Of a DNA stretch of 64,000 bases, positions 1-64,000 are shown piece after piece. Source of the stretch: Rhodanobacter sp. AS-Z3 (GTDB lineage Bacteria; Pseudomonadota; Gammaproteobacteria; Xanthomonadales; Rhodanobacteraceae); contig NZ_CP119392.1 in the NCBI RefSeq assembly GCF_029224025.1, positions 2,441,001-2,505,000 of the forward strand. Reading direction: 5' to 3'. Each line of letters opens with the position of its first letter. Within the stretch, counting starts at the first letter, position 1. A program made the position numbers and the translations under genes. Below the pieces are notes generated by a model that saw nothing but the letters and a program-made list of their open reading frames with translations, was not told the DNA's origin and did no database searches.

Positions 1-1
1 C

Positions 2-2425
2 AAGTCCTGGCAGCCGTTCTTCAACAAGGAATATGTGGACGGCGAGCTGGTCGCGATCGATATGCCGCCTGCACAGGTGGGCTTCGCTATCGCATCGCAT
101 CATCTGCTGTTGGCTGAGGGCACCCGCCACGTGATTGTGCAGGTGCATTTACGCGATGCGCTGCCGGCCGGTTTCGACCTGGCCGACGACGTGCAGTGCC
201 AGCTCAGCACCGCCAAGGGTTGGCTGGTGCGCGGTCCCTCGTCCTTCGCGCGGAGCGACAGCAACACGCTGGAGCTGATGATCGAACTGAGTGGCGCCGA
301 CGACGCCATCGTGCCGTACACGACGGCGAAGCACGGCTACAACTTCGACACCGATCTGCCGCTGCTGCTGGTCACGCTCAAGCAGGATACTCAGCGCAAT
401 TACGCTTACGCCCGTGTGCAAGGCCTGGTGCTGATGTCGATCGATCTGCGCATGGAGGTCTCCGGCATCAAGACGGTGGCGGCGGCCAACGACTTCGGGC
501 CGATCGACCTGTCCAAACCGTTCCAGCCGTTCGGCGCCTCGCCGGTGGAGAACAGCGGCCTGGTGGTCGGTTCGAAGGAGGCGTTCCAGAAACACCTCGA
601 TAGTCTGTCGCTCGATTTGACCTGGCAGATTGCACCGGTGGCATCTGCATCCACTCCGCCGCCGTCGAATATGGCCACTGGTGTGGTAGTCGATGTGTTG
701 CAAGCGGGCAGCTGGACGAATGCCATAACCAGTGACTCATCGCTCGGTTTCGGGTCCAGCTCCGCTTACGTCACGCTGGAGGACAGCGCCAACGCCACCG
801 TGTCCGACCTGCCGGACTTCCAACCCGATCAGCCTTACACCACGTCGGCACGGCAGGGCTATCTGCGCGTGCGGCTCAATGGCGACGTCGGCCAGCGCCA
901 GTATCAGAGCAACTTGATCGCGTATCTGCGCAAGGATTCCGGTGCGACCGAACCAGACCCGCGTCCGCCGCAGGGCCCAGTCGCCTCGGCGTTGGCACTG
1001 TCTTATGTTTCGTCCACCAGCCTGGTGCTGAGCAGCAGCACCGAAGCCTCATTTCAGGCGCGTGTCGGCCGCTTCTTCCATCTGCTGCCATTTGGTAGCG
1101 CCGAGCGACACCCGTATCTGTGCAACGGCGCACCGGTTCCGCTGCTGGCGCCATTCTCCTTCGCGCGCAACGCCATGGCGCTGAGTAGCGAGGCCGAGTT
1201 GTACATCGGTGTGGCAGACCTCGCGCCACCGCAAAGTCTGGCGCTGCTGTTCCAGGTCGCGGACGGTACCGCCAACCCGCTGGCGAACAAGCCAGTGCCG
1301 CACATCGACTGGTCCTATCTGGTCGACAACCTGTGGGTTCCCTTTCCGCAGAACGCAGTAGTCGATGCGACCGGCGGGCTGCTCAACTCCGGCATTGTCA
1401 CTTTTTCCGTGCCACGCGATGCCGCCAGCGACAACCGCCTGTTGCCGCCGGGGCTGTATTGGATACGCGCCGCCGTGCACGAAGCCAGTGATGCGGTGTG
1501 CCGATTGAAGCTGGTTGCCGCACAGGCGCTGCAGGCGATATTCACCGACAAGGGCAATGCAGCGGACTTCTCGGCGACCCCAGTGCCGTCGGGCAGCGTG
1601 GCTCAACTCGCTGCATCGAATGCGTCGGTCAAGGACATTACCCAGCCGTATCCGTCCTTCGGCGGGCGTGGCGCCGAGAGTGGGGCCGATTTCCATCGGC
1701 GCGTGAGCGAGCGCCTGCGGCACAAAGATCGTGCGATCGACCTGTGGGACTACGAGCGACTGGTGCTGGAAGCCTTCCCGTCGATCTACAAGGTTAAGTG
1801 TCTCAACCACACCCAGTACGAGCCTGCCGACAGCGTGGGTACCGGTTTGTGCAGCGGCGGTATTTATCGCGAGCTGGCGCCGGGCCATGTCACCTTGATC
1901 GCGCTGCCCAATCTGCGCGGACAAGTACAGCGCGATCCGCTCAAGCCGTATACCAGCCTGGGCCTGCTCGGCGAGATCCAGGCCAGTCTGGCCCAGCGCT
2001 GCAGCGGCTTCGTGCAACTGCACGTGAGGAACCCGCAGTTCGAGGAAGTGCGGGTGGCCTTCACGCTGAAACTGCGCGATGGCTATGACGAGGCCTACTA
2101 CACGACCCGTTTGCAGCAGGCGATCACTCGCTTCCTGTCGCCGTGGGCTTTCGATGGCAGCGGCACGCCATCGTTCGGTGGAAAGGTCTACAAATCCACG
2201 TTGATTCACTTCGTGGAAACGCAGGCCTGCGTGGATTACGTCACCGACTTCAGCCTGTTCCACAACCTGCCGTGCCAGGCGCCGGGTAGCGTCGATCAGG
2301 ATGAAATCACCGGCTCGCGTGCGGTGTCCATCCTGGTCTCGGCGCCGGCCAGCAAACACCAGATCACCGTTATCAGGCCCGCACCCGACGGCGCGCTGGC
2401 GGAACGCTGCGGGTGCAGCGCATGA
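2..2425 (+). CDS. eCIS baseplate J-like protein (5' end outside window)
   Basis: The reading frame is open to the left edge, so the gene starts upstream and at least 808 residues are visible. The C-terminal third carries the baseplate J/gp47 signature: FHRRVSERLRHKDRAIDLWDY followed by a Leu-Glu-Ala-Phe-Pro segment, near residue 560 of the visible part. Proteins of this family (phage gpJ, Afp11/Afp12 of the antifeeding prophage) form the baseplate wedge that joins sheath to spike. The next gene overlaps it by 4 bases (ATGA), indicating translational coupling. The downstream tape-measure, DUF4157 and AAA+ genes place it in an extracellular contractile injection system rather than a prophage. 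Whether it is Afp11 or Afp12 cannot be decided here. Confidence 0.8.
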   Translation, partial: KSWQPFFNKEYVDGELVAIDMPPAQVGFAIASHHLLLAEGTRHVIVQVHLRDALPAGFDLADDVQCQLSTAKGWLVRGPSSFARSDSNTLELMIELSGADDAIVPYTTAKHGYNFDTDLPLLLVTLKQDTQRNYAYARVQGLVLMSIDLRMEVSGIKTVAAANDFGPIDLSKPFQPFGASPVENSGLVVGSKEAFQKHLDSLSLDLTWQIAPVASASTPPPSNMATGVVVDVLQAGSWTNAITSDSSLGFGSSSAYVTLEDSANATVSDLPDFQPDQPYTTSARQGYLRVRLNGDVGQRQYQSNLIAYLRKDSGATEPDPRPPQGPVASALALSYVSSTSLVLSSSTEASFQARVGRFFHLLPFGSAERHPYLCNGAPVPLLAPFSFARNAMALSSEAELYIGVADLAPPQSLALLFQVADGTANPLANKPVPHIDWSYLVDNLWVPFPQNAVVDATGGLLNSGIVTFSVPRDAASDNRLLPPGLYWIRAAVHEASDAVCRLKLVAAQALQAIFTDKGNAADFSATPVPSGSVAQLAASNASVKDITQPYPSFGGRGAESGADFHRRVSERLRHKDRAIDLWDYERLVLEAFPSIYKVKCLNHTQYEPADSVGTGLCSGGIYRELAPGHVTLIALPNLRGQVQRDPLKPYTSLGLLGEIQASLAQRCSGFVQLHVRNPQFEEVRVAFTLKLRDGYDEAYYTTRLQQAITRFLSPWAFDGSGTPSFGGKVYKSTLIHFVETQACVDYVTDFSLFHNLPCQAPGSVDQDEITGSRAVSILVSAPASKHQITVIRPAPDGALAERCGCSA

Positions 2426-5400
2426 ACAGCCTGCAGCCTCTGAATCCTCTTCCGCTGGTGGCGCAACCAGCGCTCGATCCCTCGGTGGATTACTACCAAC
2501 TGCGGCGCCAAGGCATCGGCCACGTGCAGCAGGCGGGCAGTCAGCAGTGGACTGACTACAACATCCACGATCCCGGCATTACCATCCTCGAAGCACTGTG
2601 CTACGCGATCACCGACGTCGGCTACCGCGTCGAGTGGAATATCGAAGACATCCTCGCGCCCGCCGTGCCCGCCGCCGATCCGGCGCGGCCGTATCCGGAC
2701 CAGACCTTCTACACCGCGCGCGAAGTGCTCACGGTCAATCCCCCGACGATCGCCGACTTCCGCCGCTTGTTGATCGACTTGCCGGGTGTGAGCGACGCAT
2801 GGGTACTGTGCAAAAGCTGTGCGTGCGAGGTCAGCTACTGGGCGTACTGCGATCTGACCGGCAATCTGCTGTTGCAGTACGGCCAACCTGCGAGCCCGCC
2901 GAATCCGGCCAGTGAGACCTGGGTGCTGGGTCTGTACGAAAGCTTGCTTGAGCTGGACGACGATCCGGAGCTGGGCGATCTCAATGATCGCCTGGTTGAG
3001 CAGAACAGCGTTTACCACGATAGCGATGGCGCGCATCCGATTCTGATGGAGCTGCGTTTCCCCGATATCGCGCTGCTCGAGCGCGACGCGTGGCAGCGCT
3101 TTCTCACCGATGACGCAAGTTTTGCCGACACGGAGGCGTTCAGCATTGAGCTCACCCGCCTGGGTGCGACCAGGACCTACAACGTATTTGATTTGCCAGA
3201 CCCGGCCGATCGCCACGCTTACCTGCGTCAGCAGTGGGGCGGCGTTTTCTATGTGAGCCTGAGCATCAGTTTCAGCGGCTCGCCCGCTGTCATCGATATC
3301 CAGAACGCCGCATTGCGGGTGTTCGCCGACGACGCCGTACGGAACACAGTCGGCGCCGAGGCCTGGCGAACGAGGTTCACCGACGCGACATCTGCCGGCT
3401 TCGTGCTGCGCTATCGCAAAAAAGCCAAGGCCGCCGCCGCCGCGGTAGCCGGTGCCAAGGCCGCTTTGCAGCAACAGCGCAATCTGGGTGAGGACTATTG
3501 CCTGATCGACTGTGCTGGCGCCGAGCAGGTGGCCGTCTGCGCCGACATCGAAGTGCGGCCGGATGCCGATATCGAGCGTGTGCAGGCTGGTATCTGGTTC
3601 GCGCTGGAGCAGTACATGACACCGCCGGTACCGTTCCGCACCTTGCAGGAGTTGCAGGGTAGGGACGTGGCGGTGGAAGACATCTTCAATGGTCCGGCGC
3701 TGGCCAACGGCTTTATCGAGGATGCCGATCTCGCTGCAGCACAGCTCAAGACGATGTTGCATACCTCCGACATGATCCACCTGCTGATGGATATCGACGG
3801 CGTGCTGGCGGTGAATCAGTTGCGCATGACCAAGTATGACGACGAGGGTCTGGTTGTCGCCGGCGCCGCCGATCCCGTCTGGATCAATGATCAACCGATT
3901 TACGATCCCGCTCGCACCAGTGCGGCGTGGCTGCTGGCAATCAGCCCGCGGCATCAGCCACGGCTCTACCTCAACCAGTCGCGATTCCTTTTCTACAAGG
4001 ACGGCTTGCCGTTCCTGCCGCGAATGGACGAGGCCACCGATACGTTGAACCAGTTGCGCGGCGATGCCGACCGACCGAAGGACCCGGGGGCTCCGAACGA
4101 TCTGCCGGTGCCGGCCGGCGTGTATCGCCAGCCGGAGGATTACTTCCCGGTACAGAACAGCTTTCCGCTGACCTATGGCATCGGCCCGGACGGCCTGCCG
4201 CCGCGCGCGTTGCCGGCACGCAAGGCGCAGGCGCGCAACCTCAAGGCTTATCTGCTGGTGTTCGAACAGCTGCTCGGCAATGCGTTGGCTCAGCTGGCGC
4301 ACAGCTCGGACCTGTTCTCGCTCGATGCTTCAATAACGCGTACGTATTTCGTCAAACAACTTGACGCCAGCACCATCAAGGACCTGACTGATATCGCTGA
4401 TCCGATCAAGCTGACCCGTGCGGCGGTGGAGGCGCTGGTGGAGACGCCGGCGGGGTTCCAGACGCGGCGCAATGCGTTCCTCGATCATCTGCTGGCGCGC
4501 TTCGGTGAGCAATTCAATGAATACACGCTGCTGCTGACCCAGGCTACCGGCGACGTGGTGGCGAAAGAACAGCTGATCGCCAGCAAGATCGCCTTCCTGC
4601 GTCGCTACCCGGCGGTCAGCCACGACCGTGCCAGGGCCTTCAACTACCAGATCGAGCCAAACGCGCCAGGCAACGAGCCGGGTATCAAGCAACGCATCAA
4701 TCTGCTGCTGGGTTATCCAGATCTGAGCTATCAATGGACCGCGGGCGCGCCCGTAGCCGGCGTGTATCTGGTCGACTATCAACTGGTCGACGGTCTCGGT
4801 ACAGCGCAGTTGGAAGGCACGCTGAGCGTGACGGCAGGCAGTGTGGGCAACGCGGGCGAGGGCGCTTATCGCGTGCTGCTTGATCGCATGATCCTGGACG
4901 AGGCGTATACGGTCGCGCCGGTCGCCGGTGGCAAGTTCGGATTGGTGCTGGACGAGGTTTCCTCGGCCGAGATCGGCCGCAGCCCAGCAACGTTCGCCAC
5001 TGCTGCCGAAGCACTGGCGCTGAAGGCGATGTTGCTGTCCTGGAGTGCCGGTGCGCGCATCCTGGTGATCGAGCACATCTTGTTGCGCCCGAAGTTCATC
5101 GGCGACGCGCTGTATCCAGCCTGCTGCGAAGACAGCTGCTCCACCTGCGGCAGTGCAGACCCGTACTCGTTCCGGCTGACCTATGTAATGCCCGGCTGGA
5201 CGGCGCAATACACCGACAACCTTGATCTGCGCCGCTATGCCAACCGCACCATCGAGCGCGAAACGCCCTCGCACTTGCTGGCCAAGACCTGCTGGGTGGG
5301 CAACGATGGTTATGTAGAAAACCCTTGCGATCAGGTGGTCGAAGACCTGGCCGATCTGTTGCAGGCCGACGGGCTGACCGCAGCGAGTATGCCGCCATCC

Positions 5401-6162
5401 AGCGACGATGCCTGCGCCGACGCGCACGCCATCCTGCATGTCTTCAGCGAGGCGTTCTCGCCCTGGTTCGAAAGCAAGAAACTGAGTTTCCTGCACGACG
5501 ATGCCTGGGCCACCGCTGTCACCGCCTTGTTCGCGGACATCCCGGTGCCGGTTGCTGGCGCGTATACGACGCTGTTCCTGCCGCCGCTATGGGATGGCGT
5601 GTGTGCCTTGATGAGCGCGCGCTTTACCGAGGTCGCCAGCCAGGGTTGGCAGTTCGAGCGTTTTGAAGCGGCATGGCGCACCTGGCTGGATGCCAATGCG
5701 GTGATCGACTGGACGGATGAGCGGCTGATCGAGCGCGTGGAGGCGTTGCTCGCCGCCGGCCTGCTGCTGACCAGCAACGTCGCGGCGGCTTCCTTGTGCG
5801 AGTGCGCGAGGCGCATCGTCACCGACTACGGCAGCACCTACTACGCATGGATGCGCGACAACATCACCGCAGGCCATGCATTCGACGCACTGACGCCGTT
5901 CGTAGAGCCGGCAGTGACGCTGTGCACGGGCCTGAGCTTCACACCCGTTACGCAAAAACGAATCGCCACGCTGCTGCAAGAACGCTATGCCGCCTATGCG
6001 TTGCCGTCCTACTGGCTATGGATGGTGACGAGCTTGCTCGCGGGGCTGCGCAACACCTATCCGGGCGCCACGCTGCACGACTGCGATGAAGGCAGCGATT
6101 TCAATCCGGTGCGACTGGACAACACGGCGCTGGGCAACTACCCGCGCAAGACCACTCTTTGA
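2422..6162 (+). CDS. Large eCIS baseplate wedge protein (Afp11/12-like)
   Basis: The product is 1246 residues. I chose ATG 2422 because it overlaps the previous stop as ATGA; an in-frame GTG lies three codons earlier. The N-terminus has the baseplate-protein motif WTDYNIHDPGITILEAL followed by a Tyr-Ala-Ile-Thr-Asp-Val-Gly-Tyr-Arg segment, as in N-termini of Afp11/Afp12-type wedge proteins. A cysteine cluster (CCEDSCSTCG, about residues 901-910) could bind a metal. The C-terminal 350 residues are helical and unlike anything I can name. The next gene starts 22 bases downstream. The baseplate role rests on the N-terminal motif and operon position; the exact subunit is uncertain. Confidence 0.7.
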   Translation: MNSLQPLNPLPLVAQPALDPSVDYYQLRRQGIGHVQQAGSQQWTDYNIHDPGITILEALCYAITDVGYRVEWNIEDILAPAVPAADPARPYPDQTFYTAREVLTVNPPTIADFRRLLIDLPGVSDAWVLCKSCACEVSYWAYCDLTGNLLLQYGQPASPPNPASETWVLGLYESLLELDDDPELGDLNDRLVEQNSVYHDSDGAHPILMELRFPDIALLERDAWQRFLTDDASFADTEAFSIELTRLGATRTYNVFDLPDPADRHAYLRQQWGGVFYVSLSISFSGSPAVIDIQNAALRVFADDAVRNTVGAEAWRTRFTDATSAGFVLRYRKKAKAAAAAVAGAKAALQQQRNLGEDYCLIDCAGAEQVAVCADIEVRPDADIERVQAGIWFALEQYMTPPVPFRTLQELQGRDVAVEDIFNGPALANGFIEDADLAAAQLKTMLHTSDMIHLLMDIDGVLAVNQLRMTKYDDEGLVVAGAADPVWINDQPIYDPARTSAAWLLAISPRHQPRLYLNQSRFLFYKDGLPFLPRMDEATDTLNQLRGDADRPKDPGAPNDLPVPAGVYRQPEDYFPVQNSFPLTYGIGPDGLPPRALPARKAQARNLKAYLLVFEQLLGNALAQLAHSSDLFSLDASITRTYFVKQLDASTIKDLTDIADPIKLTRAAVEALVETPAGFQTRRNAFLDHLLARFGEQFNEYTLLLTQATGDVVAKEQLIASKIAFLRRYPAVSHDRARAFNYQIEPNAPGNEPGIKQRINLLLGYPDLSYQWTAGAPVAGVYLVDYQLVDGLGTAQLEGTLSVTAGSVGNAGEGAYRVLLDRMILDEAYTVAPVAGGKFGLVLDEVSSAEIGRSPATFATAAEALALKAMLLSWSAGARILVIEHILLRPKFIGDALYPACCEDSCSTCGSADPYSFRLTYVMPGWTAQYTDNLDLRRYANRTIERETPSHLLAKTCWVGNDGYVENPCDQVVEDLADLLQADGLTAASMPPSSDDACADAHAILHVFSEAFSPWFESKKLSFLHDDAWATAVTALFADIPVPVAGAYTTLFLPPLWDGVCALMSARFTEVASQGWQFERFEAAWRTWLDANAVIDWTDERLIERVEALLAAGLLLTSNVAAASLCECARRIVTDYGSTYYAWMRDNITAGHAFDALTPFVEPAVTLCTGLSFTPVTQKRIATLLQERYAAYALPSYWLWMVTSLLAGLRNTYPGATLHDCDEGSDFNPVRLDNTALGNYPRKTTL

Positions 6163-6183
6163 CTTTGACGAGGGAGATCGCTC

Positions 6184-9100
6184 ATGGAGAGCTTGCTTGA
6201 CCATTACCCGCTCTTCGAAGCGAATCAGGTACTGATGAGCCGGCATCTGAATGATGCCTTCGAGTACCTCGAACAACAGCAACGCCAGACCCGCTCGCAT
6301 CTGATCGGCATTGGCATCGCCTGTGGCCTGAAGATTCAGCTCGACGGCGCGGCGATAACGTTGTCGAAGGGTTGCGGCGTCACCTCGCAGGGCTATCTGA
6401 TCGAGGAGCCGGAGGACGTGACGCTGACGACGTACCGGCCTTACACGTTGCCGACCGACATCGACTACCCCACGTTCAAGAGTGACGGTTCACCGTTCGC
6501 CATGTGGGAGCTGTTCGGCGACGGCGTACCCAACACCACACCGCTGGGCACGCCCGCGGGCTTTCTCGACGACAAGGCGGTGCTGCTGTTCCTGGAGCTG
6601 AAGAAAGAAGGCTTGCGCACCTGCAGTCCGAACAACTGCGACGACAAAGGCTCGCAGGTCACCGCCACGGTGCGCCGTCTGCTGATGGCGCGCAGTGATC
6701 TGGACAAGATTATCGCCGCGGCCAATAGCTTGGGCAGCGGCCTGAGTGAAAGCGACCTGGTGGCCGCGCTGTCGGCGCGGCTGAACCTGCCGGACCTGCG
6801 CTTGCGGCGCTTCGACGTGCCCAATTCCAATCCGGTCAGCTCAAGCGACGTGTACACCGCTTTTCTGGAGATGGTTCGTCAAGGCGGCCTGGCCAGTGCC
6901 ACCGGGCAGGCCCTGAGCGCAGCGTACGCGGCGTTCCGACCGCTGTTGCTGGCCGAATATCCGACGGACCCGTTCAGCACGTTTGGCAGCAACTACGGCT
7001 TTCTCGACAGTGCACCGGTGGACACCACCCAGGTGAAGTTCCTGCAGTACTACGCCGATCTGTTCGATGACCTGCTGCACGCCTACGACGAGTTCCGCTG
7101 GAAAGGCCTGGAGCTGATGTGCGCGTGCTGCCCCGACGACGGGATGTTCCCGCGGCACCTGATGCTGGGACTGCTGCATCCGGAAAGCGTGACGAGCGCC
7201 GCTGGCTATCGCCAGGGCTTCCTGCCCTCGCCAGCGGTGGGCAACTGCGAGCAGGAGGGGGCGCAGCTAGGCCAGCTGTTCGCTCGTCTGGTGGCGATGT
7301 GCGCCGCGTTCACCAACCAGCCGAAGCTGCCGCCCGCCAATCCATCCCTGCCGTTCGATCCGCAGATCCGCATCACCCCCAGCTGCAGCGGCAAGGTGGT
7401 GCTCGATGTCATGGCGATCCCTTATTTCTACGCCAAGCCTGGAGCGCCACCGCTGTATCCGTTGTGGAGCCCGCTGCAGACCCGACGCCAGCGCGCCAAC
7501 CAGAACCTGGGCTACAACTCTGATCTGTACGCACCGGCTGCGCCGGCATTCGTTACCGATCCGCTGCGTTATGACCTCGGTTCACACGACTTCCTGCGTA
7601 TCGAGGGTCATCTGGGCAAGGACTACCAATCCGTGCTTCGTTCGCTGCTGACCATGAAGGCGCAATACCGTCTGCCAATCGACGTGATCGCGTTGCGTAC
7701 CGGCGCCTACGACGACAGCCAGCCGGTGGATCTGAGTCAGGAGCAGGCACGTTTTCAGGATCTGGACGCGTTGTATGGCAGCCTGAGCGGCGAGCTGCGC
7801 TCGCAACTGGTCGAAGGGATCATGCAGCTCTACAACCATCCCATCGCTGCCATTACCGGCCTGCCGCTCAGCGCCGGTGCGCCACAGCTTTCGTTGCTGA
7901 AACAGTACGCACCGCAGTTCACTTACAAAGACAACACCATCGGCGCCTGGTACGAACATTACCTGACGCGTTTCGAAAATCAGGGCTATATCGACGTCGA
8001 TCAGAATGCGATCAATTCCACGGCGGTGCTCTACCTGTACTGCGCGTTGTTCAACGGCACCCAAGGACCGGAGAATGCGGCGTATCCGCACGTCGTGTCG
8101 ATCTATTACTTCAGCAAGCTGGCCGAGGCGCTGGACCCGTCGCTGTCGGCGCTGAATTACGCGGACTTCCAGAACAAATACCAGGACCTGATGGCGTTGA
8201 TCCGCTATTTGCGCTCGGATGTGGTCTACAAGGCGCCGACTGATCTGCAGTCATTCTTGCCGCAGGACGAGTTCATCGACCTGTGCGAAGGCGTGCTGAT
8301 GGGCTGCAAACTCGACGCGATCAAGTCGGTGCGTGACCAGTTTCAGGCGCGCATCGGGGAGCTGCGTCGGCTGCAGTTCCTGTCCAGCTTCCTGCAGCGC
8401 GAACCGGGCATTCAGCACAAGGCTGGCGTGCCGCTGGGCGGCACCTTCATTGTGGTCTATCACGGCGACACGGTGATCAATCAGTTCAACGGTGGGTTCC
8501 TGAAGGGGCTGGAACGGATGCGGGTGCAGAGCCCGGTGCCGTTGCAGTCACGGAATCTTGACCGCAAGACGATGCCGATGAAACCCAGTGCCGCGGTAAG
8601 CGCGGTGGAAGTCGCCAACGCTGGTATCGACAGCGTGCCCAATATAGCCAACGTCGACATCGCAGCCGCATTGAACATCGCTCCGGCCGCCGATGCCTCC
8701 GCCGACACGGCGGGCCTGATGCGGGCAATCGGCAATCTGAGTGCCAATCGCGCACTGATCAAGAACGACGATCTGCATGTGGTGATGGACTGGCTGACCG
8801 GTCGCACCCCGGTGACCGCTCGACCCGGCCGTGGGCCGCGTAACGACGGTGATACGGCTGCCGCCATCATTGGTCGCGCCGTTGACGAACTCAATGCGGG
8901 CACGGTGATTGCCGACTTTTTCCTGCCGTATCGGTTGAGCGGCAGCGGCCCCGGCATCCAGTACGTGCTACCGAAAATGCCACCCATCTTCACCGTCGCA
9001 GTCGGCTGCACCGCGCCAAACGGTAGCGCTTCGATATCCATCGATGCCACCGGCGGCGTGCCTCCTTACGACGTGGCAGCCGACGGCGGCGCTTACCAGC

Positions 9101-10425
9101 CGCTGGGTGCAGCGCTGTCGCTCAGCGTCGGTAATCACAGCGTGACCTTGCGGGACGCGGTGGGTGCGGAAACGCCGATGCAAAGCTTTAGCGTGGCATC
9201 GCCGCTTATCATCGGCGAGCCGAGCTTTACCTGCACGGGCGGCAGTTATACCGCCAGCGCCGCCATTACCGGCGGTACTCCACCGTACGAGGTCAACGGC
9301 CAGCCAGCGACAATGATTGTTACCGGGTCAACGCTCAGCGGCGCGGCAGTGTCGGTAACGGTGCGGGACAGCAAAGGTTGCGCGGTGGATGGGGAATTTA
9401 CGCACGAGTGCTGCACGCTGCCTTGCGGCGGTGCTTCGCTCAAACGCAATTTCCGGTTCTTTCTGCCCGATCCGGACGCCAACCCCGACATCGCCTATCA
9501 AGAGTTCAAGGCTGACAATGTGGTGTTCACCGTCGATGCGGCTGCCGCCAAGCCGATCGATCTCAGCGCAAAGATCGCCGATATTTTGGTGGCTACCAAG
9601 GGTCAGCTCAGCGGGGCGCAATTTCAGAACACGGTCAACAGCTGGATGAAAGCGATCAACGAGCTGATCGCCAGTACCCCGGGCCTGAGCCAGCCTGGCA
9701 AAGCGCAATGGCTGACCCTCGGTTACAAGTCGATGTCGCCGGGACGTTTTGGTGTGCTGACGCTCGAGTACTTCAAGTGTCTGGGATTCCATATCGAACT
9801 CGACGCGATCTGGACTGTGCCCAATGCCACGCAGCAGATGAGATTCGCCTACTCGCCGGACGGTACGTTGATCAAATCCGGCGACAACACTTTGAGCGTG
9901 CCGGCCTCTGATGGCATCTCGATTGACAAGTGCAGCGAAACGCCCACACCAGTGAATCTGTGTCCGAGTCCACCGAAATTTGCGGTTGAGCTGAAAGGAT
10001 CGGATTCAGTGAGGATCGGCGACAAGGCCACGTTTGCAGTGAGGATATCGCCGTCGCAGGACGCAATGACCTTGGTTTGGGAGGCACAAGGAGGCACGCC
10101 GACGATGGGGAAGGATTTAACGTTCGAGACTTCATTCAACGCCAGCGGTACCCAGTTAGTGACTGTCACGGCGTTCGATGTCAACGGTTGCTCGGTGACG
10201 CAGACGATGGGAGTGAAGGTTGTAACGGCGACCAAGCGTCCGCCGATCATTCCGTCGGGGCCGGTGGTGGTTCGCGACAAGACTCCGGTTGTGACCAAGA
10301 GGCCTGCCGTGAGCAAGGTGGCTGCGGTGCAGAAGCCTGCGGTAGCCAAGACGGCCAGCCATAAAGTCATCGCGAAGAAAGCAGCAGCAAAGAAGACTCC
10401 CCCATCAAAGCGGGGTAGCAAATGA
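6184..10425 (+). CDS. eCIS-associated surface protein with Ig/PKD-like C-terminal domains
   Basis: The product is 1413 residues, starting at ATG 6184 behind a good ribosome site (GAGGGAG). The N-terminus (HLNDAFEYLEQQQRQTR, then LIGIGIACGLKI and GCGVTSQGYLI) looks like a conserved domain of large uncharacterised eCIS operon proteins, by my recollection only. Residues about 935-1100 hold two beta-sandwich repeats of SprB type (GGVPPYDV and GGTPPYEV, each ending near a D-x-x-G turn). A PKD-like domain follows at about 1265-1345. The last 60 residues are a Lys/Ala/Pro-rich, histone-H1-like tail. The Ig-like domains suggest an exposed structure such as a fibre or receptor-binding part, which is an inference. 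No signal peptide is visible, as expected for eCIS parts assembled in the cytoplasm. The next gene overlaps by 4 bases. Confidence 0.6.
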   Translation: MESLLDHYPLFEANQVLMSRHLNDAFEYLEQQQRQTRSHLIGIGIACGLKIQLDGAAITLSKGCGVTSQGYLIEEPEDVTLTTYRPYTLPTDIDYPTFKSDGSPFAMWELFGDGVPNTTPLGTPAGFLDDKAVLLFLELKKEGLRTCSPNNCDDKGSQVTATVRRLLMARSDLDKIIAAANSLGSGLSESDLVAALSARLNLPDLRLRRFDVPNSNPVSSSDVYTAFLEMVRQGGLASATGQALSAAYAAFRPLLLAEYPTDPFSTFGSNYGFLDSAPVDTTQVKFLQYYADLFDDLLHAYDEFRWKGLELMCACCPDDGMFPRHLMLGLLHPESVTSAAGYRQGFLPSPAVGNCEQEGAQLGQLFARLVAMCAAFTNQPKLPPANPSLPFDPQIRITPSCSGKVVLDVMAIPYFYAKPGAPPLYPLWSPLQTRRQRANQNLGYNSDLYAPAAPAFVTDPLRYDLGSHDFLRIEGHLGKDYQSVLRSLLTMKAQYRLPIDVIALRTGAYDDSQPVDLSQEQARFQDLDALYGSLSGELRSQLVEGIMQLYNHPIAAITGLPLSAGAPQLSLLKQYAPQFTYKDNTIGAWYEHYLTRFENQGYIDVDQNAINSTAVLYLYCALFNGTQGPENAAYPHVVSIYYFSKLAEALDPSLSALNYADFQNKYQDLMALIRYLRSDVVYKAPTDLQSFLPQDEFIDLCEGVLMGCKLDAIKSVRDQFQARIGELRRLQFLSSFLQREPGIQHKAGVPLGGTFIVVYHGDTVINQFNGGFLKGLERMRVQSPVPLQSRNLDRKTMPMKPSAAVSAVEVANAGIDSVPNIANVDIAAALNIAPAADASADTAGLMRAIGNLSANRALIKNDDLHVVMDWLTGRTPVTARPGRGPRNDGDTAAAIIGRAVDELNAGTVIADFFLPYRLSGSGPGIQYVLPKMPPIFTVAVGCTAPNGSASISIDATGGVPPYDVAADGGAYQPLGAALSLSVGNHSVTLRDAVGAETPMQSFSVASPLIIGEPSFTCTGGSYTASAAITGGTPPYEVNGQPATMIVTGSTLSGAAVSVTVRDSKGCAVDGEFTHECCTLPCGGASLKRNFRFFLPDPDANPDIAYQEFKADNVVFTVDAAAAKPIDLSAKIADILVATKGQLSGAQFQNTVNSWMKAINELIASTPGLSQPGKAQWLTLGYKSMSPGRFGVLTLEYFKCLGFHIELDAIWTVPNATQQMRFAYSPDGTLIKSGDNTLSVPASDGISIDKCSETPTPVNLCPSPPKFAVELKGSDSVRIGDKATFAVRISPSQDAMTLVWEAQGGTPTMGKDLTFETSFNASGTQLVTVTAFDVNGCSVTQTMGVKVVTATKRPPIIPSGPVVVRDKTPVVTKRPAVSKVAAVQKPAVAKTASHKVIAKKAAAKKTPPSKRGSK

Positions 10426-11930
10426 GTCAGGCCTGGCGCCATGTGATTCGTCGCGAATACATTGATCTCGACGTCGAGGGCGGCGAGTTGGATGGCTTTG
10501 CGCTGCAAGCGCAGCTGGCGGCGCTATGCCATGGCGAACTGACGGTGGCGCTGGATGAAGCGTTCTCCCGAGCGGTGCCGGGCGAGGAGCATTGGCAGTT
10601 CGACCGAATTGACGTCGATGCCGGGCATTTCACCCAGGAAACCTTTGCGGGCGACTTTGTCGCAGCCGTGGCGGCTGCGGTGAAGGTGCAGATAAAAGAG
10701 CGCCAGGCGCAGGCCATTGCGCAGCCGGAAGTTTCCGCCGAAGAGGGCGATGTGCAGTGGAGCGGAGCACAGTCGATCGATCAGGCCTTCCTCTACTTCC
10801 TTGCTACCGGTGTGTTGCCTTGGTGGTGCCGTCTGCCTGAAGGACAGACGCTGGAGTCGATGCTCGACAAAGCCTGGAGCGAGGTGCCGGGACAAGGGCA
10901 GGGCGGAAGCACTGAAGCGTTGGCACTCGTGGCATTGATGCGAGTGTTGTCGTCAGCAGTGCCGCGACTGCGCATGGTGCGGCAGTTCTCGCAGCCGTTT
11001 CTGGGACGCGTACTGGAACGGTTGGCGCCGACGGCGTTGGTAGTGCTGCGCGAGGTGGTGGCAGCGGTTCATCACGAATGGGCACTCGCGCTGCCGGCGG
11101 CCGTTCCGGAGCAGGCATGGGTCGCGACCTTTGTTTGTGCAGTGACGCAGCAAACGATCTCACAACGGCACCTGCTCGAGGCATGGGCGACTCTGACGCC
11201 CGAGTTCATCACGCCCGCCATCATCGCAAGCGTGTTGCGCGCAGCAACCACGCATGCGGTAGACCTGTCGCTGAAGCAGCTGCGCGACAAAACCAGTGTC
11301 AGTGAGAGCAAACCCGCAACATCGACTGCCGCACCGTCCCGCCGTGATGCTCAAGACGCCACCAGCCCACAGCCAGCCGATGGCTCTCGTTCCGAGCATC
11401 GAATGGCGATCTCGGCGAAGCCGCTTGATCTGCACGAAGACGTCTTCATCGACTGCGCCGGCATGGTGTTGCTGCACCCGTTCCTGCCACGGTTGTTCGA
11501 GCGACTGGAGCTCATCGCGGACGACCACCTGCTGCAACCTGACAGGGCGTTGGCACTGTTGCACTTCCTGGCGACCGGGCAATCGAGCGCGCCCGAACAT
11601 GCACTGGTGTTGCCGAAATTGCTGTGCGGAATGGAGGCCTTCGAGATTGCCGGCGCACCGGTGGAGCTTGGCGAAGCAGATCGAACGGAAGCCGAAAATC
11701 TGTTGCAGTCAGCGATCGATTACTGGCCGGCCATCGGTCAGACCACGCTCGACGGCTTTCGCGGCAATTTTCTGGTGCGACCGGGAAAACTTGGCAAGCG
11801 CGGCGACGAAGATCTGCTGCAGATCGAGAAGCAGAGTTGGGACATCCTGCTCGGGCAATTGCCCTGGAGCATCGGTGTGGTGCGCTTGCCGTGGATGCGG
11901 CGAATGTTGTGGGTGGAGTGGCCGTATTGA
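10422..11930 (+). CDS. Contractile injection system tape-measure-family protein
   Basis: The product is 502 residues, and its ATG overlaps the previous stop (ATGA). The N-terminus (HVIRREYIDLDVEG, a segment ending in an ALDEAFSRAV run, then WQFDRIDVDAG) follows the pattern of the CIS_TMP family: a beta hairpin, then an acidic 'R-x-(D/E)-x-D-x-G' segment. A recurrent motif near residue 345 (HEDVFIDCAGMVLLHPFLPR) is also typical of that family. In eCIS loci this gene sits between the baseplate genes and the AAA+ ATPase gene, as here. Family members are thought to set tube length, but this one is short for a ruler and its role is inferred from family and position. Confidence 0.72.
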   Translation: MSQAWRHVIRREYIDLDVEGGELDGFALQAQLAALCHGELTVALDEAFSRAVPGEEHWQFDRIDVDAGHFTQETFAGDFVAAVAAAVKVQIKERQAQAIAQPEVSAEEGDVQWSGAQSIDQAFLYFLATGVLPWWCRLPEGQTLESMLDKAWSEVPGQGQGGSTEALALVALMRVLSSAVPRLRMVRQFSQPFLGRVLERLAPTALVVLREVVAAVHHEWALALPAAVPEQAWVATFVCAVTQQTISQRHLLEAWATLTPEFITPAIIASVLRAATTHAVDLSLKQLRDKTSVSESKPATSTAAPSRRDAQDATSPQPADGSRSEHRMAISAKPLDLHEDVFIDCAGMVLLHPFLPRLFERLELIADDHLLQPDRALALLHFLATGQSSAPEHALVLPKLLCGMEAFEIAGAPVELGEADRTEAENLLQSAIDYWPAIGQTTLDGFRGNFLVRPGKLGKRGDEDLLQIEKQSWDILLGQLPWSIGVVRLPWMRRMLWVEWPY

Positions 11931-11962
11931 CGACCTGTTGAGGGTCCGACGGAGAAAGGCGA

Positions 11963-14900
11963 GTGGGGTCGACCAAGGCGACAGCCGAAAAAAGTTCGAG
12001 CACTGCATCGGCGACGCTATCGCAGGCGCCCAAGCGCCCGTTTTTTGCTCACGCTGGGGGAGGGGAGTTCTTTGCGCCCGTGCAGGCAAAGATGACTGTC
12101 GGTGCGCCCGGCGACAAGTTCGAGCAAGAAGCCGACCACACTGCAGACAAGGTGTTGCGCATGCCCGATCCGGGTATGGCAGGGAAGCTGCAGCGAGCCC
12201 CCGGCGACAAGGCGCAGCGGCAAGGCGCGCACAGGTTGCAACGCCAGAGCGTCGACAAGGTGCAGCGTCGTGCAGAAGAAAAGATCTTCCGTACGACGGC
12301 GGACGAGGGTATCCAGAAAGCACCGGAGCCGAGACTGCAGCGCCGGGAGGAAGAGAAGATTCTGCGCGTGCCAGCCGAGCAGAAGGTGCAGCGAGTCGAA
12401 CAGAACGGGATCCAGCGCACTGAAGAAAAAGTAGCGCACCCGCATCGCGCGGAAGAAAAAATCTTCCGCTCCCCCGACGACACACTGCGGAAGAAGGACG
12501 AGGCCTTGATCCAGAAAGCTGCGACCGTACCGGGCGGTGAGCATGTGCAGCGTGCCGCCGCTGGCGGCGTGCCGGCGGTCGAGGACCACGTGCAGTCGAC
12601 CATCCACCGCAAGATGACCGGAGGCCAGCTGCTGGCCAACGATGCCCGCGGCTTCATGGAGCCGCGCTTCGACGCCGACTTCAGCAACGTGCGCGTGCAT
12701 CACGACGGGGAAGCGGCCGGCCTGAACAACCGGCTGGGCGCGAAAGCCTTCACCTACCAGAACCACATCTTCTTCTCGCGCGGCCAGTACCAGCCCGGCA
12801 CCAGCGACGGCAAGCAACTGCTCGCGCACGAGTTGACCCACACCATCCAGCAGGGTCACGCGGTACAGCGTTCGCCGGAAGTCGCGCCGGTTTCGGCCGC
12901 GCCAGCCACACCGACGGTACAGCGCTTTGGTATTCAGGACGCATTGGACAAGTTCGCCGACTGGGCCTACGCGATTCCCGGCTACCGGCTGATGACCCTG
13001 GTGATCGGCTTCAATCCCATCAACATGCGTTCGGCTGACCGCTCGGCGGCCAACATCCTGCGTGGCCTGATCGAGCTGATGCCCGGTGGCTCGCTGATCA
13101 CCCAGGCGCTGGACAACCACGGCGTGATCAACAAAGCCGCCACCTGGGTGGAATCCAAGCTCAAGCAGCTCGGCGACATCGGCGCGGGGCTGAAGCAGGC
13201 GCTGGATGACTTCCTGGACTCGCTGAGCTGGACCGACATCTTCGACCTGAGCGGCGTCTGGGCACGCGCCAAGCGCATCTTCACCGAGCCGATCACCCAG
13301 CTGATCGACTTCGCCGTGACCACGGCGGTCGAACTGCTGAAAATGATCAAGGACGCGATCCTCAAACCTTTGGCCGTCATGGCACAAGGCACGCGAGGCT
13401 ACGACTTGCTGTGCGTGTTGCTGGGTAGCGATTCGATCACTGGCGAGGCCAAGCCGCCCACCGCGGACAATCTGCTCGGCGGCTTCATGAAGCTGATCGG
13501 GCAGGAGGAGATCTGGGACAACATCAAGAAAGGCAATGCCATCGCGCGCGCCTTCGCGTGGTTCAGAACGGCGCTGGGTGGCCTGATGGGGATTGTGCGT
13601 TCGATCCCGACCCGCATCATCGAGACGCTGACTTCGCTGACCATCACCGACGTGCTGACGGTGGTCGGCGCGTTCGGCAAGATCGCCAGCTGCTTCATCA
13701 GTATCGCTTCAGACTTCATCAGTTGGGGCATGGGCACGATCTGGGATCTGCTGAAGATCATCTTCGATGTGGTGAAGCCCGGTTTGATGGGCTACATCAC
13801 GAAGACCGGGGCGGCGCTCAAGAGCATCCTGAAGAACCCGATACCGTTTCTGCGCAACCTGGTGAGCGCGGCCAAACTCGGCTTCAGCAACTTCGCCGGT
13901 CACTTCGGCGCGCATCTCAAGGCTGGGCTGATCGATTGGCTAACCGGTTCGCTGACCGGTGTCTACATCCCGAAGGCGGCCACCCTGCCGGAGCTGGGCA
14001 AATTTGCGATGAGCGTCCTCGGCATCACCTGGGCGCAGGTTCGCGGCAAGATCGTCGCAGCGCTGGGGCCCAATGGCGAGCGCATCATGCAAGGTCTGGA
14101 ACAGGCCTTCGATGTAGTCAAGGCGCTGGTGACTGGCGGTGTGGCGGCGGTGTGGGATCTGATCAAGGAAAAGCTCAGCGACCTCAAGGACCAGGTGATC
14201 GGCGGCATCGTTTCCTTCGTCACCGACACCATCATCAAGAAAGCCATCCCCAAGCTGATCGGCATGTTCATCCCGGGTGCGGGGTTCATTCCTGCGATCA
14301 TCTCGATCTACGACACGATCATGGTCTTCGTGCACAAGATCTCCAAGATCATCCAGGTCGTGAAGGGGTTCATCGATTCCATCGTGACCATCGCGGCCGG
14401 CAATATCGGTGGTGCGGCCAAACGGGTCGAAAGCATTCTGGCGGGGCTGTTGTCGCTGTCGATCAGCTTCCTGGCAGGCTTCCTCGGACTGAGCAAGGTC
14501 GCCGACAAGATCATGGCCGTGGTGCAGAAGGTGCGCGCCAAGGTGGATGCGGCGATCGGGGCGGCGGTGGGGTGGGTGGTGGGGAAGGCGAAGTCGATGT
14601 TCGCGAGGTTGTTCGGTGGCAAGGACAAGCCGGATGATCGGACGCCAAGCCAGAAGCAGGCAGATCTGGATAAGGCGATCAGCGAGGCGAACGCGTTGCA
14701 GACTGCGCCGCACGCAACTGAGCAATCCATCAAGAAGGGCCTGGGGGCAATCAAGGCCAAGTACAAGATGAAGTCGCTTGTACTAGTTGTTGAATCCACG
14801 GACGATGCCACGGAAAAAGTCCACGTCGAAGGCGAAATTAATCCCAAGAAGCAGACACCAACTAGCGATACCAGTACCGGCGGTCCAGTCACCCCAGTAC

Positions 14901-15568
14901 CGGTCAATGCGTGGATTCTCAACAAGGGTTCTGGCAACCGCTTCGAGCAGGTGTCGGCTAGTGCCAACTTGTCCGTGCGAGTTGGCGGAGTGCTGGTACC
15001 GCAGACCTTCATGACCGACATTCCCGGCGGCGGCAGCAATAAGCTGGCCTATTCGGCGGAAGGCACGGCGTGGGAGCGCACCAGTTTCGTGCACGAGTCC
15101 AAGCTGGTTACGCCCGTCGGCGGCGGCGAGTTCAAGCTGGCTCCGGCGGTGACCGGCGATAACATCCGTGCCCGGTTCTACCAGGACTCCAGTTCCATTC
15201 ACGAAAACGTTAAAAGGGGCCGTCGCTCAACGCTGATGCACAACGGCACGCACTTCCTGAGCGAGGGTGACCCCAAAGATGAGCAACGCTTCGGTTACAA
15301 GCTCGAACCCACCAGCGGACTGGCCTTGGTGCCGTGGACAGACTCGTCGGCTGACCACCAACCGCCCGTTGCAGCCCACTGGACCAGCGGAGGCAACAAC
15401 CAGACCAGAGGCAGTAACACCAACCAGGCCACACGCAAGATGTGGACCTCCAGTCCGTCGACTTACAAGATCATGTCCGGTTCGCTGAATTCGAGCCTCA
15501 ACTCGCGCGACGCGAAGTACACGCAAGTTGTGGGCATCAATTTCCGCGGGCCGGGCGAACGGCCATGA
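11963..15568 (+). CDS. DUF4157 protein, candidate eCIS effector with toxin-like C-terminus
   Basis: The product is 1201 residues. The start is GTG 11963, preceded by GGAGAAAGG. Residues 40-200 are a low-complexity stretch of degenerate 'VQR/LQR/IFR' repeats rich in Lys, Glu and Arg. A DUF4157 domain follows (about 215-297) ending in LLAHELTHTIQQG, a zincin-type HEXXH motif with His near 289 and 293. Residues 320-890 are amphipathic and hydrophobic helices rich in Gly/Ile/Val, resembling pore-forming or translocation regions. Residues 895-960 (SQKQADLDKAISEANAL, then a Lys-Tyr-Lys-Met-Lys segment, ending INPKKQT) resemble the linker before toxin domains in polymorphic toxins. The last 240 residues are unassigned but include a His-rich DHQPPVAAHW segment. 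DUF4157 proteins are known cargo-type partners of eCIS; the effector call is inferred. Confidence 0.72.
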   Translation: MGSTKATAEKSSSTASATLSQAPKRPFFAHAGGGEFFAPVQAKMTVGAPGDKFEQEADHTADKVLRMPDPGMAGKLQRAPGDKAQRQGAHRLQRQSVDKVQRRAEEKIFRTTADEGIQKAPEPRLQRREEEKILRVPAEQKVQRVEQNGIQRTEEKVAHPHRAEEKIFRSPDDTLRKKDEALIQKAATVPGGEHVQRAAAGGVPAVEDHVQSTIHRKMTGGQLLANDARGFMEPRFDADFSNVRVHHDGEAAGLNNRLGAKAFTYQNHIFFSRGQYQPGTSDGKQLLAHELTHTIQQGHAVQRSPEVAPVSAAPATPTVQRFGIQDALDKFADWAYAIPGYRLMTLVIGFNPINMRSADRSAANILRGLIELMPGGSLITQALDNHGVINKAATWVESKLKQLGDIGAGLKQALDDFLDSLSWTDIFDLSGVWARAKRIFTEPITQLIDFAVTTAVELLKMIKDAILKPLAVMAQGTRGYDLLCVLLGSDSITGEAKPPTADNLLGGFMKLIGQEEIWDNIKKGNAIARAFAWFRTALGGLMGIVRSIPTRIIETLTSLTITDVLTVVGAFGKIASCFISIASDFISWGMGTIWDLLKIIFDVVKPGLMGYITKTGAALKSILKNPIPFLRNLVSAAKLGFSNFAGHFGAHLKAGLIDWLTGSLTGVYIPKAATLPELGKFAMSVLGITWAQVRGKIVAALGPNGERIMQGLEQAFDVVKALVTGGVAAVWDLIKEKLSDLKDQVIGGIVSFVTDTIIKKAIPKLIGMFIPGAGFIPAIISIYDTIMVFVHKISKIIQVVKGFIDSIVTIAAGNIGGAAKRVESILAGLLSLSISFLAGFLGLSKVADKIMAVVQKVRAKVDAAIGAAVGWVVGKAKSMFARLFGGKDKPDDRTPSQKQADLDKAISEANALQTAPHATEQSIKKGLGAIKAKYKMKSLVLVVESTDDATEKVHVEGEINPKKQTPTSDTSTGGPVTPVPVNAWILNKGSGNRFEQVSASANLSVRVGGVLVPQTFMTDIPGGGSNKLAYSAEGTAWERTSFVHESKLVTPVGGGEFKLAPAVTGDNIRARFYQDSSSIHENVKRGRRSTLMHNGTHFLSEGDPKDEQRFGYKLEPTSGLALVPWTDSSADHQPPVAAHWTSGGNNQTRGSNTNQATRKMWTSSPSTYKIMSGSLNSSLNSRDAKYTQVVGINFRGPGERP

Positions 15569-15608
15569 TCGCCGACCGTCGCGGAGCGACTCCGCGGAGA
15601 CCCTAGCC

Positions 15609-16931
15609 ATGACATCGCACGCCAATATCGACGCCGCGCTGGACTGGATCACCTGCTTCGTCGCGGGTTGCCTGAACGTGCATTTCGGCAAGGTCGGACA
15701 CTACGAACCACGACCATTTGTATACCAGGAGGACGACTCCTGGATCGGCCGCTTCGTGAAAAATCAGGACACCGGAGCATGCGAGTTTGCCTTGCTGATG
15801 CTGGCCTTGCTACCGCACCTGCATCCGGGCGTGTTCGACAAGCTCCTGGCGGAACACATGCCCGGCGGCGGCGAATTTCCGGAACTTGGCGGCACGCGTG
15901 GTGCTGGCTATCGCAGCTTCCTACCCACCGGCGAAACCGCGCAGTTCGTGCTGGCTGGCAGCAACTTCGAGGGACGGCTGGAGGTCCAGCATGCGCTCTC
16001 GGCTGAACAGTGGCTGGGCCGCCAGCGTGTGCTTTGGGTAGAGCCGGTGCGCGAAGGCGAACCCGCCATGAGTGGCCGCCTGATCGTCAACCCGGAAATC
16101 GTCGAGGAAATCGTCACAGGCAAAGTCGGCCATCCCGCCTTCAGCACCGACTTTCCCGCCGAGCACATCGAAACCCCGATGGACTGGGACGATCTGGTGC
16201 TCAACCCGATGACACGCGGCCAAATCCGCGAGATCGAACACTGGATCAAGCACAACGACACCTTGATGAGCGAGTGGGGCATGCGTAAACGCGTCAAGCC
16301 CGGCTACCGCGCGCTGTTCTACGGTCCTCCGGGAACTGGCAAGACGCTGAGCGCGATGCTGCTGGGCAAGCACACTGGCAAAGAGGTATTCCGCGTGGAT
16401 CTGTCGCGGGTGGTGTCGAAGTACATCGGCGAGACCGAGAAAAATCTGTCGCGCCTGTTCGACAAGGCGGAGAACAAGAACTGGATACTGTTTTTCGACG
16501 AGGCCGATGCGCTGTTCTCCAAGCGCACCGAAGTGCGCGATGCGCACGACAAGTATGCCAACCAGGAAGTGGCATATCTGCTGCAGCGAATCGAGGGCTA
16601 CAACGGTCTGGTAATCCTGGCTTCCAACCAGCGCGCCAACATCGACGACGCTTTCGTACGGCGCCTGCAGGCGATCATCCCGTTCCCGGTACCCCGGCAG
16701 GAAGAGCGCTACGAAATCTGGCGCCGCACCTTTCCCGCGCAGATCGCCTTGGCCGGCGACGTCGATTGGCGGCACATTGCCGCGCGACACGAGTTGACCG
16801 GCGCGAACATCCTCAACGTCACACACTTCTGCGCGATCGAGGCGTTGGCAAACGAGAGCCTGCAGATCGATCTGAAAAGCTTGGAGACAGCGATCAGGCG
16901 CGAGTACGTAAAGGAAGGGAAGGTCATGTAG
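15609..16931 (+). CDS. eCIS AAA+ ATPase (Afp15-like)
   Basis: The product is 440 residues. I chose ATG 15609 (MTSHANIDAALDW) because it follows GGAGACC and clears the upstream gene; an in-frame start at 15528 would overlap the DUF4157 gene by 41 bases. The C-terminal half is a single AAA+ module. Walker A is GPPGTGKT near residues 239-246, Walker B is ILFFDEADALF near 292-302, and an arginine-finger-type segment (NIDDAFVRRLQ) comes later. This matches the ATPase kept in almost all eCIS loci and thought to act in particle assembly. It is the last eCIS gene visible; no Afp16-type cap gene follows within the window. Confidence 0.85.
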   Translation: MTSHANIDAALDWITCFVAGCLNVHFGKVGHYEPRPFVYQEDDSWIGRFVKNQDTGACEFALLMLALLPHLHPGVFDKLLAEHMPGGGEFPELGGTRGAGYRSFLPTGETAQFVLAGSNFEGRLEVQHALSAEQWLGRQRVLWVEPVREGEPAMSGRLIVNPEIVEEIVTGKVGHPAFSTDFPAEHIETPMDWDDLVLNPMTRGQIREIEHWIKHNDTLMSEWGMRKRVKPGYRALFYGPPGTGKTLSAMLLGKHTGKEVFRVDLSRVVSKYIGETEKNLSRLFDKAENKNWILFFDEADALFSKRTEVRDAHDKYANQEVAYLLQRIEGYNGLVILASNQRANIDDAFVRRLQAIIPFPVPRQEERYEIWRRTFPAQIALAGDVDWRHIAARHELTGANILNVTHFCAIEALANESLQIDLKSLETAIRREYVKEGKVM

Positions 16932-16949
16932 GAAATGGCTTGATGGGTA

Positions 16950-17106
16950 GAGGCCGGAACTAATCCTTTATCCTCGCGACTTCCATAAGCCCTTGATGGG
17001 TCATGCCGCCACCGCATTTGCAGGCGATTTTTAGTTTTCGATTGCGCAACTAATTACCGATTAATTTTCGGCCTGAAACTAATCTTCGACCTTTTTGTCG
17101 TGTTCA
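16950..17106 (+). repeat. Candidate TnsB-site repeats at the left end of the Tn7-like element
   Basis: Three related segments occur between the eCIS ATPase stop and the IS insertion: GGCCGGAACTAATC near 16953, GCGCAACTAATTACC near 17045 and GGCCTGAAACTAATC near 17078. They share (G/C)AACTAAT, and the first and third also share GGCC(G/T)G in front. Tn7 and Tn5053 relatives carry several such transposase-binding repeats at each end, and the tns operon lies just beyond the insertions. I could not find a matching set at a right end or a clear 5'-TGT terminus, so this is tentative. No gene is visible in this stretch. Confidence 0.35.
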
Positions 17107-17123
17107 ACAACTTTCCTGATTAG

Positions 17124-18313
17124 GGATGCTCTGATTTATTCCCCGTCTGCGGCATCATAGCCAGCAGTCCCCAGGAAGCCCATCGCCGATGAAGCAGCGT
17201 TCGTTCGCCTCGTTGAGTTTTGAAGTCAAGAAGAAGCCGACACGTCGTGAGCGGTTTCTGGGTGAGATGGACAAAGTCGTGCCGTGGGCCGACCTGCTGG
17301 CGCTGATCGAACCGAGCTATCCGACCTCCGGTCGTCGCGGTCGCCCGCCGATGGCGGCATCGACGATGCTGCGGATCCACTTCATGCAGCAGTGGTACGC
17401 ACTGAGCGATCCAGCGATGGAAGATGCGTTGTACGAGATCGAGTCCATGCGCCGGTTTGCCGGGCTGGAGCTGAACGAGGACGCGATTCCGGACGAGTCG
17501 ACGATCCTGAAGTTCCGTCGCTTCATGGAGCAGCACGGCCTGGCGGTGAAGATCTTCGAAGCGGTCAATGCGCACCTGAGCGGCCAGGGCCTGTTGCTAC
17601 GCCAGGGCACGATCGTGGATGCCACGATCATTCAGGCGCCGTCCTCGACCAAGAATGCGGACAAACAGCGTGACCCGGACATGCGCCAGACGAAGAAGGG
17701 CCAGCAGTGGTACTTCGGCATGAAAGCGCACATCGGGGTGGACGTGGAATCGGGGCTGGTGCACACGGTAACCACGACACCTGCCAACGTGGGCGACGTG
17801 ACGGAAGTGGACAAGTTGCTGCACGGCCAAGAGAAGACGGTGCATGCCGATGCCGGCTACCAAGGCGCCGAGAAACGGGCACCCAAGCGCGGCCGCACGT
17901 GGCATATCGCGGCCAAACGCGGCAGCGTGAAGGCGATGCCCGAGGGCGAGTTGAAGGATGCGGTCAAGCACACCGAGCACATGAAGGCCGCGGTTCGAGC
18001 CAAGGTGGAGCATCCGTTCCGGGTGGTGAAGCGGCAGTTCGGCTATCAGAAGGTGCGCTTCAAGGGCTTGCTCAAGAACACCGCTCAGATACTCACGCTG
18101 TTCGCGCTATCGAATCTGTGGATGGTGCGACGAACGTTGCTAGCGTCCGCAGGGGAGGTGCGCCTGTGAGGCGGGAAATCGAGGCGATTGGGGGTAACCC
18201 AGCACGGCGATGGCGGCGATATGCCTCACAATCTGCCTTTTCGTCGTAGTCAATCCATATTTTTAGCACGGCCGTCTGGACGGCCATTTTGAACTTAATT
18301 GATCAGAGCATCC
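17124..18313 (+). mobile_element. IS5-family insertion sequence, intact
   Basis: The element is 1190 bases with 12-base perfect terminal inverted repeats (GGATGCTCTGAT at 17124 and its complement ending at 18313). It is flanked by the 4-base direct repeat TTAG at 17120-17123 and 18314-18317. TTAG fits the YTAR target preference of IS5 elements. The target TTAG lies inside the left terminal repeat of the surrounding IS1595 element, nine bases from its end, so this is the younger insertion. Confidence 0.93.
17189..18169 (+). CDS. IS5-family transposase
   Basis: The product is 326 residues, full length for the IS5 group. The N-terminal domain has the family pattern GRPPMAASTMLRIHFMQQWY. The DDE catalytic residues are visible in IVDATIIQAP, VHADAGYQG and RAKVEHPFRVVKRQFG. 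The start ATG 17189 lies 65 bases inside the left end. The frame is intact, so the element may still be active. Confidence 0.93.
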   Translation: MKQRSFASLSFEVKKKPTRRERFLGEMDKVVPWADLLALIEPSYPTSGRRGRPPMAASTMLRIHFMQQWYALSDPAMEDALYEIESMRRFAGLELNEDAIPDESTILKFRRFMEQHGLAVKIFEAVNAHLSGQGLLLRQGTIVDATIIQAPSSTKNADKQRDPDMRQTKKGQQWYFGMKAHIGVDVESGLVHTVTTTPANVGDVTEVDKLLHGQEKTVHADAGYQGAEKRAPKRGRTWHIAAKRGSVKAMPEGELKDAVKHTEHMKAAVRAKVEHPFRVVKRQFGYQKVRFKGLLKNTAQILTLFALSNLWMVRRTLLASAGEVRL

Positions 18314-18326
18314 TTAGCGCTGATCC

Positions 18327-19289
18327 TCAGCTGGAAAAATTGGTGGCCTGACGTAGAAACGGCTGAGGGGAAGGGGCGCAGAGCACCATGGCGCGTAGTA
18401 GTCGCGGCACGAACTCGGGGAGGCGAAAACGGCGGTTAAAACGGTAGGCGGCTTCGGCCAGATAGCGACGTGCGTACTTGTGCTGTTTGAACGCGTGGTA
18501 AGCGCCGCCGATGGAGCGCTTCAGATTCGACAGCAGCACGTTGACCCAGCGTGCGCCGTTGATTTCGGTGGCCGCCCGACCACCTTCGCTCTCGAGCACT
18601 GTATGGGCATGTCCGGTGGCCTCGAATCGACGAAAGGCTCCGAGGCCGTCGCTGAAGGCCTCCGCTTCCGGCGCAAGTCGGCGCTGGGCCCAGTCGGTGA
18701 TCGCCGCATTGTCAAAGGTGCGTACCGGCTCGATCACCGCGAACGTCGGATGGTCGAGGTCGACATCGGTCTGCACCGCGATCACGAAGGCTTGTTTGTT
18801 TTCCGAGCCGCGACCGGACTTGCCGCCGTTGCGTTCGCCGCCCAAGTAGGCATCGTCGATCTGCACGAAACCGCTGAGTTGGCGCGGCTCTTCGCGCTGC
18901 ATCATTGCTTCCATCACTTTGTGCTTCAGGCGCCACGCGGTGCGGTAGCTCACCCCCAAGTGCCGCTTCAGTTCCAGTGCGGCCATGTTGGTCTTGGTGG
19001 AGGTCAACAGGTGAATCGCCAGGAACCAGGTCGTCAGCGGCAGCTTGGTCGCCTCGAATACGGTACCGCTCAACAACGTCGCTTGATGTCGGCACGCCCG
19101 GCACTGGTAGTAGAGCTGCCCCTCCCTGCGAAACCGCGAAGACAGCCGACCGGCGCACGCCGGACAGCGATACCCCCTCGGCCATCGCAAGCGAAACAGC
19201 GCGCGTCGGCACTTCGCCTCGGTTCCGTACTGCGCCATGAACTGTGTCATCGACAGGCCTTGTTGGAACTGCACCCGATTCATCGCCAT
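18327..19289 (-). CDS. IS1595-family transposase (ISXo2-like)
   Basis: I chose the ATG at 19289 (MAMNRVQFQQGLSMTQF, 320 residues) because GGAGGT lies six bases upstream; an in-frame ATG at 19340 would add 17 residues. An N-terminal zinc ribbon (CPACAG, then CRACRHQATLLSGT) precedes the ISXo2-like DDE domain. Catalytic-type residues are seen in VQIDDAYLGG and FSDGLGAF, with NLKRSIGGAYHAF near the C-terminus. The gene is intact, but the left terminal repeat is split by the IS5 insertion, so this copy is probably immobile. Confidence 0.9.
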   Translation of the reverse strand: MAMNRVQFQQGLSMTQFMAQYGTEAKCRRALFRLRWPRGYRCPACAGRLSSRFRREGQLYYQCRACRHQATLLSGTVFEATKLPLTTWFLAIHLLTSTKTNMAALELKRHLGVSYRTAWRLKHKVMEAMMQREEPRQLSGFVQIDDAYLGGERNGGKSGRGSENKQAFVIAVQTDVDLDHPTFAVIEPVRTFDNAAITDWAQRRLAPEAEAFSDGLGAFRRFEATGHAHTVLESEGGRAATEINGARWVNVLLSNLKRSIGGAYHAFKQHKYARRYLAEAAYRFNRRFRLPEFVPRLLRAMVLCAPSPQPFLRQATNFSS

Positions 19290-19569
19290 AACCCACCTCC
19301 GCATCGAACGTGGGCGTACCATCGCTTTTGGAAGTCTCAAATCACGCGACGGCTGGCTGAGGATCAGCGCTAATCAGGACAACTTTAGGTTGACATCTGG
19401 TGAGAAAAGCGGAAAAGAAATGTCCGGGTCAGTGAAATAGGCTGGGCGGATTACACCCTTTGCGACGAGGTGAAATGAATCCTCAGGCGATACGGCAAAA
19501 TCTTAGACCCCATAACGCTATGCAGTGAGCTTCATGGCTTCGCTTGAATACGCGTGGTTGAGATTCTGA

Positions 19570-19602
19570 GCCTAACTTAGGCAACAGCAGGCTCGTTGCC
19601 TA
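19570..19602. promoter_or_regulatory. Overlapping palindromes upstream of the tns operon
   Basis: A perfect 13-base palindrome, GCCTAACTTAGGC (19570-19582), is followed by a third copy of the same arm. TAGGCAAC (19578-19585) and GTTGCCTA (19595-19602) form an 8-base-pair stem with a 9-base loop. There is no run of T behind it, so a terminator is unlikely. Its position, about 70-100 bases upstream of the first tns gene, suits an operator for the transposition operon. The binding protein is unknown. Confidence 0.4.
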
Positions 19603-19669
19603 GTAGCGTTTAGCGCCAAAAAAAAACATGCGGCGCAGCCGTTCGCCTCCGACTTGAAGGAGGCAGATC

Positions 19670-20362
19670 ATGGCAACCCAAGGCACAAGCCCGGCGCGTG
19701 CGCAGCGACGCAGGGCCGCGGGCAATCTATCTGACAACCGCGACGTTCGCTCCGGCATTTGGATCGTCCATGCTATGGACGGCGGACGGCGCATCCCTTT
19801 GTTGGGCGACCTCAGACATGAGCATTTCTATTTCACTGAGGGCGATCCTAGGATCGATTTTGCTGAGTATGAGCTGGATCCAACCATCACCACGCTCGAC
19901 GCCGTTTCGGATAAGCCTCTCAGATTCGATGGCGTGGTCGTTACGCTTGATGGCAGCCGTCATTGCCGGCGGGTCGCGGAACGGTCTCTTGATCACGCGA
20001 ACGGCCGCGACGCCCACCTAATTGAGCGTTATACAGTTGCGGCCAGACGCCTAGGCGGTACGTTTGAAGAAGTCACCGCGGTGCAACTGGATGCCGCAAG
20101 CGTGCGCGTCTCAAACTGGATTCGCGTGATGGGCGCCTATGTGCGTTGTCGCGGGCGTTCCCTCGGGGTGATCGAAGTGCTGGTCGCGGCACATGTGCCC
20201 GGCGCTAGCACCGTAACTTTGGGCGATCTGCTGAACCGGCTGAGCGATCAACCGCCAGCGTTCGTGCTCGCATCAGTCGCCAAGCTCTTGCGGCGTCGCG
20301 CATTGTGTAGCGACCTGGACGAGCGCGCTTGGAGCCGCCACACCCTGTTGTGGAGAGCCTAG
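19670..20362 (+). CDS. TnsA-like protein of a Tn7-like transposon, active site apparently degenerate
   Basis: The product is 230 residues, starting at ATG 19670 with an excellent ribosome site (AAGGAGG, seven bases away). The gene order TnsA-TnsB-TnsC-TniQ and the C-terminal pattern (NWIRVMGAYVRC, then VTLGDLLNRLSDQPP and LCSDLDERAW with a final T-L-L-W) fit the TnsA-like subunit. In Tn7, TnsA is a restriction-like nuclease that cuts the 5' ends. Here the region that should hold the D and E-x-K residues reads RFDGVVVTLDGSRHCRRVAE, with no recognisable E-V-K. Catalysis therefore looks lost or unusual. The call depends mainly on context and the C-terminal half. Confidence 0.55.
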   Translation: MATQGTSPARAQRRRAAGNLSDNRDVRSGIWIVHAMDGGRRIPLLGDLRHEHFYFTEGDPRIDFAEYELDPTITTLDAVSDKPLRFDGVVVTLDGSRHCRRVAERSLDHANGRDAHLIERYTVAARRLGGTFEEVTAVQLDAASVRVSNWIRVMGAYVRCRGRSLGVIEVLVAAHVPGASTVTLGDLLNRLSDQPPAFVLASVAKLLRRRALCSDLDERAWSRHTLLWRA

Positions 20363-20364
20363 CC

Positions 20365-22377
20365 ATGAGCGCGACAGTTACGCGACGCACGATTCCCACC
20401 GAGGTGGCTAACTGTGCGGATTGGGCCATGCCTGACCTGTCGGGATTGACCGAGAAGCAGCGCCTGCGGTTTGTTGAGATCCACGATGTGATCATTCCTT
20501 ATCTTGCCGGCAAGAACGTCCATCTGCCGATCAAAATGGCGCGCCTCTCGTACGTCGAGCTCGGGCGTCGGATCGGACGCTGCGTGAGTTTCGACAGTGA
20601 GGGACGGATGCTCGGTTGGTATGGTTTGCTGCCCGGCACCCATGTGACGGCGTACGAGCGGAAGACTGTCGCTAGCGGAAGGGTTGCCCTGGCTCAAGGG
20701 GGATACAGCGGTGCGCTGGGTGCCATCATGCGCACCCATCCCGATGTTGAGGTGCACCTCGCTCAGTATTTGCTGACAGCTCGGCGTGATCATGCGCTTC
20801 CCGAGTCCCGTGTCGCGATGAAGGATGCGCATCAGTATTTCTTGTCGCTGTGTAAGGAGCAGGGGGTCGTTGCCAACGACTGGCCTTTCTGCGTGGAACA
20901 TCAGGGCGTGCGTTCTCTTACCAAGTGGGTCAACGCTTTTTACGCGCGTCACTACGATGCAATCGTCGAACGTCAGTATGGCGGGGTGGCTAAGGTAAAG
21001 GCGGCGACGGGCACCGGCCTGTGCAGCCGCCTTCGGGCAAGGATGCCCTTAGACATTGTGGAGATGGACGAGCACGTGTTGGACTTTTTCGCCTGCCTCG
21101 CGATTCCAACTCCCAAGGGCGTTAGGCACGTGAAGATTCGCCGCCTCAGTATCATCCTTGTAGTCGATCGGTTCAGTGAGGCGATCTTGGCCTATACCGT
21201 GATCGTCCGGCGTAAGGTCAACGCGGCGGACATAGTGGCCACTGTCGCCAAAGCCTTGGGACGGTGGATACCACGGGTCATGAGCCTACCCGGATTCGAT
21301 ACCGTTCGGCGCGGCGGAATGCCCTCAGAGCTGATTGAAGCGTTGGCTTCCTGTGGATTCAACGTGCTACTAATGGATAACGACTCGGCCCACCTGGCCG
21401 AGGCCTCGCTGTCCCGGATTGGTGAGATGGCAGGATGTGCGATCAACTACGGCAAGGTGGCGCACTTCGAGCGTCGCCCGTTTGTGGAGTTGATAAACCA
21501 TCGTTTAGAAATTGCCTTTCAGCGATTGCCCTCCACCACGGGCTCAGGGCCGACTGATCCACGCCGGAAGGGCGCGGAGGACAAGGCGGTGACGTTCCAG
21601 ATCGAGCTGCAGGCCGTGCTGGATCTGATCGATGCGGTGATTTCGGACTACAACACCTCTTTACCCGCCGGCAATCTCGGCGCGACACCGCTGGAGATCC
21701 TGCAACACTACGTTGAGGACACCTCGATCGGCTTTCTTCCGCCGGTACTGCCGCCCCCACTTCCTGGCATGCCCCCATTGGGACTGATGATCGAAAACGT
21801 GCGAGTGGCGGGCAGCTTGTCCCGCGGCGAGAAGCCACACATCAACTTCGATCGCGCAAAGTACATGGCACCGTGGCTCTCAGAACGCATGGATTTACTA
21901 GGCGAGCTTGTCCAACTGCACATCAACGAGGACGATATTTCTAGCGTGTTTGTCGTTGCGCCGGATGGCCGTCCGTTGGGGCTTGTCGATGCCAAGGGCG
22001 TCTGGGCGGGGGCCTCGCATTCCCGCGAAATGCGCCGCCTTATCAATGCAGCGATCGACACCGGGCAGATGTGCCGCCGCGTCAATACATGCATCGTGAG
22101 CGACTGGCTCTCGAGGGTCAGCAGGACCGCGCTTGCCAGGGGTAAAAAAGGCGATCACGTCGCCGCGGCAGAGGCCGCCAATCAGCTGGCCGAGGCGGCC
22201 CGCCTAGGACACGCGCTTGTGTCGCGCGAGCCAGGGCCGACCGAGGACCCTCCGGCCGGACCGGTGACGTCGGCGACACCGGGCTGCGCACCTCCCATCG
22301 CTTCCGTGAAGACCGCATCCGATGCCGCCAAGGCATGCACCATCGTGCCCGTGGCCAGTTTCTTCGCCATCAATTGA
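20365..22377 (+). CDS. Tn7-like DDE transposase (TnsB/TniA-type)
   Basis: The product is 670 residues. ATG 20365 lies three bases after the tnsA-like stop. A retroviral-integrase-type core is visible: Asp235 in DIVEMDEHVLDFF, Asp338 or Asp340 in LLMDNDSAH, and Glu375 in RRPFVELINHRLE, giving DD-35-E spacing. Mu-type C-terminal beta-barrel features follow at about 500-560 (VFVVAPDGRPLGLVDAKG). TnsB relatives bind the end repeats and perform strand transfer. The last 60 residues are Ala/Pro-rich and may contact the ATPase, as in Tn7; that is an inference. Confidence 0.85.
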   Translation: MSATVTRRTIPTEVANCADWAMPDLSGLTEKQRLRFVEIHDVIIPYLAGKNVHLPIKMARLSYVELGRRIGRCVSFDSEGRMLGWYGLLPGTHVTAYERKTVASGRVALAQGGYSGALGAIMRTHPDVEVHLAQYLLTARRDHALPESRVAMKDAHQYFLSLCKEQGVVANDWPFCVEHQGVRSLTKWVNAFYARHYDAIVERQYGGVAKVKAATGTGLCSRLRARMPLDIVEMDEHVLDFFACLAIPTPKGVRHVKIRRLSIILVVDRFSEAILAYTVIVRRKVNAADIVATVAKALGRWIPRVMSLPGFDTVRRGGMPSELIEALASCGFNVLLMDNDSAHLAEASLSRIGEMAGCAINYGKVAHFERRPFVELINHRLEIAFQRLPSTTGSGPTDPRRKGAEDKAVTFQIELQAVLDLIDAVISDYNTSLPAGNLGATPLEILQHYVEDTSIGFLPPVLPPPLPGMPPLGLMIENVRVAGSLSRGEKPHINFDRAKYMAPWLSERMDLLGELVQLHINEDDISSVFVVAPDGRPLGLVDAKGVWAGASHSREMRRLINAAIDTGQMCRRVNTCIVSDWLSRVSRTALARGKKGDHVAAAEAANQLAEAARLGHALVSREPGPTEDPPAGPVTSATPGCAPPIASVKTASDAAKACTIVPVASFFAIN

Positions 22378-22387
22378 TGACTATGCC

Positions 22388-23416
22388 ATGACTACAAGAG
22401 TCGAGGTTCCTACCAGCGAGACCCTGCGTCTTCGCGACGAGTGTTGGGACGATCATCCCATAATCGTGACCAATGCAGTGTTGCCTACGGCCCCGATTGG
22501 ATGGGTGCTCGGTCACGTGCTCAAGTGGGGTAGGCGTCAACAGGCGGGGGGCGCTTTCTGGGCCGAACCGCGCACAGGCAAGAGCTCCTGCATCCGAGCC
22601 ATCGTTCGCGTAATCGCCATGAAGTTTCCCGGCGCGGGTGTCTTGGTCTATGAAGCAAAGAAAGACATTGTTTGCGCCGAAGGTTCGCTGATTGAGGACA
22701 TGCTTCTCGCGATGGAGTTTGAAGGAAAGAGGCCGCGCCGCTTGCCTGACATGCGTGATCAGTTGTGCCGAGCGTTCTTTGCATTGAGTGCGAAGCGACG
22801 GCACTTATTCTTGATTTTTGATGAAGCGCAGTGCCTGCACGCGATCCAACTGGAATGGATCAAGTGCTACATCAATTTCTTGGTCAAACGAGGCTATCGG
22901 GTGACCGTCGTGATGTTTGGGCAGCACGAGCTCATCGGCATGCGAAACCGGATCATGATGCGGGGACGGTCTGACCTCAATTTCCGCTTCATGGAGCACT
23001 TCTTACAGTTTGAAGCGATTCTTTGTGGGAACGACATACTCGCCCTGTTGATTGCATGCGATCAGGAGTCGGAGTACCCCAGCGGCAGCGGCGTGAGCTA
23101 TACCCAATTCCTCTGGCCACGCTCGTTCGAGGCGGGATTTCGGCTGTCCGATCAACTGCTCGCGATTTGCATCGGCTTTGGCATGGCGATTGAGGGCAAG
23201 CTGACCCACGAAGGGATCGCCATGGAATACGTCGCACGCACTCTAGCCGAACTGGCTGAGCTGACCCGCGACCGCGACAGCACGGGATTCCTGCCCAGCA
23301 AGGAAGACTGGAAGATGGCGGTGACGCTGAGCGGCTACTTTGACCGTCCGCCGATCCAGAGCCTTCGTGATAATGACGACAATGACGATACGGGATTGCG
23401 CCGCGATGCGCTTTGA
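22388..23416 (+). CDS. Tn7-like AAA+ regulator (TnsC/TniB-type)
   Basis: The product is 342 residues. I chose ATG 22388 (MTTRVEVPTSETLRL), ten bases after the TnsB stop; an earlier in-frame ATG would overlap the TnsB gene. Walker A is AEPRTGKSS near residues 59-67 and Walker B is LFLIFDEAQ near 140-147, with Asp145 and Glu146. Proteins of this type polymerise on target DNA and pass it to TnsB. The gene sits between the transposase and TniQ genes, the normal order. Confidence 0.85.
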   Translation: MTTRVEVPTSETLRLRDECWDDHPIIVTNAVLPTAPIGWVLGHVLKWGRRQQAGGAFWAEPRTGKSSCIRAIVRVIAMKFPGAGVLVYEAKKDIVCAEGSLIEDMLLAMEFEGKRPRRLPDMRDQLCRAFFALSAKRRHLFLIFDEAQCLHAIQLEWIKCYINFLVKRGYRVTVVMFGQHELIGMRNRIMMRGRSDLNFRFMEHFLQFEAILCGNDILALLIACDQESEYPSGSGVSYTQFLWPRSFEAGFRLSDQLLAICIGFGMAIEGKLTHEGIAMEYVARTLAELAELTRDRDSTGFLPSKEDWKMAVTLSGYFDRPPIQSLRDNDDNDDTGLRRDAL

Positions 23417-23427
23417 AGGGGCCGGCG

Positions 23428-24810
23428 ATGCTCAGCTGGAACAGTTGCTTCGATGATCCGTGGGAATCAGCGTGGGGCGCGTGTCACCGGCTCGCCTGGC
23501 TGAATGCCTGCAACGTCCGCGAGGTTCTAGAAGCAATGGTCGGCCGGCGCGTCCCGGTGGCCGACGTCAGAGCGGCCCTATTTAGCACCGAGGGGCGATG
23601 GTGGACGGAGACCTCCTTGGTCAGCAGCGCCGAGACTCAAGCGGCTTTCGCCACGCTAAGTGCACGCTTTGGACACGATGGCCCCGTCAGCCAGTGGCAG
23701 CGGTCGGTCGCACCACTGCTCGCGCGCGTGCCTCGATATTGCCCGCGCTGTTTGAGGACGGGCTTTCACTCGGTCGTTCATCAGATTGCCGGGCTTGACG
23801 GGTGCCCTTGGCATGGCGTGCCGCTGCGATCAGCGTGCGATGCGTGCCATCTCCCCTTCGCCGATTTAGATTGTGTTGCCGTCGGTGGGTTCGCCTGTCA
23901 CCGTTGTAGTGCTTGTGTAGTGCCCGAGTCCTGGCCACTGCATGCCTCGGCCGCGACTCGGCGTCGTCGCCTGTTGATCGAGGGTCAACTCACCCAGTGG
24001 GCGCGCGCGGCGATCACCAACTTTCCGTTGGACTGGGACTGGACTTGGGAGGTGAATCCCGTCGGCGTGCGCGATGGCCGGAGACTGGTGCCACGATCCT
24101 GGTCAGCTGTGTTGCTTCCGATCCTCGCCAGCCATACGAAATTCCCGCTGGACGCACGGTTGCTCTGTCCAGCGCCAACGCAGCTTCAACGGATTGATCC
24201 CCGCAGATTTGGCCCCGTTCAGCCGGGCCTGAGCACGGTCGAGGTCGAACAGACAGTTGGGGAGGTGGAGCAGGAGGTTAGGCAGTACTTAGGCCCGCAT
24301 CTGCAATGCTATGAAGACGCGAGGTTCATGCTGAGCTCGATCCATTTTTTCGACGACACTATTCCCTGGCTGGACGAATTCTGTGTGCAGGCGTGGGCGT
24401 ACCGCATCTGGCGCGCGCGTTGCCTGCATTTAGTGAACGATTGCAAGTACTTTTTAAAACCGTATGTCGGCTTGGCAACGCAATTGGCGCGGGATTCCCT
24501 TCGCCAGGACTTGCTCAGCTCCTTTCATTACGGGCTGCAGATTCAGGTGATGTCGCGGTCGATGGTCGCACGTGGCACGAAGCCATCACACGAGGGATTG
24601 GTGTCGTTTTCAGACACGTGGACGTGGCTCACGCACTCACCCGCTCGACGGGGGTTCGTCTACGGGCCGGCCGATATGGCAGACCTCAAGGACTGTGACC
24701 ATGGGCGCGTTGCGGGAAGTTGGGAGTCTCCTATGAAGAAACTACGGGAGAAGCAGCGGGAAGAAGCGATGAGTGACGTCGCGGTCACCAGTCCGTTCGG
24801 CAGCGCGTGA
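23428..24810 (+). CDS. TniQ/TnsD-family target-selection protein
   Basis: The product is 460 residues. ATG 23428 follows GAAGGGG and is preferred over a TTG five codons earlier. The TniQ zinc-binding region is clear: YCPRCLRTGFHS and CPWHGVPLRSACDACHLPF, then FACHRCSACV, at about residues 102-170. TniQ/TnsD proteins recognise the attachment site or bridge to other targeting factors. The length is between a small TniQ and a full TnsD, so a sequence-specific TnsD-like role is possible. No tnsE-like or CRISPR genes are nearby, so targeting probably depends on this protein. Confidence 0.8.
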   Translation: MLSWNSCFDDPWESAWGACHRLAWLNACNVREVLEAMVGRRVPVADVRAALFSTEGRWWTETSLVSSAETQAAFATLSARFGHDGPVSQWQRSVAPLLARVPRYCPRCLRTGFHSVVHQIAGLDGCPWHGVPLRSACDACHLPFADLDCVAVGGFACHRCSACVVPESWPLHASAATRRRRLLIEGQLTQWARAAITNFPLDWDWTWEVNPVGVRDGRRLVPRSWSAVLLPILASHTKFPLDARLLCPAPTQLQRIDPRRFGPVQPGLSTVEVEQTVGEVEQEVRQYLGPHLQCYEDARFMLSSIHFFDDTIPWLDEFCVQAWAYRIWRARCLHLVNDCKYFLKPYVGLATQLARDSLRQDLLSSFHYGLQIQVMSRSMVARGTKPSHEGLVSFSDTWTWLTHSPARRGFVYGPADMADLKDCDHGRVAGSWESPMKKLREKQREEAMSDVAVTSPFGSA

Positions 24811-25045
24811 ATTTGCTGATGACTATTAGCCTTGTGTGCTCATTTATCATGCCGACGAGAGGGAGGAAAACGGTGCCCCCGGCCTGCGAGAAGGGTAGGT
24901 AGGCCAGCTCATCGACGACGAACAGATCGGCGTTCAGCGTCCATTAGCCTTGTCGCCAGTTTGATCCTGTTATCCAGCGGCCCTCTCCGCTCTAGCGTGT
25001 TGACCAGCAGTCCATCTGCGAATGTGTACCACGTACGCGTAGATT
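24811..25045 (-). pseudogene. istB remnant of an IS21-family element
   Basis: Reading the minus strand from about 25045, the frame gives TWYTFADGLLVNTLE, GPLDNRIKLATRLM, and then, after a frame change near 24935, ADLFVVDELAYLPFSQAGGT and MINEHTRLIVISKFT. This follows IstB helper ATPases from the segment before Walker B through the conserved D-E-L-(G/A)-Y-L-P-F-S-Q-A-G-G block. Walker A and the N-terminus are missing, and no istA is present. An 11-base direct repeat, ATTAGCCTTGT, occurs at 24825 and 24943 within the remnant. It abuts the end of the TniQ gene. The small open frame on the opposite strand is not considered a gene. Confidence 0.7.
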
Positions 25046-25177
25046 TTCGATGCGTCCGGAACGACACTGAGGTCGCAGTCTTCAAACGGGCGTTGAATGA
25101 ATTTTGGTAGGAGAGACCAATAAGGACTTTCCGCGCACTCTGTCTAAAAATCATTGCTCAAGAGGTGCGTGAAAACG

Positions 25178-25459
25178 TCACTTACGCGCGGCTAGCTTAC
25201 TGCGCGTTTTGCGGCGTACAGGGCGTAGTCGTAGGAACTCATCGAGAACGGTAACGGGATTTAAGCTAAGGGCCTCACAGATCTCCACGAACTCAACGAT
25301 ATCAAGTCGTCGTTCGCCACGTTCTACTTTGGATATGAACGTTTGCGTGTTGCTGACGCGTTCCGCAAGCTCAATTTGAGTGACAGCTGCACGTTCCCGC
25401 AGGTTGCGCAAGATGGTCAGTATTGCCTGATAGTCAGGATGATGAGTGGATTGCGCCAT
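25178..25459 (-). CDS. XRE-family helix-turn-helix regulator
   Basis: The product is 93 residues, starting at ATG 25459. A Cro/CI-type HTH fills residues 13-70 (LRERAAVTQIELAERVSNTQ, FISKVERGERRLDIVEFVEI), with a basic C-terminal tail. It is transcribed away from the gene starting at 25538, leaving a shared 78-base promoter region. Such an arrangement usually means autoregulation and control of the divergent genes; no clear operator palindrome was found. It could also serve the neighbouring transposition genes. Confidence 0.85.
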   Translation of the reverse strand: MAQSTHHPDYQAILTILRNLRERAAVTQIELAERVSNTQTFISKVERGERRLDIVEFVEICEALSLNPVTVLDEFLRLRPVRRKTRSKLAARK

Positions 25460-25537
25460 GTGCTTGCCGTCGGTCGGCTTCGCACGCTAGAGTCGAATTC
25501 GGAATAGTCCAAAATCGGCTTGTAATGGAGTTCTTAG

Positions 25538-26389
25538 GTGCTCGTAGCGGCCATGGCGTTAGAACAATCGCGCATTGAGGCGACCCCGCCTGCCGATGTG
25601 AGCGAACTTGGCATTTTTGGAGGATTGGCATTACTGGCAGTTCTCGATGCCGGCGCAGACCCCGGTTTCCGGCATCTGAGAGCGCATCCTGGTTTCGGTG
25701 CACGTTTGGCGCCGCATCGCGCGCTGAGACACTTGATCCTCTCCACCTTGCTGAAAGCTGGCGTTCTGGCTCCCATTGCTTCCAGGGAACGCCTAGATGA
25801 CGCAATCAGAGATGCACCTTGGGCAGAGGATGCTAGTCTTGAAGATGCTGACTGGCTGGTTGTATGGGACGAGCGCGGGCGAGGCACACTTCCAGATCAA
25901 TTGCATGTCTATTTAAATACGTTCGAGTCGACGTCCCGGACCTGCGAGGTGATCTTGCAGACGTGGCAGACACTTGGTACGGCAGAATGCTTGGCGTTCG
26001 GTGAGTACGCACTGGCTGCGCACAATCTCAATCCGGCTTTAGCGCGACCATCTGCGGCGGCCCTGAGCACGATTTTGTCGCAGCACTCCATCGGCCAGGG
26101 TTGCGCGTTGATGTGGTCAGCAGCCAAACATGTGGCGTCGTGGTTCATGCGTAACGGCGTCAAGGCGACTGGAGCCGCAGAACGCGAATTTATCAATTCG
26201 ATATGCGGAAACTCCGACCGCGCACGCTACGGTGAGCGATCGATAGCACAGTTCAGTCGTCACTCGTCGGTGCCCATCAGCACGTTTGCTCGAACGTTCA
26301 TGAGGGCAAGCATGCTTGAGGACGATTTTTGGACCTCGCCTCTATCCGAAGAGGCGCTCATTGAGGCGAGACTACCTAAGAGGGGTTGA
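25538..26389 (+). CDS. Hypothetical protein, divergent from the XRE gene
   Basis: The product is 283 residues. The GTG start at 25538 has ATGGAG seven bases upstream; ATG 25553 is an alternative. I recognise no family. The N-terminal half is Ala/Leu/Asp-rich and probably helical, with WLVVWDERGRG near residue 107. The C-terminal half contains FINSICGNSDRARYGERS and a Ser/Arg-rich stretch. It has no signal peptide or membrane segment, so it is probably cytoplasmic. The stop is seven bases before the SseB-like gene, so the two are likely cotranscribed. Confidence 0.6.
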   Translation: MLVAAMALEQSRIEATPPADVSELGIFGGLALLAVLDAGADPGFRHLRAHPGFGARLAPHRALRHLILSTLLKAGVLAPIASRERLDDAIRDAPWAEDASLEDADWLVVWDERGRGTLPDQLHVYLNTFESTSRTCEVILQTWQTLGTAECLAFGEYALAAHNLNPALARPSAAALSTILSQHSIGQGCALMWSAAKHVASWFMRNGVKATGAAEREFINSICGNSDRARYGERSIAQFSRHSSVPISTFARTFMRASMLEDDFWTSPLSEEALIEARLPKRG

Positions 26390-26396
26390 TTGAAAC

Positions 26397-27140
26397 GTGC
26401 CGAAAAAGAAAGCCCGAAAGCTCAACGAGCTTCTTGAAGCCGCAAGGCAGGACGCCACTCCATCCGTCGCAGCCCGCAGGCAAGAGGCTTTCTTTATGGC
26501 ATTGCTTGACGCCACCGTCTATTCGCATGTCCCCCGTGAGCCGGCGCCTGCCGGGCGTATGCGGTTCCACCAATTTGTCCGGCCGGATAACGGCCAGACA
26601 GTGATGCCATTTTTCACCGACCGTGAGCAGGCTGAATTCGCGTCGACGGGAAACGTGGGAATCATGGCGATGGGCGCGCGACGTTTCTTCGAGTTGACGC
26701 GCGGCGCCACGTTGATGCTGAACCCTAACCTTGACAAAATCACGCTCTACCCGCCCGAAATCAAAGCTCTGCTGAACGGCCAACCCCCGCCATTCTTTAC
26801 ACGTGAGGAACTGCAGGCTCACGAGGAGGTGGGCGTGTGCCTGCCAACGGTGCCGACGGACAGCATGGTGCTTGGTCTGAGCGGTTTGTTTGCACGCGAG
26901 CCGTCGGTTCGTGCGGCGTATCTGACGGAGATCCATCGAGGAGTCGATGACTCAGGCGTTTTCCTCTTGCTGACCTTGGTGGTGACGTGCGGCAATGAGG
27001 AGCGCATGGTGCAGCTCACCACGCTGGAATTGCACTCGATCTCGCCGCCATTGACCCTTCCGGTCACCATGTCCTGCCAGGCACCTGACGAACCACTTCC
27101 AGCGCTATGCCACCATGGCATTCAGTTTTACGGAACCTAA
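26397..27140 (+). CDS. SseB-family protein
   Basis: The product is 247 residues, starting at GTG 26397 with AGAGGGG about 11 bases upstream. The N-terminal pattern (LNELLEAARQD, FFMALLDATVY, MPFFTDREQAEFA, TLMLNPNLDK, PPEIKALLNG) follows the SseB N-terminal domain known from the enhanced serine sensitivity protein. The C-terminal half could be an SseB C-terminal domain. Function in this family is poorly known, and SseB-like domains turn up in secretion and immunity contexts. Here it forms a short operon with the preceding unknown gene under possible XRE control. Confidence 0.65.
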   Translation: MPKKKARKLNELLEAARQDATPSVAARRQEAFFMALLDATVYSHVPREPAPAGRMRFHQFVRPDNGQTVMPFFTDREQAEFASTGNVGIMAMGARRFFELTRGATLMLNPNLDKITLYPPEIKALLNGQPPPFFTREELQAHEEVGVCLPTVPTDSMVLGLSGLFAREPSVRAAYLTEIHRGVDDSGVFLLLTLVVTCGNEERMVQLTTLELHSISPPLTLPVTMSCQAPDEPLPALCHHGIQFYGT

Positions 27141-27230
27141 CGCACGGCCCGCCGCTGCGGGCGTGACATACAGTGGAGCAGAGCCACCGCAGGGGAATAT
27201 TGTCTGGCCACTGACAGCGATCGGATTAGT

Positions 27231-27270
27231 GATTAGGGAGCGTTATCGAGGGTAGGGGAAAGCAGCTCTG
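27231..27270 (+). repeat. Structured junction repeat, copy A
   Basis: The sequence is GATTAG, then GGAGC, then GTTATCGAGGGTAG, followed by GGGAAAGCAGCTCTGATTTT. The GATTAG(5)GTTATCG(A/C)GGGTAG core recurs at 46273 and 57365. In this copy the downstream arm forms at best a weak AGC/GCT stem. It lies 90 bases after the SseB-like gene and within about 15 bases of where the recombinase pseudogene loses homology. Confidence 0.6.
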
Positions 27271-27284
27271 ATTTTGGATTGAGG

Positions 27285-27522
27285 AAGGGTCGGGGCACCC
27301 GCGCTCCGGATGCCAGTCCGAAAGTGCTGCCAGACGTTGCCGCAATGTGTTGCCCGACAGCGACGCTGCGTGGGCAGACGAATATTGGACCACAATGTCT
27401 GCCGTGGCTGGCGGGAGACCACGGCGGATCATTTCAAAGTGCGGCAAGGCCGAGGCATAGCGGCGTTACGTGTCTTAGCGCTCGGCGGCTTGCAGATAGC
27501 GTTCGATGGCATAGGACGGCAT
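27285..27522 (-). pseudogene. Tyrosine recombinase (integrase) N-terminal remnant
   Basis: On the minus strand from ATG 27522, one frame reads MPSYAIERYLQAAER, stop, DT, stop, RRYASALPHFEMIRRGLPPA, then SLSGNTLRQRLAALSDWHPE and GCPDP. This is the core-binding (SAM-like) domain of a phage-type integrase. Intact relatives run through E-R-x-x-T-R-R-x-Y without a break, so the two in-frame TAA codons mark decay. Homology ends just after GCPDP, next to junction repeat A, so the catalytic domain (R, H-x-x-R, Y) is gone. It may be the relic of an integrase that once moved a neighbouring module. Confidence 0.65.
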
Positions 27523-28066
27523 GAACGTAGTGGAAAATAGCTCATGCAGAAACACAATGCCTGAGGCAACCGTTATTCCGTGCTGGACCTCGTAGCAGGT
27601 ACGGCCTTCGAGCTGCCAAACCCATCCCGAACGGTCGTCGTTGACTGCCGGGTTGACGCGTAAGAAATTGCACGTTGACACGCTGTTCGCCGCGGTTCTA
27701 AATCTTGGCCAGCCAGCCTGAGCGCAATGCCGGGCTGCAATGGACGTGGTTGAAACTTGCGAGGGAACGATGATGACGGGATGCATCACAAGGCGAGCAA
27801 CAAGGAGGCCACAGCCGATCATTCTTGACGCGCGAAGCCCTTCCAGTCAGACGCATCTGCATTGTTGTGCTTCCACGGCCTGGCATGGTCACGATCGGGG
27901 TAGTGCCCAAACAGACGGGACTGGACAGCTAGGCAACTTGCTTGCCTGCTTCCGAAGTTGAAGATCTCACCAGAAAGCGACGCCGCATCATTTTCAACGG
28001 CGTAACGGTGCCATCGCAAGCGGGAAGCACGCCTGCACGTCAGGCGGGTCAGGGGAGGAGGAAGCA
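27523..28066. other. Gene-poor stretch before the adhesin locus
   Basis: About 540 bases have no gene I can support. On the minus strand a frame upstream of the recombinase remnant (down from 27822) reads protein-like (SGWVWQLEGRTCYEVQHG, then IVFLHELFS) and shares its frame. It may be decayed coding sequence, but I cannot assign it. The region should contain the promoter for the glycosyltransferase at 28067; no convincing -35/-10 pair was found. Confidence 0.4.
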
Positions 28067-29371
28067 ATGCGGCAAGCAAAGGATGACTTGGTGCGAAGTC
28101 AACAGTCTCGCGTTGAGCCGAGTGACGCACTGAAGCCGCAAGGCGCGGGGCGTGTTCTTATCGCGGGTGAATTCGCGAATGACTGGGGGCATCTCGGCTG
28201 CATGCTCGCGATGGCGCGGGCCTATCGTGACGCTGGGCACGAGGTGCTTCTGGCTGTCAGCGATTTGAACGCAGCCCGATTCTTCTTCGCAGAAGATACC
28301 TTTTCGGTAGTTCAAGCCCCCGCCCTGCGTCCTGCAAAGCGTCCTGCAGCCGAAGATCGACCCGCGGTCAATTTTGCTGACCTCTTGTGGGGGCTGGGCT
28401 ATGCAGACACCGTCGCCCTTGCTGTGGCTACTGAGACGTGGATGGCTCTGCTCACCGAGATTGAGCCGGAACTGCTGGTGTATATCAACGCGCCCACGGC
28501 AGCGGTGGCGGCGCGTGTACTCCGCATTCCGACTATCTACGTGGGCGGCGCGTTCGATATTCCACCTGTCACATCCCCGTTGCCGATCTTCCGGCAAGCC
28601 ACCGATCTCCCTGAGCAAGAGCTTGCAGTGATTCGGGAGGCGGAGGTTGTGGAAAACATCAACTCGATTCTAAGGCGATTCCAACAGCCGCATATCGAGT
28701 TTTTGGGTGAACTCTTCACCGCGAAAGACGTGCGACTTACCACGTTGCCGGAGCTGGATCCCTTTGGCCCGCGACCTCTGGAACAGTATGTTGGGCCAAT
28801 CTTCACCCTACCCAAGGTTTATCGGACTAGCTGGAAAACGACGGATGCGAGTACCCGCATATTCGCGTATCTGCACCCGCAAGCACCTGCCTGCGAAAGC
28901 GTTTTGCAGGCACTGAATGGTCTTGAAGGCGAGGTGCTCTGCGTGATGCCTGGCTGCCCGCCGCAGTGGCCAGGGCGCTTTGACAGAATCACCTTTTATG
29001 CACAGCCACTGGAGCTGGCTTTCCTGTTGCCAATGGCGCATCTCGTCATCACCAGCGGCGTGGCGACCACGACAACGGCGTTGCTTATCGGGCTGCCAAT
29101 CCTTTCGGTTCCGCGCACTTTGGAGCAGCACACAGTTGCTCAAGTGCTGGAGCGAGGCGGAGCGGCCAAGATAGCTGACGGGGGAGACGTGGAGCGTATT
29201 GCACGGGACATTAGCGAGTTACTGGTCAATTCGAAGCACAGGCAGTCGGCCGTACGGATTGCCATGAAATATATGGCAACTAAATTTGAAGATAATGCCT
29301 CCCGTGTTACCGGAAACCAAAATTGGCGAGCAAAGCGTGCCGCAATTATTTCAATCGTTAACTATGGCTAA
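28067..29371 (+). CDS. GT1-like glycosyltransferase (MGT/UGT fold)
   Basis: The product is 434 residues. ATG 28067 has the strong ribosome site GAGGAGGAAG. After a 27-residue leader, the GT-B N-domain begins RVLIAGEFANDWGHLGCMLA, followed by AYRDAGHEVLLAVS. The C-domain holds the donor-site region: FYAQPLELAFLLPMAHLVIT, then SGVATTTTALLIGLPILSVP. The last of these replaces the usual H-G-G-x-G-T with S-G-V-A-T-T. Such enzymes transfer sugar from nucleotide donors to small molecules, lipids or proteins. As the first gene of the adhesin locus it may modify the adhesin or a membrane acceptor; this is an inference. Confidence 0.75.
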   Translation: MRQAKDDLVRSQQSRVEPSDALKPQGAGRVLIAGEFANDWGHLGCMLAMARAYRDAGHEVLLAVSDLNAARFFFAEDTFSVVQAPALRPAKRPAAEDRPAVNFADLLWGLGYADTVALAVATETWMALLTEIEPELLVYINAPTAAVAARVLRIPTIYVGGAFDIPPVTSPLPIFRQATDLPEQELAVIREAEVVENINSILRRFQQPHIEFLGELFTAKDVRLTTLPELDPFGPRPLEQYVGPIFTLPKVYRTSWKTTDASTRIFAYLHPQAPACESVLQALNGLEGEVLCVMPGCPPQWPGRFDRITFYAQPLELAFLLPMAHLVITSGVATTTTALLIGLPILSVPRTLEQHTVAQVLERGGAAKIADGGDVERIARDISELLVNSKHRQSAVRIAMKYMATKFEDNASRVTGNQNWRAKRAAIISIVNYG

Positions 29372-29408
29372 CAAGGCATCTGGAAAAGATGCTCGGAGGA
29401 TGCAACTC

Positions 29409-29906
29409 ATGAGATCTTCAGCACCCAACTATATTCTTTTAGGAGTCATCTCTTTTGTTGCTTCCTTTGGTATCCAGGCGTTGATCGTTTCTTATCTACT
29501 TCCGGGGCCGACCATTGAGATTCTTAGTAATCCATTAGAGCTGTCGGGTACTTACACATATCGTGATGCTGGTCGCTCGGGTAGAATGACTTGGATTAAT
29601 GGTAAAAAATTCTATTGTAGTGGCGGCGCCATAAGTTATTATAGTTGCATGAACGATACGCGTGGATTGCCGCAGCGGGCCTCAGTTACCGTGCAGTTCG
29701 TAAATTTAAAAACACTATACGGTCATATTCCGATGGTGATGAATATCAAATCTTCGGACGCAAAGATATTTAGTCAGACACCTATCCAAGTAATGAATTC
29801 ATGGAGGGATGAGAACATTTCTATGTTTTTATGGTTTTCTTCGATTATTCCATTCTTTGTCGTAGGCGGTACCATCATTTATCTCAATCGGAATAAGACG
29901 GCATGA
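29409..29906 (+). CDS. Small membrane protein of the adhesin locus, unknown function
   Basis: The product is 165 residues from ATG 29409, chosen because CGGAGG lies nine bases upstream. In-frame ATGs at 29364 and 29286 would overlap the glycosyltransferase gene. One transmembrane segment is near the N-terminus (ILLGVISFVASFGIQALIV), and a second lies at the C-terminus (FLWFSSIIPFFVVGGTIIYL). The middle is a polar domain with two cysteines (FYCSGGAISYYSC) that may form a disulfide outside the cytoplasm. Base composition is clearly lower in GC than in the genes around it. The stop overlaps the adhesin start (ATGA), so the two are coupled. I recognise no family. Confidence 0.65.
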   Translation: MRSSAPNYILLGVISFVASFGIQALIVSYLLPGPTIEILSNPLELSGTYTYRDAGRSGRMTWINGKKFYCSGGAISYYSCMNDTRGLPQRASVTVQFVNLKTLYGHIPMVMNIKSSDAKIFSQTPIQVMNSWRDENISMFLWFSSIIPFFVVGGTIIYLNRNKTA

Positions 29907-32900
29907 GCGCTCTGACATGGTTGGAAGACTTTGCCTCCGAACATGGAAAGGGAGGAATTGTTTCAGCGATTGCCGGACTCACTTTGGACTCGGTGGCTAT
30001 GGCCGGGGATATTGTAAGTGAAAAGGGGCCTAGGCAGTTATGGGATGATACCTATAAAGTCGTTCGCGATGCTTCTGAACTGATCAATGAAGTTCACGGG
30101 GCCGATAGTGTTTTCGGTAAACTCTTCGGTCGTCTCCTTGCATTTGCATCGATACCCGGCGATGTGGGCGATCTTGTGGTTAAATTCCACGACGCGGGTA
30201 GTGTGGATAACTTAAAACCGTCAGATATTCTTGGAATGTTAAGCGACGTGCTTGACATGGACGGAAGCCTGGTCGCAATTGCTGGGGTCGTTGACCCTCC
30301 TGTCGAGGCAGTTGGCCTTACTATCAAGGCGGCTGCATGGGCGGTGGGGGCATGGTCAGTTCATTTGTCAGCAGAAGAGGATTCGCAAGAGGGCCAGCAG
30401 AATGCTGCTTCCGAATCTCAGTCCAATCCGCAGCCTGTAATTATTACCCCAACCGTCAGCGTTGATCCTGGTGTCACCATGGGCTCGGGTACGGTGACTC
30501 AGTCCGATGGCTCTCAAGCCACGTACCAATCCGGCGCCAATGGTCTAGTCAATAGCGATTCGTGGACGTCTGCCAATCAGACGACCGAAACCGATACGCT
30601 GAATGCTGATGGCTCGATTACCAGCAAGATTACTTACGCCAACGGTACCTCTGCCACTGTCACTGACGATGGCCACGGAAATGTGACCACCGACTACCTC
30701 ACCCAGAATGGCATCGAAACTCGTTCGACCTGGGTGCACTCCGATGGCACATCGGGCTCGGTAACGGTGTATCAGGATGGATTGACCAAGTTCCCGAATA
30801 GCACCGCCCCTTATCCGATCCCGTTATCAGCGTCGACAGTCGTCCAGAACCCTGATGGCAGTTACGAGAATGTCAGCTCAAATTCTCAAGATCAAACCCT
30901 GGCTACCAACTACAGCGCCGCCGGAGACCAGACTGCCCAAAGCGGCGTGGCTGCGACAGCATCCAACGATCTGGCCATAGCCACTACTGCCATGGTCACG
31001 GATGGAGACTCGAAGACCACCAACAACTACAACGCGGCGGGCAACTGGATCGGCGATACCTGGGTTAGTACTACAGATGCGGGCATCTATGCGGCATGGG
31101 CCAACACCAACCTTACGAAGGGGACGATCGTCCTAAACGCCAGCGGTGTGGCAATCACCGATGACACTGCGGTGGATGGCAGCATCTGGCGGGCCACGGC
31201 AGAAAAGAACGGAAGTACCACCACCCACATCGATAAGCAGGGAACGCTGCTTTCGGATCAGTGGACTGACACGGATGGGGCGAGTGGTTCGGATACCTTT
31301 GACTCCGACGTCTCGGGCTCTGGCACCTTCAGCAATGCGGACGGTAGTGGAGGCACCGTAACCCTCGGGGCGCAGGGTGACATCACCATCACCAATACGA
31401 ACATAAGTGGACAGAAGACCAGCACGGATATCTGGCATAAAGCCACGGGCAGCTATGACATTACGCTTTTCAATTCCGGTGGAAGCAAGAGTTCGGACTA
31501 CGATTACCTATCCAATGGCAATGTCGTCGCTACGGATTACAACAGCGACGGTAGTGTGGCTAATCAGCATACCGTTGCGGCGGGCCTGGTGATCGATCCC
31601 GATGGATCCAGTTTTGGCGACGTCGTCAACGCGGACAATACTTACACCGTCTATTTCGAAAACTCTTCAGGTGATACTACCGCTTGGCAGTTCGGTGGCG
31701 GTGGCGGGCTTACCGGCAGTTATCACACCACAAGCAATGACTCCCCTACTTCGGGGTGGACAGGCACGTTTTCGGATGGCGAGACATGGACTAGCGGCGA
31801 TAATGCCTCAACGGCCCACTTTACTGATTCGCAAGGCAATGCCTGGACGATCTACATGAATCCGTTAGGGCAGGAAGCCGGCGGCGATTATAGTAACGCA
31901 TCGACCGGGTCGCATGGTTTCGTCACGCGCAACGCGGATGGGTCCCAAGAGGATATCAATTACGCTTCCGATGGTAGTTCGTATACGGTCTATAGTGATG
32001 GAAATGGTAATGTCAGTAACGAATTCTTTGACGCCAGCGGCAACGAAACCAGCGATGTATGGACCAAGGCCGACGGCGGTAGCGGTGAAGACGTTTACAA
32101 TGCCGATGGCAGCTCGAAAACTTACATCAAGGATGCAGCAAGCAATACCAGCGAATTCTCTTACAACTCTCAAGGCGAATTGACGGGTGTTGAATGGAGC
32201 AGTGGCAATAGTGACGTAACCACCACAACTGGTAGCAATGCCGAGGGTGATGTGGTCATTACTACTTCCAACAGTTATGACGGATCCAGCATCATCGAGA
32301 CGATGTATACCGGCGGCAGCCAAAGCGTTGTGTGCAACGATGGACTAGGCGATACCGGCACGTTCAGCACCATGGTCGGCGGAGCCTCCGGCGACAGTTG
32401 GGAAAATGCCAATGGCAGCTCGGGCACGTACGCCACCAATGCTGGTGGCTCCAGTTCTAGCTCGTTCGTTACTGCCTTTGGTTCTAGCGACGGCAAAACG
32501 ACCAACGCTGATGGCAGTTATAGTGCCTTTAACGCGGATGGACTGGGTAACACCAGTACCGCCAACTACAACGCCCAAAGCGTGCTAACCGGTATAGTCT
32601 GGAGCAGCAGCAACACCGACATAGAAAATGTGACCAATGCTACGGTCACCACCAGTACCAATTACTACGACAACTCCAGCGTTGTCACTACGGTCAACAG
32701 TGATGATAGCGAAACGATCTCCTACAGTGATGGGCAGGGCAATAGTATTACGGACAGTTACGGCGCCAGCGGAGTGCTCACGGGAGATGCGTGGACTCAG
32801 TCTGATGGGACCACGGGCAGCGACAACTATTATGGTGGCCTTGGCGTTGGTGGCCCCTTCTCGTCCGTAATCAATGCAGGTGCCGGTGGTACAGCAGCCG

Positions 32901-35900
32901 CACCCGTTGTCGTTATCGCGGGTAGTGGAAGTGCCACGGTCTACGCAGGCGCTGGGTTCGATCAAATCCACGGTGGCAGTGGTTCTGACACCATTGAAGG
33001 CGGTCCGGGCTCGGCGCAAATCCTGGGTGGCACCGGGCAACAAACCTATGTGTACGACTTGGGGAACGGGTCAGACACGATCAGCGAAAACACCACGATG
33101 GCAGGTGCTGATGTACTGAAGTTTGGTACGGGTATCAGCTCATCGGGTTTGACTTACAGCTACAACTCGACCACGAACGCTTTGGCAGTCGGCTTCGGGG
33201 CGTTGTCCGGTTCGACGTTGACCTTGGCTGGCTTCGTGACTTCGCAGATCAGTCAGCATCAGATCGCGACCTTCTCGTTCGCCGATGGTACGTCCCTGAC
33301 TCAGTTGCAGGTTTTGCAGAAGGGCGTTGCCATCAACGGAACGACCGGAAACGACTCGCTGGTGGGTACCGCGGGTACGAACTATTTCGACGGTGACGGC
33401 GGAAACGATACGGCAGTGGGTGATGGCGGTAATGATACGTTCGTATTCAATGCCGGGTATGGGAAGCTCACAATCAACGAGACCTATTCCAGTGGTCAAC
33501 AGCCCGTGTTGCAACTGGGGGCTGGGATCACCGCATCTGCACTGAAAGTAACAATCGATGGAGCCAATCTGGTGCTGACTGACGGCGTCAGCGGCGACCA
33601 GATCACCTTGGATGGCATGGCATCGTCTAGTACTGATGGCGTGGCCGTCGTCCAGTTCGCCGACGGTACCAACTTAGTCGCTGCACAGCTGTTGCAGAGT
33701 GGGACGACCGGTACGACTGGTAGCGACACAATCTACGGTACATCGGGTGCGGATCTGATCGATGGCAAAGGTGGCGGCGATATCGAATATGGTGAGGGTG
33801 GCAATGACACCTTTGTGTTCGAGTCGGGTTACGGTCAACTAGAAATCAGCGATATCAATACGGCCGGGCAGTCACCCGTGTTGCAGTTGGGAGCAGGTAT
33901 CACCGCGTCGGCGTTGAAGGTGATGACCGATGGAATCAATCTGGTGCTGACCGACGGCGTTAGCGGCGACCAGATCACCCTCGATAAGATGTGGTCGACC
34001 AGTGGTGCTGGTGTTGCGACACTGCAATTGGCGGATGGCACCAGCCTGACGGCGGCGCAGCTGATGCAGATGGAGATGACCGGAACAACAGGTAACGATA
34101 CTCTGCGTGGCACTTCAGGCGCTGACTTGATTGACGGCAATGGCGGCAAGGATCTGATCGTCGGCAATGGTGGGAGCGACACCTTTGTCTTCAATAGTGG
34201 TTACGGCAATCTGGAGGTCAATGAGCAGTACTCAGGAACCCAGGCGCCGATCTTGGAGCTGGGTGAAGGGATCACTGTTGCGGCACTGCATGTTTCATCG
34301 TTCCAGAACGCCTTGTTTCTGACCGATGGCGTCAGTGGAGATCAGATCAAGTTGGATGGGATGTTGAGCAGCAGCTATGGCGTGTCGGCCGTGCAGCTGG
34401 CTGACGGAACGACGCTAACGCGCGCGCAACTCGTCCAGATGGGAATGACGGGGACGATCGGCGACGATACGCTGAACGGCACTTCCAGTGCCGACTTGCT
34501 TGACGGCAAGGGAGGCAACGACTCGATTGACGGAAACGGTGGCAACGACACGTTCGTGTTCAATGCCGGTTATGGTGATCTGGAGATTTACGAGAGTTAC
34601 ACCAGCGGCCAACAGCCCGTGCTGCAATTGGGTGTGGGGATCACGGCGGCCGCATTGCACGTGATTTCGGATGGCACCAACCTCTTGCTAACCGATGGAG
34701 TAAGTGGCGATCAAGTTAAGTTGGACAATATGTGGAACAGCAGCAGCCATGGCGTTGGGGTGGTACAGCTGGCTGACGGGACGACATTGACGGCCGCGCA
34801 ACTAGTGCAGACGGAGATGACCGGGACGACGGCTGACGATACGATCTACGGCACATCGGGTGCTGATCTTCTCGACGGAAAGGGTGGTAACGATTCCGTG
34901 ATTGGCAACGGTGGCAATGACACTTTCGTGTTCAATGCGGGATATGGAAAGCTCGCGATTAATGAAGTTGAAGCCATCACCGGAAACAGTCCAAATCAAG
35001 CTGTATTGAAATTGGGGCCTAGCATAACCTCTGCGATGCTGAAGGTGACCGCAAACGAGTTTGGGGATCTCATCCTGAACGATGGAACGGCAGGTGATCA
35101 AGTCAGTATCCAATCACCTAATCAAAGGGGCTACCCCAGTTCTACGGCGTGGGGCGTGAGCGTCCAATTTGCTGACGGCTCCTCCTTGACGCACAGCGAA
35201 CTCACGCAATTGGCAAGCAACTTGGATGGTACGCCTGGTAGTGACTACCTCGTGGGAACAGGGAACGCCGACACGTTCGACGGCAAAGGTGGTAACGACT
35301 TTGTGCTTGGAAATGGAGGTGCTGATACCTTCGTTTTTAATCAGGGATACGGTGCGTTGGAAGTGGGGACGGAGTATGGATACACACTGAACCTTGGTTC
35401 CGGAATTACGTCATCGAACCTGCAGGCATACATCAGCCATAGTGACAATGGCTCCGACTTGATTCTGACGGACGGTACGCCCGGTGATGTCATTCGTTTG
35501 GATCATGTCTATGATAACTTCGGCGCTGGCGGTGTCGTGCATTTTTCGAATGGAACGACGCTTCCGATGTCTCAGCTGGTTAGTGAAGTTAACGGCGAAT
35601 ATAATAATATTTATATGGGTCAAGAGGTTTATCGGGAGGGGGTCGGTTCATCTGATCAATGGATTAGTGAGAATAATACAACTGGCTTCATTCAGATTTT
35701 TTATGAAGACGGCATCACCAGCAATGACGTTGCGGCGGAGGGCCGTAACGGTGGTGGTCTGATTCTGATGAATAAGTCAACCGGTAGTCAGGTTTACCTT
35801 GATAACTATTTCAACTACCAAAATATTACAGTGAATTTCTCCGATGGAGTGACTTGGAGTGAGCCTCAGATAATCCAGGCGATGGAAACCGGAACGACGG

Positions 35901-38320
35901 GGAACGATACGCTCTCAGGTACTGGCGCTGCTGAACGTTTTGACGCTAAGGGTGGCGACGATTCCATTTATGGTGGTGGTGGTAATGACACGTTCGTCTT
36001 CAACTCGGGCTACGGTGAGTTGGAGATCAACGAGGCAAATACCAGTGGTCAGCAACCGGTCCTGCAGCTTGGCGCAGGGATCACTGCGTCTGCGTTGCGT
36101 GTGACTGTGGCGGGCGTAAATCTGGTGCTGACCGATGGTGTCAGCGGTGATCAGATCACGCTGGACAACCAGAACTCCTCCAGCACCGATGGTGTTGCAC
36201 TGGTGCAGTTTGCCGACGGGACAAGCGTGACAGCGGCGCAATTGATCCAGATCTCGCAAGAAATCGCAGGGACAACGGGCAACGACATACTGACGGGCAC
36301 CCCTGGGGCCGACTGGATTGACGGTAAGGGCGGCAACGATTCCGTCATCGGCAATGGCGGCAGCGATACGTTCGTCTTCAACGCAGGCTATGGTAACCTG
36401 GAGATCAACGAGACGTATACCAGTAGTCAGCAGCCCATCCTGCGGCTCGGTGCGGGGATTGCGGCGTCAACGTTGGAAGTGACAGCGAACGGCGCCCATC
36501 TGGTGCTGACCGATGGCGTCAGCGGTGATCAGGTCACATTGGATAACCAGAACTCTTCTGGCAGTGCTGGCGTTACATTGGTGCAATTTGCCGATGGGAC
36601 GAGCTTGACGGCGGCGCAATTGACCCAGCTCTCGAAAGAAATTCGTGGAACGACGGGCAACGACACGTTGATCGGCACCTCTGGAGCCGATTTGATTGAC
36701 GGCAAGGGTGGCAACGACTCCATTATGGGCAATGGCGGCAACGACACGTTCGTCTTCAACTCGGGCTACGGTGATCTAGAGATAAACGAGCCGTATACCA
36801 GTGGTCAGCAACCGATCTTGCAGCTCGGCACAGGGATTACGGCGTCGGCATTACAGGTGACAGTGTCCGGTGCCAATCTGGTGCTGACAGATGGTGTCAG
36901 TGGTGATCAGATGACCTTGGACAACCAAGTCTCATCCGATAGTGACGGCGTTGCATTGGTGCAGTTTGCCGATGGGTCGACCTTGAACACGGCACAATTG
37001 ATTCAGATCGCGCATGATTTTGTCGGAACCGCAGGCAACGATGTGCTGACGGGTAATTCGGACGCCGATCTGATCGACGGCAGCGGGGGCAATGATTCGG
37101 TGATCGGTGGCGGCGGCAGCGATACCTTTGTCTTCAATTCTGGTTACGGCCATTTGGAGATCAACGAGCTCTTTACCAGTGGTCAAATGCCGGTGTTACA
37201 ACTGGGTGCCGGCATCACGGCATCAGCGTTGCACGTCACGGAAAGTAGCAATAATTTGATATTGGTGGACAGTGTCAGTGGTGATCAGATCACCCTGGAT
37301 GCGATGTGGTCGAGCGCTACCCATGGGGTCGCGACGGTGACGTTGGCCGATGGCACGGTATTCACGCGCAGCCAGTTGATCCAGATGGAAATGAGCGGGA
37401 CAGTCGGCAGTGATACGATCACTGGCACCTCGGGTGCAAATCTGATCGACGGGATGGGCGGCAATGATTCGGTGGTCGGCGGGGGTGGCAACGACACGTT
37501 CGTCTTCAATTCCGGCTACGGCCATCTGGAAATCAATGAGAGCTTTACCACCGGTCAAACGCCTGTACTGCAATTGGGTTCCGGAATCACCGCGTCGACA
37601 CTGCATGTTGTAAAGAGTGGAAACAATCTGCTGCTGACCGATGGCATTACCGGTGATCAGATCACGCTGGACACGATGTCATCGTCCAGCACACATGGCG
37701 TCGCCACGGTGCACTTGGCCGATGGCACAACACTGACGCGTGCCCAGCTGATCCTGATGGAATTGACCGGGACGACAGGCAACGACACGATTACTGGCAC
37801 CTCGGGTGCCGATGTGATCGACGGCAGAGGTGGCAATGATTCGGTGGTCGGCGGGGGCGGCAACGACACGTTCGTCTTCAATTCCGGCTACGGACAATTG
37901 GTGGTCAATGAGACCTTCACCAGCGGTCAGACGCCGGTCTTGCAACTGGGTGCCGGGATTACGGCATCGACACTCAAGGTCAAGAAAAGTGGGAACAATC
38001 TCGTACTCACTGATGGCGTGACGGGGGACCAAGTTACCTTGATCACTATGTCGTCGTCGAGCACCCATGGTGTCGCGACGGTGCACTTGGCCGATGGCAC
38101 GTCATTGACGCGCAGCCAGTTGATCCAGAAGGAAAGTGCGTCAGCCACGAAAACTTCATCGGTCCCGCTGACTTCCGCGGATAGCGCGACTGCTATCCAG
38201 ATCAATCCCTTGATCCATGCGATGGCAAGCTATACGGGTACTGGTAAGGGAGGTGGCGGCATGACCACGACGGTGATTCCGCAGGTCGCCTCGGACGTGA
38301 TGCTTCACGCGGCCGCTTAA
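29903..38320 (+). CDS. Giant RTX (haemolysin-type calcium-binding) adhesin
   Basis: The product is 2805 residues. Residues 1-170 are a non-repetitive helical domain without a signal peptide. Residues about 185-985 are degenerate 'N-x-D-G-S' repeats rich in Ser, Thr, Asp, Asn and Gly, resembling YD/Rhs-like beta repeats. Residues about 985-2740 hold RTX blocks, each with a G-T-x-G-N-D-T-L..G-G-N-D-x-x-x-G-x-G-G-N-D-T-F-V-F core and a linker ending in F-A-D-G-T. The first block is followed by a haemolysin-related calcium-binding domain (LTYSYNSTTNAL). The last 60 residues, ending DVMLHAAA, are the probable uncleaved C-terminal type I signal. Calcium-driven folding outside the cell is known for RTX proteins. 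The adjacent exporter, fusion protein and outer-membrane channel genes fit secretion and surface adhesion. Toxin activity is not indicated, since no acyltransferase or pore domain is visible. Confidence 0.88.
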   Translation: MSALTWLEDFASEHGKGGIVSAIAGLTLDSVAMAGDIVSEKGPRQLWDDTYKVVRDASELINEVHGADSVFGKLFGRLLAFASIPGDVGDLVVKFHDAGSVDNLKPSDILGMLSDVLDMDGSLVAIAGVVDPPVEAVGLTIKAAAWAVGAWSVHLSAEEDSQEGQQNAASESQSNPQPVIITPTVSVDPGVTMGSGTVTQSDGSQATYQSGANGLVNSDSWTSANQTTETDTLNADGSITSKITYANGTSATVTDDGHGNVTTDYLTQNGIETRSTWVHSDGTSGSVTVYQDGLTKFPNSTAPYPIPLSASTVVQNPDGSYENVSSNSQDQTLATNYSAAGDQTAQSGVAATASNDLAIATTAMVTDGDSKTTNNYNAAGNWIGDTWVSTTDAGIYAAWANTNLTKGTIVLNASGVAITDDTAVDGSIWRATAEKNGSTTTHIDKQGTLLSDQWTDTDGASGSDTFDSDVSGSGTFSNADGSGGTVTLGAQGDITITNTNISGQKTSTDIWHKATGSYDITLFNSGGSKSSDYDYLSNGNVVATDYNSDGSVANQHTVAAGLVIDPDGSSFGDVVNADNTYTVYFENSSGDTTAWQFGGGGGLTGSYHTTSNDSPTSGWTGTFSDGETWTSGDNASTAHFTDSQGNAWTIYMNPLGQEAGGDYSNASTGSHGFVTRNADGSQEDINYASDGSSYTVYSDGNGNVSNEFFDASGNETSDVWTKADGGSGEDVYNADGSSKTYIKDAASNTSEFSYNSQGELTGVEWSSGNSDVTTTTGSNAEGDVVITTSNSYDGSSIIETMYTGGSQSVVCNDGLGDTGTFSTMVGGASGDSWENANGSSGTYATNAGGSSSSSFVTAFGSSDGKTTNADGSYSAFNADGLGNTSTANYNAQSVLTGIVWSSSNTDIENVTNATVTTSTNYYDNSSVVTTVNSDDSETISYSDGQGNSITDSYGASGVLTGDAWTQSDGTTGSDNYYGGLGVGGPFSSVINAGAGGTAAAPVVVIAGSGSATVYAGAGFDQIHGGSGSDTIEGGPGSAQILGGTGQQTYVYDLGNGSDTISENTTMAGADVLKFGTGISSSGLTYSYNSTTNALAVGFGALSGSTLTLAGFVTSQISQHQIATFSFADGTSLTQLQVLQKGVAINGTTGNDSLVGTAGTNYFDGDGGNDTAVGDGGNDTFVFNAGYGKLTINETYSSGQQPVLQLGAGITASALKVTIDGANLVLTDGVSGDQITLDGMASSSTDGVAVVQFADGTNLVAAQLLQSGTTGTTGSDTIYGTSGADLIDGKGGGDIEYGEGGNDTFVFESGYGQLEISDINTAGQSPVLQLGAGITASALKVMTDGINLVLTDGVSGDQITLDKMWSTSGAGVATLQLADGTSLTAAQLMQMEMTGTTGNDTLRGTSGADLIDGNGGKDLIVGNGGSDTFVFNSGYGNLEVNEQYSGTQAPILELGEGITVAALHVSSFQNALFLTDGVSGDQIKLDGMLSSSYGVSAVQLADGTTLTRAQLVQMGMTGTIGDDTLNGTSSADLLDGKGGNDSIDGNGGNDTFVFNAGYGDLEIYESYTSGQQPVLQLGVGITAAALHVISDGTNLLLTDGVSGDQVKLDNMWNSSSHGVGVVQLADGTTLTAAQLVQTEMTGTTADDTIYGTSGADLLDGKGGNDSVIGNGGNDTFVFNAGYGKLAINEVEAITGNSPNQAVLKLGPSITSAMLKVTANEFGDLILNDGTAGDQVSIQSPNQRGYPSSTAWGVSVQFADGSSLTHSELTQLASNLDGTPGSDYLVGTGNADTFDGKGGNDFVLGNGGADTFVFNQGYGALEVGTEYGYTLNLGSGITSSNLQAYISHSDNGSDLILTDGTPGDVIRLDHVYDNFGAGGVVHFSNGTTLPMSQLVSEVNGEYNNIYMGQEVYREGVGSSDQWISENNTTGFIQIFYEDGITSNDVAAEGRNGGGLILMNKSTGSQVYLDNYFNYQNITVNFSDGVTWSEPQIIQAMETGTTGNDTLSGTGAAERFDAKGGDDSIYGGGGNDTFVFNSGYGELEINEANTSGQQPVLQLGAGITASALRVTVAGVNLVLTDGVSGDQITLDNQNSSSTDGVALVQFADGTSVTAAQLIQISQEIAGTTGNDILTGTPGADWIDGKGGNDSVIGNGGSDTFVFNAGYGNLEINETYTSSQQPILRLGAGIAASTLEVTANGAHLVLTDGVSGDQVTLDNQNSSGSAGVTLVQFADGTSLTAAQLTQLSKEIRGTTGNDTLIGTSGADLIDGKGGNDSIMGNGGNDTFVFNSGYGDLEINEPYTSGQQPILQLGTGITASALQVTVSGANLVLTDGVSGDQMTLDNQVSSDSDGVALVQFADGSTLNTAQLIQIAHDFVGTAGNDVLTGNSDADLIDGSGGNDSVIGGGGSDTFVFNSGYGHLEINELFTSGQMPVLQLGAGITASALHVTESSNNLILVDSVSGDQITLDAMWSSATHGVATVTLADGTVFTRSQLIQMEMSGTVGSDTITGTSGANLIDGMGGNDSVVGGGGNDTFVFNSGYGHLEINESFTTGQTPVLQLGSGITASTLHVVKSGNNLLLTDGITGDQITLDTMSSSSTHGVATVHLADGTTLTRAQLILMELTGTTGNDTITGTSGADVIDGRGGNDSVVGGGGNDTFVFNSGYGQLVVNETFTSGQTPVLQLGAGITASTLKVKKSGNNLVLTDGVTGDQVTLITMSSSSTHGVATVHLADGTSLTRSQLIQKESASATKTSSVPLTSADSATAIQINPLIHAMASYTGTGKGGGGMTTTVIPQVASDVMLHAAA
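32930..38120 (+). repeat. Tandem RTX-block repeats within the adhesin gene
   Basis: A unit of about 365-385 bases repeats head to tail inside the coding sequence. Cores begin near 33340, 33707, 34078, 34442, 34812, 35222, 35889, 36260, 36640, 37020, 37390 and 37765. A diverged unit lies near 35590, and an atypical one precedes the array near 32940. Each unit encodes about 125 residues. The last three units are the most alike (FVFNSGYGHLEINE and VVGGGGNDTF recur), which points to recent duplication or gene conversion. Confidence 0.88.
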
Positions 38321-38492
38321 CAGTGGCTGATGTATGCATTCGGTAGAGGATGCAGACGGGCAGGCCTCGATCCAGTGCTACGGATACCAGCATCGAGCCC
38401 CCCGTTCGTCTGAGTCATGTTCTTGCGCCAGTCATTCCATCCGCGTCCAAGGAATGTTCGTTTCGTTGCGAGAAAAAGGATCTTGGTAGCTC

Positions 38493-39764
38493 ATGCCGCA
38501 GAGAGTGATCTTCATTCATCAAAATATGCCCGGACAGTTCAGGCACCTGATGGCGTATTGCGCTGAAAGTTCGGAGTTTGAAGTCGTCGTCGTCGGTGAG
38601 AAGCAGCGTGTTCTGGCCAACTTCCCTCGCGCCATGCACGGGGTGACCTTTCACGTCTACGACTTGACCGACATCCCACGCGAGCAAGTTCCGTCGGAGT
38701 TGTGGACGACCACGAACGCCATGCGTCGTGGGCGTGCCGTGGCCCTGTGTCTTCAGAACATACGTGACACTGGCTTTCGGCCGGACGTGATCTACGGTCA
38801 TCCGGGGTGGGGTGACATGCTGCATGTCCGGGATGTGTTCCCCGCGGCGCGGATCGTCAATTACGGTGAGTTTTACTTCAATCGCGATGGGCAGGACCTG
38901 AATTTCGACCCGGAATTCCAGCCGCAAGCGATGGACGTCTATCGGGTTCGGACCGACAACATGACGCAACTGGTCAGTCTGGTGGATTCCGATGCCTGCA
39001 TCAGTCCCACTCAGTGGCAGCGATCGCGCTACCCTGAGCTGCTGAGAAAGCACATCACAGTCATTCACGACGGTATCGACGTTGATGTCGTTAAGCCCGA
39101 TCCAACGGTACGACTGACGCTGCCTCAGTCGGGGCTAGTCTTGGACCGAAATGTGCCGGTCATCACTTATGTCAGTCGCAACCTGGAACCCTATCGGGGT
39201 TTCCACGTGTTCATGCGAGCGTTGCCGGGAATTCTCTCCGCACTACCGGATGCGCAAGTACTGATCGTTGGCGGAGACGAGGTCTCCTACAGCAGCAAGC
39301 TTCCGGGGAGCCGTACGTATCGGGAAATGATGCTCGCCGAACTGGGCGCAAGGCTTGATCTCTCGCGAGTGCATTTCCTCGGTCGTGTGCCCTACGAACA
39401 ATATTTGCGAATACTTCAGGTATCGCGCGTGCACGTCTACCTGACCTACCCCTTTGTGCTGTCGTGGTCGATGCTGGAGGCGATGGCGGTTGGTGCTGTG
39501 GTCGTGGGATCGAGTACGCCTCCTGTACAAGAGGTCATCGTTGACGGGGTCAATGGCTTCTTGGTGGACTTCTTCTCACCCCAAGAGTTGGGGGAAGCCG
39601 TGTGTCGCGCGTGCCGTGACTTCGACGAGTTGGGGTCGATTCGCCAAGCCGCCATGGAAACGGTCACCCAACGTTTTGATCTTCGCAACGACTGCTTGAG
39701 GCGGCAGTTGGCCTTGTTGTTTCCGGAATCGGATGCCAACGCTACTGTTCGCGCCAACGCTTGA
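38493..39764 (+). CDS. Family-4 glycosyltransferase (first of two paralogues)
   Basis: The product is 423 residues from ATG 38493. It starts with the GT-B motif FIHQNMPGQFRHL. Other family features are VIYGHPGWGDML, FYFNRDGQDLNFDPEF, SPTQWQRSRYP, VIHDGID, YVSRNLEPYRGFHVFMRALP and SWSMLEAMAVG, with an E-x7-E-type donor site near GSSTPPVQEVI. The HPGWG and ISPTQWQ signatures match the family-4 N-terminal domain found in bacterial exopolysaccharide and protein glycosylation loci. It follows the adhesin by 172 bases and precedes the exporter genes. A role in glycosylating the adhesin before export is a reasonable inference. Confidence 0.83.
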   Translation: MPQRVIFIHQNMPGQFRHLMAYCAESSEFEVVVVGEKQRVLANFPRAMHGVTFHVYDLTDIPREQVPSELWTTTNAMRRGRAVALCLQNIRDTGFRPDVIYGHPGWGDMLHVRDVFPAARIVNYGEFYFNRDGQDLNFDPEFQPQAMDVYRVRTDNMTQLVSLVDSDACISPTQWQRSRYPELLRKHITVIHDGIDVDVVKPDPTVRLTLPQSGLVLDRNVPVITYVSRNLEPYRGFHVFMRALPGILSALPDAQVLIVGGDEVSYSSKLPGSRTYREMMLAELGARLDLSRVHFLGRVPYEQYLRILQVSRVHVYLTYPFVLSWSMLEAMAVGAVVVGSSTPPVQEVIVDGVNGFLVDFFSPQELGEAVCRACRDFDELGSIRQAAMETVTQRFDLRNDCLRRQLALLFPESDANATVRANA

Positions 39765-39794
39765 TGATTTGAAGGAATAGAAGTTCATGAAGGG

Positions 39795-42035
39795 ATGCAC
39801 AAGACCGCGTCATTTTCCCCACGTTGGGCCTGGGTTGGCCACCGCGGCGGTAGCGCTTTCCTCGTCAATCTGGACACGTACATGACGATGCTCGGAGCGA
39901 ATGGGGCCATCGAGCATCCTGAGACACTAAGCGACGCGGGCCTGTCGCTGTTGGTACTGATTGCTGGCTTTCACAGCATCCCGGCTGAACCGGCCCAACT
40001 GCGCCACGCGGCGGCGCTGCAAGGCGGCGTGTTTCAGGAAGGCGACCTCGTGCTTGCCGCACGATCTCTGGGACTTCGTTGCCGCGCCGTGCGCTTGCAG
40101 GCCGGTCGAATCGACCGCTTGCCACTCCCGGCCTTGGTCATGGACGTGGAGGGACGCCACTTTGTTATTGCCGCGACCAAGGACAGTACCGCGCTGATAC
40201 AAGAAGCGGATGGGCGCGCACCCACGGTTCAGTCGCTCGATGATGTGATGGCACGCTCCACCGGCCGCGTGCTTCTGTTCGCCTCACGCGCGTCGCTCGC
40301 CGGAGAACTGGCCCGTTTTGACTTTTCCTGGTTCATTCCCGCCATAGTTAAGTATCGGCGCATCTTGCTCGGGGTCTTGGGCGTCTCGGCGATTCTGCAA
40401 CTGTTCGGTTTGGTCACACCGTTGATGTTCCAGGTGGTCATGGACAAAGTGCTTACCAACCGCGCCGAGTCGACGCTGTTGGTGGTTTGTCTTGCGCTGG
40501 TGGTGAGCGGCCTGTTCGAAGTCCTGCTGACGGGCTTGCGCAACTACGTGTTCGCGCACACGACCAATCGGATTGATGTGGAATTGGGCTCGCGTTTGTT
40601 CCGCCACCTGGTGGCGCTACCCTTGCCGTATTTTGGTGCGCGCCGCGTGGGCGACACCGTTGCTCGGGTGCGTGAACTGGAGAACATTCGTTCCTTTCTT
40701 ACCGGTCAAGGTCTGACCGCCGTTATCGATGTCTTCTTTTCGTTTATCTTTCTCGGGGTGATGTGCCTGTACAGCGTCTGGCTCACGCTGATGGTGGCCT
40801 TATCGCTACCTCTGTACGCACTGATCTCGGTCGCGTTGGTGCCTGTCTTGCGCCATCGACTCAATGAGAAATTCATGCGTGGTGCCGATAACCAGGCGTT
40901 TCTGGTCGAATCGGTGGCTGGCATGGAGACAGTCAAAACGATGGCGGTCGAGCCGCATTTCGTGCGTCGATGGGACACGCAGTTGGCCGGTTACGTTTCG
41001 GCCGGTTTTCGCGCGAGCAACGTGGGCAATGTCGGCCAGCAACTAATCCAGTGGGTGGGCAAACTAGTGACGGTGGGTACCTTGTTCTTCGGGGCTCGCC
41101 TGGTGATTGGTGGTCGTCTCACCGTGGGCGAATTGATTGCGTTCAACATGATGGCGCAACGCGTTGCTGCGCCGGTGCTGCGCCTGGCCCAACTGTGGCA
41201 AGACTTTCAGCAAGTGACGATTTCTATGGATCGGCTTGGCGATGTACTCAACGTGCGCACGGAGCTTTGTTCGCAAAAACAATCGCTGCCTGCGGTGCGC
41301 GGTGACGTCGTTTTCGAGCAGGTGTCCTTTCGTTACCGTCCCGATGGGCCGGAAGTGCTCAAAGATATCAATCTCCAAATCCGTCCTGGCCAGATCATTG
41401 GCATCGTAGGCCGGTCGGGCTCAGGCAAGAGCACGCTGGCGAAGCTGCTGCAGCGTCTGTACCTCCCCGAGCGCGGAACTATGCGCGTGGACGGTATCGA
41501 TCTCAACGTCGCGGATCCGGCGTGGCTGCGTCGACAGATCGGCGTGGTGCAACAGGAGAACCGGCTGTTCAACCGCTCGATCCGCGAGAACATTGCCTTG
41601 ACCGATCCATCTGCTCCTCTTGCGGCGGTGATTGACGTGGCCACGTTGGCGGGCGCCCACGAGTTCATTACGGCGCTGCCGGAGGGTTATGACACGCGCG
41701 TCGAAGAAAACGGGGGCAACCTTTCAGGTGGTCAGCGTCAGCGCCTGGCCATTGCGCGGGCATTGCTGACTCAGCCACGTATCCTGATTTTCGACGAGGC
41801 CACCAGCTCGCTCGATGTTGAGACCGAGCAGGTGATTCAGCACAACATGGCTGCTATCTGTGCGGGCCGCACGGTGATCATCATTGCTCATCGCCTTAGC
41901 GCGGTTCGACACGCTCATCAGATCCTGGCAATGGACGAAGGGCGCATAGTTGAACGGGGCACGCACTCTGAACTCTTGGCGCGTTCTGGCTACTACGCCC
42001 ACTTGGTAGGCATGCAATCGACGGTGTTGACATGA
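39795..42035 (+). CDS. Type I secretion ABC exporter (HlyB-like)
   Basis: The product is 746 residues. Residues about 40-165 form a C39-peptidase-like domain. The catalytic cysteine is absent (DAGLSLLVLIAGFHSIPAEP, no D-C before the helix), as in HlyB-type exporters that move unprocessed RTX proteins. Transmembrane segments lie at about 185-460 (ILLGVLGVSAILQLFGLVTP begins them). The nucleotide-binding domain has Walker A GRSGSGKS near 539, the signature LSGGQRQRLAIARALL, and Walker B ILIFDEATSSLD. The stop overlaps the next start by 4 bases. The substrate is most likely the RTX adhesin upstream. Confidence 0.92.
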   Translation: MHKTASFSPRWAWVGHRGGSAFLVNLDTYMTMLGANGAIEHPETLSDAGLSLLVLIAGFHSIPAEPAQLRHAAALQGGVFQEGDLVLAARSLGLRCRAVRLQAGRIDRLPLPALVMDVEGRHFVIAATKDSTALIQEADGRAPTVQSLDDVMARSTGRVLLFASRASLAGELARFDFSWFIPAIVKYRRILLGVLGVSAILQLFGLVTPLMFQVVMDKVLTNRAESTLLVVCLALVVSGLFEVLLTGLRNYVFAHTTNRIDVELGSRLFRHLVALPLPYFGARRVGDTVARVRELENIRSFLTGQGLTAVIDVFFSFIFLGVMCLYSVWLTLMVALSLPLYALISVALVPVLRHRLNEKFMRGADNQAFLVESVAGMETVKTMAVEPHFVRRWDTQLAGYVSAGFRASNVGNVGQQLIQWVGKLVTVGTLFFGARLVIGGRLTVGELIAFNMMAQRVAAPVLRLAQLWQDFQQVTISMDRLGDVLNVRTELCSQKQSLPAVRGDVVFEQVSFRYRPDGPEVLKDINLQIRPGQIIGIVGRSGSGKSTLAKLLQRLYLPERGTMRVDGIDLNVADPAWLRRQIGVVQQENRLFNRSIRENIALTDPSAPLAAVIDVATLAGAHEFITALPEGYDTRVEENGGNLSGGQRQRLAIARALLTQPRILIFDEATSSLDVETEQVIQHNMAAICAGRTVIIIAHRLSAVRHAHQILAMDEGRIVERGTHSELLARSGYYAHLVGMQSTVLT

Positions 42036-43453
42036 ACCGATGGTTCGAGGGCGCCGCCAGCGATTTGTGGCGACACTATGGAGAGGTATTCCGGGCGGCA
42101 TGGGCTGAACGGGATGCGCACGCACCGTCGTCGCGGGAGATCCATGAGGCCGAGTTTCTTCCTGCTCATTTGGAGTTGATGGAAACGCCGCTGCATCCCG
42201 CACCGCGCTGGACGATACGGATCATCGTTACTCTGGTCCTATTGACCCTGTTGATCGCCATGTTGGGCAAGCTCGATATCGTGGTGGTTGCAAACGGCGA
42301 GCTGATACCGGACAGCAACGTCAAGGTCGTGCAGCCAGCCATCACTGGAGTGGTGCGCGCTATTCATGTTCACGATGGTCAGCAAGTCGTGCTCGGACAA
42401 GCCTTGGTGGATTTGGATACACGACAGGCTGCAGCAGACACCTCCACCGCGCACGATCATCGCGTCCATGCCGCGCTGGCCATGGCACGCGTGCAGGCGC
42501 TGCTGTCGGCTGTGGCCACCGACCGATTGCCGTCGATCTCGCGCGTTGCAGAGGCATCTGTTCTGGATCAGCAGCAGGCCGCTGATCTGGCCGCCCAGAC
42601 CTGGCAGGCTTATGTCGACAAACGTCAGGGCGCGCGCGACGAACTCAGCGCCAGACAGGCCGATCTGGCGAGCACGGGGCAAGAGATCGCCAAGCTAGAG
42701 GCGACGGCACCGTTGGCCGAACAGGAAGCGGACGCCTATCGGGCCTTGCTGGCAAAGAAAGATGTGGCGCAGATGGATTATCTGGAGCGCGAGCAGACAG
42801 CGCAAAACCAAATTCACGAGTTGGCGGCGCAGCGCAGCCACGCGCTGCTGTTGATGGCGACCATCCGTCAGCAGAAGGCTGATCTGGCAGGTGTTACATC
42901 AGGTTTTTTGCGTGATGAGCGACTTGAACTGGACAAAGTTACGCAAGATTTCACCGCCAGCGGGAACGAGGAATCCAAGACCTCCACGCGACAGGCTCTG
43001 CTGACGCTCAAGGCTCCTGAGGCGGGGACAGTTCAGCAACTTGCCATACATACGCTGGGTGGAGTCGTTACCACGGCGCAAGCACTCATGGAAATCGTGC
43101 CCAAGGACACTTTGCGAGTCAAAGCCACCATCGAGAACCGTGATGTGGGGTTCGTGCATAAGGGGCAAACCGTGGTGGTGAAGGTGGCCGCGTTTCCGTA
43201 TACCCATTACGGCTACTTGACGGGAACCGTTGTGGAGCTCGCCAATGATGCCGCCAAGGACAATAAGCGGGGCTCGGTATTCGTGGCGTACGTGCGTTTG
43301 TCCAGCAACCATATGCGCATTGACGAGCGATGGATCGACTTGACCCCGGGCATGGCAGTCAGCGCGGAGATCACGACCGGGCGACGGCGCGTGATCAGTT
43401 ATTTCCTCGGTCCGTTGCTGCAAAATGCGCAGGAAAGCCTGCATGAACGCTAG
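42032..43453 (+). CDS. HlyD-family membrane-fusion protein
   Basis: The product is 473 residues. After a cytoplasmic N-terminus of about 65 residues comes one membrane segment (RIIVTLVLLTLLIAMLGKLD). Then come a lipoyl-like half (VVANGELIPDSNVKVVQPA and GVVRAIHVHDGQQVVLGQAL), a long coiled coil (about 140-320) and the second beta-barrel half (LRVKATIENRDVGFVHKGQT). The C-terminus has MAVSAEITTGRRRVISYFL, typical of HlyD. It bridges the inner-membrane ABC exporter and the outer-membrane channel. The ATG overlaps the exporter stop (ATGA), and its own end overlaps the channel gene. Confidence 0.92.
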   Translation: MNRWFEGAASDLWRHYGEVFRAAWAERDAHAPSSREIHEAEFLPAHLELMETPLHPAPRWTIRIIVTLVLLTLLIAMLGKLDIVVVANGELIPDSNVKVVQPAITGVVRAIHVHDGQQVVLGQALVDLDTRQAAADTSTAHDHRVHAALAMARVQALLSAVATDRLPSISRVAEASVLDQQQAADLAAQTWQAYVDKRQGARDELSARQADLASTGQEIAKLEATAPLAEQEADAYRALLAKKDVAQMDYLEREQTAQNQIHELAAQRSHALLLMATIRQQKADLAGVTSGFLRDERLELDKVTQDFTASGNEESKTSTRQALLTLKAPEAGTVQQLAIHTLGGVVTTAQALMEIVPKDTLRVKATIENRDVGFVHKGQTVVVKVAAFPYTHYGYLTGTVVELANDAAKDNKRGSVFVAYVRLSSNHMRIDERWIDLTPGMAVSAEITTGRRRVISYFLGPLLQNAQESLHER

Positions 43454-44885
43454 GTGGCGTGCTCGCCTCGCGTGCGCGATGGGGATGGCTTGGCTGGGAG
43501 TTAGCGCCGCATGGGCGACCGACCCATTTCATACCCGCCACGAGGTTCCGGCCAACGCCGGCAGTGCGCTGCTGGGTGAGCATATGGCGTGTGTGTTCGG
43601 CGCGCCCACGGTGCCCTTGACGCTGCCGGAAACGGTCGAGCGAGCGTTATGTGCCAACCCCGATACGCGCGATGCGTGGACGATCATCGAAGAGCAAACG
43701 GCGGCTGTGGGCATAAGTAAGGCCGCCTATTTGCCGACGCTATCGGCTACCGGCCAATGGGTGCATGAGAACAGTCTGACGAATGTTCGCGACCATGCAC
43801 CACTTAGCTCCAATTATTCGACCGGGGTGCACTCGGGCAACCTGACGTTCGGTTGGATACTGTATGACTTCGGCGAACGTCGCGCCGCGTTGAACCATGC
43901 CGAAGCGCTCCTGAGCGCAGCACAAGCCAGTGCTGACGCGGTGCTGCAACAGACGTTTGCTGATGCCGCCAAAGCATATTACGCGGCGCAGGCCGCCCGT
44001 GAGCAACTGCACGCTGACGATGCGATTGTCGCTGCTGCGTGGAGCGGTGTGACCGCTGCTGAAGAGCGGGTTGGACGTGGCGTGGGCCCCATCACTGAGG
44101 AGTATCAGGCGCAAAGCGCCTATGAGCAGGCGCGGGTTTCGCAAACCCGTGATCGGGGCCAAGCACTAGTGGCGCAAGGTAATCTGGCTAACGCCATGGC
44201 ACTCTCACCCGATACGCCGCTGACGTTGGTCCCTCTAGACGATACGGTGCAACCTAGTGAAGCATTTCAGAGTTCGGTGACGCAGCTCATGGCCCAAGCC
44301 GTGAGCTCGCACCCTGCCGTCGCGGCGGCTGCGAACGAATTGCGGGCCGCCCAGGTAGGCGTGACCCAGGCGAAGGCCCAGGGACGCCCCACGATCAAAC
44401 TGGTTGCGCAATACAGTCAGAATAACAATCCCGTGCAACTGGGCTTGGGTCAGCCGCACTTTCCGGCTACCGGTCATGACGGCTATATCGGAGTCCAAGT
44501 CAACGTCCCCATTTTTTCCGGTTTTGCGACCACGTATCAGGTACGGCAGGCCGAGGCGCAGATGGACCAGCAAGCGGTTGCGCTGGACAAAGCGCGACAG
44601 CACGTCGCACTGCAGGTTTGGACGAGCTATCAAACCCTGCAAACTGACACGCAGAATCTGACGACCAGCGCCCTGTCGCAACATGTTGCCACGCTGGCCT
44701 GGCAATCGGCACAACGACGATATGGTTCCGGGGTGGGCACCATCCTTGAGCTGCTAAGCACCCAGACGGCGCTTGCACAAGCAAGGCAGCAACGAGTCGA
44801 GGCGTTGACAGCATGGCGATATGACCGCCTGGCTCTGGCCTCCTCGCTCGGAAAGTTGGGGTGGGGGGACGTCAATGGTCGTTGA
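43443..44885 (+). CDS. TolC-like outer-membrane channel of the type I system
   Basis: The product is 480 residues. I chose ATG 43443 (MNARWRARLACAMGMAW), preceded by AGGAAAG, because it gives a clean signal peptide cut after VSAAWA; it overlaps the hlyD-like stop by 11 bases. Two tandem outer-membrane-efflux repeats follow. Each begins with an AV-E..L..NP-type helix (ETVERALCANPDTRDAW, then AQAVSSHPAVAAAANELRAA), with beta segments including GYIGVQVNVPIFSG. Together with the exporter and fusion protein it completes the export channel. A dedicated TolC gene in the operon suggests a self-contained unit. Confidence 0.9.
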   Translation: MNARWRARLACAMGMAWLGVSAAWATDPFHTRHEVPANAGSALLGEHMACVFGAPTVPLTLPETVERALCANPDTRDAWTIIEEQTAAVGISKAAYLPTLSATGQWVHENSLTNVRDHAPLSSNYSTGVHSGNLTFGWILYDFGERRAALNHAEALLSAAQASADAVLQQTFADAAKAYYAAQAAREQLHADDAIVAAAWSGVTAAEERVGRGVGPITEEYQAQSAYEQARVSQTRDRGQALVAQGNLANAMALSPDTPLTLVPLDDTVQPSEAFQSSVTQLMAQAVSSHPAVAAAANELRAAQVGVTQAKAQGRPTIKLVAQYSQNNNPVQLGLGQPHFPATGHDGYIGVQVNVPIFSGFATTYQVRQAEAQMDQQAVALDKARQHVALQVWTSYQTLQTDTQNLTTSALSQHVATLAWQSAQRRYGSGVGTILELLSTQTALAQARQQRVEALTAWRYDRLALASSLGKLGWGDVNGR

Positions 44886-45002
44886 TACGGTGGCGCATGT
44901 CCGCTTTCAAAAAGTCTTCGCCTTCATGCAGACATATCGATGTGAATATGGGGTGTTAGCGACGACCGGGTGGCATGCCGCAACCATATTTGATGAGTCG
45001 CC

Positions 45003-46235
45003 ATGCGCCTATTGTTGATCCATCAGAACCTGCCGGGCCAGTACCGGCATCTACTTGCTCACTACGGACAGCGCGCCGATTGCCAAGTCGTGGGTCTCGG
45101 CGAAATGCGCCGACTGCGTGAGAACTTCCGCCAACCTATTTCCGGTGTTCGTTTGGTCGGGTATGAAACGCCACCTGCAACAAGATCGACCACCTTGCCG
45201 ATGCTGCGAACTACTGAGGCGGCAGTGCAGCGCGGTCATACGGTGCTCAACGTTCTGTTGCGGCTCAAGAAGGCCGGGTTCTACCCGGATGTGGTCTACG
45301 CCCATCCAGGCTGGGGCGAAACCTTGTTCCTTAAAGATGTCTTCCCGAAGGCCCTACTGCTGCATTTTTGTGAGTTCTATTACAACACGACAGGACAGGA
45401 CTTCGATTTCGATCCGGAGTTTCCCAATACCGCCGATGAGGTGCTCCGGCTGCGAACACGGAATCTCCATCACCTAATGGCTTTGGAGCAAGCTGACGTT
45501 GGTATCGCTCCGACGGTGTGGCAAAAGACCCGTTTCCCGCTGATGTGTCAGTCGAAGATTACCGTGGTCCATGACGGCGTGGACACGACGACCGTTAAGC
45601 CCGACGCGGAAGCGTTTGTTCAGTTTCCCAAGAAAAATCTGCGACTCACCCGTCAGAACGAAGTCATTACCTTCGTGAGTCGAAATTTGGAACCGTACCG
45701 TGGTTTCCATACGTTCATGCGTGCATTGCCGGAGCTTTTGGATGCTCGTCCAGCGGCGCACGTGATCATCGTGGGCGGAAACGACGTTTCATACGGACGC
45801 AGGTTGGCGACAGGTACCTACCGTGAAAAATATCTGGCGGAAATTGACGGAAAGTTTGACACCAGTCGTGTGCATTTCGTGGGCAAGGTGCCCTATGCGA
45901 CCTACCTGCGTGTGCTGCAGGTATCCACGGCACATGTATACCTTACTTATCCGTTCGTCCTGTCTTGGTCGATGATGGAAGCGATGGCAGCGGGCTGCGT
46001 GCTGATTGGCTCACGCACACCGCCGGTCGAAGAAGTAATCGCTCATGGCATCAACGGATTGCTGATCGATTTCTTCTCATCCCAGCAACTTGTCGAGGCG
46101 GTCCAAACGGTCTGTCATGAGTCCACCAAGATGGGGGCGGTGCGTGAACGGGCGCGTCAGACGATCGTCGATCGCTATGATCTGAAAACCATCTGTCTAC
46201 CGAGACAACAGGCCTTGATCGAGTCTGCCCTCTGA
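45003..46235 (+). CDS. Family-4 glycosyltransferase (second paralogue)
   Basis: The product is 410 residues from ATG 45003; the ribosome site is weak. It shares nearly all motifs of the gene at 38493: LIHQNLPGQYRHLL, VVYAHPGWGETLF, EFYYNTTGQDFDFDPEF, VVHDGVD, FVSRNLEPYRGFHTFMRALP and SWSMMEAMAAG. The two arose by duplication and have diverged moderately, so they probably add different linkages or act in sequence. It closes the adhesin/secretion locus. Junction repeat B lies within 80 bases of its stop. Confidence 0.83.
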   Translation: MRLLLIHQNLPGQYRHLLAHYGQRADCQVVGLGEMRRLRENFRQPISGVRLVGYETPPATRSTTLPMLRTTEAAVQRGHTVLNVLLRLKKAGFYPDVVYAHPGWGETLFLKDVFPKALLLHFCEFYYNTTGQDFDFDPEFPNTADEVLRLRTRNLHHLMALEQADVGIAPTVWQKTRFPLMCQSKITVVHDGVDTTTVKPDAEAFVQFPKKNLRLTRQNEVITFVSRNLEPYRGFHTFMRALPELLDARPAAHVIIVGGNDVSYGRRLATGTYREKYLAEIDGKFDTSRVHFVGKVPYATYLRVLQVSTAHVYLTYPFVLSWSMMEAMAAGCVLIGSRTPPVEEVIAHGINGLLIDFFSSQQLVEAVQTVCHESTKMGAVRERARQTIVDRYDLKTICLPRQQALIESAL

Positions 46236-46264
46236 CACCCAATGCGCTGCCTGGTTGTGCATGG

Positions 46265-46312
46265 TGCAGGACGATTAGATCGGGTTATCGAGGGTAGAAC
46301 AGCACCGCTGTT
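46265..46312 (+). repeat. Structured junction repeat, copy B, with hairpin
   Basis: The sequence is GCAGGACGATTAG, then ATCGG, then GTTATCGAGGGTAG. A 6-base-pair hairpin follows at once: AACAGC (46298-46303), loop ACC, GCTGTT (46307-46312). It aligns with copies A (27231) and C (57357). The stem sequence differs from copy C, yet pairing is kept. It could act as a terminator for the preceding gene, but the conserved 25-base core is more than a terminator needs. The rest of 46236-46408 shows no gene. Confidence 0.6.
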
Positions 46313-46408
46313 TGACTCGAGGCTCGATCAGCCAAGCCACTATGTGGGGGCGTCTCAGCCGATGAGATTAGACAGTGACAACCTTTGCGAACCAATGAAG
46401 GAGGTGTC

Positions 46409-46753
46409 ATGTCTTACGCCGACCGGATGTGCGTGCGAATGTTGGCTTGGTGTTTAGTCCCAGTGGTTGCGTCGATCCCAATATCCTTCATTGCTTCCAC
46501 TATCTTAACGATCCCGGCAATGATGGGCGGGCAAGCTGCTCCATCGGACGTGCCGTTTCTGATCGCCATGGCGGGGGCCTGCTTCGGCGTAGTCATCTTC
46601 GCCATTCAAGGCATCCTTCTATGGCGTTGGCGACTCGGCAAGACAGAGGATTGCTGGATCTGTGGATGCTTGCTGGGGAGAGAACGGGAGGGGCGCTGGG
46701 GGCCATATCGACGATGTCTGGGGTGTGGCAAGAACCATTCAGCTCGCGAGTAG
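46409..46753 (+). CDS. Small membrane protein with C-terminal zinc-ribbon motif
   Basis: The product is 114 residues. ATG 46409 follows GAAGGAGGTGTC, an ideal ribosome site, and is chosen over an in-frame ATG at 46385. Two membrane segments are visible (LAWCLVPVVASIPISFIAST and FLIAMAGACFGVVIFAIQGI). A cytoplasmic tail follows with two Cys pairs (CWICGCLLG and CLGCGK), likely a zinc ribbon. The large helicase gene begins 108 bases downstream. The combination could make it a membrane anchor or sensor for that system; no family is recognised. Confidence 0.6.
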   Translation: MSYADRMCVRMLAWCLVPVVASIPISFIASTILTIPAMMGGQAAPSDVPFLIAMAGACFGVVIFAIQGILLWRWRLGKTEDCWICGCLLGREREGRWGPYRRCLGCGKNHSARE

Positions 46754-46861
46754 CGCGCAGTCCCCCGAGATCAAGATTGTGTCTCTGGGAATGGCCCATT
46801 CGAAACTTCCGCCCTAGCGCCCTATGATTCGAAGCTGAAGGGTGCTCAAAGGGCAGGGGAA

Positions 46862-49800
46862 ATGGGAATTTCAATCGAAGGTGTGATCACCGCCAAGCTC
46901 GGGTTGGCGTCACATCAGAATGCCGTGCCGCTTCTTCGACAACTGACCATCATCAATGATGACGTCGAAGGACTTGACCACCTGGTTCTGGAGCTTGAGC
47001 CGAGCTTACCGTTTGCCAAGACAAAGATTTGGCGAATCGACAGGTTGGGGCCTGATTCCTCAATAGCAATTCCTGATCGCGATGTAGAGCTGAAGGATGG
47101 CTACCTAGCTGACTTGACCGAAAGTATGCAGGCTGCAGTGCAGCTTCGCTTGCGATCGGACGCTGGCGTTGTCGCGGAACACAGGTTTCCTGTCGAACTA
47201 CTCGCGCGAAATGAGTGGGGAGGTGCGGGAGCCATGCCCGAACTTCTGGCTGCTTTCTGTATGCCGAACGATCCTGCCGTCGACAAGGTTCTCAAGAAGT
47301 CGTCGGATACCCTGCGCAGGGCAGGGCGGCCAGATGGTATAGATGGTTATAAGGCGGGATCCCGTCAACGATCTTGGGAACTGGCCTCGGCTGTTTGGTC
47401 TGCCGTCTGCGGGTACCAAATCAGCTATGTGGTCCCACCGGCGAGCTTCGAGCAGCAGGGGCAAAAAATTCGGTCTCCTTCACAGATTCTGGAAGGAGGT
47501 GTAGGCACCTGCTTGGATACTGCTCTTTTGTTTGCTGCAGCCTTGGAACAGGCCGGCCTCAATCCCGTTCTTTTATTGACCAAAGGCCATGCATTCGCAG
47601 GAGTCTGGCTTCAGCCGCAGGAGTTTGCACAGGTACTAACTGAGGACGCCTCTTCAGTTCGCAAGCGCATTGAACTGCAGGAGCTTTTGGTGTTTGAGAC
47701 GACCTTGGCCACGCAATCGCCAGCTCCGGGATTCAGCCATGCAGTGGACGTTGCCAAGCGCCAGTTGACTGACGAAGACTTTGTGATCGCAGTTGACGTG
47801 CGTCGCGCTCGCATTCAGAAACTGCGCCCGCTGACGGTGCCCGCTCCGACCACGGCCCATGCGCAAGACGAAGAAGCTCCAACGGTCAACGAGGCTTTAG
47901 AAGCCGCTCCCTCGCTGCCTGGCTTTGACACTGACGTCGAGGATGAGCCTCTCACGCCGACCGACAAGCTGGAACTGTGGCAGCGCAAACTACTCGATCT
48001 GACTACGCGGAACCGCCTACTTCATTTGCCTGATAGCGCCAAGGCGATCCGCCTGACGTGTCCGGACCCGGCGGCACTTGAAGACATACTGTCGGCGGAC
48101 AAGAGTGTGCGCATAGTCAGCATGCCGGATCTCGAAGTGGGCGGGCGTGACAGCGAGATATACGAGAAACGTAACCGCGAAAGCCTAGAGGAAGAATCTG
48201 CCCGTCAGGCCTTGGTGCGCAACGAGGTGCTCTCACGGATGGAGAAGGGCAAGCTCGACGCGGCACTGATTGATCTTTATCGCAAAGCTCGCTCAGATAT
48301 GGAGGAGGGTGGCTCCAACACGCTATTTCTTGCCGTGGGTTTTTTGCGCTGGAAAAAGGCCGAGGATGATCCGAAAAGCTACTGTGCCCCCCTGATCCTG
48401 CTTCCGGTCAAGTTGGAGCGGCGCAGTGTGCTATCCGGCGTGAAGATGACCATGCTGGATGATGAGCCTCGGTTCAATCTGACGCTTCTGGAACTTCTTC
48501 GCCACGACTTCCAGCTCACTATCCCAGGCCTGAGCGGCGACCTGCCAGCGGACGAGAGTGGTATCGATGTCGAGGGTATCTGGAACATCGTACGTCGCGC
48601 CGTGCGTGATATCCCGGGCTTCGAGGTCACCACTGATGTTGTGCTGGGGACATTTTCCTTCGCGAAATACTTAATGTGGCGCGATCTGATCGATCGATCA
48701 GATCGATTGATGGAAAACGACGTCGTGCGGCATTTGCTGCACCACAAGCTTGGTGACTCCTCGCTTGAATCGGTGGGTGAGTTTCCAGAGCCCACGAAAC
48801 TCGATGCCGTCATCGATCCTCGCGAACTGTTTACGCCACTTCCGGCTGATTCATCGCAATTGGCCGCCGTAGTCGCTTCCGCCACGGGTCACAGTTTCGT
48901 GTTGGATGGACCACCGGGCACCGGCAAGTCGCAAACCATCGCCAATATGATTGCTCACAACCTCGCGCTTGGACGCCGTGTGCTGTTCGTGGCTGAGAAG
49001 ATGGCTGCCTTGGACGTTGTGAAGCGACGACTTGAAGACAAAGGCATCGGCCAGTTTTGCCTGGAGCTGCATTCGAGCAAGTCCTCCAAAATGCACGTGC
49101 TCGAGCAGTTGGATCGTGCATGGACATCGCGCGACACACTGACCGAGGCGGAGTGGAATGCGCAGGCCCAAAAGGTCAGATCGCTCCGTGATCGACTCAA
49201 CGAAGTCGTGAAAGTACTCCACGAACGCTGGCCCAACGGTTGGTCAGTCCATGAGGCCATTGGCCGTGTGGTGAAAGATGTGGTCGCACTGACGCCTCGG
49301 CTTTCCTGGCTGGATGGGACGGAGCATGACGCCACCCAGATGCAACATTTGCGGGATGTTGCCCGGCGGTTGGATCTAAACCGATCGGCTGCCCAAGATG
49401 TCGGCGCACGGATGACGCTCTTGACTCGGACCGAGTGGTCCAACGCTTGGCAGGAGACCGTGGTAGGAGCAGCTCGTCAGGTACTCACGACCCTCAATGC
49501 CTGCGATGAGGCGTGTGCACAGGTCGTTCGGAACACTGGGCTGTCGGTAGGCAGTTCGGCCCCTATGGCTGCCAAGCTTCTCGGGGTGTCTCGGCTCCTT
49601 CCCGACGCATACGGGGTGGATCTGCGCTTTGCGTTCTCACCAGAACTGAAAGCGATCAGTGCTTCAGCTCAGCGCGCCATGTCTCTGCTCAAGGACTATA
49701 AGGCGCTGGAAAACCGCTTGTCTCAGACTTATGCGCCAGAGGCGGTTCGTCGTATTGATATTGACACGTTGCGACGTAACTGGACCGACGCATCCGGGAA

Positions 49801-52753
49801 GTTTTGGTTCCTTGCCACGTTGGCAAAGAAGGGTGTAGCCAAGTCGCTCGCTGGCAACGTGGGAACGGCTGCTCTGCCTAGCGTAGGGGACGACCTTCCT
49901 CTGCTCGCCGAGATGCGGGCTCTGGTTGCCAAGATTGATCAGTTGGACGGCGATCTGCGCGAGGTTCCCGGATGGTCTGCGTTGAGCAGCAATGTCACGC
50001 GTATGGCATTCACCACTAGGTTGGCTGAGAGCCTTCGTGCAAATTTGATTCCGCTGGCCAGTTCACCTGAGCAGCTGATTAAGCTCCGCCACGAGATGCA
50101 AAAGCTGGTGATCGACGGCAATGACTTGCTGGATCCTAATGGTCCTATCGCGGGTGCCGTTGGACAGCTCACAAGTCGCCACAAGGCGCTATTCGAAGCG
50201 ACCGAGCAGTTTGGCAAGGCTGCCGGAGCTGAAGTCGATCTCAACAGGCAAGTTCCCGAGCTCTATGCCAATGCGCAAGCGGTCGTCGAAAACGAAAAGG
50301 CACTGAATGCCTGGTGTAGTTGGCGGCGCGTACGCCGAGAGGCAGTTGCGTGCGGGCTCCAGCCTTTGGTTGATGCGGTAGAGCAGGGCACGCTCCCTGT
50401 TGGCTCGGTCGCCGACACTCTAGAGGTGGCATATGCGCGCTGGTTTGCTGCCAAGGCGATCGACGCTGAGCCACTCCTATGCAACTTTGTCCCGGCCGAA
50501 CAACAGAGCGATATTGCCGCGTACCAAACAGCAGTTGACCAGTTGGGTGAGCTTACTTCCGCGTACATCCGCGCCAAGCTCTCGGGCAACATTCCGGATA
50601 AGAACGGCGTTACCAAGCGCAGCGGCTTTGGCGTACTCAAGCATGAGTTGCAAAAGCAACGCCGTCACAAGCCGGTACGTCAGTTGGCTCAGGAGATGGG
50701 CCTAGATTTCACGGTTCTGGCGCCGTGCATGCTGATGAGTCCGCTATCAATCGCCCAGTACCTGCCGGCCGACCACGAACTGTTCGATCTCGTTATTTTT
50801 GATGAGGCCTCGCAAATTGCGCCTTGGGATGCGGTGGGCTCCATCGCACGAGGAAAGCAAGTCGTTATCGCCGGTGATCCGCGGCAAATGCCCCCAACGA
50901 GTTTTTTCAATCGTGGCACTGACGATGGTGACGACGACACCGACGAAGATATGGAGAGCATCCTTGACGAGTGCATCGGTGCAGGTGTGCCGCAGCACAG
51001 TTTGAGCTGGCACTATCGTAGTCGACACGAAAGCCTGATTACGTTCTCAAACTACCGCTATTACGGCGGCAGCCTGATCACGTTTCCGGCGGCCGATACA
51101 CGCCCGAGCACGGTGACGTGGCGGAAGGTTGATGGCATCTATGCGAGGGGTAAGGGCGGGCGTCGTAATCCTCTGGAGGCCCAGGCGATCGTGGCCGAAG
51201 TAGTAAGGCGCTTGATCGACCCACAGTTCATCGCATCAAGACAATCTATTGGCATCATTACGCTCAACGCCGAGCAGCAAAAGCTGGTGGAAGATCTTCT
51301 CGATCAGGCACGGCGCGAGCATCAGTCAATCGAACCGTTCTTCAAAGATGATCTAAGTGAGCCTGTCGTGGTCAAGAATCTGGAGACCATGCAGGGAGAC
51401 GAACGAGATTTGATTATCCTGGGTATCGGCTATGGTCCCACCGAACCAAGTTCGAACGTCATGTCCATGAACTTTGGACCGCTCAATCGGGAATGTGGTT
51501 GGCGTCGCTTGAACGTCGCCGTTACGCGAGCACGTCGCGAGATGATGGTCTTCACGTCGTTCGATCCTTCGATGATTGACCTCAATCGCACTTCGGCACG
51601 GGCGGTACAAGATCTGCGGCATTTCATCGAGTTTGCGCAGCACGGCCCCAAGGCACTCTCTGCGGCGGTGCACGGTTCCATTGGTGACCACGACTCGCCG
51701 TTTGAGCAGTTCGTTGCGGAAGGGCTGCGTGCGAAGGGCTGGGAGACCCACCCGCAGATTGGTGTGTCGCGTTTTCGAATCGATCTGGGCGTCGTCCATC
51801 CCGATCGTCCGGGTGACTACTTGGTCGGCGTCGAATGCGACGGGGCGACGTATCACAGTGCGGCCACCGCACGCGATCGCGACAAGGTTCGAGCCGAGAT
51901 TCTGCGCGGCCTCGGCTGGCAGTTGGTGCGCGTTTGGTCGACAGAATGGTGGGTTGACCGCGACGGAGCGCTTCAGCGACTACATGAAGCCATCAGCGCA
52001 TTGCTCGAGAGCCAACGTGCCGACGCGGCGGAATTGCGGAAGACTCAGGAGATCGAAACGGCAGCCGCCGTCGAGTCGGTTAAAGCCGAAGGCGAGGCCA
52101 TTGCAGCGAGGGACGACGAGCCCGACTCAGATGGAGGAGATATTGTTGAGCCTGTTCCGGTAGTTTCGACGGAAGGCGAGAGCCAAGGGCCAGAACCTTT
52201 GCGTTTGGTTGCAAGTGGTCCAAGCAGCATCAGTGGAGAACCAACGAAGCGTATCTACCGCGTGACTGACCTCTCTCATCTGGAAACGTCACTGCGTCCG
52301 GAGAGCTTCCAAGACGCATCCTACGATGACACGCTTGAAAAATGCATCCAGGAAGTTCTGGAACAAGAAGCGCCGATTCTTGACAAGGTTCTCGTCGACC
52401 GCGTGGCTCGAGCGCATGGATTCAGGCGATCTGGTCGTCTGATTCGTGAGCGTGTCCTCGACATCGCCGAGCGCCGATATCACTTTCAACTCGATCCAGA
52501 GCCGGAACGTGGGCATTTCGTGTGGCTGGCTGCGGATGATCCTGGGCGTTGGTGCGCGTATCGGGTTCCGGAGCGGGAGGAAGATGTCCGCTCTATCGAG
52601 GAACTTGCTCCCGAGGAAATCATGGCTGCCGCACAGTCTATCCAGAGCGATGATGCAGTGGTTGATATCGCGAGGACTTTCGGAGTTCGCAGGCTCTCGG
52701 CTTCGGCAAAAGACCGGCTCCTCAGAATCCTCGGAGCAGGGCCTGAGTCCTAG
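46862..52753 (+). CDS. DUF4011-helicase-nuclease-DUF3320 protein (Hhe-like anti-phage type)
   Basis: The product is 1963 residues. Residues about 200-260 look transglutaminase/cysteine-protease-like (GGVGTCLDTALLFAAALEQA with Cys217, KGHAFAGVW with His243). DUF4011 starts near 365 (LELWQRKLLDLTTRNRLLHL). The superfamily-1 helicase has Walker A GPPGTGKS at 683-690, Walker B DEAS at 1314, ETMQGDERD and RRLNVAVTRARRE. A Vsr/MTES_1575-like nuclease domain follows (RFRIDLG with Asp1641, GVECDGATYH with Glu1658). DUF3320 lies at about 1810-1880 (LEKCIQEVLEQEAPILDKVL). This order matches the single-gene Hhe defence protein reported in a survey of bacterial antiviral genes, as I recall it. It probably restricts foreign DNA; the trigger is unknown. 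The start ATG 46862 is close to its GGGG ribosome site. Confidence 0.85.
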   Translation: MGISIEGVITAKLGLASHQNAVPLLRQLTIINDDVEGLDHLVLELEPSLPFAKTKIWRIDRLGPDSSIAIPDRDVELKDGYLADLTESMQAAVQLRLRSDAGVVAEHRFPVELLARNEWGGAGAMPELLAAFCMPNDPAVDKVLKKSSDTLRRAGRPDGIDGYKAGSRQRSWELASAVWSAVCGYQISYVVPPASFEQQGQKIRSPSQILEGGVGTCLDTALLFAAALEQAGLNPVLLLTKGHAFAGVWLQPQEFAQVLTEDASSVRKRIELQELLVFETTLATQSPAPGFSHAVDVAKRQLTDEDFVIAVDVRRARIQKLRPLTVPAPTTAHAQDEEAPTVNEALEAAPSLPGFDTDVEDEPLTPTDKLELWQRKLLDLTTRNRLLHLPDSAKAIRLTCPDPAALEDILSADKSVRIVSMPDLEVGGRDSEIYEKRNRESLEEESARQALVRNEVLSRMEKGKLDAALIDLYRKARSDMEEGGSNTLFLAVGFLRWKKAEDDPKSYCAPLILLPVKLERRSVLSGVKMTMLDDEPRFNLTLLELLRHDFQLTIPGLSGDLPADESGIDVEGIWNIVRRAVRDIPGFEVTTDVVLGTFSFAKYLMWRDLIDRSDRLMENDVVRHLLHHKLGDSSLESVGEFPEPTKLDAVIDPRELFTPLPADSSQLAAVVASATGHSFVLDGPPGTGKSQTIANMIAHNLALGRRVLFVAEKMAALDVVKRRLEDKGIGQFCLELHSSKSSKMHVLEQLDRAWTSRDTLTEAEWNAQAQKVRSLRDRLNEVVKVLHERWPNGWSVHEAIGRVVKDVVALTPRLSWLDGTEHDATQMQHLRDVARRLDLNRSAAQDVGARMTLLTRTEWSNAWQETVVGAARQVLTTLNACDEACAQVVRNTGLSVGSSAPMAAKLLGVSRLLPDAYGVDLRFAFSPELKAISASAQRAMSLLKDYKALENRLSQTYAPEAVRRIDIDTLRRNWTDASGKFWFLATLAKKGVAKSLAGNVGTAALPSVGDDLPLLAEMRALVAKIDQLDGDLREVPGWSALSSNVTRMAFTTRLAESLRANLIPLASSPEQLIKLRHEMQKLVIDGNDLLDPNGPIAGAVGQLTSRHKALFEATEQFGKAAGAEVDLNRQVPELYANAQAVVENEKALNAWCSWRRVRREAVACGLQPLVDAVEQGTLPVGSVADTLEVAYARWFAAKAIDAEPLLCNFVPAEQQSDIAAYQTAVDQLGELTSAYIRAKLSGNIPDKNGVTKRSGFGVLKHELQKQRRHKPVRQLAQEMGLDFTVLAPCMLMSPLSIAQYLPADHELFDLVIFDEASQIAPWDAVGSIARGKQVVIAGDPRQMPPTSFFNRGTDDGDDDTDEDMESILDECIGAGVPQHSLSWHYRSRHESLITFSNYRYYGGSLITFPAADTRPSTVTWRKVDGIYARGKGGRRNPLEAQAIVAEVVRRLIDPQFIASRQSIGIITLNAEQQKLVEDLLDQARREHQSIEPFFKDDLSEPVVVKNLETMQGDERDLIILGIGYGPTEPSSNVMSMNFGPLNRECGWRRLNVAVTRARREMMVFTSFDPSMIDLNRTSARAVQDLRHFIEFAQHGPKALSAAVHGSIGDHDSPFEQFVAEGLRAKGWETHPQIGVSRFRIDLGVVHPDRPGDYLVGVECDGATYHSAATARDRDKVRAEILRGLGWQLVRVWSTEWWVDRDGALQRLHEAISALLESQRADAAELRKTQEIETAAAVESVKAEGEAIAARDDEPDSDGGDIVEPVPVVSTEGESQGPEPLRLVASGPSSISGEPTKRIYRVTDLSHLETSLRPESFQDASYDDTLEKCIQEVLEQEAPILDKVLVDRVARAHGFRRSGRLIRERVLDIAERRYHFQLDPEPERGHFVWLAADDPGRWCAYRVPEREEDVRSIEELAPEEIMAAAQSIQSDDAVVDIARTFGVRRLSASAKDRLLRILGAGPES

Positions 52754-52989
52754 GCAGTTCACCAACATGGTGGAAGTCAGTGATTAGTGCAAAACGCAAG
52801 CCACCTGCGCACCTTCGCAACTGCAATTGATCAGCGGCGGCGAAACTGACCACAGCCAGTGGCCACACTGCGCTGCCCATCTCCGGCATTGATCCAGACG
52901 ACGCCAACGGCGCTCGAGAGGCTCGACAGGTGCGCTGGCCAGCGCAGTCGACAGGCAACAACCGGCCAACACTGTCGACTCCCCATAAA

Positions 52990-53808
52990 TCAGTGCCACG
53001 CTAAATTAGAGGTCGCCGGGTCGTTTTGAATGCGGAATTCGGCGGGCGTGAGCCCGTCGAGGCTGTCATGGGGAATCTCGTTGTTGTAGTCAGCTACCCA
53101 TCGTTCGGCCTGCTCGCGCACTTCGGTGAGATTGCGGAAGACATGCATGTCCAACACGCCACGCCGGAAGCTTCCGTTGAAGCGTTCGATAAAGCCGTTC
53201 TGCATCGGCCGGCCGGGCTCGATGAAGTCCAAGGCGATGCCCTTGCGTTCCGCCCATTCGGCCAGAGCCAGCGCGATGAACTCCGGGCCGTTATCCAGGC
53301 GCAGCTTGGTCGGGTAGCCGCGCCAGGCGGCGATGCGCTCCAGCGTGCGAATGACACGTGTGGCTGGTAGGTTGAGATCCACTTCGACCGCCAGCGCTTC
53401 GCGACTGAAATCATCGATCACATTGAACGTACGAAAGCGCCGCCCGTCCCACAGGGCGTCGGACATGAAGTCGATCGACCAACTGCTGTTGATCTGGTCG
53501 CCGGCCACCAACGGCATCGGGTGCCGGTTGGGTAACCGCTTCTTTCCGCGGCGGCGCCGGTTGAGCTGCATCAGGCAGTACACGCGCCACACCCTCTTGT
53601 GATTCCAAACCAGCCCGCGACGGCGGATCAGTTGGAACAGCTTGTCGAAACCACGCTCCGGAAACCGCTCAGCCAGCTCGGCCAGCAACGCAATCACTGC
53701 TTCGTCCCGATCCACTCGGCGTTTGTAGCGTGCCGTCGATCGAGAAAGCCCCACCGCCTGACAAGCCCGACGCTCGCTCCAGTCGTGAACATCCATCAGC
53801 CACGACAT
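52990..53808 (-). CDS. IS3-family transposase OrfB (catalytic part)
   Basis: The product is 272 residues as read from 53808. In the element it is expected as the C-terminal part of a fusion made by -1 frameshifting from orfA. The integrase core shows DDE residues in SWSIDFMSDALWDGRRF, LRLDNGPEFIA and PGRPMQNGFIERFNGSFRR. The N-terminal HTH_21-like region (ERGFDKLFQLIRRRG) is complete. The end HDSLDGLTPAEFR is the usual C-terminal motif. The frame is intact. Confidence 0.92.
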   Translation of the reverse strand: MSWLMDVHDWSERRACQAVGLSRSTARYKRRVDRDEAVIALLAELAERFPERGFDKLFQLIRRRGLVWNHKRVWRVYCLMQLNRRRRGKKRLPNRHPMPLVAGDQINSSWSIDFMSDALWDGRRFRTFNVIDDFSREALAVEVDLNLPATRVIRTLERIAAWRGYPTKLRLDNGPEFIALALAEWAERKGIALDFIEPGRPMQNGFIERFNGSFRRGVLDMHVFRNLTEVREQAERWVADYNNEIPHDSLDGLTPAEFRIQNDPATSNLAWH

Positions 53809-53831
53809 CAGCGGGCGCTTGTGCGCCGGGT

Positions 53832-54098
53832 CTATAGTTTTTTTGCGATGACGTCCTTCAGCGCCATGTTCTCCAGCGACAGATCAGCGAACATGCGCTT
53901 GAGGCGGCCGTTCTCTTCTTCCAGATCCTTCAGACGCCGAACATCAGCCGCTTCCATGCCGCCGTACTTGGACTTCCAGACGTAGTAGGTGGCGTCCGAG
54001 ATACCCAGCTCTCGGCACACATCTTTGACCTGTCGACCGCCTTCGACCTGCTTCAGCGTCGCGACGATCTGGCTCTCGGTGAACTTGCTCTTGCGCAT
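53832..54098 (-). CDS. IS3-family transposase OrfA (HTH part)
   Basis: The product is 88 residues from ATG 54098. A helix-turn-helix (FTESQIVATLKQVEGGRQ, then CRELGISDATYYVWKSKYGG) is followed by a leucine-zipper segment (LKDLEEENGRLKRMFADLSL). The gene ends in GCAAAAAAACTATAG. The run of seven A is the likely slippery site for the -1 shift that joins OrfA to OrfB through the residues K-K-T-I-D-P. Confidence 0.92.
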   Translation of the reverse strand: MRKSKFTESQIVATLKQVEGGRQVKDVCRELGISDATYYVWKSKYGGMEAADVRRLKDLEEENGRLKRMFADLSLENMALKDVIAKKL

Positions 54099-54172
54099 CG
54101 TTGGTCTCCTTAGGGGCTAGTTTGCCCGGAGACCTCTGGTTATGCCTGGACCAAGTTTATGGGGAGTCGACA

Positions 54173-54592
54173 ACACCGGCTGTTCGTCCAAGTCACATAG
54201 GCGCCGCAAAGTAGCCGTTCGCCGCCGTCAGGAATGGATTGATCTCTGTCTGTCACAGCTTGTCAGGCCCGCGCGGAGGCTACAGTCCAAAACCGTCGGT
54301 CGCGTTTTGAGCCGGGCTGGGCGTGCGGTCAAAAAGGGTGCTCGTTGTTATCGTGACGACCAGTTGCCTCCGCCCGAGAAATTCCATAACTGTGCCCGCG
54401 ATGGGTCATGCATGGCGTTCACCCTAAGCCTTGCACCCGATCGGAGTTACGTATGCGCGAGTTGATAGTTGGGATTTGCCTCAGCAGTTAGCTTATTCGG
54501 TAACAGTCCCTGACTCTCACCCCGGCTTGTGAAGCCATTCGGTCGAAGTCAGATCCGAGCAGATGGCGTCGTTGACGCAAGGGGAAAACGCA
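54173..54592. other. Stretch between IS3 and the permease genes without a recognised gene
   Basis: About 420 bases have no open frame with coding features on either strand. An ABC ATPase gene would be expected next to FtsX-like permeases, but none is seen. The end of the stretch holds the ribosome site AAGGGG used by the permease at 54593. No terminator or promoter could be assigned with confidence. Confidence 0.45.
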
Positions 54593-55897
54593 GTGTTTGC
54601 CTACTATCTGGAACTGGCCGTGCGCAGCCTGCGGCGCAGCCCTGGCCTTACTGCGCTGATGATGCTGGCGATCGCCTTTGGCGTGGCGGCGTCCATGACG
54701 ATGTATTCGGTATTTCGCGGCATATCCGCCGATCCGATTCCGTGGAAGTCGTCGCAACTGTTCGTGCCGCAAATCGACGTCTGGGGCCCGGGCCACCGCG
54801 ACAATGGTGAACCGCCTATCGCGTTGACCTATACCGATGCCATGGCGCTGATGCGCCAACATCGGGCCTTGCGCCAATCCGCGATCACTTCGTTTTTTCG
54901 GTCGGTAAGGCCGCCGCGTTTCAGCGAAAACGACAGTCTGATCGACGCTCGGGGCTATGCGGTCTACAGCGAATTTTTTCCCATGCTGGATGTGCCGTTT
55001 CACTACGGCACTGGCTGGAGTGCGGACGACGATGCGGGTCGAACCCCGGTTGTGGTGATAAGCGATCACTTCAACCAGGAGATGTTCGGCGGCGGCAACA
55101 GCGTCGGCAAGAGCATAACCATCGACACCCACGACTATCGGGTTGTGGGTGTTGTCAGGTACTGGAACCCGCAACCGGATTTCTTTAGTGCTCTCCAGTT
55201 CCGACTCGAGGCGCCAGACTTTTTTTTACCGTTTCAATTCTTGATGGCGAACCATGCCTTCATGGGGTTCAAATGCCAGAAAGGCATCGACCTGGCTTTC
55301 ACTGCGACGCTTTTGAGCCCGGACTGTCCATGGATCTCGTACATGGCTGAACTGGATACTCCAGCGGCCGTACAGACGTATCGGCAATATCTCGATGCGT
55401 ATACCAGCGAACAGCAAAAGATGGGCCGCTTCACCTGGAGCCCGAACAACCGCCTGCGCGACGTGCCGGCGTTTCTCGACTACCGGCATGTGGTACCCAG
55501 CAATACGGAACTGTCGTTATTGGTGGCGCAAGGCCTGCTGGTCGTATGCCTGCTCAATACGGTGGGGCTGCTGCTGGCCAAGTTCCTTCGGCGCGGGGTC
55601 GAGATCGCCGTGCGGCGTGCACTCGGCGCCTCACGGGCGTCGATCTATGCTCAATTTCTCACCGAGGCAGGACTGATCGGCGCCGGGGGCGGCATGCTCG
55701 GGCTGCTGCTGACGGTCATTGGCGTGCTCAGTATCGGTGCGGTGATGCCAGCACAGCTGGCCGCGCTGGCGCGACTCGACCCCAGCTTGCTGTTGCTCAC
55801 GCTGCTGCTTGCCGTGACGGCCACCCTGCTTGCCGCTGTCTATCCTGCGTATCGCGCGTCGCAGGTACCACCTGCGCTTCAGCTCAAAGCACAATGA
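54593..55897 (+). CDS. MacB/FtsX-like ABC transporter permease
   Basis: The product is 434 residues. I chose GTG 54593 (VFAYYLELAVRSLRRSP), eight bases after AAGGGG, because it matches the usual start of the family; ATG 54563 would add ten residues. There is one N-terminal membrane segment (LTALMMLAIAFGVAASM), then a periplasmic MacB-type core (ARGYAVYSEFFPMLDVPFHY and VVVISDHFNQEMFGG). Three C-terminal segments form the FtsX domain, with VEIAVRRALGASRASIYAQF. It is cotranscribed with the next gene. Such permeases need a LolD/MacB-type ATPase, which is not in this window. Substrate unknown. Confidence 0.85.
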   Translation: MFAYYLELAVRSLRRSPGLTALMMLAIAFGVAASMTMYSVFRGISADPIPWKSSQLFVPQIDVWGPGHRDNGEPPIALTYTDAMALMRQHRALRQSAITSFFRSVRPPRFSENDSLIDARGYAVYSEFFPMLDVPFHYGTGWSADDDAGRTPVVVISDHFNQEMFGGGNSVGKSITIDTHDYRVVGVVRYWNPQPDFFSALQFRLEAPDFFLPFQFLMANHAFMGFKCQKGIDLAFTATLLSPDCPWISYMAELDTPAAVQTYRQYLDAYTSEQQKMGRFTWSPNNRLRDVPAFLDYRHVVPSNTELSLLVAQGLLVVCLLNTVGLLLAKFLRRGVEIAVRRALGASRASIYAQFLTEAGLIGAGGGMLGLLLTVIGVLSIGAVMPAQLAALARLDPSLLLLTLLLAVTATLLAAVYPAYRASQVPPALQLKAQ

Positions 55898-55907
55898 GGA
55901 TAACGCA

Positions 55908-57128
55908 GTGAACGTTTATCCCATCCTTATGGCATTGCGCCGACACAAGGTCGCCGTGCTCCTTATCGTGTCGCAAATCGCGCTGACCCTGGCGATCGTC
56001 GCCAATGCCTTCTTCCTTATCGGCCATACCATCGAGCACATGACTCGCCCAAGCGGGCGCCAGGAAGATGGTCTGATCGTGGTTTTGCAGAAATGGACAG
56101 GCTTGTCTGATAACGATGGTGCTGCCCTTGTGGAGAAGATCGATGCCTCGCAACGCACGGATCTAGCAGCAATAAGAAATTTGCCGGATGTGCAGGAAGT
56201 TGCAGCCTCAAGCCAGGAAGATGACGCCGGCACTATTTCTCTTGATGCGGACGGCAAAGGCAAACTTGTGCAGGCAGGCTACTTTTACGGCGACGAACAC
56301 TTGCGATCGACCCTCGGCCTGCACCTGGTTGCGGGTCGCGACTTTTTCGCGGACGAGATCCGACATGGCGAGGGACTTCCGGGCTCACCTATTGTCATCG
56401 TTAGCAGGCCCCTCGCGAATCAGCTGTTTCCCCATGGCAACGCACTTGGTCAAACGGTTTATCAGGACAGCAAGCCGGCCACGATTGTGGGCATCGTCGA
56501 GCGCTTGCAGACATCGATGGGGGAAGACACGAATTGGGAATTCAACGCGGTGATGGAACCGCTGCGAGAAGATGGCCTGTGGACGGCCTACGCGGCACGC
56601 GCGCGCCCCGGCCGCACCACGGAGGCGATGCGCGAAATCCACAAGGCACTTTTTGCAGTGAAACCCATGCGCCACATGCCGCAAGCGTGGGCCGGCGTCC
56701 ACAGGTTCTCCGAGAAGCGCGCCAGGGGTTTCAGCGAAGAGCGCGGCATCGCGGTACTGATAGGCGTGATTTGCGTCATTTTGCTGAGCGTCACCGCCGC
56801 CGGCATCGTCGGCCTGACCAGTTTCTGGGTCACCCAGCGGCATCGGCAGATTGGCGTGCGGCGCGCACTAGGTGCGAGAAAGATCGACATCCTGCGCTAC
56901 TTCCAGATCGAGATCCTGCTGATCGCCGGCGCTGGCGCGATCATCGGCGCGCTAGGTGCGGTTGGCCTCAACACATGGCTGATGAGGCGCTACGAGATGC
57001 TGCATCTTCCGCTGTTCTACGTGGCCATAGGCGCACTTGTCATGCTCGTGCTTGGCCAGGTTGCCGTGCTGGTGCCAGCGCGCCGTGCTTCCAACGTGCC
57101 GCCGGTGGTGGCGACGCGGTCGGTTTGA
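55908..57128 (+). CDS. MacB/FtsX-like ABC transporter permease, partner subunit
   Basis: The product is 406 residues from GTG 55908, with TGAGGA just upstream and ten bases after the previous stop. The upstream in-frame ATG at 55830 is inside the preceding gene and was rejected. The topology matches its neighbour: one N-terminal segment (VAVLLIVSQIALTLAIVANA), a periplasmic domain with LHLVAGRDFFADEIRHGEG, and a C-terminal FtsX domain with HRQIGVRRALGARKIDILRY. The two probably form a heterodimeric permease that moves lipids, lipoproteins or peptides at the inner membrane. The FtsX role is by family; the substrate is unknown. Confidence 0.85.
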   Translation: MNVYPILMALRRHKVAVLLIVSQIALTLAIVANAFFLIGHTIEHMTRPSGRQEDGLIVVLQKWTGLSDNDGAALVEKIDASQRTDLAAIRNLPDVQEVAASSQEDDAGTISLDADGKGKLVQAGYFYGDEHLRSTLGLHLVAGRDFFADEIRHGEGLPGSPIVIVSRPLANQLFPHGNALGQTVYQDSKPATIVGIVERLQTSMGEDTNWEFNAVMEPLREDGLWTAYAARARPGRTTEAMREIHKALFAVKPMRHMPQAWAGVHRFSEKRARGFSEERGIAVLIGVICVILLSVTAAGIVGLTSFWVTQRHRQIGVRRALGARKIDILRYFQIEILLIAGAGAIIGALGAVGLNTWLMRRYEMLHLPLFYVAIGALVMLVLGQVAVLVPARRASNVPPVVATRSV

Positions 57129-57356
57129 GTATTGAACCCTTGGTCAGCAGAGTTCGGTCTTCTTGGTCAAATTCTCCGCTCTACGCAGATAGCGGCTTTC
57201 CAGAAAGCGGACACCAGCCAACGACTGCTTTGGGTCGCCTGCTGCCGTCAACGTCGATTGACAACCGATTACGTTGATAGGTGGACGGGTCAGTGACCAA
57301 CGATCCGGTGATACGTCCGCTCCGGCGCGTACGACGAGACTGCCACGCGCCAGCAG
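57129..57356. other. Spacer between the permease operon and junction repeat C
   Basis: There is no gene I can support in these 228 bases. Frames on both strands are short and lack ribosome sites. Together with repeat C and the following 120 bases it makes a gene-free stretch of about 400 bases, which must hold the promoter of the nitrilase-like operon. None could be picked out by eye. Confidence 0.4.
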
Positions 57357-57404
57357 AGCAGGGCGATTAGCCTGTGTTATCGCGGGTAGAGCGGGGCCGC
57401 TTTT
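57357..57404 (+). repeat. Structured junction repeat, copy C, with hairpin and T-run
   Basis: The sequence is GCAGGGCGATTAG, then CCTGT, then GTTATCGCGGGTAG, followed by the stem AGCGG (57390-57394), loop GG, CCGCT (57397-57401), then TTT. This hairpin with T-run would work as an intrinsic terminator. It aligns over about 40 bases with copy B, and the stem bases differ in a compensating way (AACAGC/GCTGTT there, AGCGG/CCGCT here). It lies 230 bases after the permease gene and 120 bases before the nitrilase-like gene. Confidence 0.6.
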
Positions 57405-57526
57405 CAAACTGACACGTGCGAGATTCAAGCAGTGCAACACGGAAGCGAAGGACTTGTCCGGCGTGATCTGACCGGTAACATGGCACTTGCCAGCCAGCGA
57501 TTCTCGCCGTGGCAGGGAGGCTGTTC

Positions 57527-58984
57527 GTGTCGTGGATGCTGGATGCAAGGGCGCTGCTTGAGACGCTTGGCCAACCGCTGGCGGTGTCTTCCGCTTTCAT
57601 TGCGCTGTTCCGGTTCATCGAGAACTCGCCGGACGGCAGGTTCGGCTGGTTGTCGCTGGGAGATGACGCCGTCAGTGGGCACGAGTTCGCGGTGGAGGTC
57701 ATCCGTTGGCGTACGGAGATCCGAGAGTGCATCGGCCGCGAAGATCGGTTTCCGTCGTGTACCCAGATCGCAGAGTTGGGCGCGGTGCTGGAGGCGATTA
57801 CCGCGCTCGGCCGCATCTCGCCCCAAAATTCCAAACGCCTAGTCATAGCGCTGCGAGTGCTGGATGATGCCTTCCAAGGGGTCCATCCCGCCGAAGTTAT
57901 ATCGGCAACGGATGCGGAAGGTTTCGTCGCGTTGCGTACCCGTATCCGCCTTGGGCAATCCCTGTTTGAGGCTGACGCACTGCGTGCGTATCCCAAGCCA
58001 CGACGATTGAACTCCCCAGATTTGCGGGGACAGGGTCGCCTGACCGATTTGCTGGTTAATCTTGCGATCGTCAACTGCGGGTCGCAGTTGCAGGTGGTAA
58101 ATCTGATGGCGTTCGCCAACGGATCTCCGGGTCCCGCGGGATTCAGGCACATCGGCATCATTCCCACGATCGACTCCCACTATGAGCTTGTGTGGAAGAA
58201 GGAAGACAACCGCCGATACTCCATCGGAGAGCATCCCGGTGCCCGTGCGGCCATCCACGCTCGTGTCAGCGCCGCGCTGGCGCTGCTCGTCGCAGAAGGC
58301 GCGGAGCTGGTGCTCATGCCCGAACTGGTGGCCTCTCCTGACTTGACGGTACTGATCGCGGAAGAGCTCGCTGCGCGTCGGCGCAATGGTCTACATAACC
58401 CCCATCTAGTACTCGTGGGTACCCAGCTGGTGAAGGACGTCGACGACAAGGTGCGTAATCGGGCACGCGTACTGAACGCTGAAGGAGATACCGTCTGGGA
58501 GCAAGACAAGCTGCATGCCTACCGGTTCAGCGCCAAGGAGCAAGCCGAGGCTGACCACCCCATGGGCCTAGACGACTTGGTCGATCGAACCGAAGCCATC
58601 GATGTGGAGCCTCGGACACTCTACATCGTCGATCTTTCACCGACGCAACGGGTCACGATCTTGACCTGCGAAGACTTCATTCAGCCCGATCCGCACCGGG
58701 CCGTCGTTGCCGACATCGTGGCCACGACTATCTTGGTGCCGATCATGTCTGGCCGTCGCGCTGGGCAGCACTTGGGCTGGATCCAGGATGCGGCCATGAA
58801 CTACGTGCGGCACCCTGGCGCCACCTGCGTTGTGGCCAATTCGGGAACGTTGCTCGGTCTCACCCCTGAGGGTTGGCAGTTTGGCCACGTAGTGGCGCCC
58901 CTTCGGGTTCCAGAGCATTGGGAGCCATTGCCCCATTCGTCGGCACCCATCGCCTGGCTTGTAGATCTAGGGCGACTCGTGTAA
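57527..58984 (+). CDS. Nitrilase-fold (carbon-nitrogen hydrolase) protein
   Basis: The product is 485 residues. I chose GTG 57527 because GGGAGG ends six bases upstream; GTG 57509 and ATG 57536 are alternatives. Residues about 1-205 form a helical domain I cannot name. From about 206 (FRHIGIIPTIDSHYEL) the nitrilase fold begins. The catalytic triad is visible as Glu266 (AELVLMPELVAS), Lys328 (WEQDKLHAYRF) and Cys381 (VTILTCEDFIQPD). A late CVVANSGTLLGLTPEGW fits the fold. Nitrilases hydrolyse amides, nitriles or NAD-like compounds. The extra N-terminal domain and the nuclease operon suggest a signalling or effector role rather than metabolism; that is an inference. Confidence 0.72.
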   Translation: MSWMLDARALLETLGQPLAVSSAFIALFRFIENSPDGRFGWLSLGDDAVSGHEFAVEVIRWRTEIRECIGREDRFPSCTQIAELGAVLEAITALGRISPQNSKRLVIALRVLDDAFQGVHPAEVISATDAEGFVALRTRIRLGQSLFEADALRAYPKPRRLNSPDLRGQGRLTDLLVNLAIVNCGSQLQVVNLMAFANGSPGPAGFRHIGIIPTIDSHYELVWKKEDNRRYSIGEHPGARAAIHARVSAALALLVAEGAELVLMPELVASPDLTVLIAEELAARRRNGLHNPHLVLVGTQLVKDVDDKVRNRARVLNAEGDTVWEQDKLHAYRFSAKEQAEADHPMGLDDLVDRTEAIDVEPRTLYIVDLSPTQRVTILTCEDFIQPDPHRAVVADIVATTILVPIMSGRRAGQHLGWIQDAAMNYVRHPGATCVVANSGTLLGLTPEGWQFGHVVAPLRVPEHWEPLPHSSAPIAWLVDLGRLV

Positions 58985-58985
58985 A

Positions 58986-59003
58986 ACAATTGTCGACAAT
59001 TGT
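58986..59003. promoter_or_regulatory. Perfect 18-bp palindrome, candidate operator
   Basis: The sequence ACAATTGTCGACAATTGT is a complete palindrome made of two ACAATTGT half-units around CG. It starts one base after the nitrilase stop and ends 11 bases before the ATG of the winged-helix gene. Such a site is ideally placed for the winged-helix protein to repress its own gene and the downstream nuclease gene. No second copy was noticed elsewhere in the window. Confidence 0.6.
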
Positions 59004-59013
59004 AAGGTGTTTT

Positions 59014-59772
59014 ATGCTAATGCCGTCTCAAATAATTGCGAGACTGATCGAGCCGACTCTGCATGCTGTGTCCCGGCCCAGTGCGGAGGGCATCCGAGCG
59101 GTGCTGGACCAAGCACTTGCATCCACTCGTGCTACTCGGGAAGTACTTAGACAGCAGGGCGAGGCCGTGCACGCGCCGTCCTTCGAATTGGGCGCAGGGA
59201 CCGCATTCGTAGAGATGCTGGGCACAATGCAGCAGCGAAGCATTCTGGGAGATGCAATCCGTGCCGCGACAGAAGCGCCGCGAGGCACCGAGATACTCCA
59301 TCTTGTCGGCGTGCTGAGTCTGTCCACGGCTGCGGCCACACAGGGTGGGCTGGCGGATCGGCTTGGCATCGATCGCGGCAACTTCAATCGCTATGTACGC
59401 CGTTTGGCGGACGCTGGGTTGATCCAGTCGCAGCGGTCGAGCCGACGCGTCGATTACCGGCCGCTGCCGCTAGGTCTGGAGGTTCTCAACTATCTTCGGC
59501 CGGGTTGGAAAGCGCTCGATCCTAAGACCAACACCTTGCTGCAGTTCGAAGAGTGCATCCGGGCATCGGTGAAAGGGGAGACCACGGATCCCGCCGGGCT
59601 GGGCAAGAATCGCAAAGAGGTTTCTGTATTGGAACTCCTGGAAGCAGTGACCGCGAGCCATGCTGTCTTCGGCAGCGAACACATGCGGATGGGGAAGATG
59701 GCGAGTCACCGCAGCTTCGGCATTTCGCGCGCATCGACCTCCCAAACCGAGTTTTTGCAGGAAGTGGCGTGA
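59014..59772 (+). CDS. Winged-helix DNA-binding protein, likely operon regulator
   Basis: The product is 252 residues from ATG 59014 (MLMPSQIIARL). The open frame reaches back into the nitrilase gene, but this start follows the operator and a weak AAGGTG site. Residues about 25-85 are helical. A winged helix lies at about 90-160: ILHLVGVLSLSTAAATQGGL, then ADRLGIDRGNFNRYVRRLAD and AGLIQSQRSSRRVDYRPLPL, a typical recognition helix and wing. The C-terminal 90 residues are unassigned. The stop shares one base with the next start (TGATG), so it is tightly coupled to the nuclease gene. MarR/ArsR-like folds often bind palindromes like the one upstream. Confidence 0.75.
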   Translation: MLMPSQIIARLIEPTLHAVSRPSAEGIRAVLDQALASTRATREVLRQQGEAVHAPSFELGAGTAFVEMLGTMQQRSILGDAIRAATEAPRGTEILHLVGVLSLSTAAATQGGLADRLGIDRGNFNRYVRRLADAGLIQSQRSSRRVDYRPLPLGLEVLNYLRPGWKALDPKTNTLLQFEECIRASVKGETTDPAGLGKNRKEVSVLELLEAVTASHAVFGSEHMRMGKMASHRSFGISRASTSQTEFLQEVA

Positions 59773-62700
59773 TGCAGTCACGCGCGCAGGCGCCAACTGC
59801 CCCCTTGGTCGGTATTCCAGGAACCGAAGCCAACGCCAGTAAGGGCGGCTATTACTACCAAGACCTGGTCACCTCCTTGGCTTGGGTGAAACTGGGCATC
59901 GGCGAAGCGTTGCATATCGAAATCGCCGAGGACTATGCCGTCGCCACGGGAACGGATGCGCAAGTTACCCAAGTGAAACATGTCGGTGGTGTACTGACAT
60001 TGACGAGTGCCGTGGAGTACCTAGAACGCTTCCTACGCATGGTTGCGGACAACCACGGACGGAGCCTGTCGTTCGTGTACTTAACCACGTCCGAGATCGG
60101 TCAGGAAAAGGAAGTTCAGCACCGGCCCGACGGGAAGCGGGGAATCGTTTACTGGCAGGACGTCCAAGTGGGCGCCGACCCTGCACCCTTGATCGCAGTC
60201 CTTAAGAAACTCGCACCAGCAGGCGGAAAGCTGTCCGCATTCCTTGCTGCCAAGTCCAATGCCGAGATCGTTCGAGATCTGATCCAGAAAGTCGCATGGG
60301 CCGCCCGAGCGCCCGCTCCCGACGCCATCAGAAATGAACTGCGGGAACAGGTCGCGGCAATCGCTCTTGAAGAGGGCGAACAAAAATATGCCAATGGACG
60401 CCGACTCTGGTCCATCGTCGTCGACACTGTTACTCGTGTATCGACCGATCCCGTGGAAAGCACACGCGTTCTAACCTATCAGGGTCTGCGTGAGCTGATC
60501 CGCAACGAGCTGTTGGTCACTCTGCCGAAGGACGAGTATGCGGTGCTGCTCGGCGACGCGGCGCTGGCAAAGAATTTGCCGCTCGCGCCGGTCAACGACG
60601 ACATTCAGCGCCGGCTGGAGCAGCTTCGCCAGTCCAGATTTCTTTCAGAGGCCAACGCGATCGATACCGCGAAGGCGCTTGGTCAAGACGTCGCCGACGG
60701 CGGCACCTACCAGATCGGCGACCCGCAGGTGCGCGCGATCACGCTGTGCTGGTGCGCGCGAGTACTGCTCGAAGAACATGCCGAAATTGCCGAGGAATAC
60801 CTCGACAATGCGGCACGCGTTGCCACAGTCATGGAGCACGATCAAGTCAAGGCGCTGTTTCTGGCTGGGCGCGACAAGGACGAAGCCCGGCGCTTGGTCG
60901 CAAATGATCACTCCGCCGCAGCGGAGACGATCCGCTACGCGATCGCACGCAAAGGCAGTGTCGACGAGGGTATCGCATGGCTCGCGGTGGTGGCGGCGAG
61001 TCCGGCGCAGTTTGATGGCAGCGGGCAAAGCCTGATACTCCTGGACCTGCTGACATCAAAGCGCTGGAAGGATGCTGTCGACTGGTTCGAGCGGATTCCT
61101 GAATCCTCGTTCGAGCAGTTTCCGTTCCTATCGTGGGCAGGCGCTTATTCGCTGGTAGCCTGGGGGACGGTTGACACGGCGCGTAGTACCGTACTTTCGG
61201 GCCCTCCCATCGGCGACGAACTCCATCTCCGTGACGATCCGCCTGCGATGGCGGCTCGCCGTCGCGCAGTGGAACTGTTCCGCCGGTTCCACGTGGTGGC
61301 GAAAGGCTGGGGGCTGCAGGACACCACCCAACAATCCCTTGAGTATGCGCTGTGGCTTCTGCTGGAGGACAGACAATCACGCACAGCAGCGATCGCTGAA
61401 ATTTCAAGGCTGTGGAAGGAGGAGTCGAGTAGTAATTTCCGCTGGCTGCCTCTCGCGCTACGTGCCGGCGTAGATATGGACAAGAGCACGCTCGTCGCAA
61501 AGCTTGACGGGCAATCCGTGCGGTACGGCTCACTAAGCTACAGCGACGCGCGCGCGCGCCTAGCATTACTTTTCCACATGCCAGCGGAGACGTGGATAGA
61601 CGCGTGGCCTGGGATAAGCGCGAACATCTCTGCCTATTTCACCGCCGAATTCCTGCAACACGTCCACATTCAGGGCTTGATCCATTTGGGCCGACTGGAT
61701 CAAGCGCGTTCGGAACTAGCAGAGACCACAGGAATTCCAGAAGAGCTGCGCAAGCGTTTGGAGCTTGAGTTGGACAGACCTGATCCGCAAACGCTGGAAC
61801 AATACCGGCAGGCGGTGAGGCGGGATGCCTCGCCTGCTTCGCTCCACAATCTGGTCATCGCGTTGCAAAAAGCGGGGGATCCGGCAGGCGCGTCAATTTA
61901 TGCGCTCAAACTCTTCGAGCAAACCCAGGAGCATGAGAACGCAAGGGAGTATTTGGATCTATTGCGGCAGCAAGACAGGTGGAAGGATATCGTCGACTTT
62001 CTGGCCGGCAACGAATTCCTTCTGGAACAGTCGACGCTACTGGGGCGACTATATGTCGATGCTCTGATCCGTCATGGACGCTGGAAAGAGGCGCGCGCAG
62101 CTGCCGATGCGCATCTCGATCTAGGGGGCGATCGCGCCGACCTCAACCTGCAGCTATCCGTCAGCTCAGGACGCTGGGACGAAGTCGGCCTGCTCCTCGA
62201 GGAGGCGAACGCTGACCCCAACCTGGATTCCGGCGAATTGATGCGCTTCGCGCACATCGCCACCAATCTGGGCAACATTCCACTGACCAAGCAACTCGTA
62301 AAGCGTGCCGTGGCGACTGCTAGCCAGGATCCCAAGATCTGCTGGAACGCCTACATGCTGGCGGTGCAGGGCAACTGGGAAAGCGAATCAGAGGTACGCC
62401 ATTGGTTCCAAGTCAGTATCGATAGCGCGGATACCGAAGGAAGTCCGGTTCACAGAGGCAAACTCTCGGACCTGGTGGACATGGCGCCAGCATGGCGTGA
62501 ACGCACCGATACTCTTGAGAAATCCATCGCATCCGGTGACATGTTCCTTGCCCTAGCGGCCCATCAAGTTAACCGCCCCTTGGCTAGTGTCATTGCCGGT
62601 ACAGCGATCGCTAACGAGAACGAACCAGACTTCCGCCGCATCTCCCCCATACCGGCATACGCCGGTGTGGAGCGCCAGTCCGCTGTCCGGCCCGGCTCAA

Positions 62701-64000
62701 TCGCAATAGATGCCACTGCGTTGCTGACGCTGGCGCGATTGGGTGTGCTGCAAAGTGCTCTGGATCTCTTCCACGCGATCCATGTCCCCCACAGCACCGG
62801 TGTCTGGCTGTTCACCGAAGCCTCACAAGTCCGCTTCCACCAGCCTGGCCAGATCACGAATGCTAAGCGCCTGCAGCAGGCCATCGCACGCGACGACCTG
62901 AAGGTCGCCGACGCGAGTATCGCCTTTCCTAAGCCGCTGGCAGACGAGGTGGGAGCTGATCTGGCACAGCTACTCGCCGCCTGTCAAGCGGACCGCGATG
63001 TAGGAAAACAGGCGTTCGTGATCCGGTCCACGCCCTTGCATCGCGCCGGGAGTTACCTCGAAGAAGTAGCCAATGTCGGCGATCGCCAACCTTTGTTCCG
63101 CAGCACGCTGGAAGTAGCGCGATCATTGCATCGGTACGGAGGCGTTTCGGATTCGCTGTACGCGGACGCCTTGGATTATCTGCGCTTGCAGGACGAGGGC
63201 TGGCCCGATGAAGAACTGATTCCCCAGGGCGCTCGACTTTACCTGGACGACTTGGCGGTCACCTATCTGCAGCATGTTGGCCTACTGAAGCCGCTCGCTG
63301 ACGCTCGGTTTCAGCTATTCATCCATGCTGATGTGCGGGCCCAGGCCGTGGCGTTTGGTGCTCTGGAAGACGTGGGCGAGAACGTCGCGGACGTGATCGA
63401 GCAGATACGCCGATTCTTCGTCAACGGCCAAGAACGCGGAGTAGTGCGCGTTCTACCGCTTCCGGTTCGAAATCGGGCGGCAGGGCACGACGGCGGCCCA
63501 GTCGAGGTCACGGCCGGCGTGTTGCTGGAGCAGATGTTCCAGCAAGAAGAGGGCATCGAAGCCGTGATCTTCGATGATCGGGCCGTGAATCGGCATTCAT
63601 CGTTCAGCTATCCAAACGAGACGAGTGTCGCCGTCTGCACCACGCTGGATGTCATCGACTGGATGCACGAAAAAGGGTTGATGGAGGAGCGAGCGCGGCT
63701 GAAATGCCTGGTCACTCTCAGGCGCTCTGGGTATTTGTTCATGCCGCTGGATGCCACCGAACTGCGCGCTGCGCTTGCCGGCTCGAAAGTGCATGAAGGC
63801 GAGCTGTTCGAGTCTGTCGCTGCTCGCGCGATCCGTGAAAATCTGCTACTGGCACGGGCATCAGGTCTGCTGCAACTGCCAATGGAGATGTTCTGGTACA
63901 CGGCGCATGTGGCCCAGATTGCGAAAGCCGTGACTGAATTGTGGTCGGGCGACAGCGTGGATGACGATGTTCCGGTCAAAGCATCGTGGCTACTCGATCT
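59772..64000 (+). CDS. Nuclease-helical repeat-PIN protein (3' end outside window)
   Basis: The frame is open from ATG 59772 to the right edge, at least 1409 residues. Residues about 25-75 match the start of Cap4/DUF4297-type double-strand nucleases: GGYYYQDLVTSLAWVKLG, then an acidic pair (Glu53-Asp54 in IEIAEDYAVA) and Gln67-Val-Lys69 in TQVKHV. Residues about 330-960 are TPR-like helical repeats (GRWKEARAAADAHL, SGRWDEVGLLLEEAN). From about 975 a PIN-like RNase domain is suggested: SIAIDATALLTLARLGVL with Asp980, VIFDDRAVNRH with Asp1268 and Asp1269, then CTTLDVIDWMHEKGLM. PIN folds use clustered acids. Two nucleolytic domains around a repeat scaffold suggest a stress or anti-phage effector; function is inferred. 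Confidence 0.75.
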   Translation, partial: MQSRAQAPTAPLVGIPGTEANASKGGYYYQDLVTSLAWVKLGIGEALHIEIAEDYAVATGTDAQVTQVKHVGGVLTLTSAVEYLERFLRMVADNHGRSLSFVYLTTSEIGQEKEVQHRPDGKRGIVYWQDVQVGADPAPLIAVLKKLAPAGGKLSAFLAAKSNAEIVRDLIQKVAWAARAPAPDAIRNELREQVAAIALEEGEQKYANGRRLWSIVVDTVTRVSTDPVESTRVLTYQGLRELIRNELLVTLPKDEYAVLLGDAALAKNLPLAPVNDDIQRRLEQLRQSRFLSEANAIDTAKALGQDVADGGTYQIGDPQVRAITLCWCARVLLEEHAEIAEEYLDNAARVATVMEHDQVKALFLAGRDKDEARRLVANDHSAAAETIRYAIARKGSVDEGIAWLAVVAASPAQFDGSGQSLILLDLLTSKRWKDAVDWFERIPESSFEQFPFLSWAGAYSLVAWGTVDTARSTVLSGPPIGDELHLRDDPPAMAARRRAVELFRRFHVVAKGWGLQDTTQQSLEYALWLLLEDRQSRTAAIAEISRLWKEESSSNFRWLPLALRAGVDMDKSTLVAKLDGQSVRYGSLSYSDARARLALLFHMPAETWIDAWPGISANISAYFTAEFLQHVHIQGLIHLGRLDQARSELAETTGIPEELRKRLELELDRPDPQTLEQYRQAVRRDASPASLHNLVIALQKAGDPAGASIYALKLFEQTQEHENAREYLDLLRQQDRWKDIVDFLAGNEFLLEQSTLLGRLYVDALIRHGRWKEARAAADAHLDLGGDRADLNLQLSVSSGRWDEVGLLLEEANADPNLDSGELMRFAHIATNLGNIPLTKQLVKRAVATASQDPKICWNAYMLAVQGNWESESEVRHWFQVSIDSADTEGSPVHRGKLSDLVDMAPAWRERTDTLEKSIASGDMFLALAAHQVNRPLASVIAGTAIANENEPDFRRISPIPAYAGVERQSAVRPGSIAIDATALLTLARLGVLQSALDLFHAIHVPHSTGVWLFTEASQVRFHQPGQITNAKRLQQAIARDDLKVADASIAFPKPLADEVGADLAQLLAACQADRDVGKQAFVIRSTPLHRAGSYLEEVANVGDRQPLFRSTLEVARSLHRYGGVSDSLYADALDYLRLQDEGWPDEELIPQGARLYLDDLAVTYLQHVGLLKPLADARFQLFIHADVRAQAVAFGALEDVGENVADVIEQIRRFFVNGQERGVVRVLPLPVRNRAAGHDGGPVEVTAGVLLEQMFQQEEGIEAVIFDDRAVNRHSSFSYPNETSVAVCTTLDVIDWMHEKGLMEERARLKCLVTLRRSGYLFMPLDATELRAALAGSKVHEGELFESVAARAIRENLLLARASGLLQLPMEMFWYTAHVAQIAKAVTELWSGDSVDDDVPVKASWLLD

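Follow-up and report, generated by a model that had tools for sequence, protein, structure and literature searches.

Operon structure and conserved residues were used to address the question of why a nitrilase-fold enzyme and a small DNA-binding protein are encoded directly before a very large protein in Rhodanobacter sp. AS-Z3, and whether the three act together in defence. The window, a stretch of 64,000 nucleotides, contains these three co-oriented and close-packed genes (Table 1). The tight coupling on one strand claimed in the preliminary description agreed with the open reading frame coordinates, the ATG of the giant having one base in common with the TGA stop of the winged-helix (wHTH) gene. 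An alternative in-frame GTG is possible further 5′ of the nitrilase gene, at 57509, and the wHTH gene starts at either 59014 or 59020. The giant gene ends at L007:10164 (G000:C1:2507164), and the window covers its first 1409 residues only. A scan for promoter-like sites over L007:1000-4000 found 0, compared with 0.7 expected. The answer that we favor, at slightly better than even confidence, is a three-gene defence module comprising a giant nuclease effector, a self-regulated wHTH switch, and a nitrilase that sets the threshold.

Table 1. Features of the operon and of its context in the window
Feature	Position	Strand	Remarks
Anti-phage ProA, context gene outside the operon	46862..52753	+	NCBIfam NF058533, 2172 bits, cut-off 1500
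Nitrilase-superfamily gene	57527..58984	+	485 aa; GTG start
Nitrilase E266 codon (catalytic Glu by motif)	58322..58324	+	E in 18/18 relatives
Nitrilase K328 codon (catalytic Lys by motif)	58508..58510	+	K in 18/18
Nitrilase C381 codon (nucleophile by motif, C-E-D)	58667..58669	+	C in 18/18
Operator-like 18-bp perfect palindrome ACAATTGTCGACAATTGT	58986..59003	.	Two ACAATTGT octamers 10 bp apart
Winged-helix (MarR-type) regulator gene	59014..59772	+	250 aa counted from ATG 59020
Giant TPR/double-PIN/GreAB-C family protein gene	59772..64000, continuing beyond the window	+	2130 aa
Predicted DUF4297/Cap4/LmuA-type nuclease domain, giant residues 10-250	59799..60521	+	E53, D54, Q67, K69
TPR/PPR-like helical repeats, giant residues about 590-813	61539..62210	+	Profile A2
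PF24407 HTH_upst_double_PIN, giant residues 898-965	62463..62666	+	57.7 bits, cut-off 27
Predicted double PIN region PF20698, giant residues about 979-1340	62706..63791	+	30.6 bits, cut-off 27.8

The N-terminal domain of the giant was compared with solved structures using profile A3, whose 12 sequences came from 12 of the 15 available slices. It matched three DUF4297 chains (8ziq_A, E 6.9e-5; 8xav_G, 1.6e-4; 9c1m_A, 0.0015) with the ED...Q-x-K motif aligned, as well as AbpA (8zue_A, E 0.0049). DUF4297 nucleases of this kind have partners such as HerA. The PADLOC LmuA model matched 10 of the 12 A3 members (best 2.1e-14) and gave no match for the window's own giant, while Pfam PF14130 produced weak matches in just two of the 19 giant rows (best 0.042). 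The Cap4/DUF4297-like E-D...Q-V-K motif proposed earlier was supported by the A3 matches and by E53, which was Glu in all 17 aligned rows having a DUF4297-type N-terminus (19 rows minus P0039 and P0040), but its Lys was not fixed, since K69 was Lys in 11 of these rows, the window's giant included, and Arg in the other 6. Both other genomic trios, L037 and L065, carry Arg at this position.

Helical repeats had been described between the nuclease and PIN regions, and the family profile A2 indeed matched designed PPR/TPR chains (best E 1.1e-14); TPR_14 was found in 9 of the 19 giant rows, with the window's giant at E 0.0042, below the Pfam cut-off. The PIN-like domain previously placed at about 975-1330 was matched by PF20698 and corrected to a probable double-PIN region preceded by an HTH, an assignment based on Pfam. 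PF24407 was present in every giant row and PF20698 in 15/19 at E ≤ 0.1, its best stretch in the window's giant being 979-1028. D980 and D1268 were Asp in 19/19 rows, and D1269 was invariant too. The profile searches, in which the DUF4297-type nuclease (A3) and PIN (PF20698) families were both matched, were therefore in line with the domain content first proposed. GreA/B-C (PF24388) was detected in six of the 19 rows (best 4.3e-6) and had no match at E up to 1 in the window's giant.

Judged from its sequence, the window's giant is a member of the TPR, GreA/B-C, PIN conflict proteins, a family already predicted from sequence and having a variable N-terminal effector (eLife 2021, PMC8195603). The genes of this family tend to be standalone with few conserved neighbours, and their products were proposed to act alone on hijacked RNA polymerase (PMC8195603); experiments on these proteins were not found in the literature searched. 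The N-terminal effector was also exchangeable among the giants analysed here, being of the DUF4297 type in the window's giant, HNH_2 in L052 (E 5.3e-4, slightly under the cut-off), and a DUF676 esterase in L067 (exceeding the cut-off).

The nitrilase protein consists of a mostly helical extension (residues 1-202) followed by the nitrilase fold (203-485), which agrees with the extra N-terminal part and the E-K-C triad of the preliminary description, E266, K328, and C381 each being invariant (Table 1). The residues directly after C381, Glu and then Asp, were invariant as well. The alignment A4 comprised 10 of 19 sequences, namely the window's own and 9 of 18 slices. Against ordinary nitrilases, hhalign paired the E and the C, with the K two residues off beside a gap. 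The C-E-D sequence recurs in another nitrilase-domain protein encoded by this genome, which is 543 aa long and looked NAD synthetase-like by eye. In the report on DRT1, a defence reverse transcriptase with a nitrilase domain, nitrilases are described as uncommon in defence with the substrate left open, and the nitrilase domain of DRT1 is proposed as an abortive-infection effector that is inhibited until infection (PMC13275509). By analogy, the nitrilase of the operon could itself be the toxic effector, released by a giant that senses infection, and the invariant triad would suit such a role. We consider this very unlikely, given that no reverse transcriptase family was listed by Pfam for any of the three operon proteins, that the giant itself carries nuclease-type domains, and that the nitrilase gene precedes the operator-like motif.

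The wHTH protein matched Pfam MarR_2 (28.8 bits, cut-off 27) and HTH_24 (28.2 bits, cut-off 21.9), and G120, N121, F122, and R124 in its HTH were invariant in an alignment of seven sequences. Between the nitrilase and wHTH genes lies the operator-like motif ACAATTGTNGACAATTGT, which occupied the same position in L037 and L065. It was identical outside N in all three genomes, which represent three genera with nitrilases sharing about 45% identity, and it occurred in a single place per genome in each of them with up to two mismatches allowed. This motif is a new element, and a self-regulated MarR-type switch acting on the predicted operator is well supported by its conservation.

The nitrilase-wHTH-giant order was found in three genomes, the window's own, G438, and G1030, so that the three genes, treated as a unit in the preliminary description, do co-occur elsewhere in the same order; G1030 belongs to a different bacterial family of the same order. 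Since G438 was found with the nitrilase profile and G1030 with the giant profile, the nitrilase led once to the giant and the giant once to the nitrilase. All seven giants that carry a different N-terminus (A3 gave no match at E ≤ 1; PF24407 over the cut-off in 7/7) lacked the nitrilase, the wHTH, and the motif in flanks reaching 5 kb or more upstream, and so did five proteins with a similar N-terminus on another body. The number of trios is small, and the comparison of 3/3 with 0/7 is biased, since the window's genome served as query and a nitrilase search led to G438, both of which favor pairing. The nitrilase profile matched in 24 of 233 genomes at E 0.001, 22 of which were set aside as short, weak (E 1e-7 or worse), and ordinary nitrilases by look. 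Short or weak matches in G560, G574, G654, G739, G987, and G990 were excluded from the giant count, the G987 match (L066) being a 346-aa repeat fragment, and plasmid hit H2 was left out, as its length and scores were equal to those of H1.

In the protein database, an equal longest-contig size linked all three proteins (40395), nitrilase and giant (13997, 10712), and nitrilase and wHTH (7086), from which we infer physical linkage. The distance matrices of nitrilase and giant correlated with r = 0.94 over six pairs (1/720 permutations), three of which were linked solely by equal longest-contig size, compared without the window's own contig.

These results bear on two further readings. The giant might act alone, with the wHTH and the nitrilase doing no more than adjusting its expression; the nitrilase would then produce or clear a wHTH inducer from host metabolism. 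The seven family giants without both genes, the position of the motif before the wHTH-giant pair and nowhere else in the genome, and the mostly standalone genes of the published family (PMC8195603) are consistent with this possibility, but the parallel divergence of nitrilase and giant and the so far exclusive association of the pair with one N-terminal type suggest more than generic regulation, and we hold it to be doubtful. Alternatively, the giant could be toxic, with the wHTH as the antitoxin and repressor of the operon. The overlapping genes and the dedicated, conserved operator-like site do resemble autoregulated toxin-antitoxin pairs. However, the trio always includes a third gene that encodes an enzyme, and such a wHTH is missing from the vicinity of seven relatives of the giant, which indicates that the giant family can do without it; a toxin-antitoxin or dormancy module is an unlikely explanation.

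The surroundings of the operon were examined for defence genes and mobile DNA. The gene about 4.8 kb away (52753 to 57527) had been taken for an Hhe-like defence gene; the distance and the defence context held, but the Hhe identity was rejected (816 against a cut-off of 2000) in favor of ProA with its far higher score (Table 1), and the gene also scored 1163 bits for PADLOC PDC-S37. The mobile DNA reported beside the operon was corroborated by a transposase recognised by eye and an integrase recognised by Pfam. An integrase specific to the operon was ruled out, as matches with E up to 1e-40 occurred in 38 of 117 family genomes. KfrA was observed among the operon neighbours, alongside the integrase. 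In L037, the LmuB of Lamassu is on the far side of the integrase, at a distance of about 5.6 kb from the giant. The module sits in integrase-bearing islands and probably moves with them.

A host stress-response operon for RNA or DNA processing, located in islands by chance, would agree with the lack of a phage phenotype in the literature searched and with the rarity of the module, a full-length giant match being confined to the window's own genome in the order search of 398 genomes. Its patchy distribution, the integrase and KfrA neighbours, the nearby ProA and LmuB, and the exchangeable effector of the family argue against this explanation, which appears highly improbable. A defence role of the operon is likely. 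The defence or dormancy system suggested at the outset, with a nitrilase controlling a dual nuclease, accordingly retains its defence part and its nuclease-type domains, while the part played by the nitrilase is conjectural.

In the favored three-gene module, the giant would act as a TPR/GreAB-C/PIN-type conflict effector, with a DUF4297/Cap4-type DNase domain in the N-terminal slot and a double PIN predicted to be an RNase. The wHTH, judging from the conserved motif, would bind the ACAATTGT pair before its own gene and, when bound, would repress itself and the giant. The nitrilase may be catalytically active as an amidase-type enzyme, producing or removing a small molecule that bears an amide, and the reading of this molecule by the wHTH or by the repeats of the giant could set a threshold for expression or activation. 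The shared gene order, the correlated distances, the conserved motif, the invariant nitrilase triad, and the defence neighbours speak for this module; the Arg in place of the nuclease Lys in 6 of 17 relatives and in both other trios, the PIN assignment by Pfam, the missing GreAB-C match in the window's giant, the scan with 0 promoter-like sites, and the small number of trios weigh against it. A more specific version, offered only tentatively, is that the nitrilase forms a signalling arm that makes or destroys an amide-bearing molecule, for example a nucleotide- or NAD-related one, and that this molecule lifts the wHTH off the operator and also licenses the nucleases of the giant; a description of messenger control by nitrilases was not found in the literature searched. 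The arrangement suggests that a defence protein of a mostly loner family can be under both chemical and genetic control. The conserved operator-like site, the dedicated switch, and the enzyme provide handles on how the giant could be silenced and turned on. With the 18-bp motif at hand, regulation becomes open to a direct binding assay, and an enzyme that stands alone beside its presumed target should lend itself more readily to assays.

Like the published TPR/GreA/B-C/PIN proteins, among whose N-terminal effectors an REase is counted (PMC8195603), the giant combines an N-terminal effector, TPR, HTH, and PIN, with GreAB-C in relatives. Unlike these mostly standalone genes, it is adjoined by a nitrilase and a wHTH in L007, L037, and L065, and accompanied by an operator-like motif in three genomes. 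The N-terminal domain with its ED...Q-x-K motif resembles the DUF4297 chains (8ziq, 8xav, 9c1m) and the Cap4-type LmuA of Lamassu, but it is fused to TPR/PIN and its Lys is often Arg; unlike in Lamassu, the LmuB SMC ATPase had no match among the three operon proteins. As in DRT1 (PMC13275509), a nitrilase-fold enzyme is found within a defence setting, whereas here it is a separate protein with its own N-terminal part and a nuclease-type giant as partner. BrxR (PMC9122589) and RptR (PMC12255303) are likewise reported as DNA-binding proteins dedicated to a defence locus. The present regulator differs from them in being a MarR-type wHTH with a likely site that is internal to the operon and was found once per genome.

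The 4.09-Mb genome containing the window is a single contig, in which a nitrilase-fold protein, a MarR-type winged-helix (wHTH) protein, and a giant protein are encoded by one operon, referred to here as the trio. The first base of the giant gene's ATG is shared with the stop of the winged-helix gene, and this overlap and the coordinates agreed with the tight coupling of three genes claimed in the preliminary description. The giant gene overruns the window end; using flanking DNA (L007, the window locus with its flanks), it was found to comprise 2130 codons and to end at L007:10164.

Window coordinates of the operon features
Feature	Position	Remark
Nitrilase-like gene	57527-58984	co-oriented with wHTH and giant genes
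Operator-like motif ACAATTGTCGACAATTGT	58986-59003	between nitrilase stop and wHTH start
Winged-helix gene	59014 or 59020 to 59772	co-oriented with nitrilase and giant genes

The three genes were linked in the order nitrilase, wHTH, giant, tightly packed, in the window's genome, G438 (locus L037), and G1030 (locus L065). The count is small (3/3), and in one direction neither the window's genome nor G438 tests the pairing independently. G1030 represents another family of the same taxonomic order. The window's genome was the query, G438 was reached via the nitrilase profile, and G1030 via the giant profile; a search from either end thus led to the other partner. In the protein database, a shared longest-contig value of 40395 ties all three proteins, 13997 and 10712 tie nitrilase and giant, and 7086 ties nitrilase and wHTH. 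Nitrilase and giant diverged in parallel (r = 0.94 for the identities of six pairs, three of them linked solely through equal longest-contig values), a correlation reached by just one of 720 permutations, namely the identity. Across the trios, sequence identity was low, at about 45% between nitrilases and 36-42% between giants.

The comparison set consisted of seven giants with another N-terminus (L052-L056, L067, L068), having no match at E 1 or less to A3, a profile of 12 giant N-termini, and PF24407 above the cut-off in 7/7. Nitrilase, wHTH, and motif were found at none of these seven (upstream flanks of 5.2 to 9.8 kb), nor at the five loci carrying a like N-terminus on another body (L057-L060, L069). 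The L057-L060 proteins, in which this N-terminus is DUF4297-like, are about 1300-1370 aa long, with weak AAA/STAND-like NTPase matches in three of the four, and are another architecture with the same effector domain. Two overlapping genes together encode the giant at L053:6957-12688, L067:5245-11750, and L068:5602-11569, the break in L053 falling near residue 1490-1525 of the window's giant; the C-terminal 640 residues are therefore a separable module.

The window's giant matched the Pfam families HTH_upst_double_PIN (57.7 bits, cut-off 27) and PIN-TPR-GreABC (30.6 bits, cut-off 27.8), but not Permuted_GreAB-C; among 19 aligned giants, including this one, the counts were 19, 15, and 6, respectively. 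Asp was present at 980, 1268, and 1269 in 19/19, and Glu at 1016 in 18/19. The model of residues 890-1409 (pLDDT 82.6, pTM 0.69) contained several alpha/beta elements but had no significant PDB match. Pfam supports the previously noted PIN-like domain, and the helical middle matched designed PPR/TPR proteins in profile comparison, as had been described. For the proposed Cap4/DUF4297-like N-terminus, the 12-sequence profile hit DUF4297 nucleases of solved structure at E 6.9e-5, 1.6e-4, and 0.0015, the ED...Q-x-K residues aligning in register, and also hit AbpA (E 0.0049). The PADLOC LmuA model matched 10/12 profile members and not the window's giant itself, and Pfam Cap4_nuclease gave weak matches in only 2/19 aligned giants. 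Counting against full confidence in catalysis, K69 is replaced by Arg in 6 of the 17 rows that carry the N-terminus, and likewise in the trios of both other genomes. Judged from its families, the giant is a predicted conflict effector that combines a DNase-type domain with an RNase-type one.

The operator-like motif is perfectly palindromic, its two octamers being spaced by roughly one turn of the helix. The equivalent position held ACAATTGTAGACAATTGT in L037 and ACAATTGTTGACAATTGT in L065, despite the low nitrilase and giant identity. With up to two mismatches, it occurred at one place per genome, at the trio, in the three genomes searched; a reversed control pattern gave one match over the three, in G438. 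No sigma-70-like promoter was found near the motif. In the wHTH alignment, G-N-F-x-R of the HTH was kept in 7/7, and the C-terminal part was variable. The simplest reading is a putative autoregulatory site, through which the wHTH would repress its own gene and the giant gene. A small molecule made or removed by the nitrilase would then either release the wHTH or license the giant. As a rival reading, the nitrilase might instead be the toxic part of the system, by analogy with the DRT1 paper (PMC13275509), which presents a nitrilase domain as a defence effector and leaves its substrate open.

The operon was confirmed to lie beside mobile DNA. Upstream, inspection by eye showed an IS3-type transposase pair together with two permease-like genes, and anti-phage ProA lies beyond them; downstream of the giant come an IS-type transposase, likewise recognised by eye, as well as a tyrosine integrase and a KfrA-type protein. 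L037 carries an integrase 89% identical to this tyrosine integrase and a KfrA relative, adjoined by LmuB of Lamassu (422 bits, gene cut by the locus end). In L065, a relative of the integrase, spread over two frames, lies where the giant ends. The integrase was rejected as a system component and regarded as a shared carrier, because it is common in the family (38/117 genomes). Relatives of both the integrase and the KfrA-type protein flank the L037 trio on both sides, and the pair recurs near defence cargo (L037:1652-3621 and 17861-19557; L007:12919-15071); the pair may serve to carry defence genes across the family. In L065, a gene at 1120-2988, 2.5 kb from the giant, partially matched mads_3 (77 residues, 74 bits). 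Elsewhere in the window, inspection by eye indicated a contractile, phage-tail-like locus of large genes, one with a DUF4157-like start (1-17000), a Tn7-type transposition module-like cluster with transposase, ATPase, and TniQ-like ORFs (19670-24810), and a repeat-rich, RTX-like protein of 2805 aa, after which come genes resembling an ABC exporter, an adaptor, and an outer-membrane protein (29903-44885), with glycosyltransferase-like genes nearby.

A limited search of open-licence full texts found no description of a nitrilase-wHTH-operator module attached to such a giant. An eLife 2021 paper (PMC8195603) describes a constant TPR, GreA/B-C, PIN core, preceded by an EAD10 domain or one of 13 effector domains, REase included; it notes that most of these genes stand alone and that conserved neighbours are few, and proposes that the proteins act on RNA polymerase that viruses have hijacked. 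The general architecture of the window's giant was already published, and the protein adds a member to a family known from prediction.
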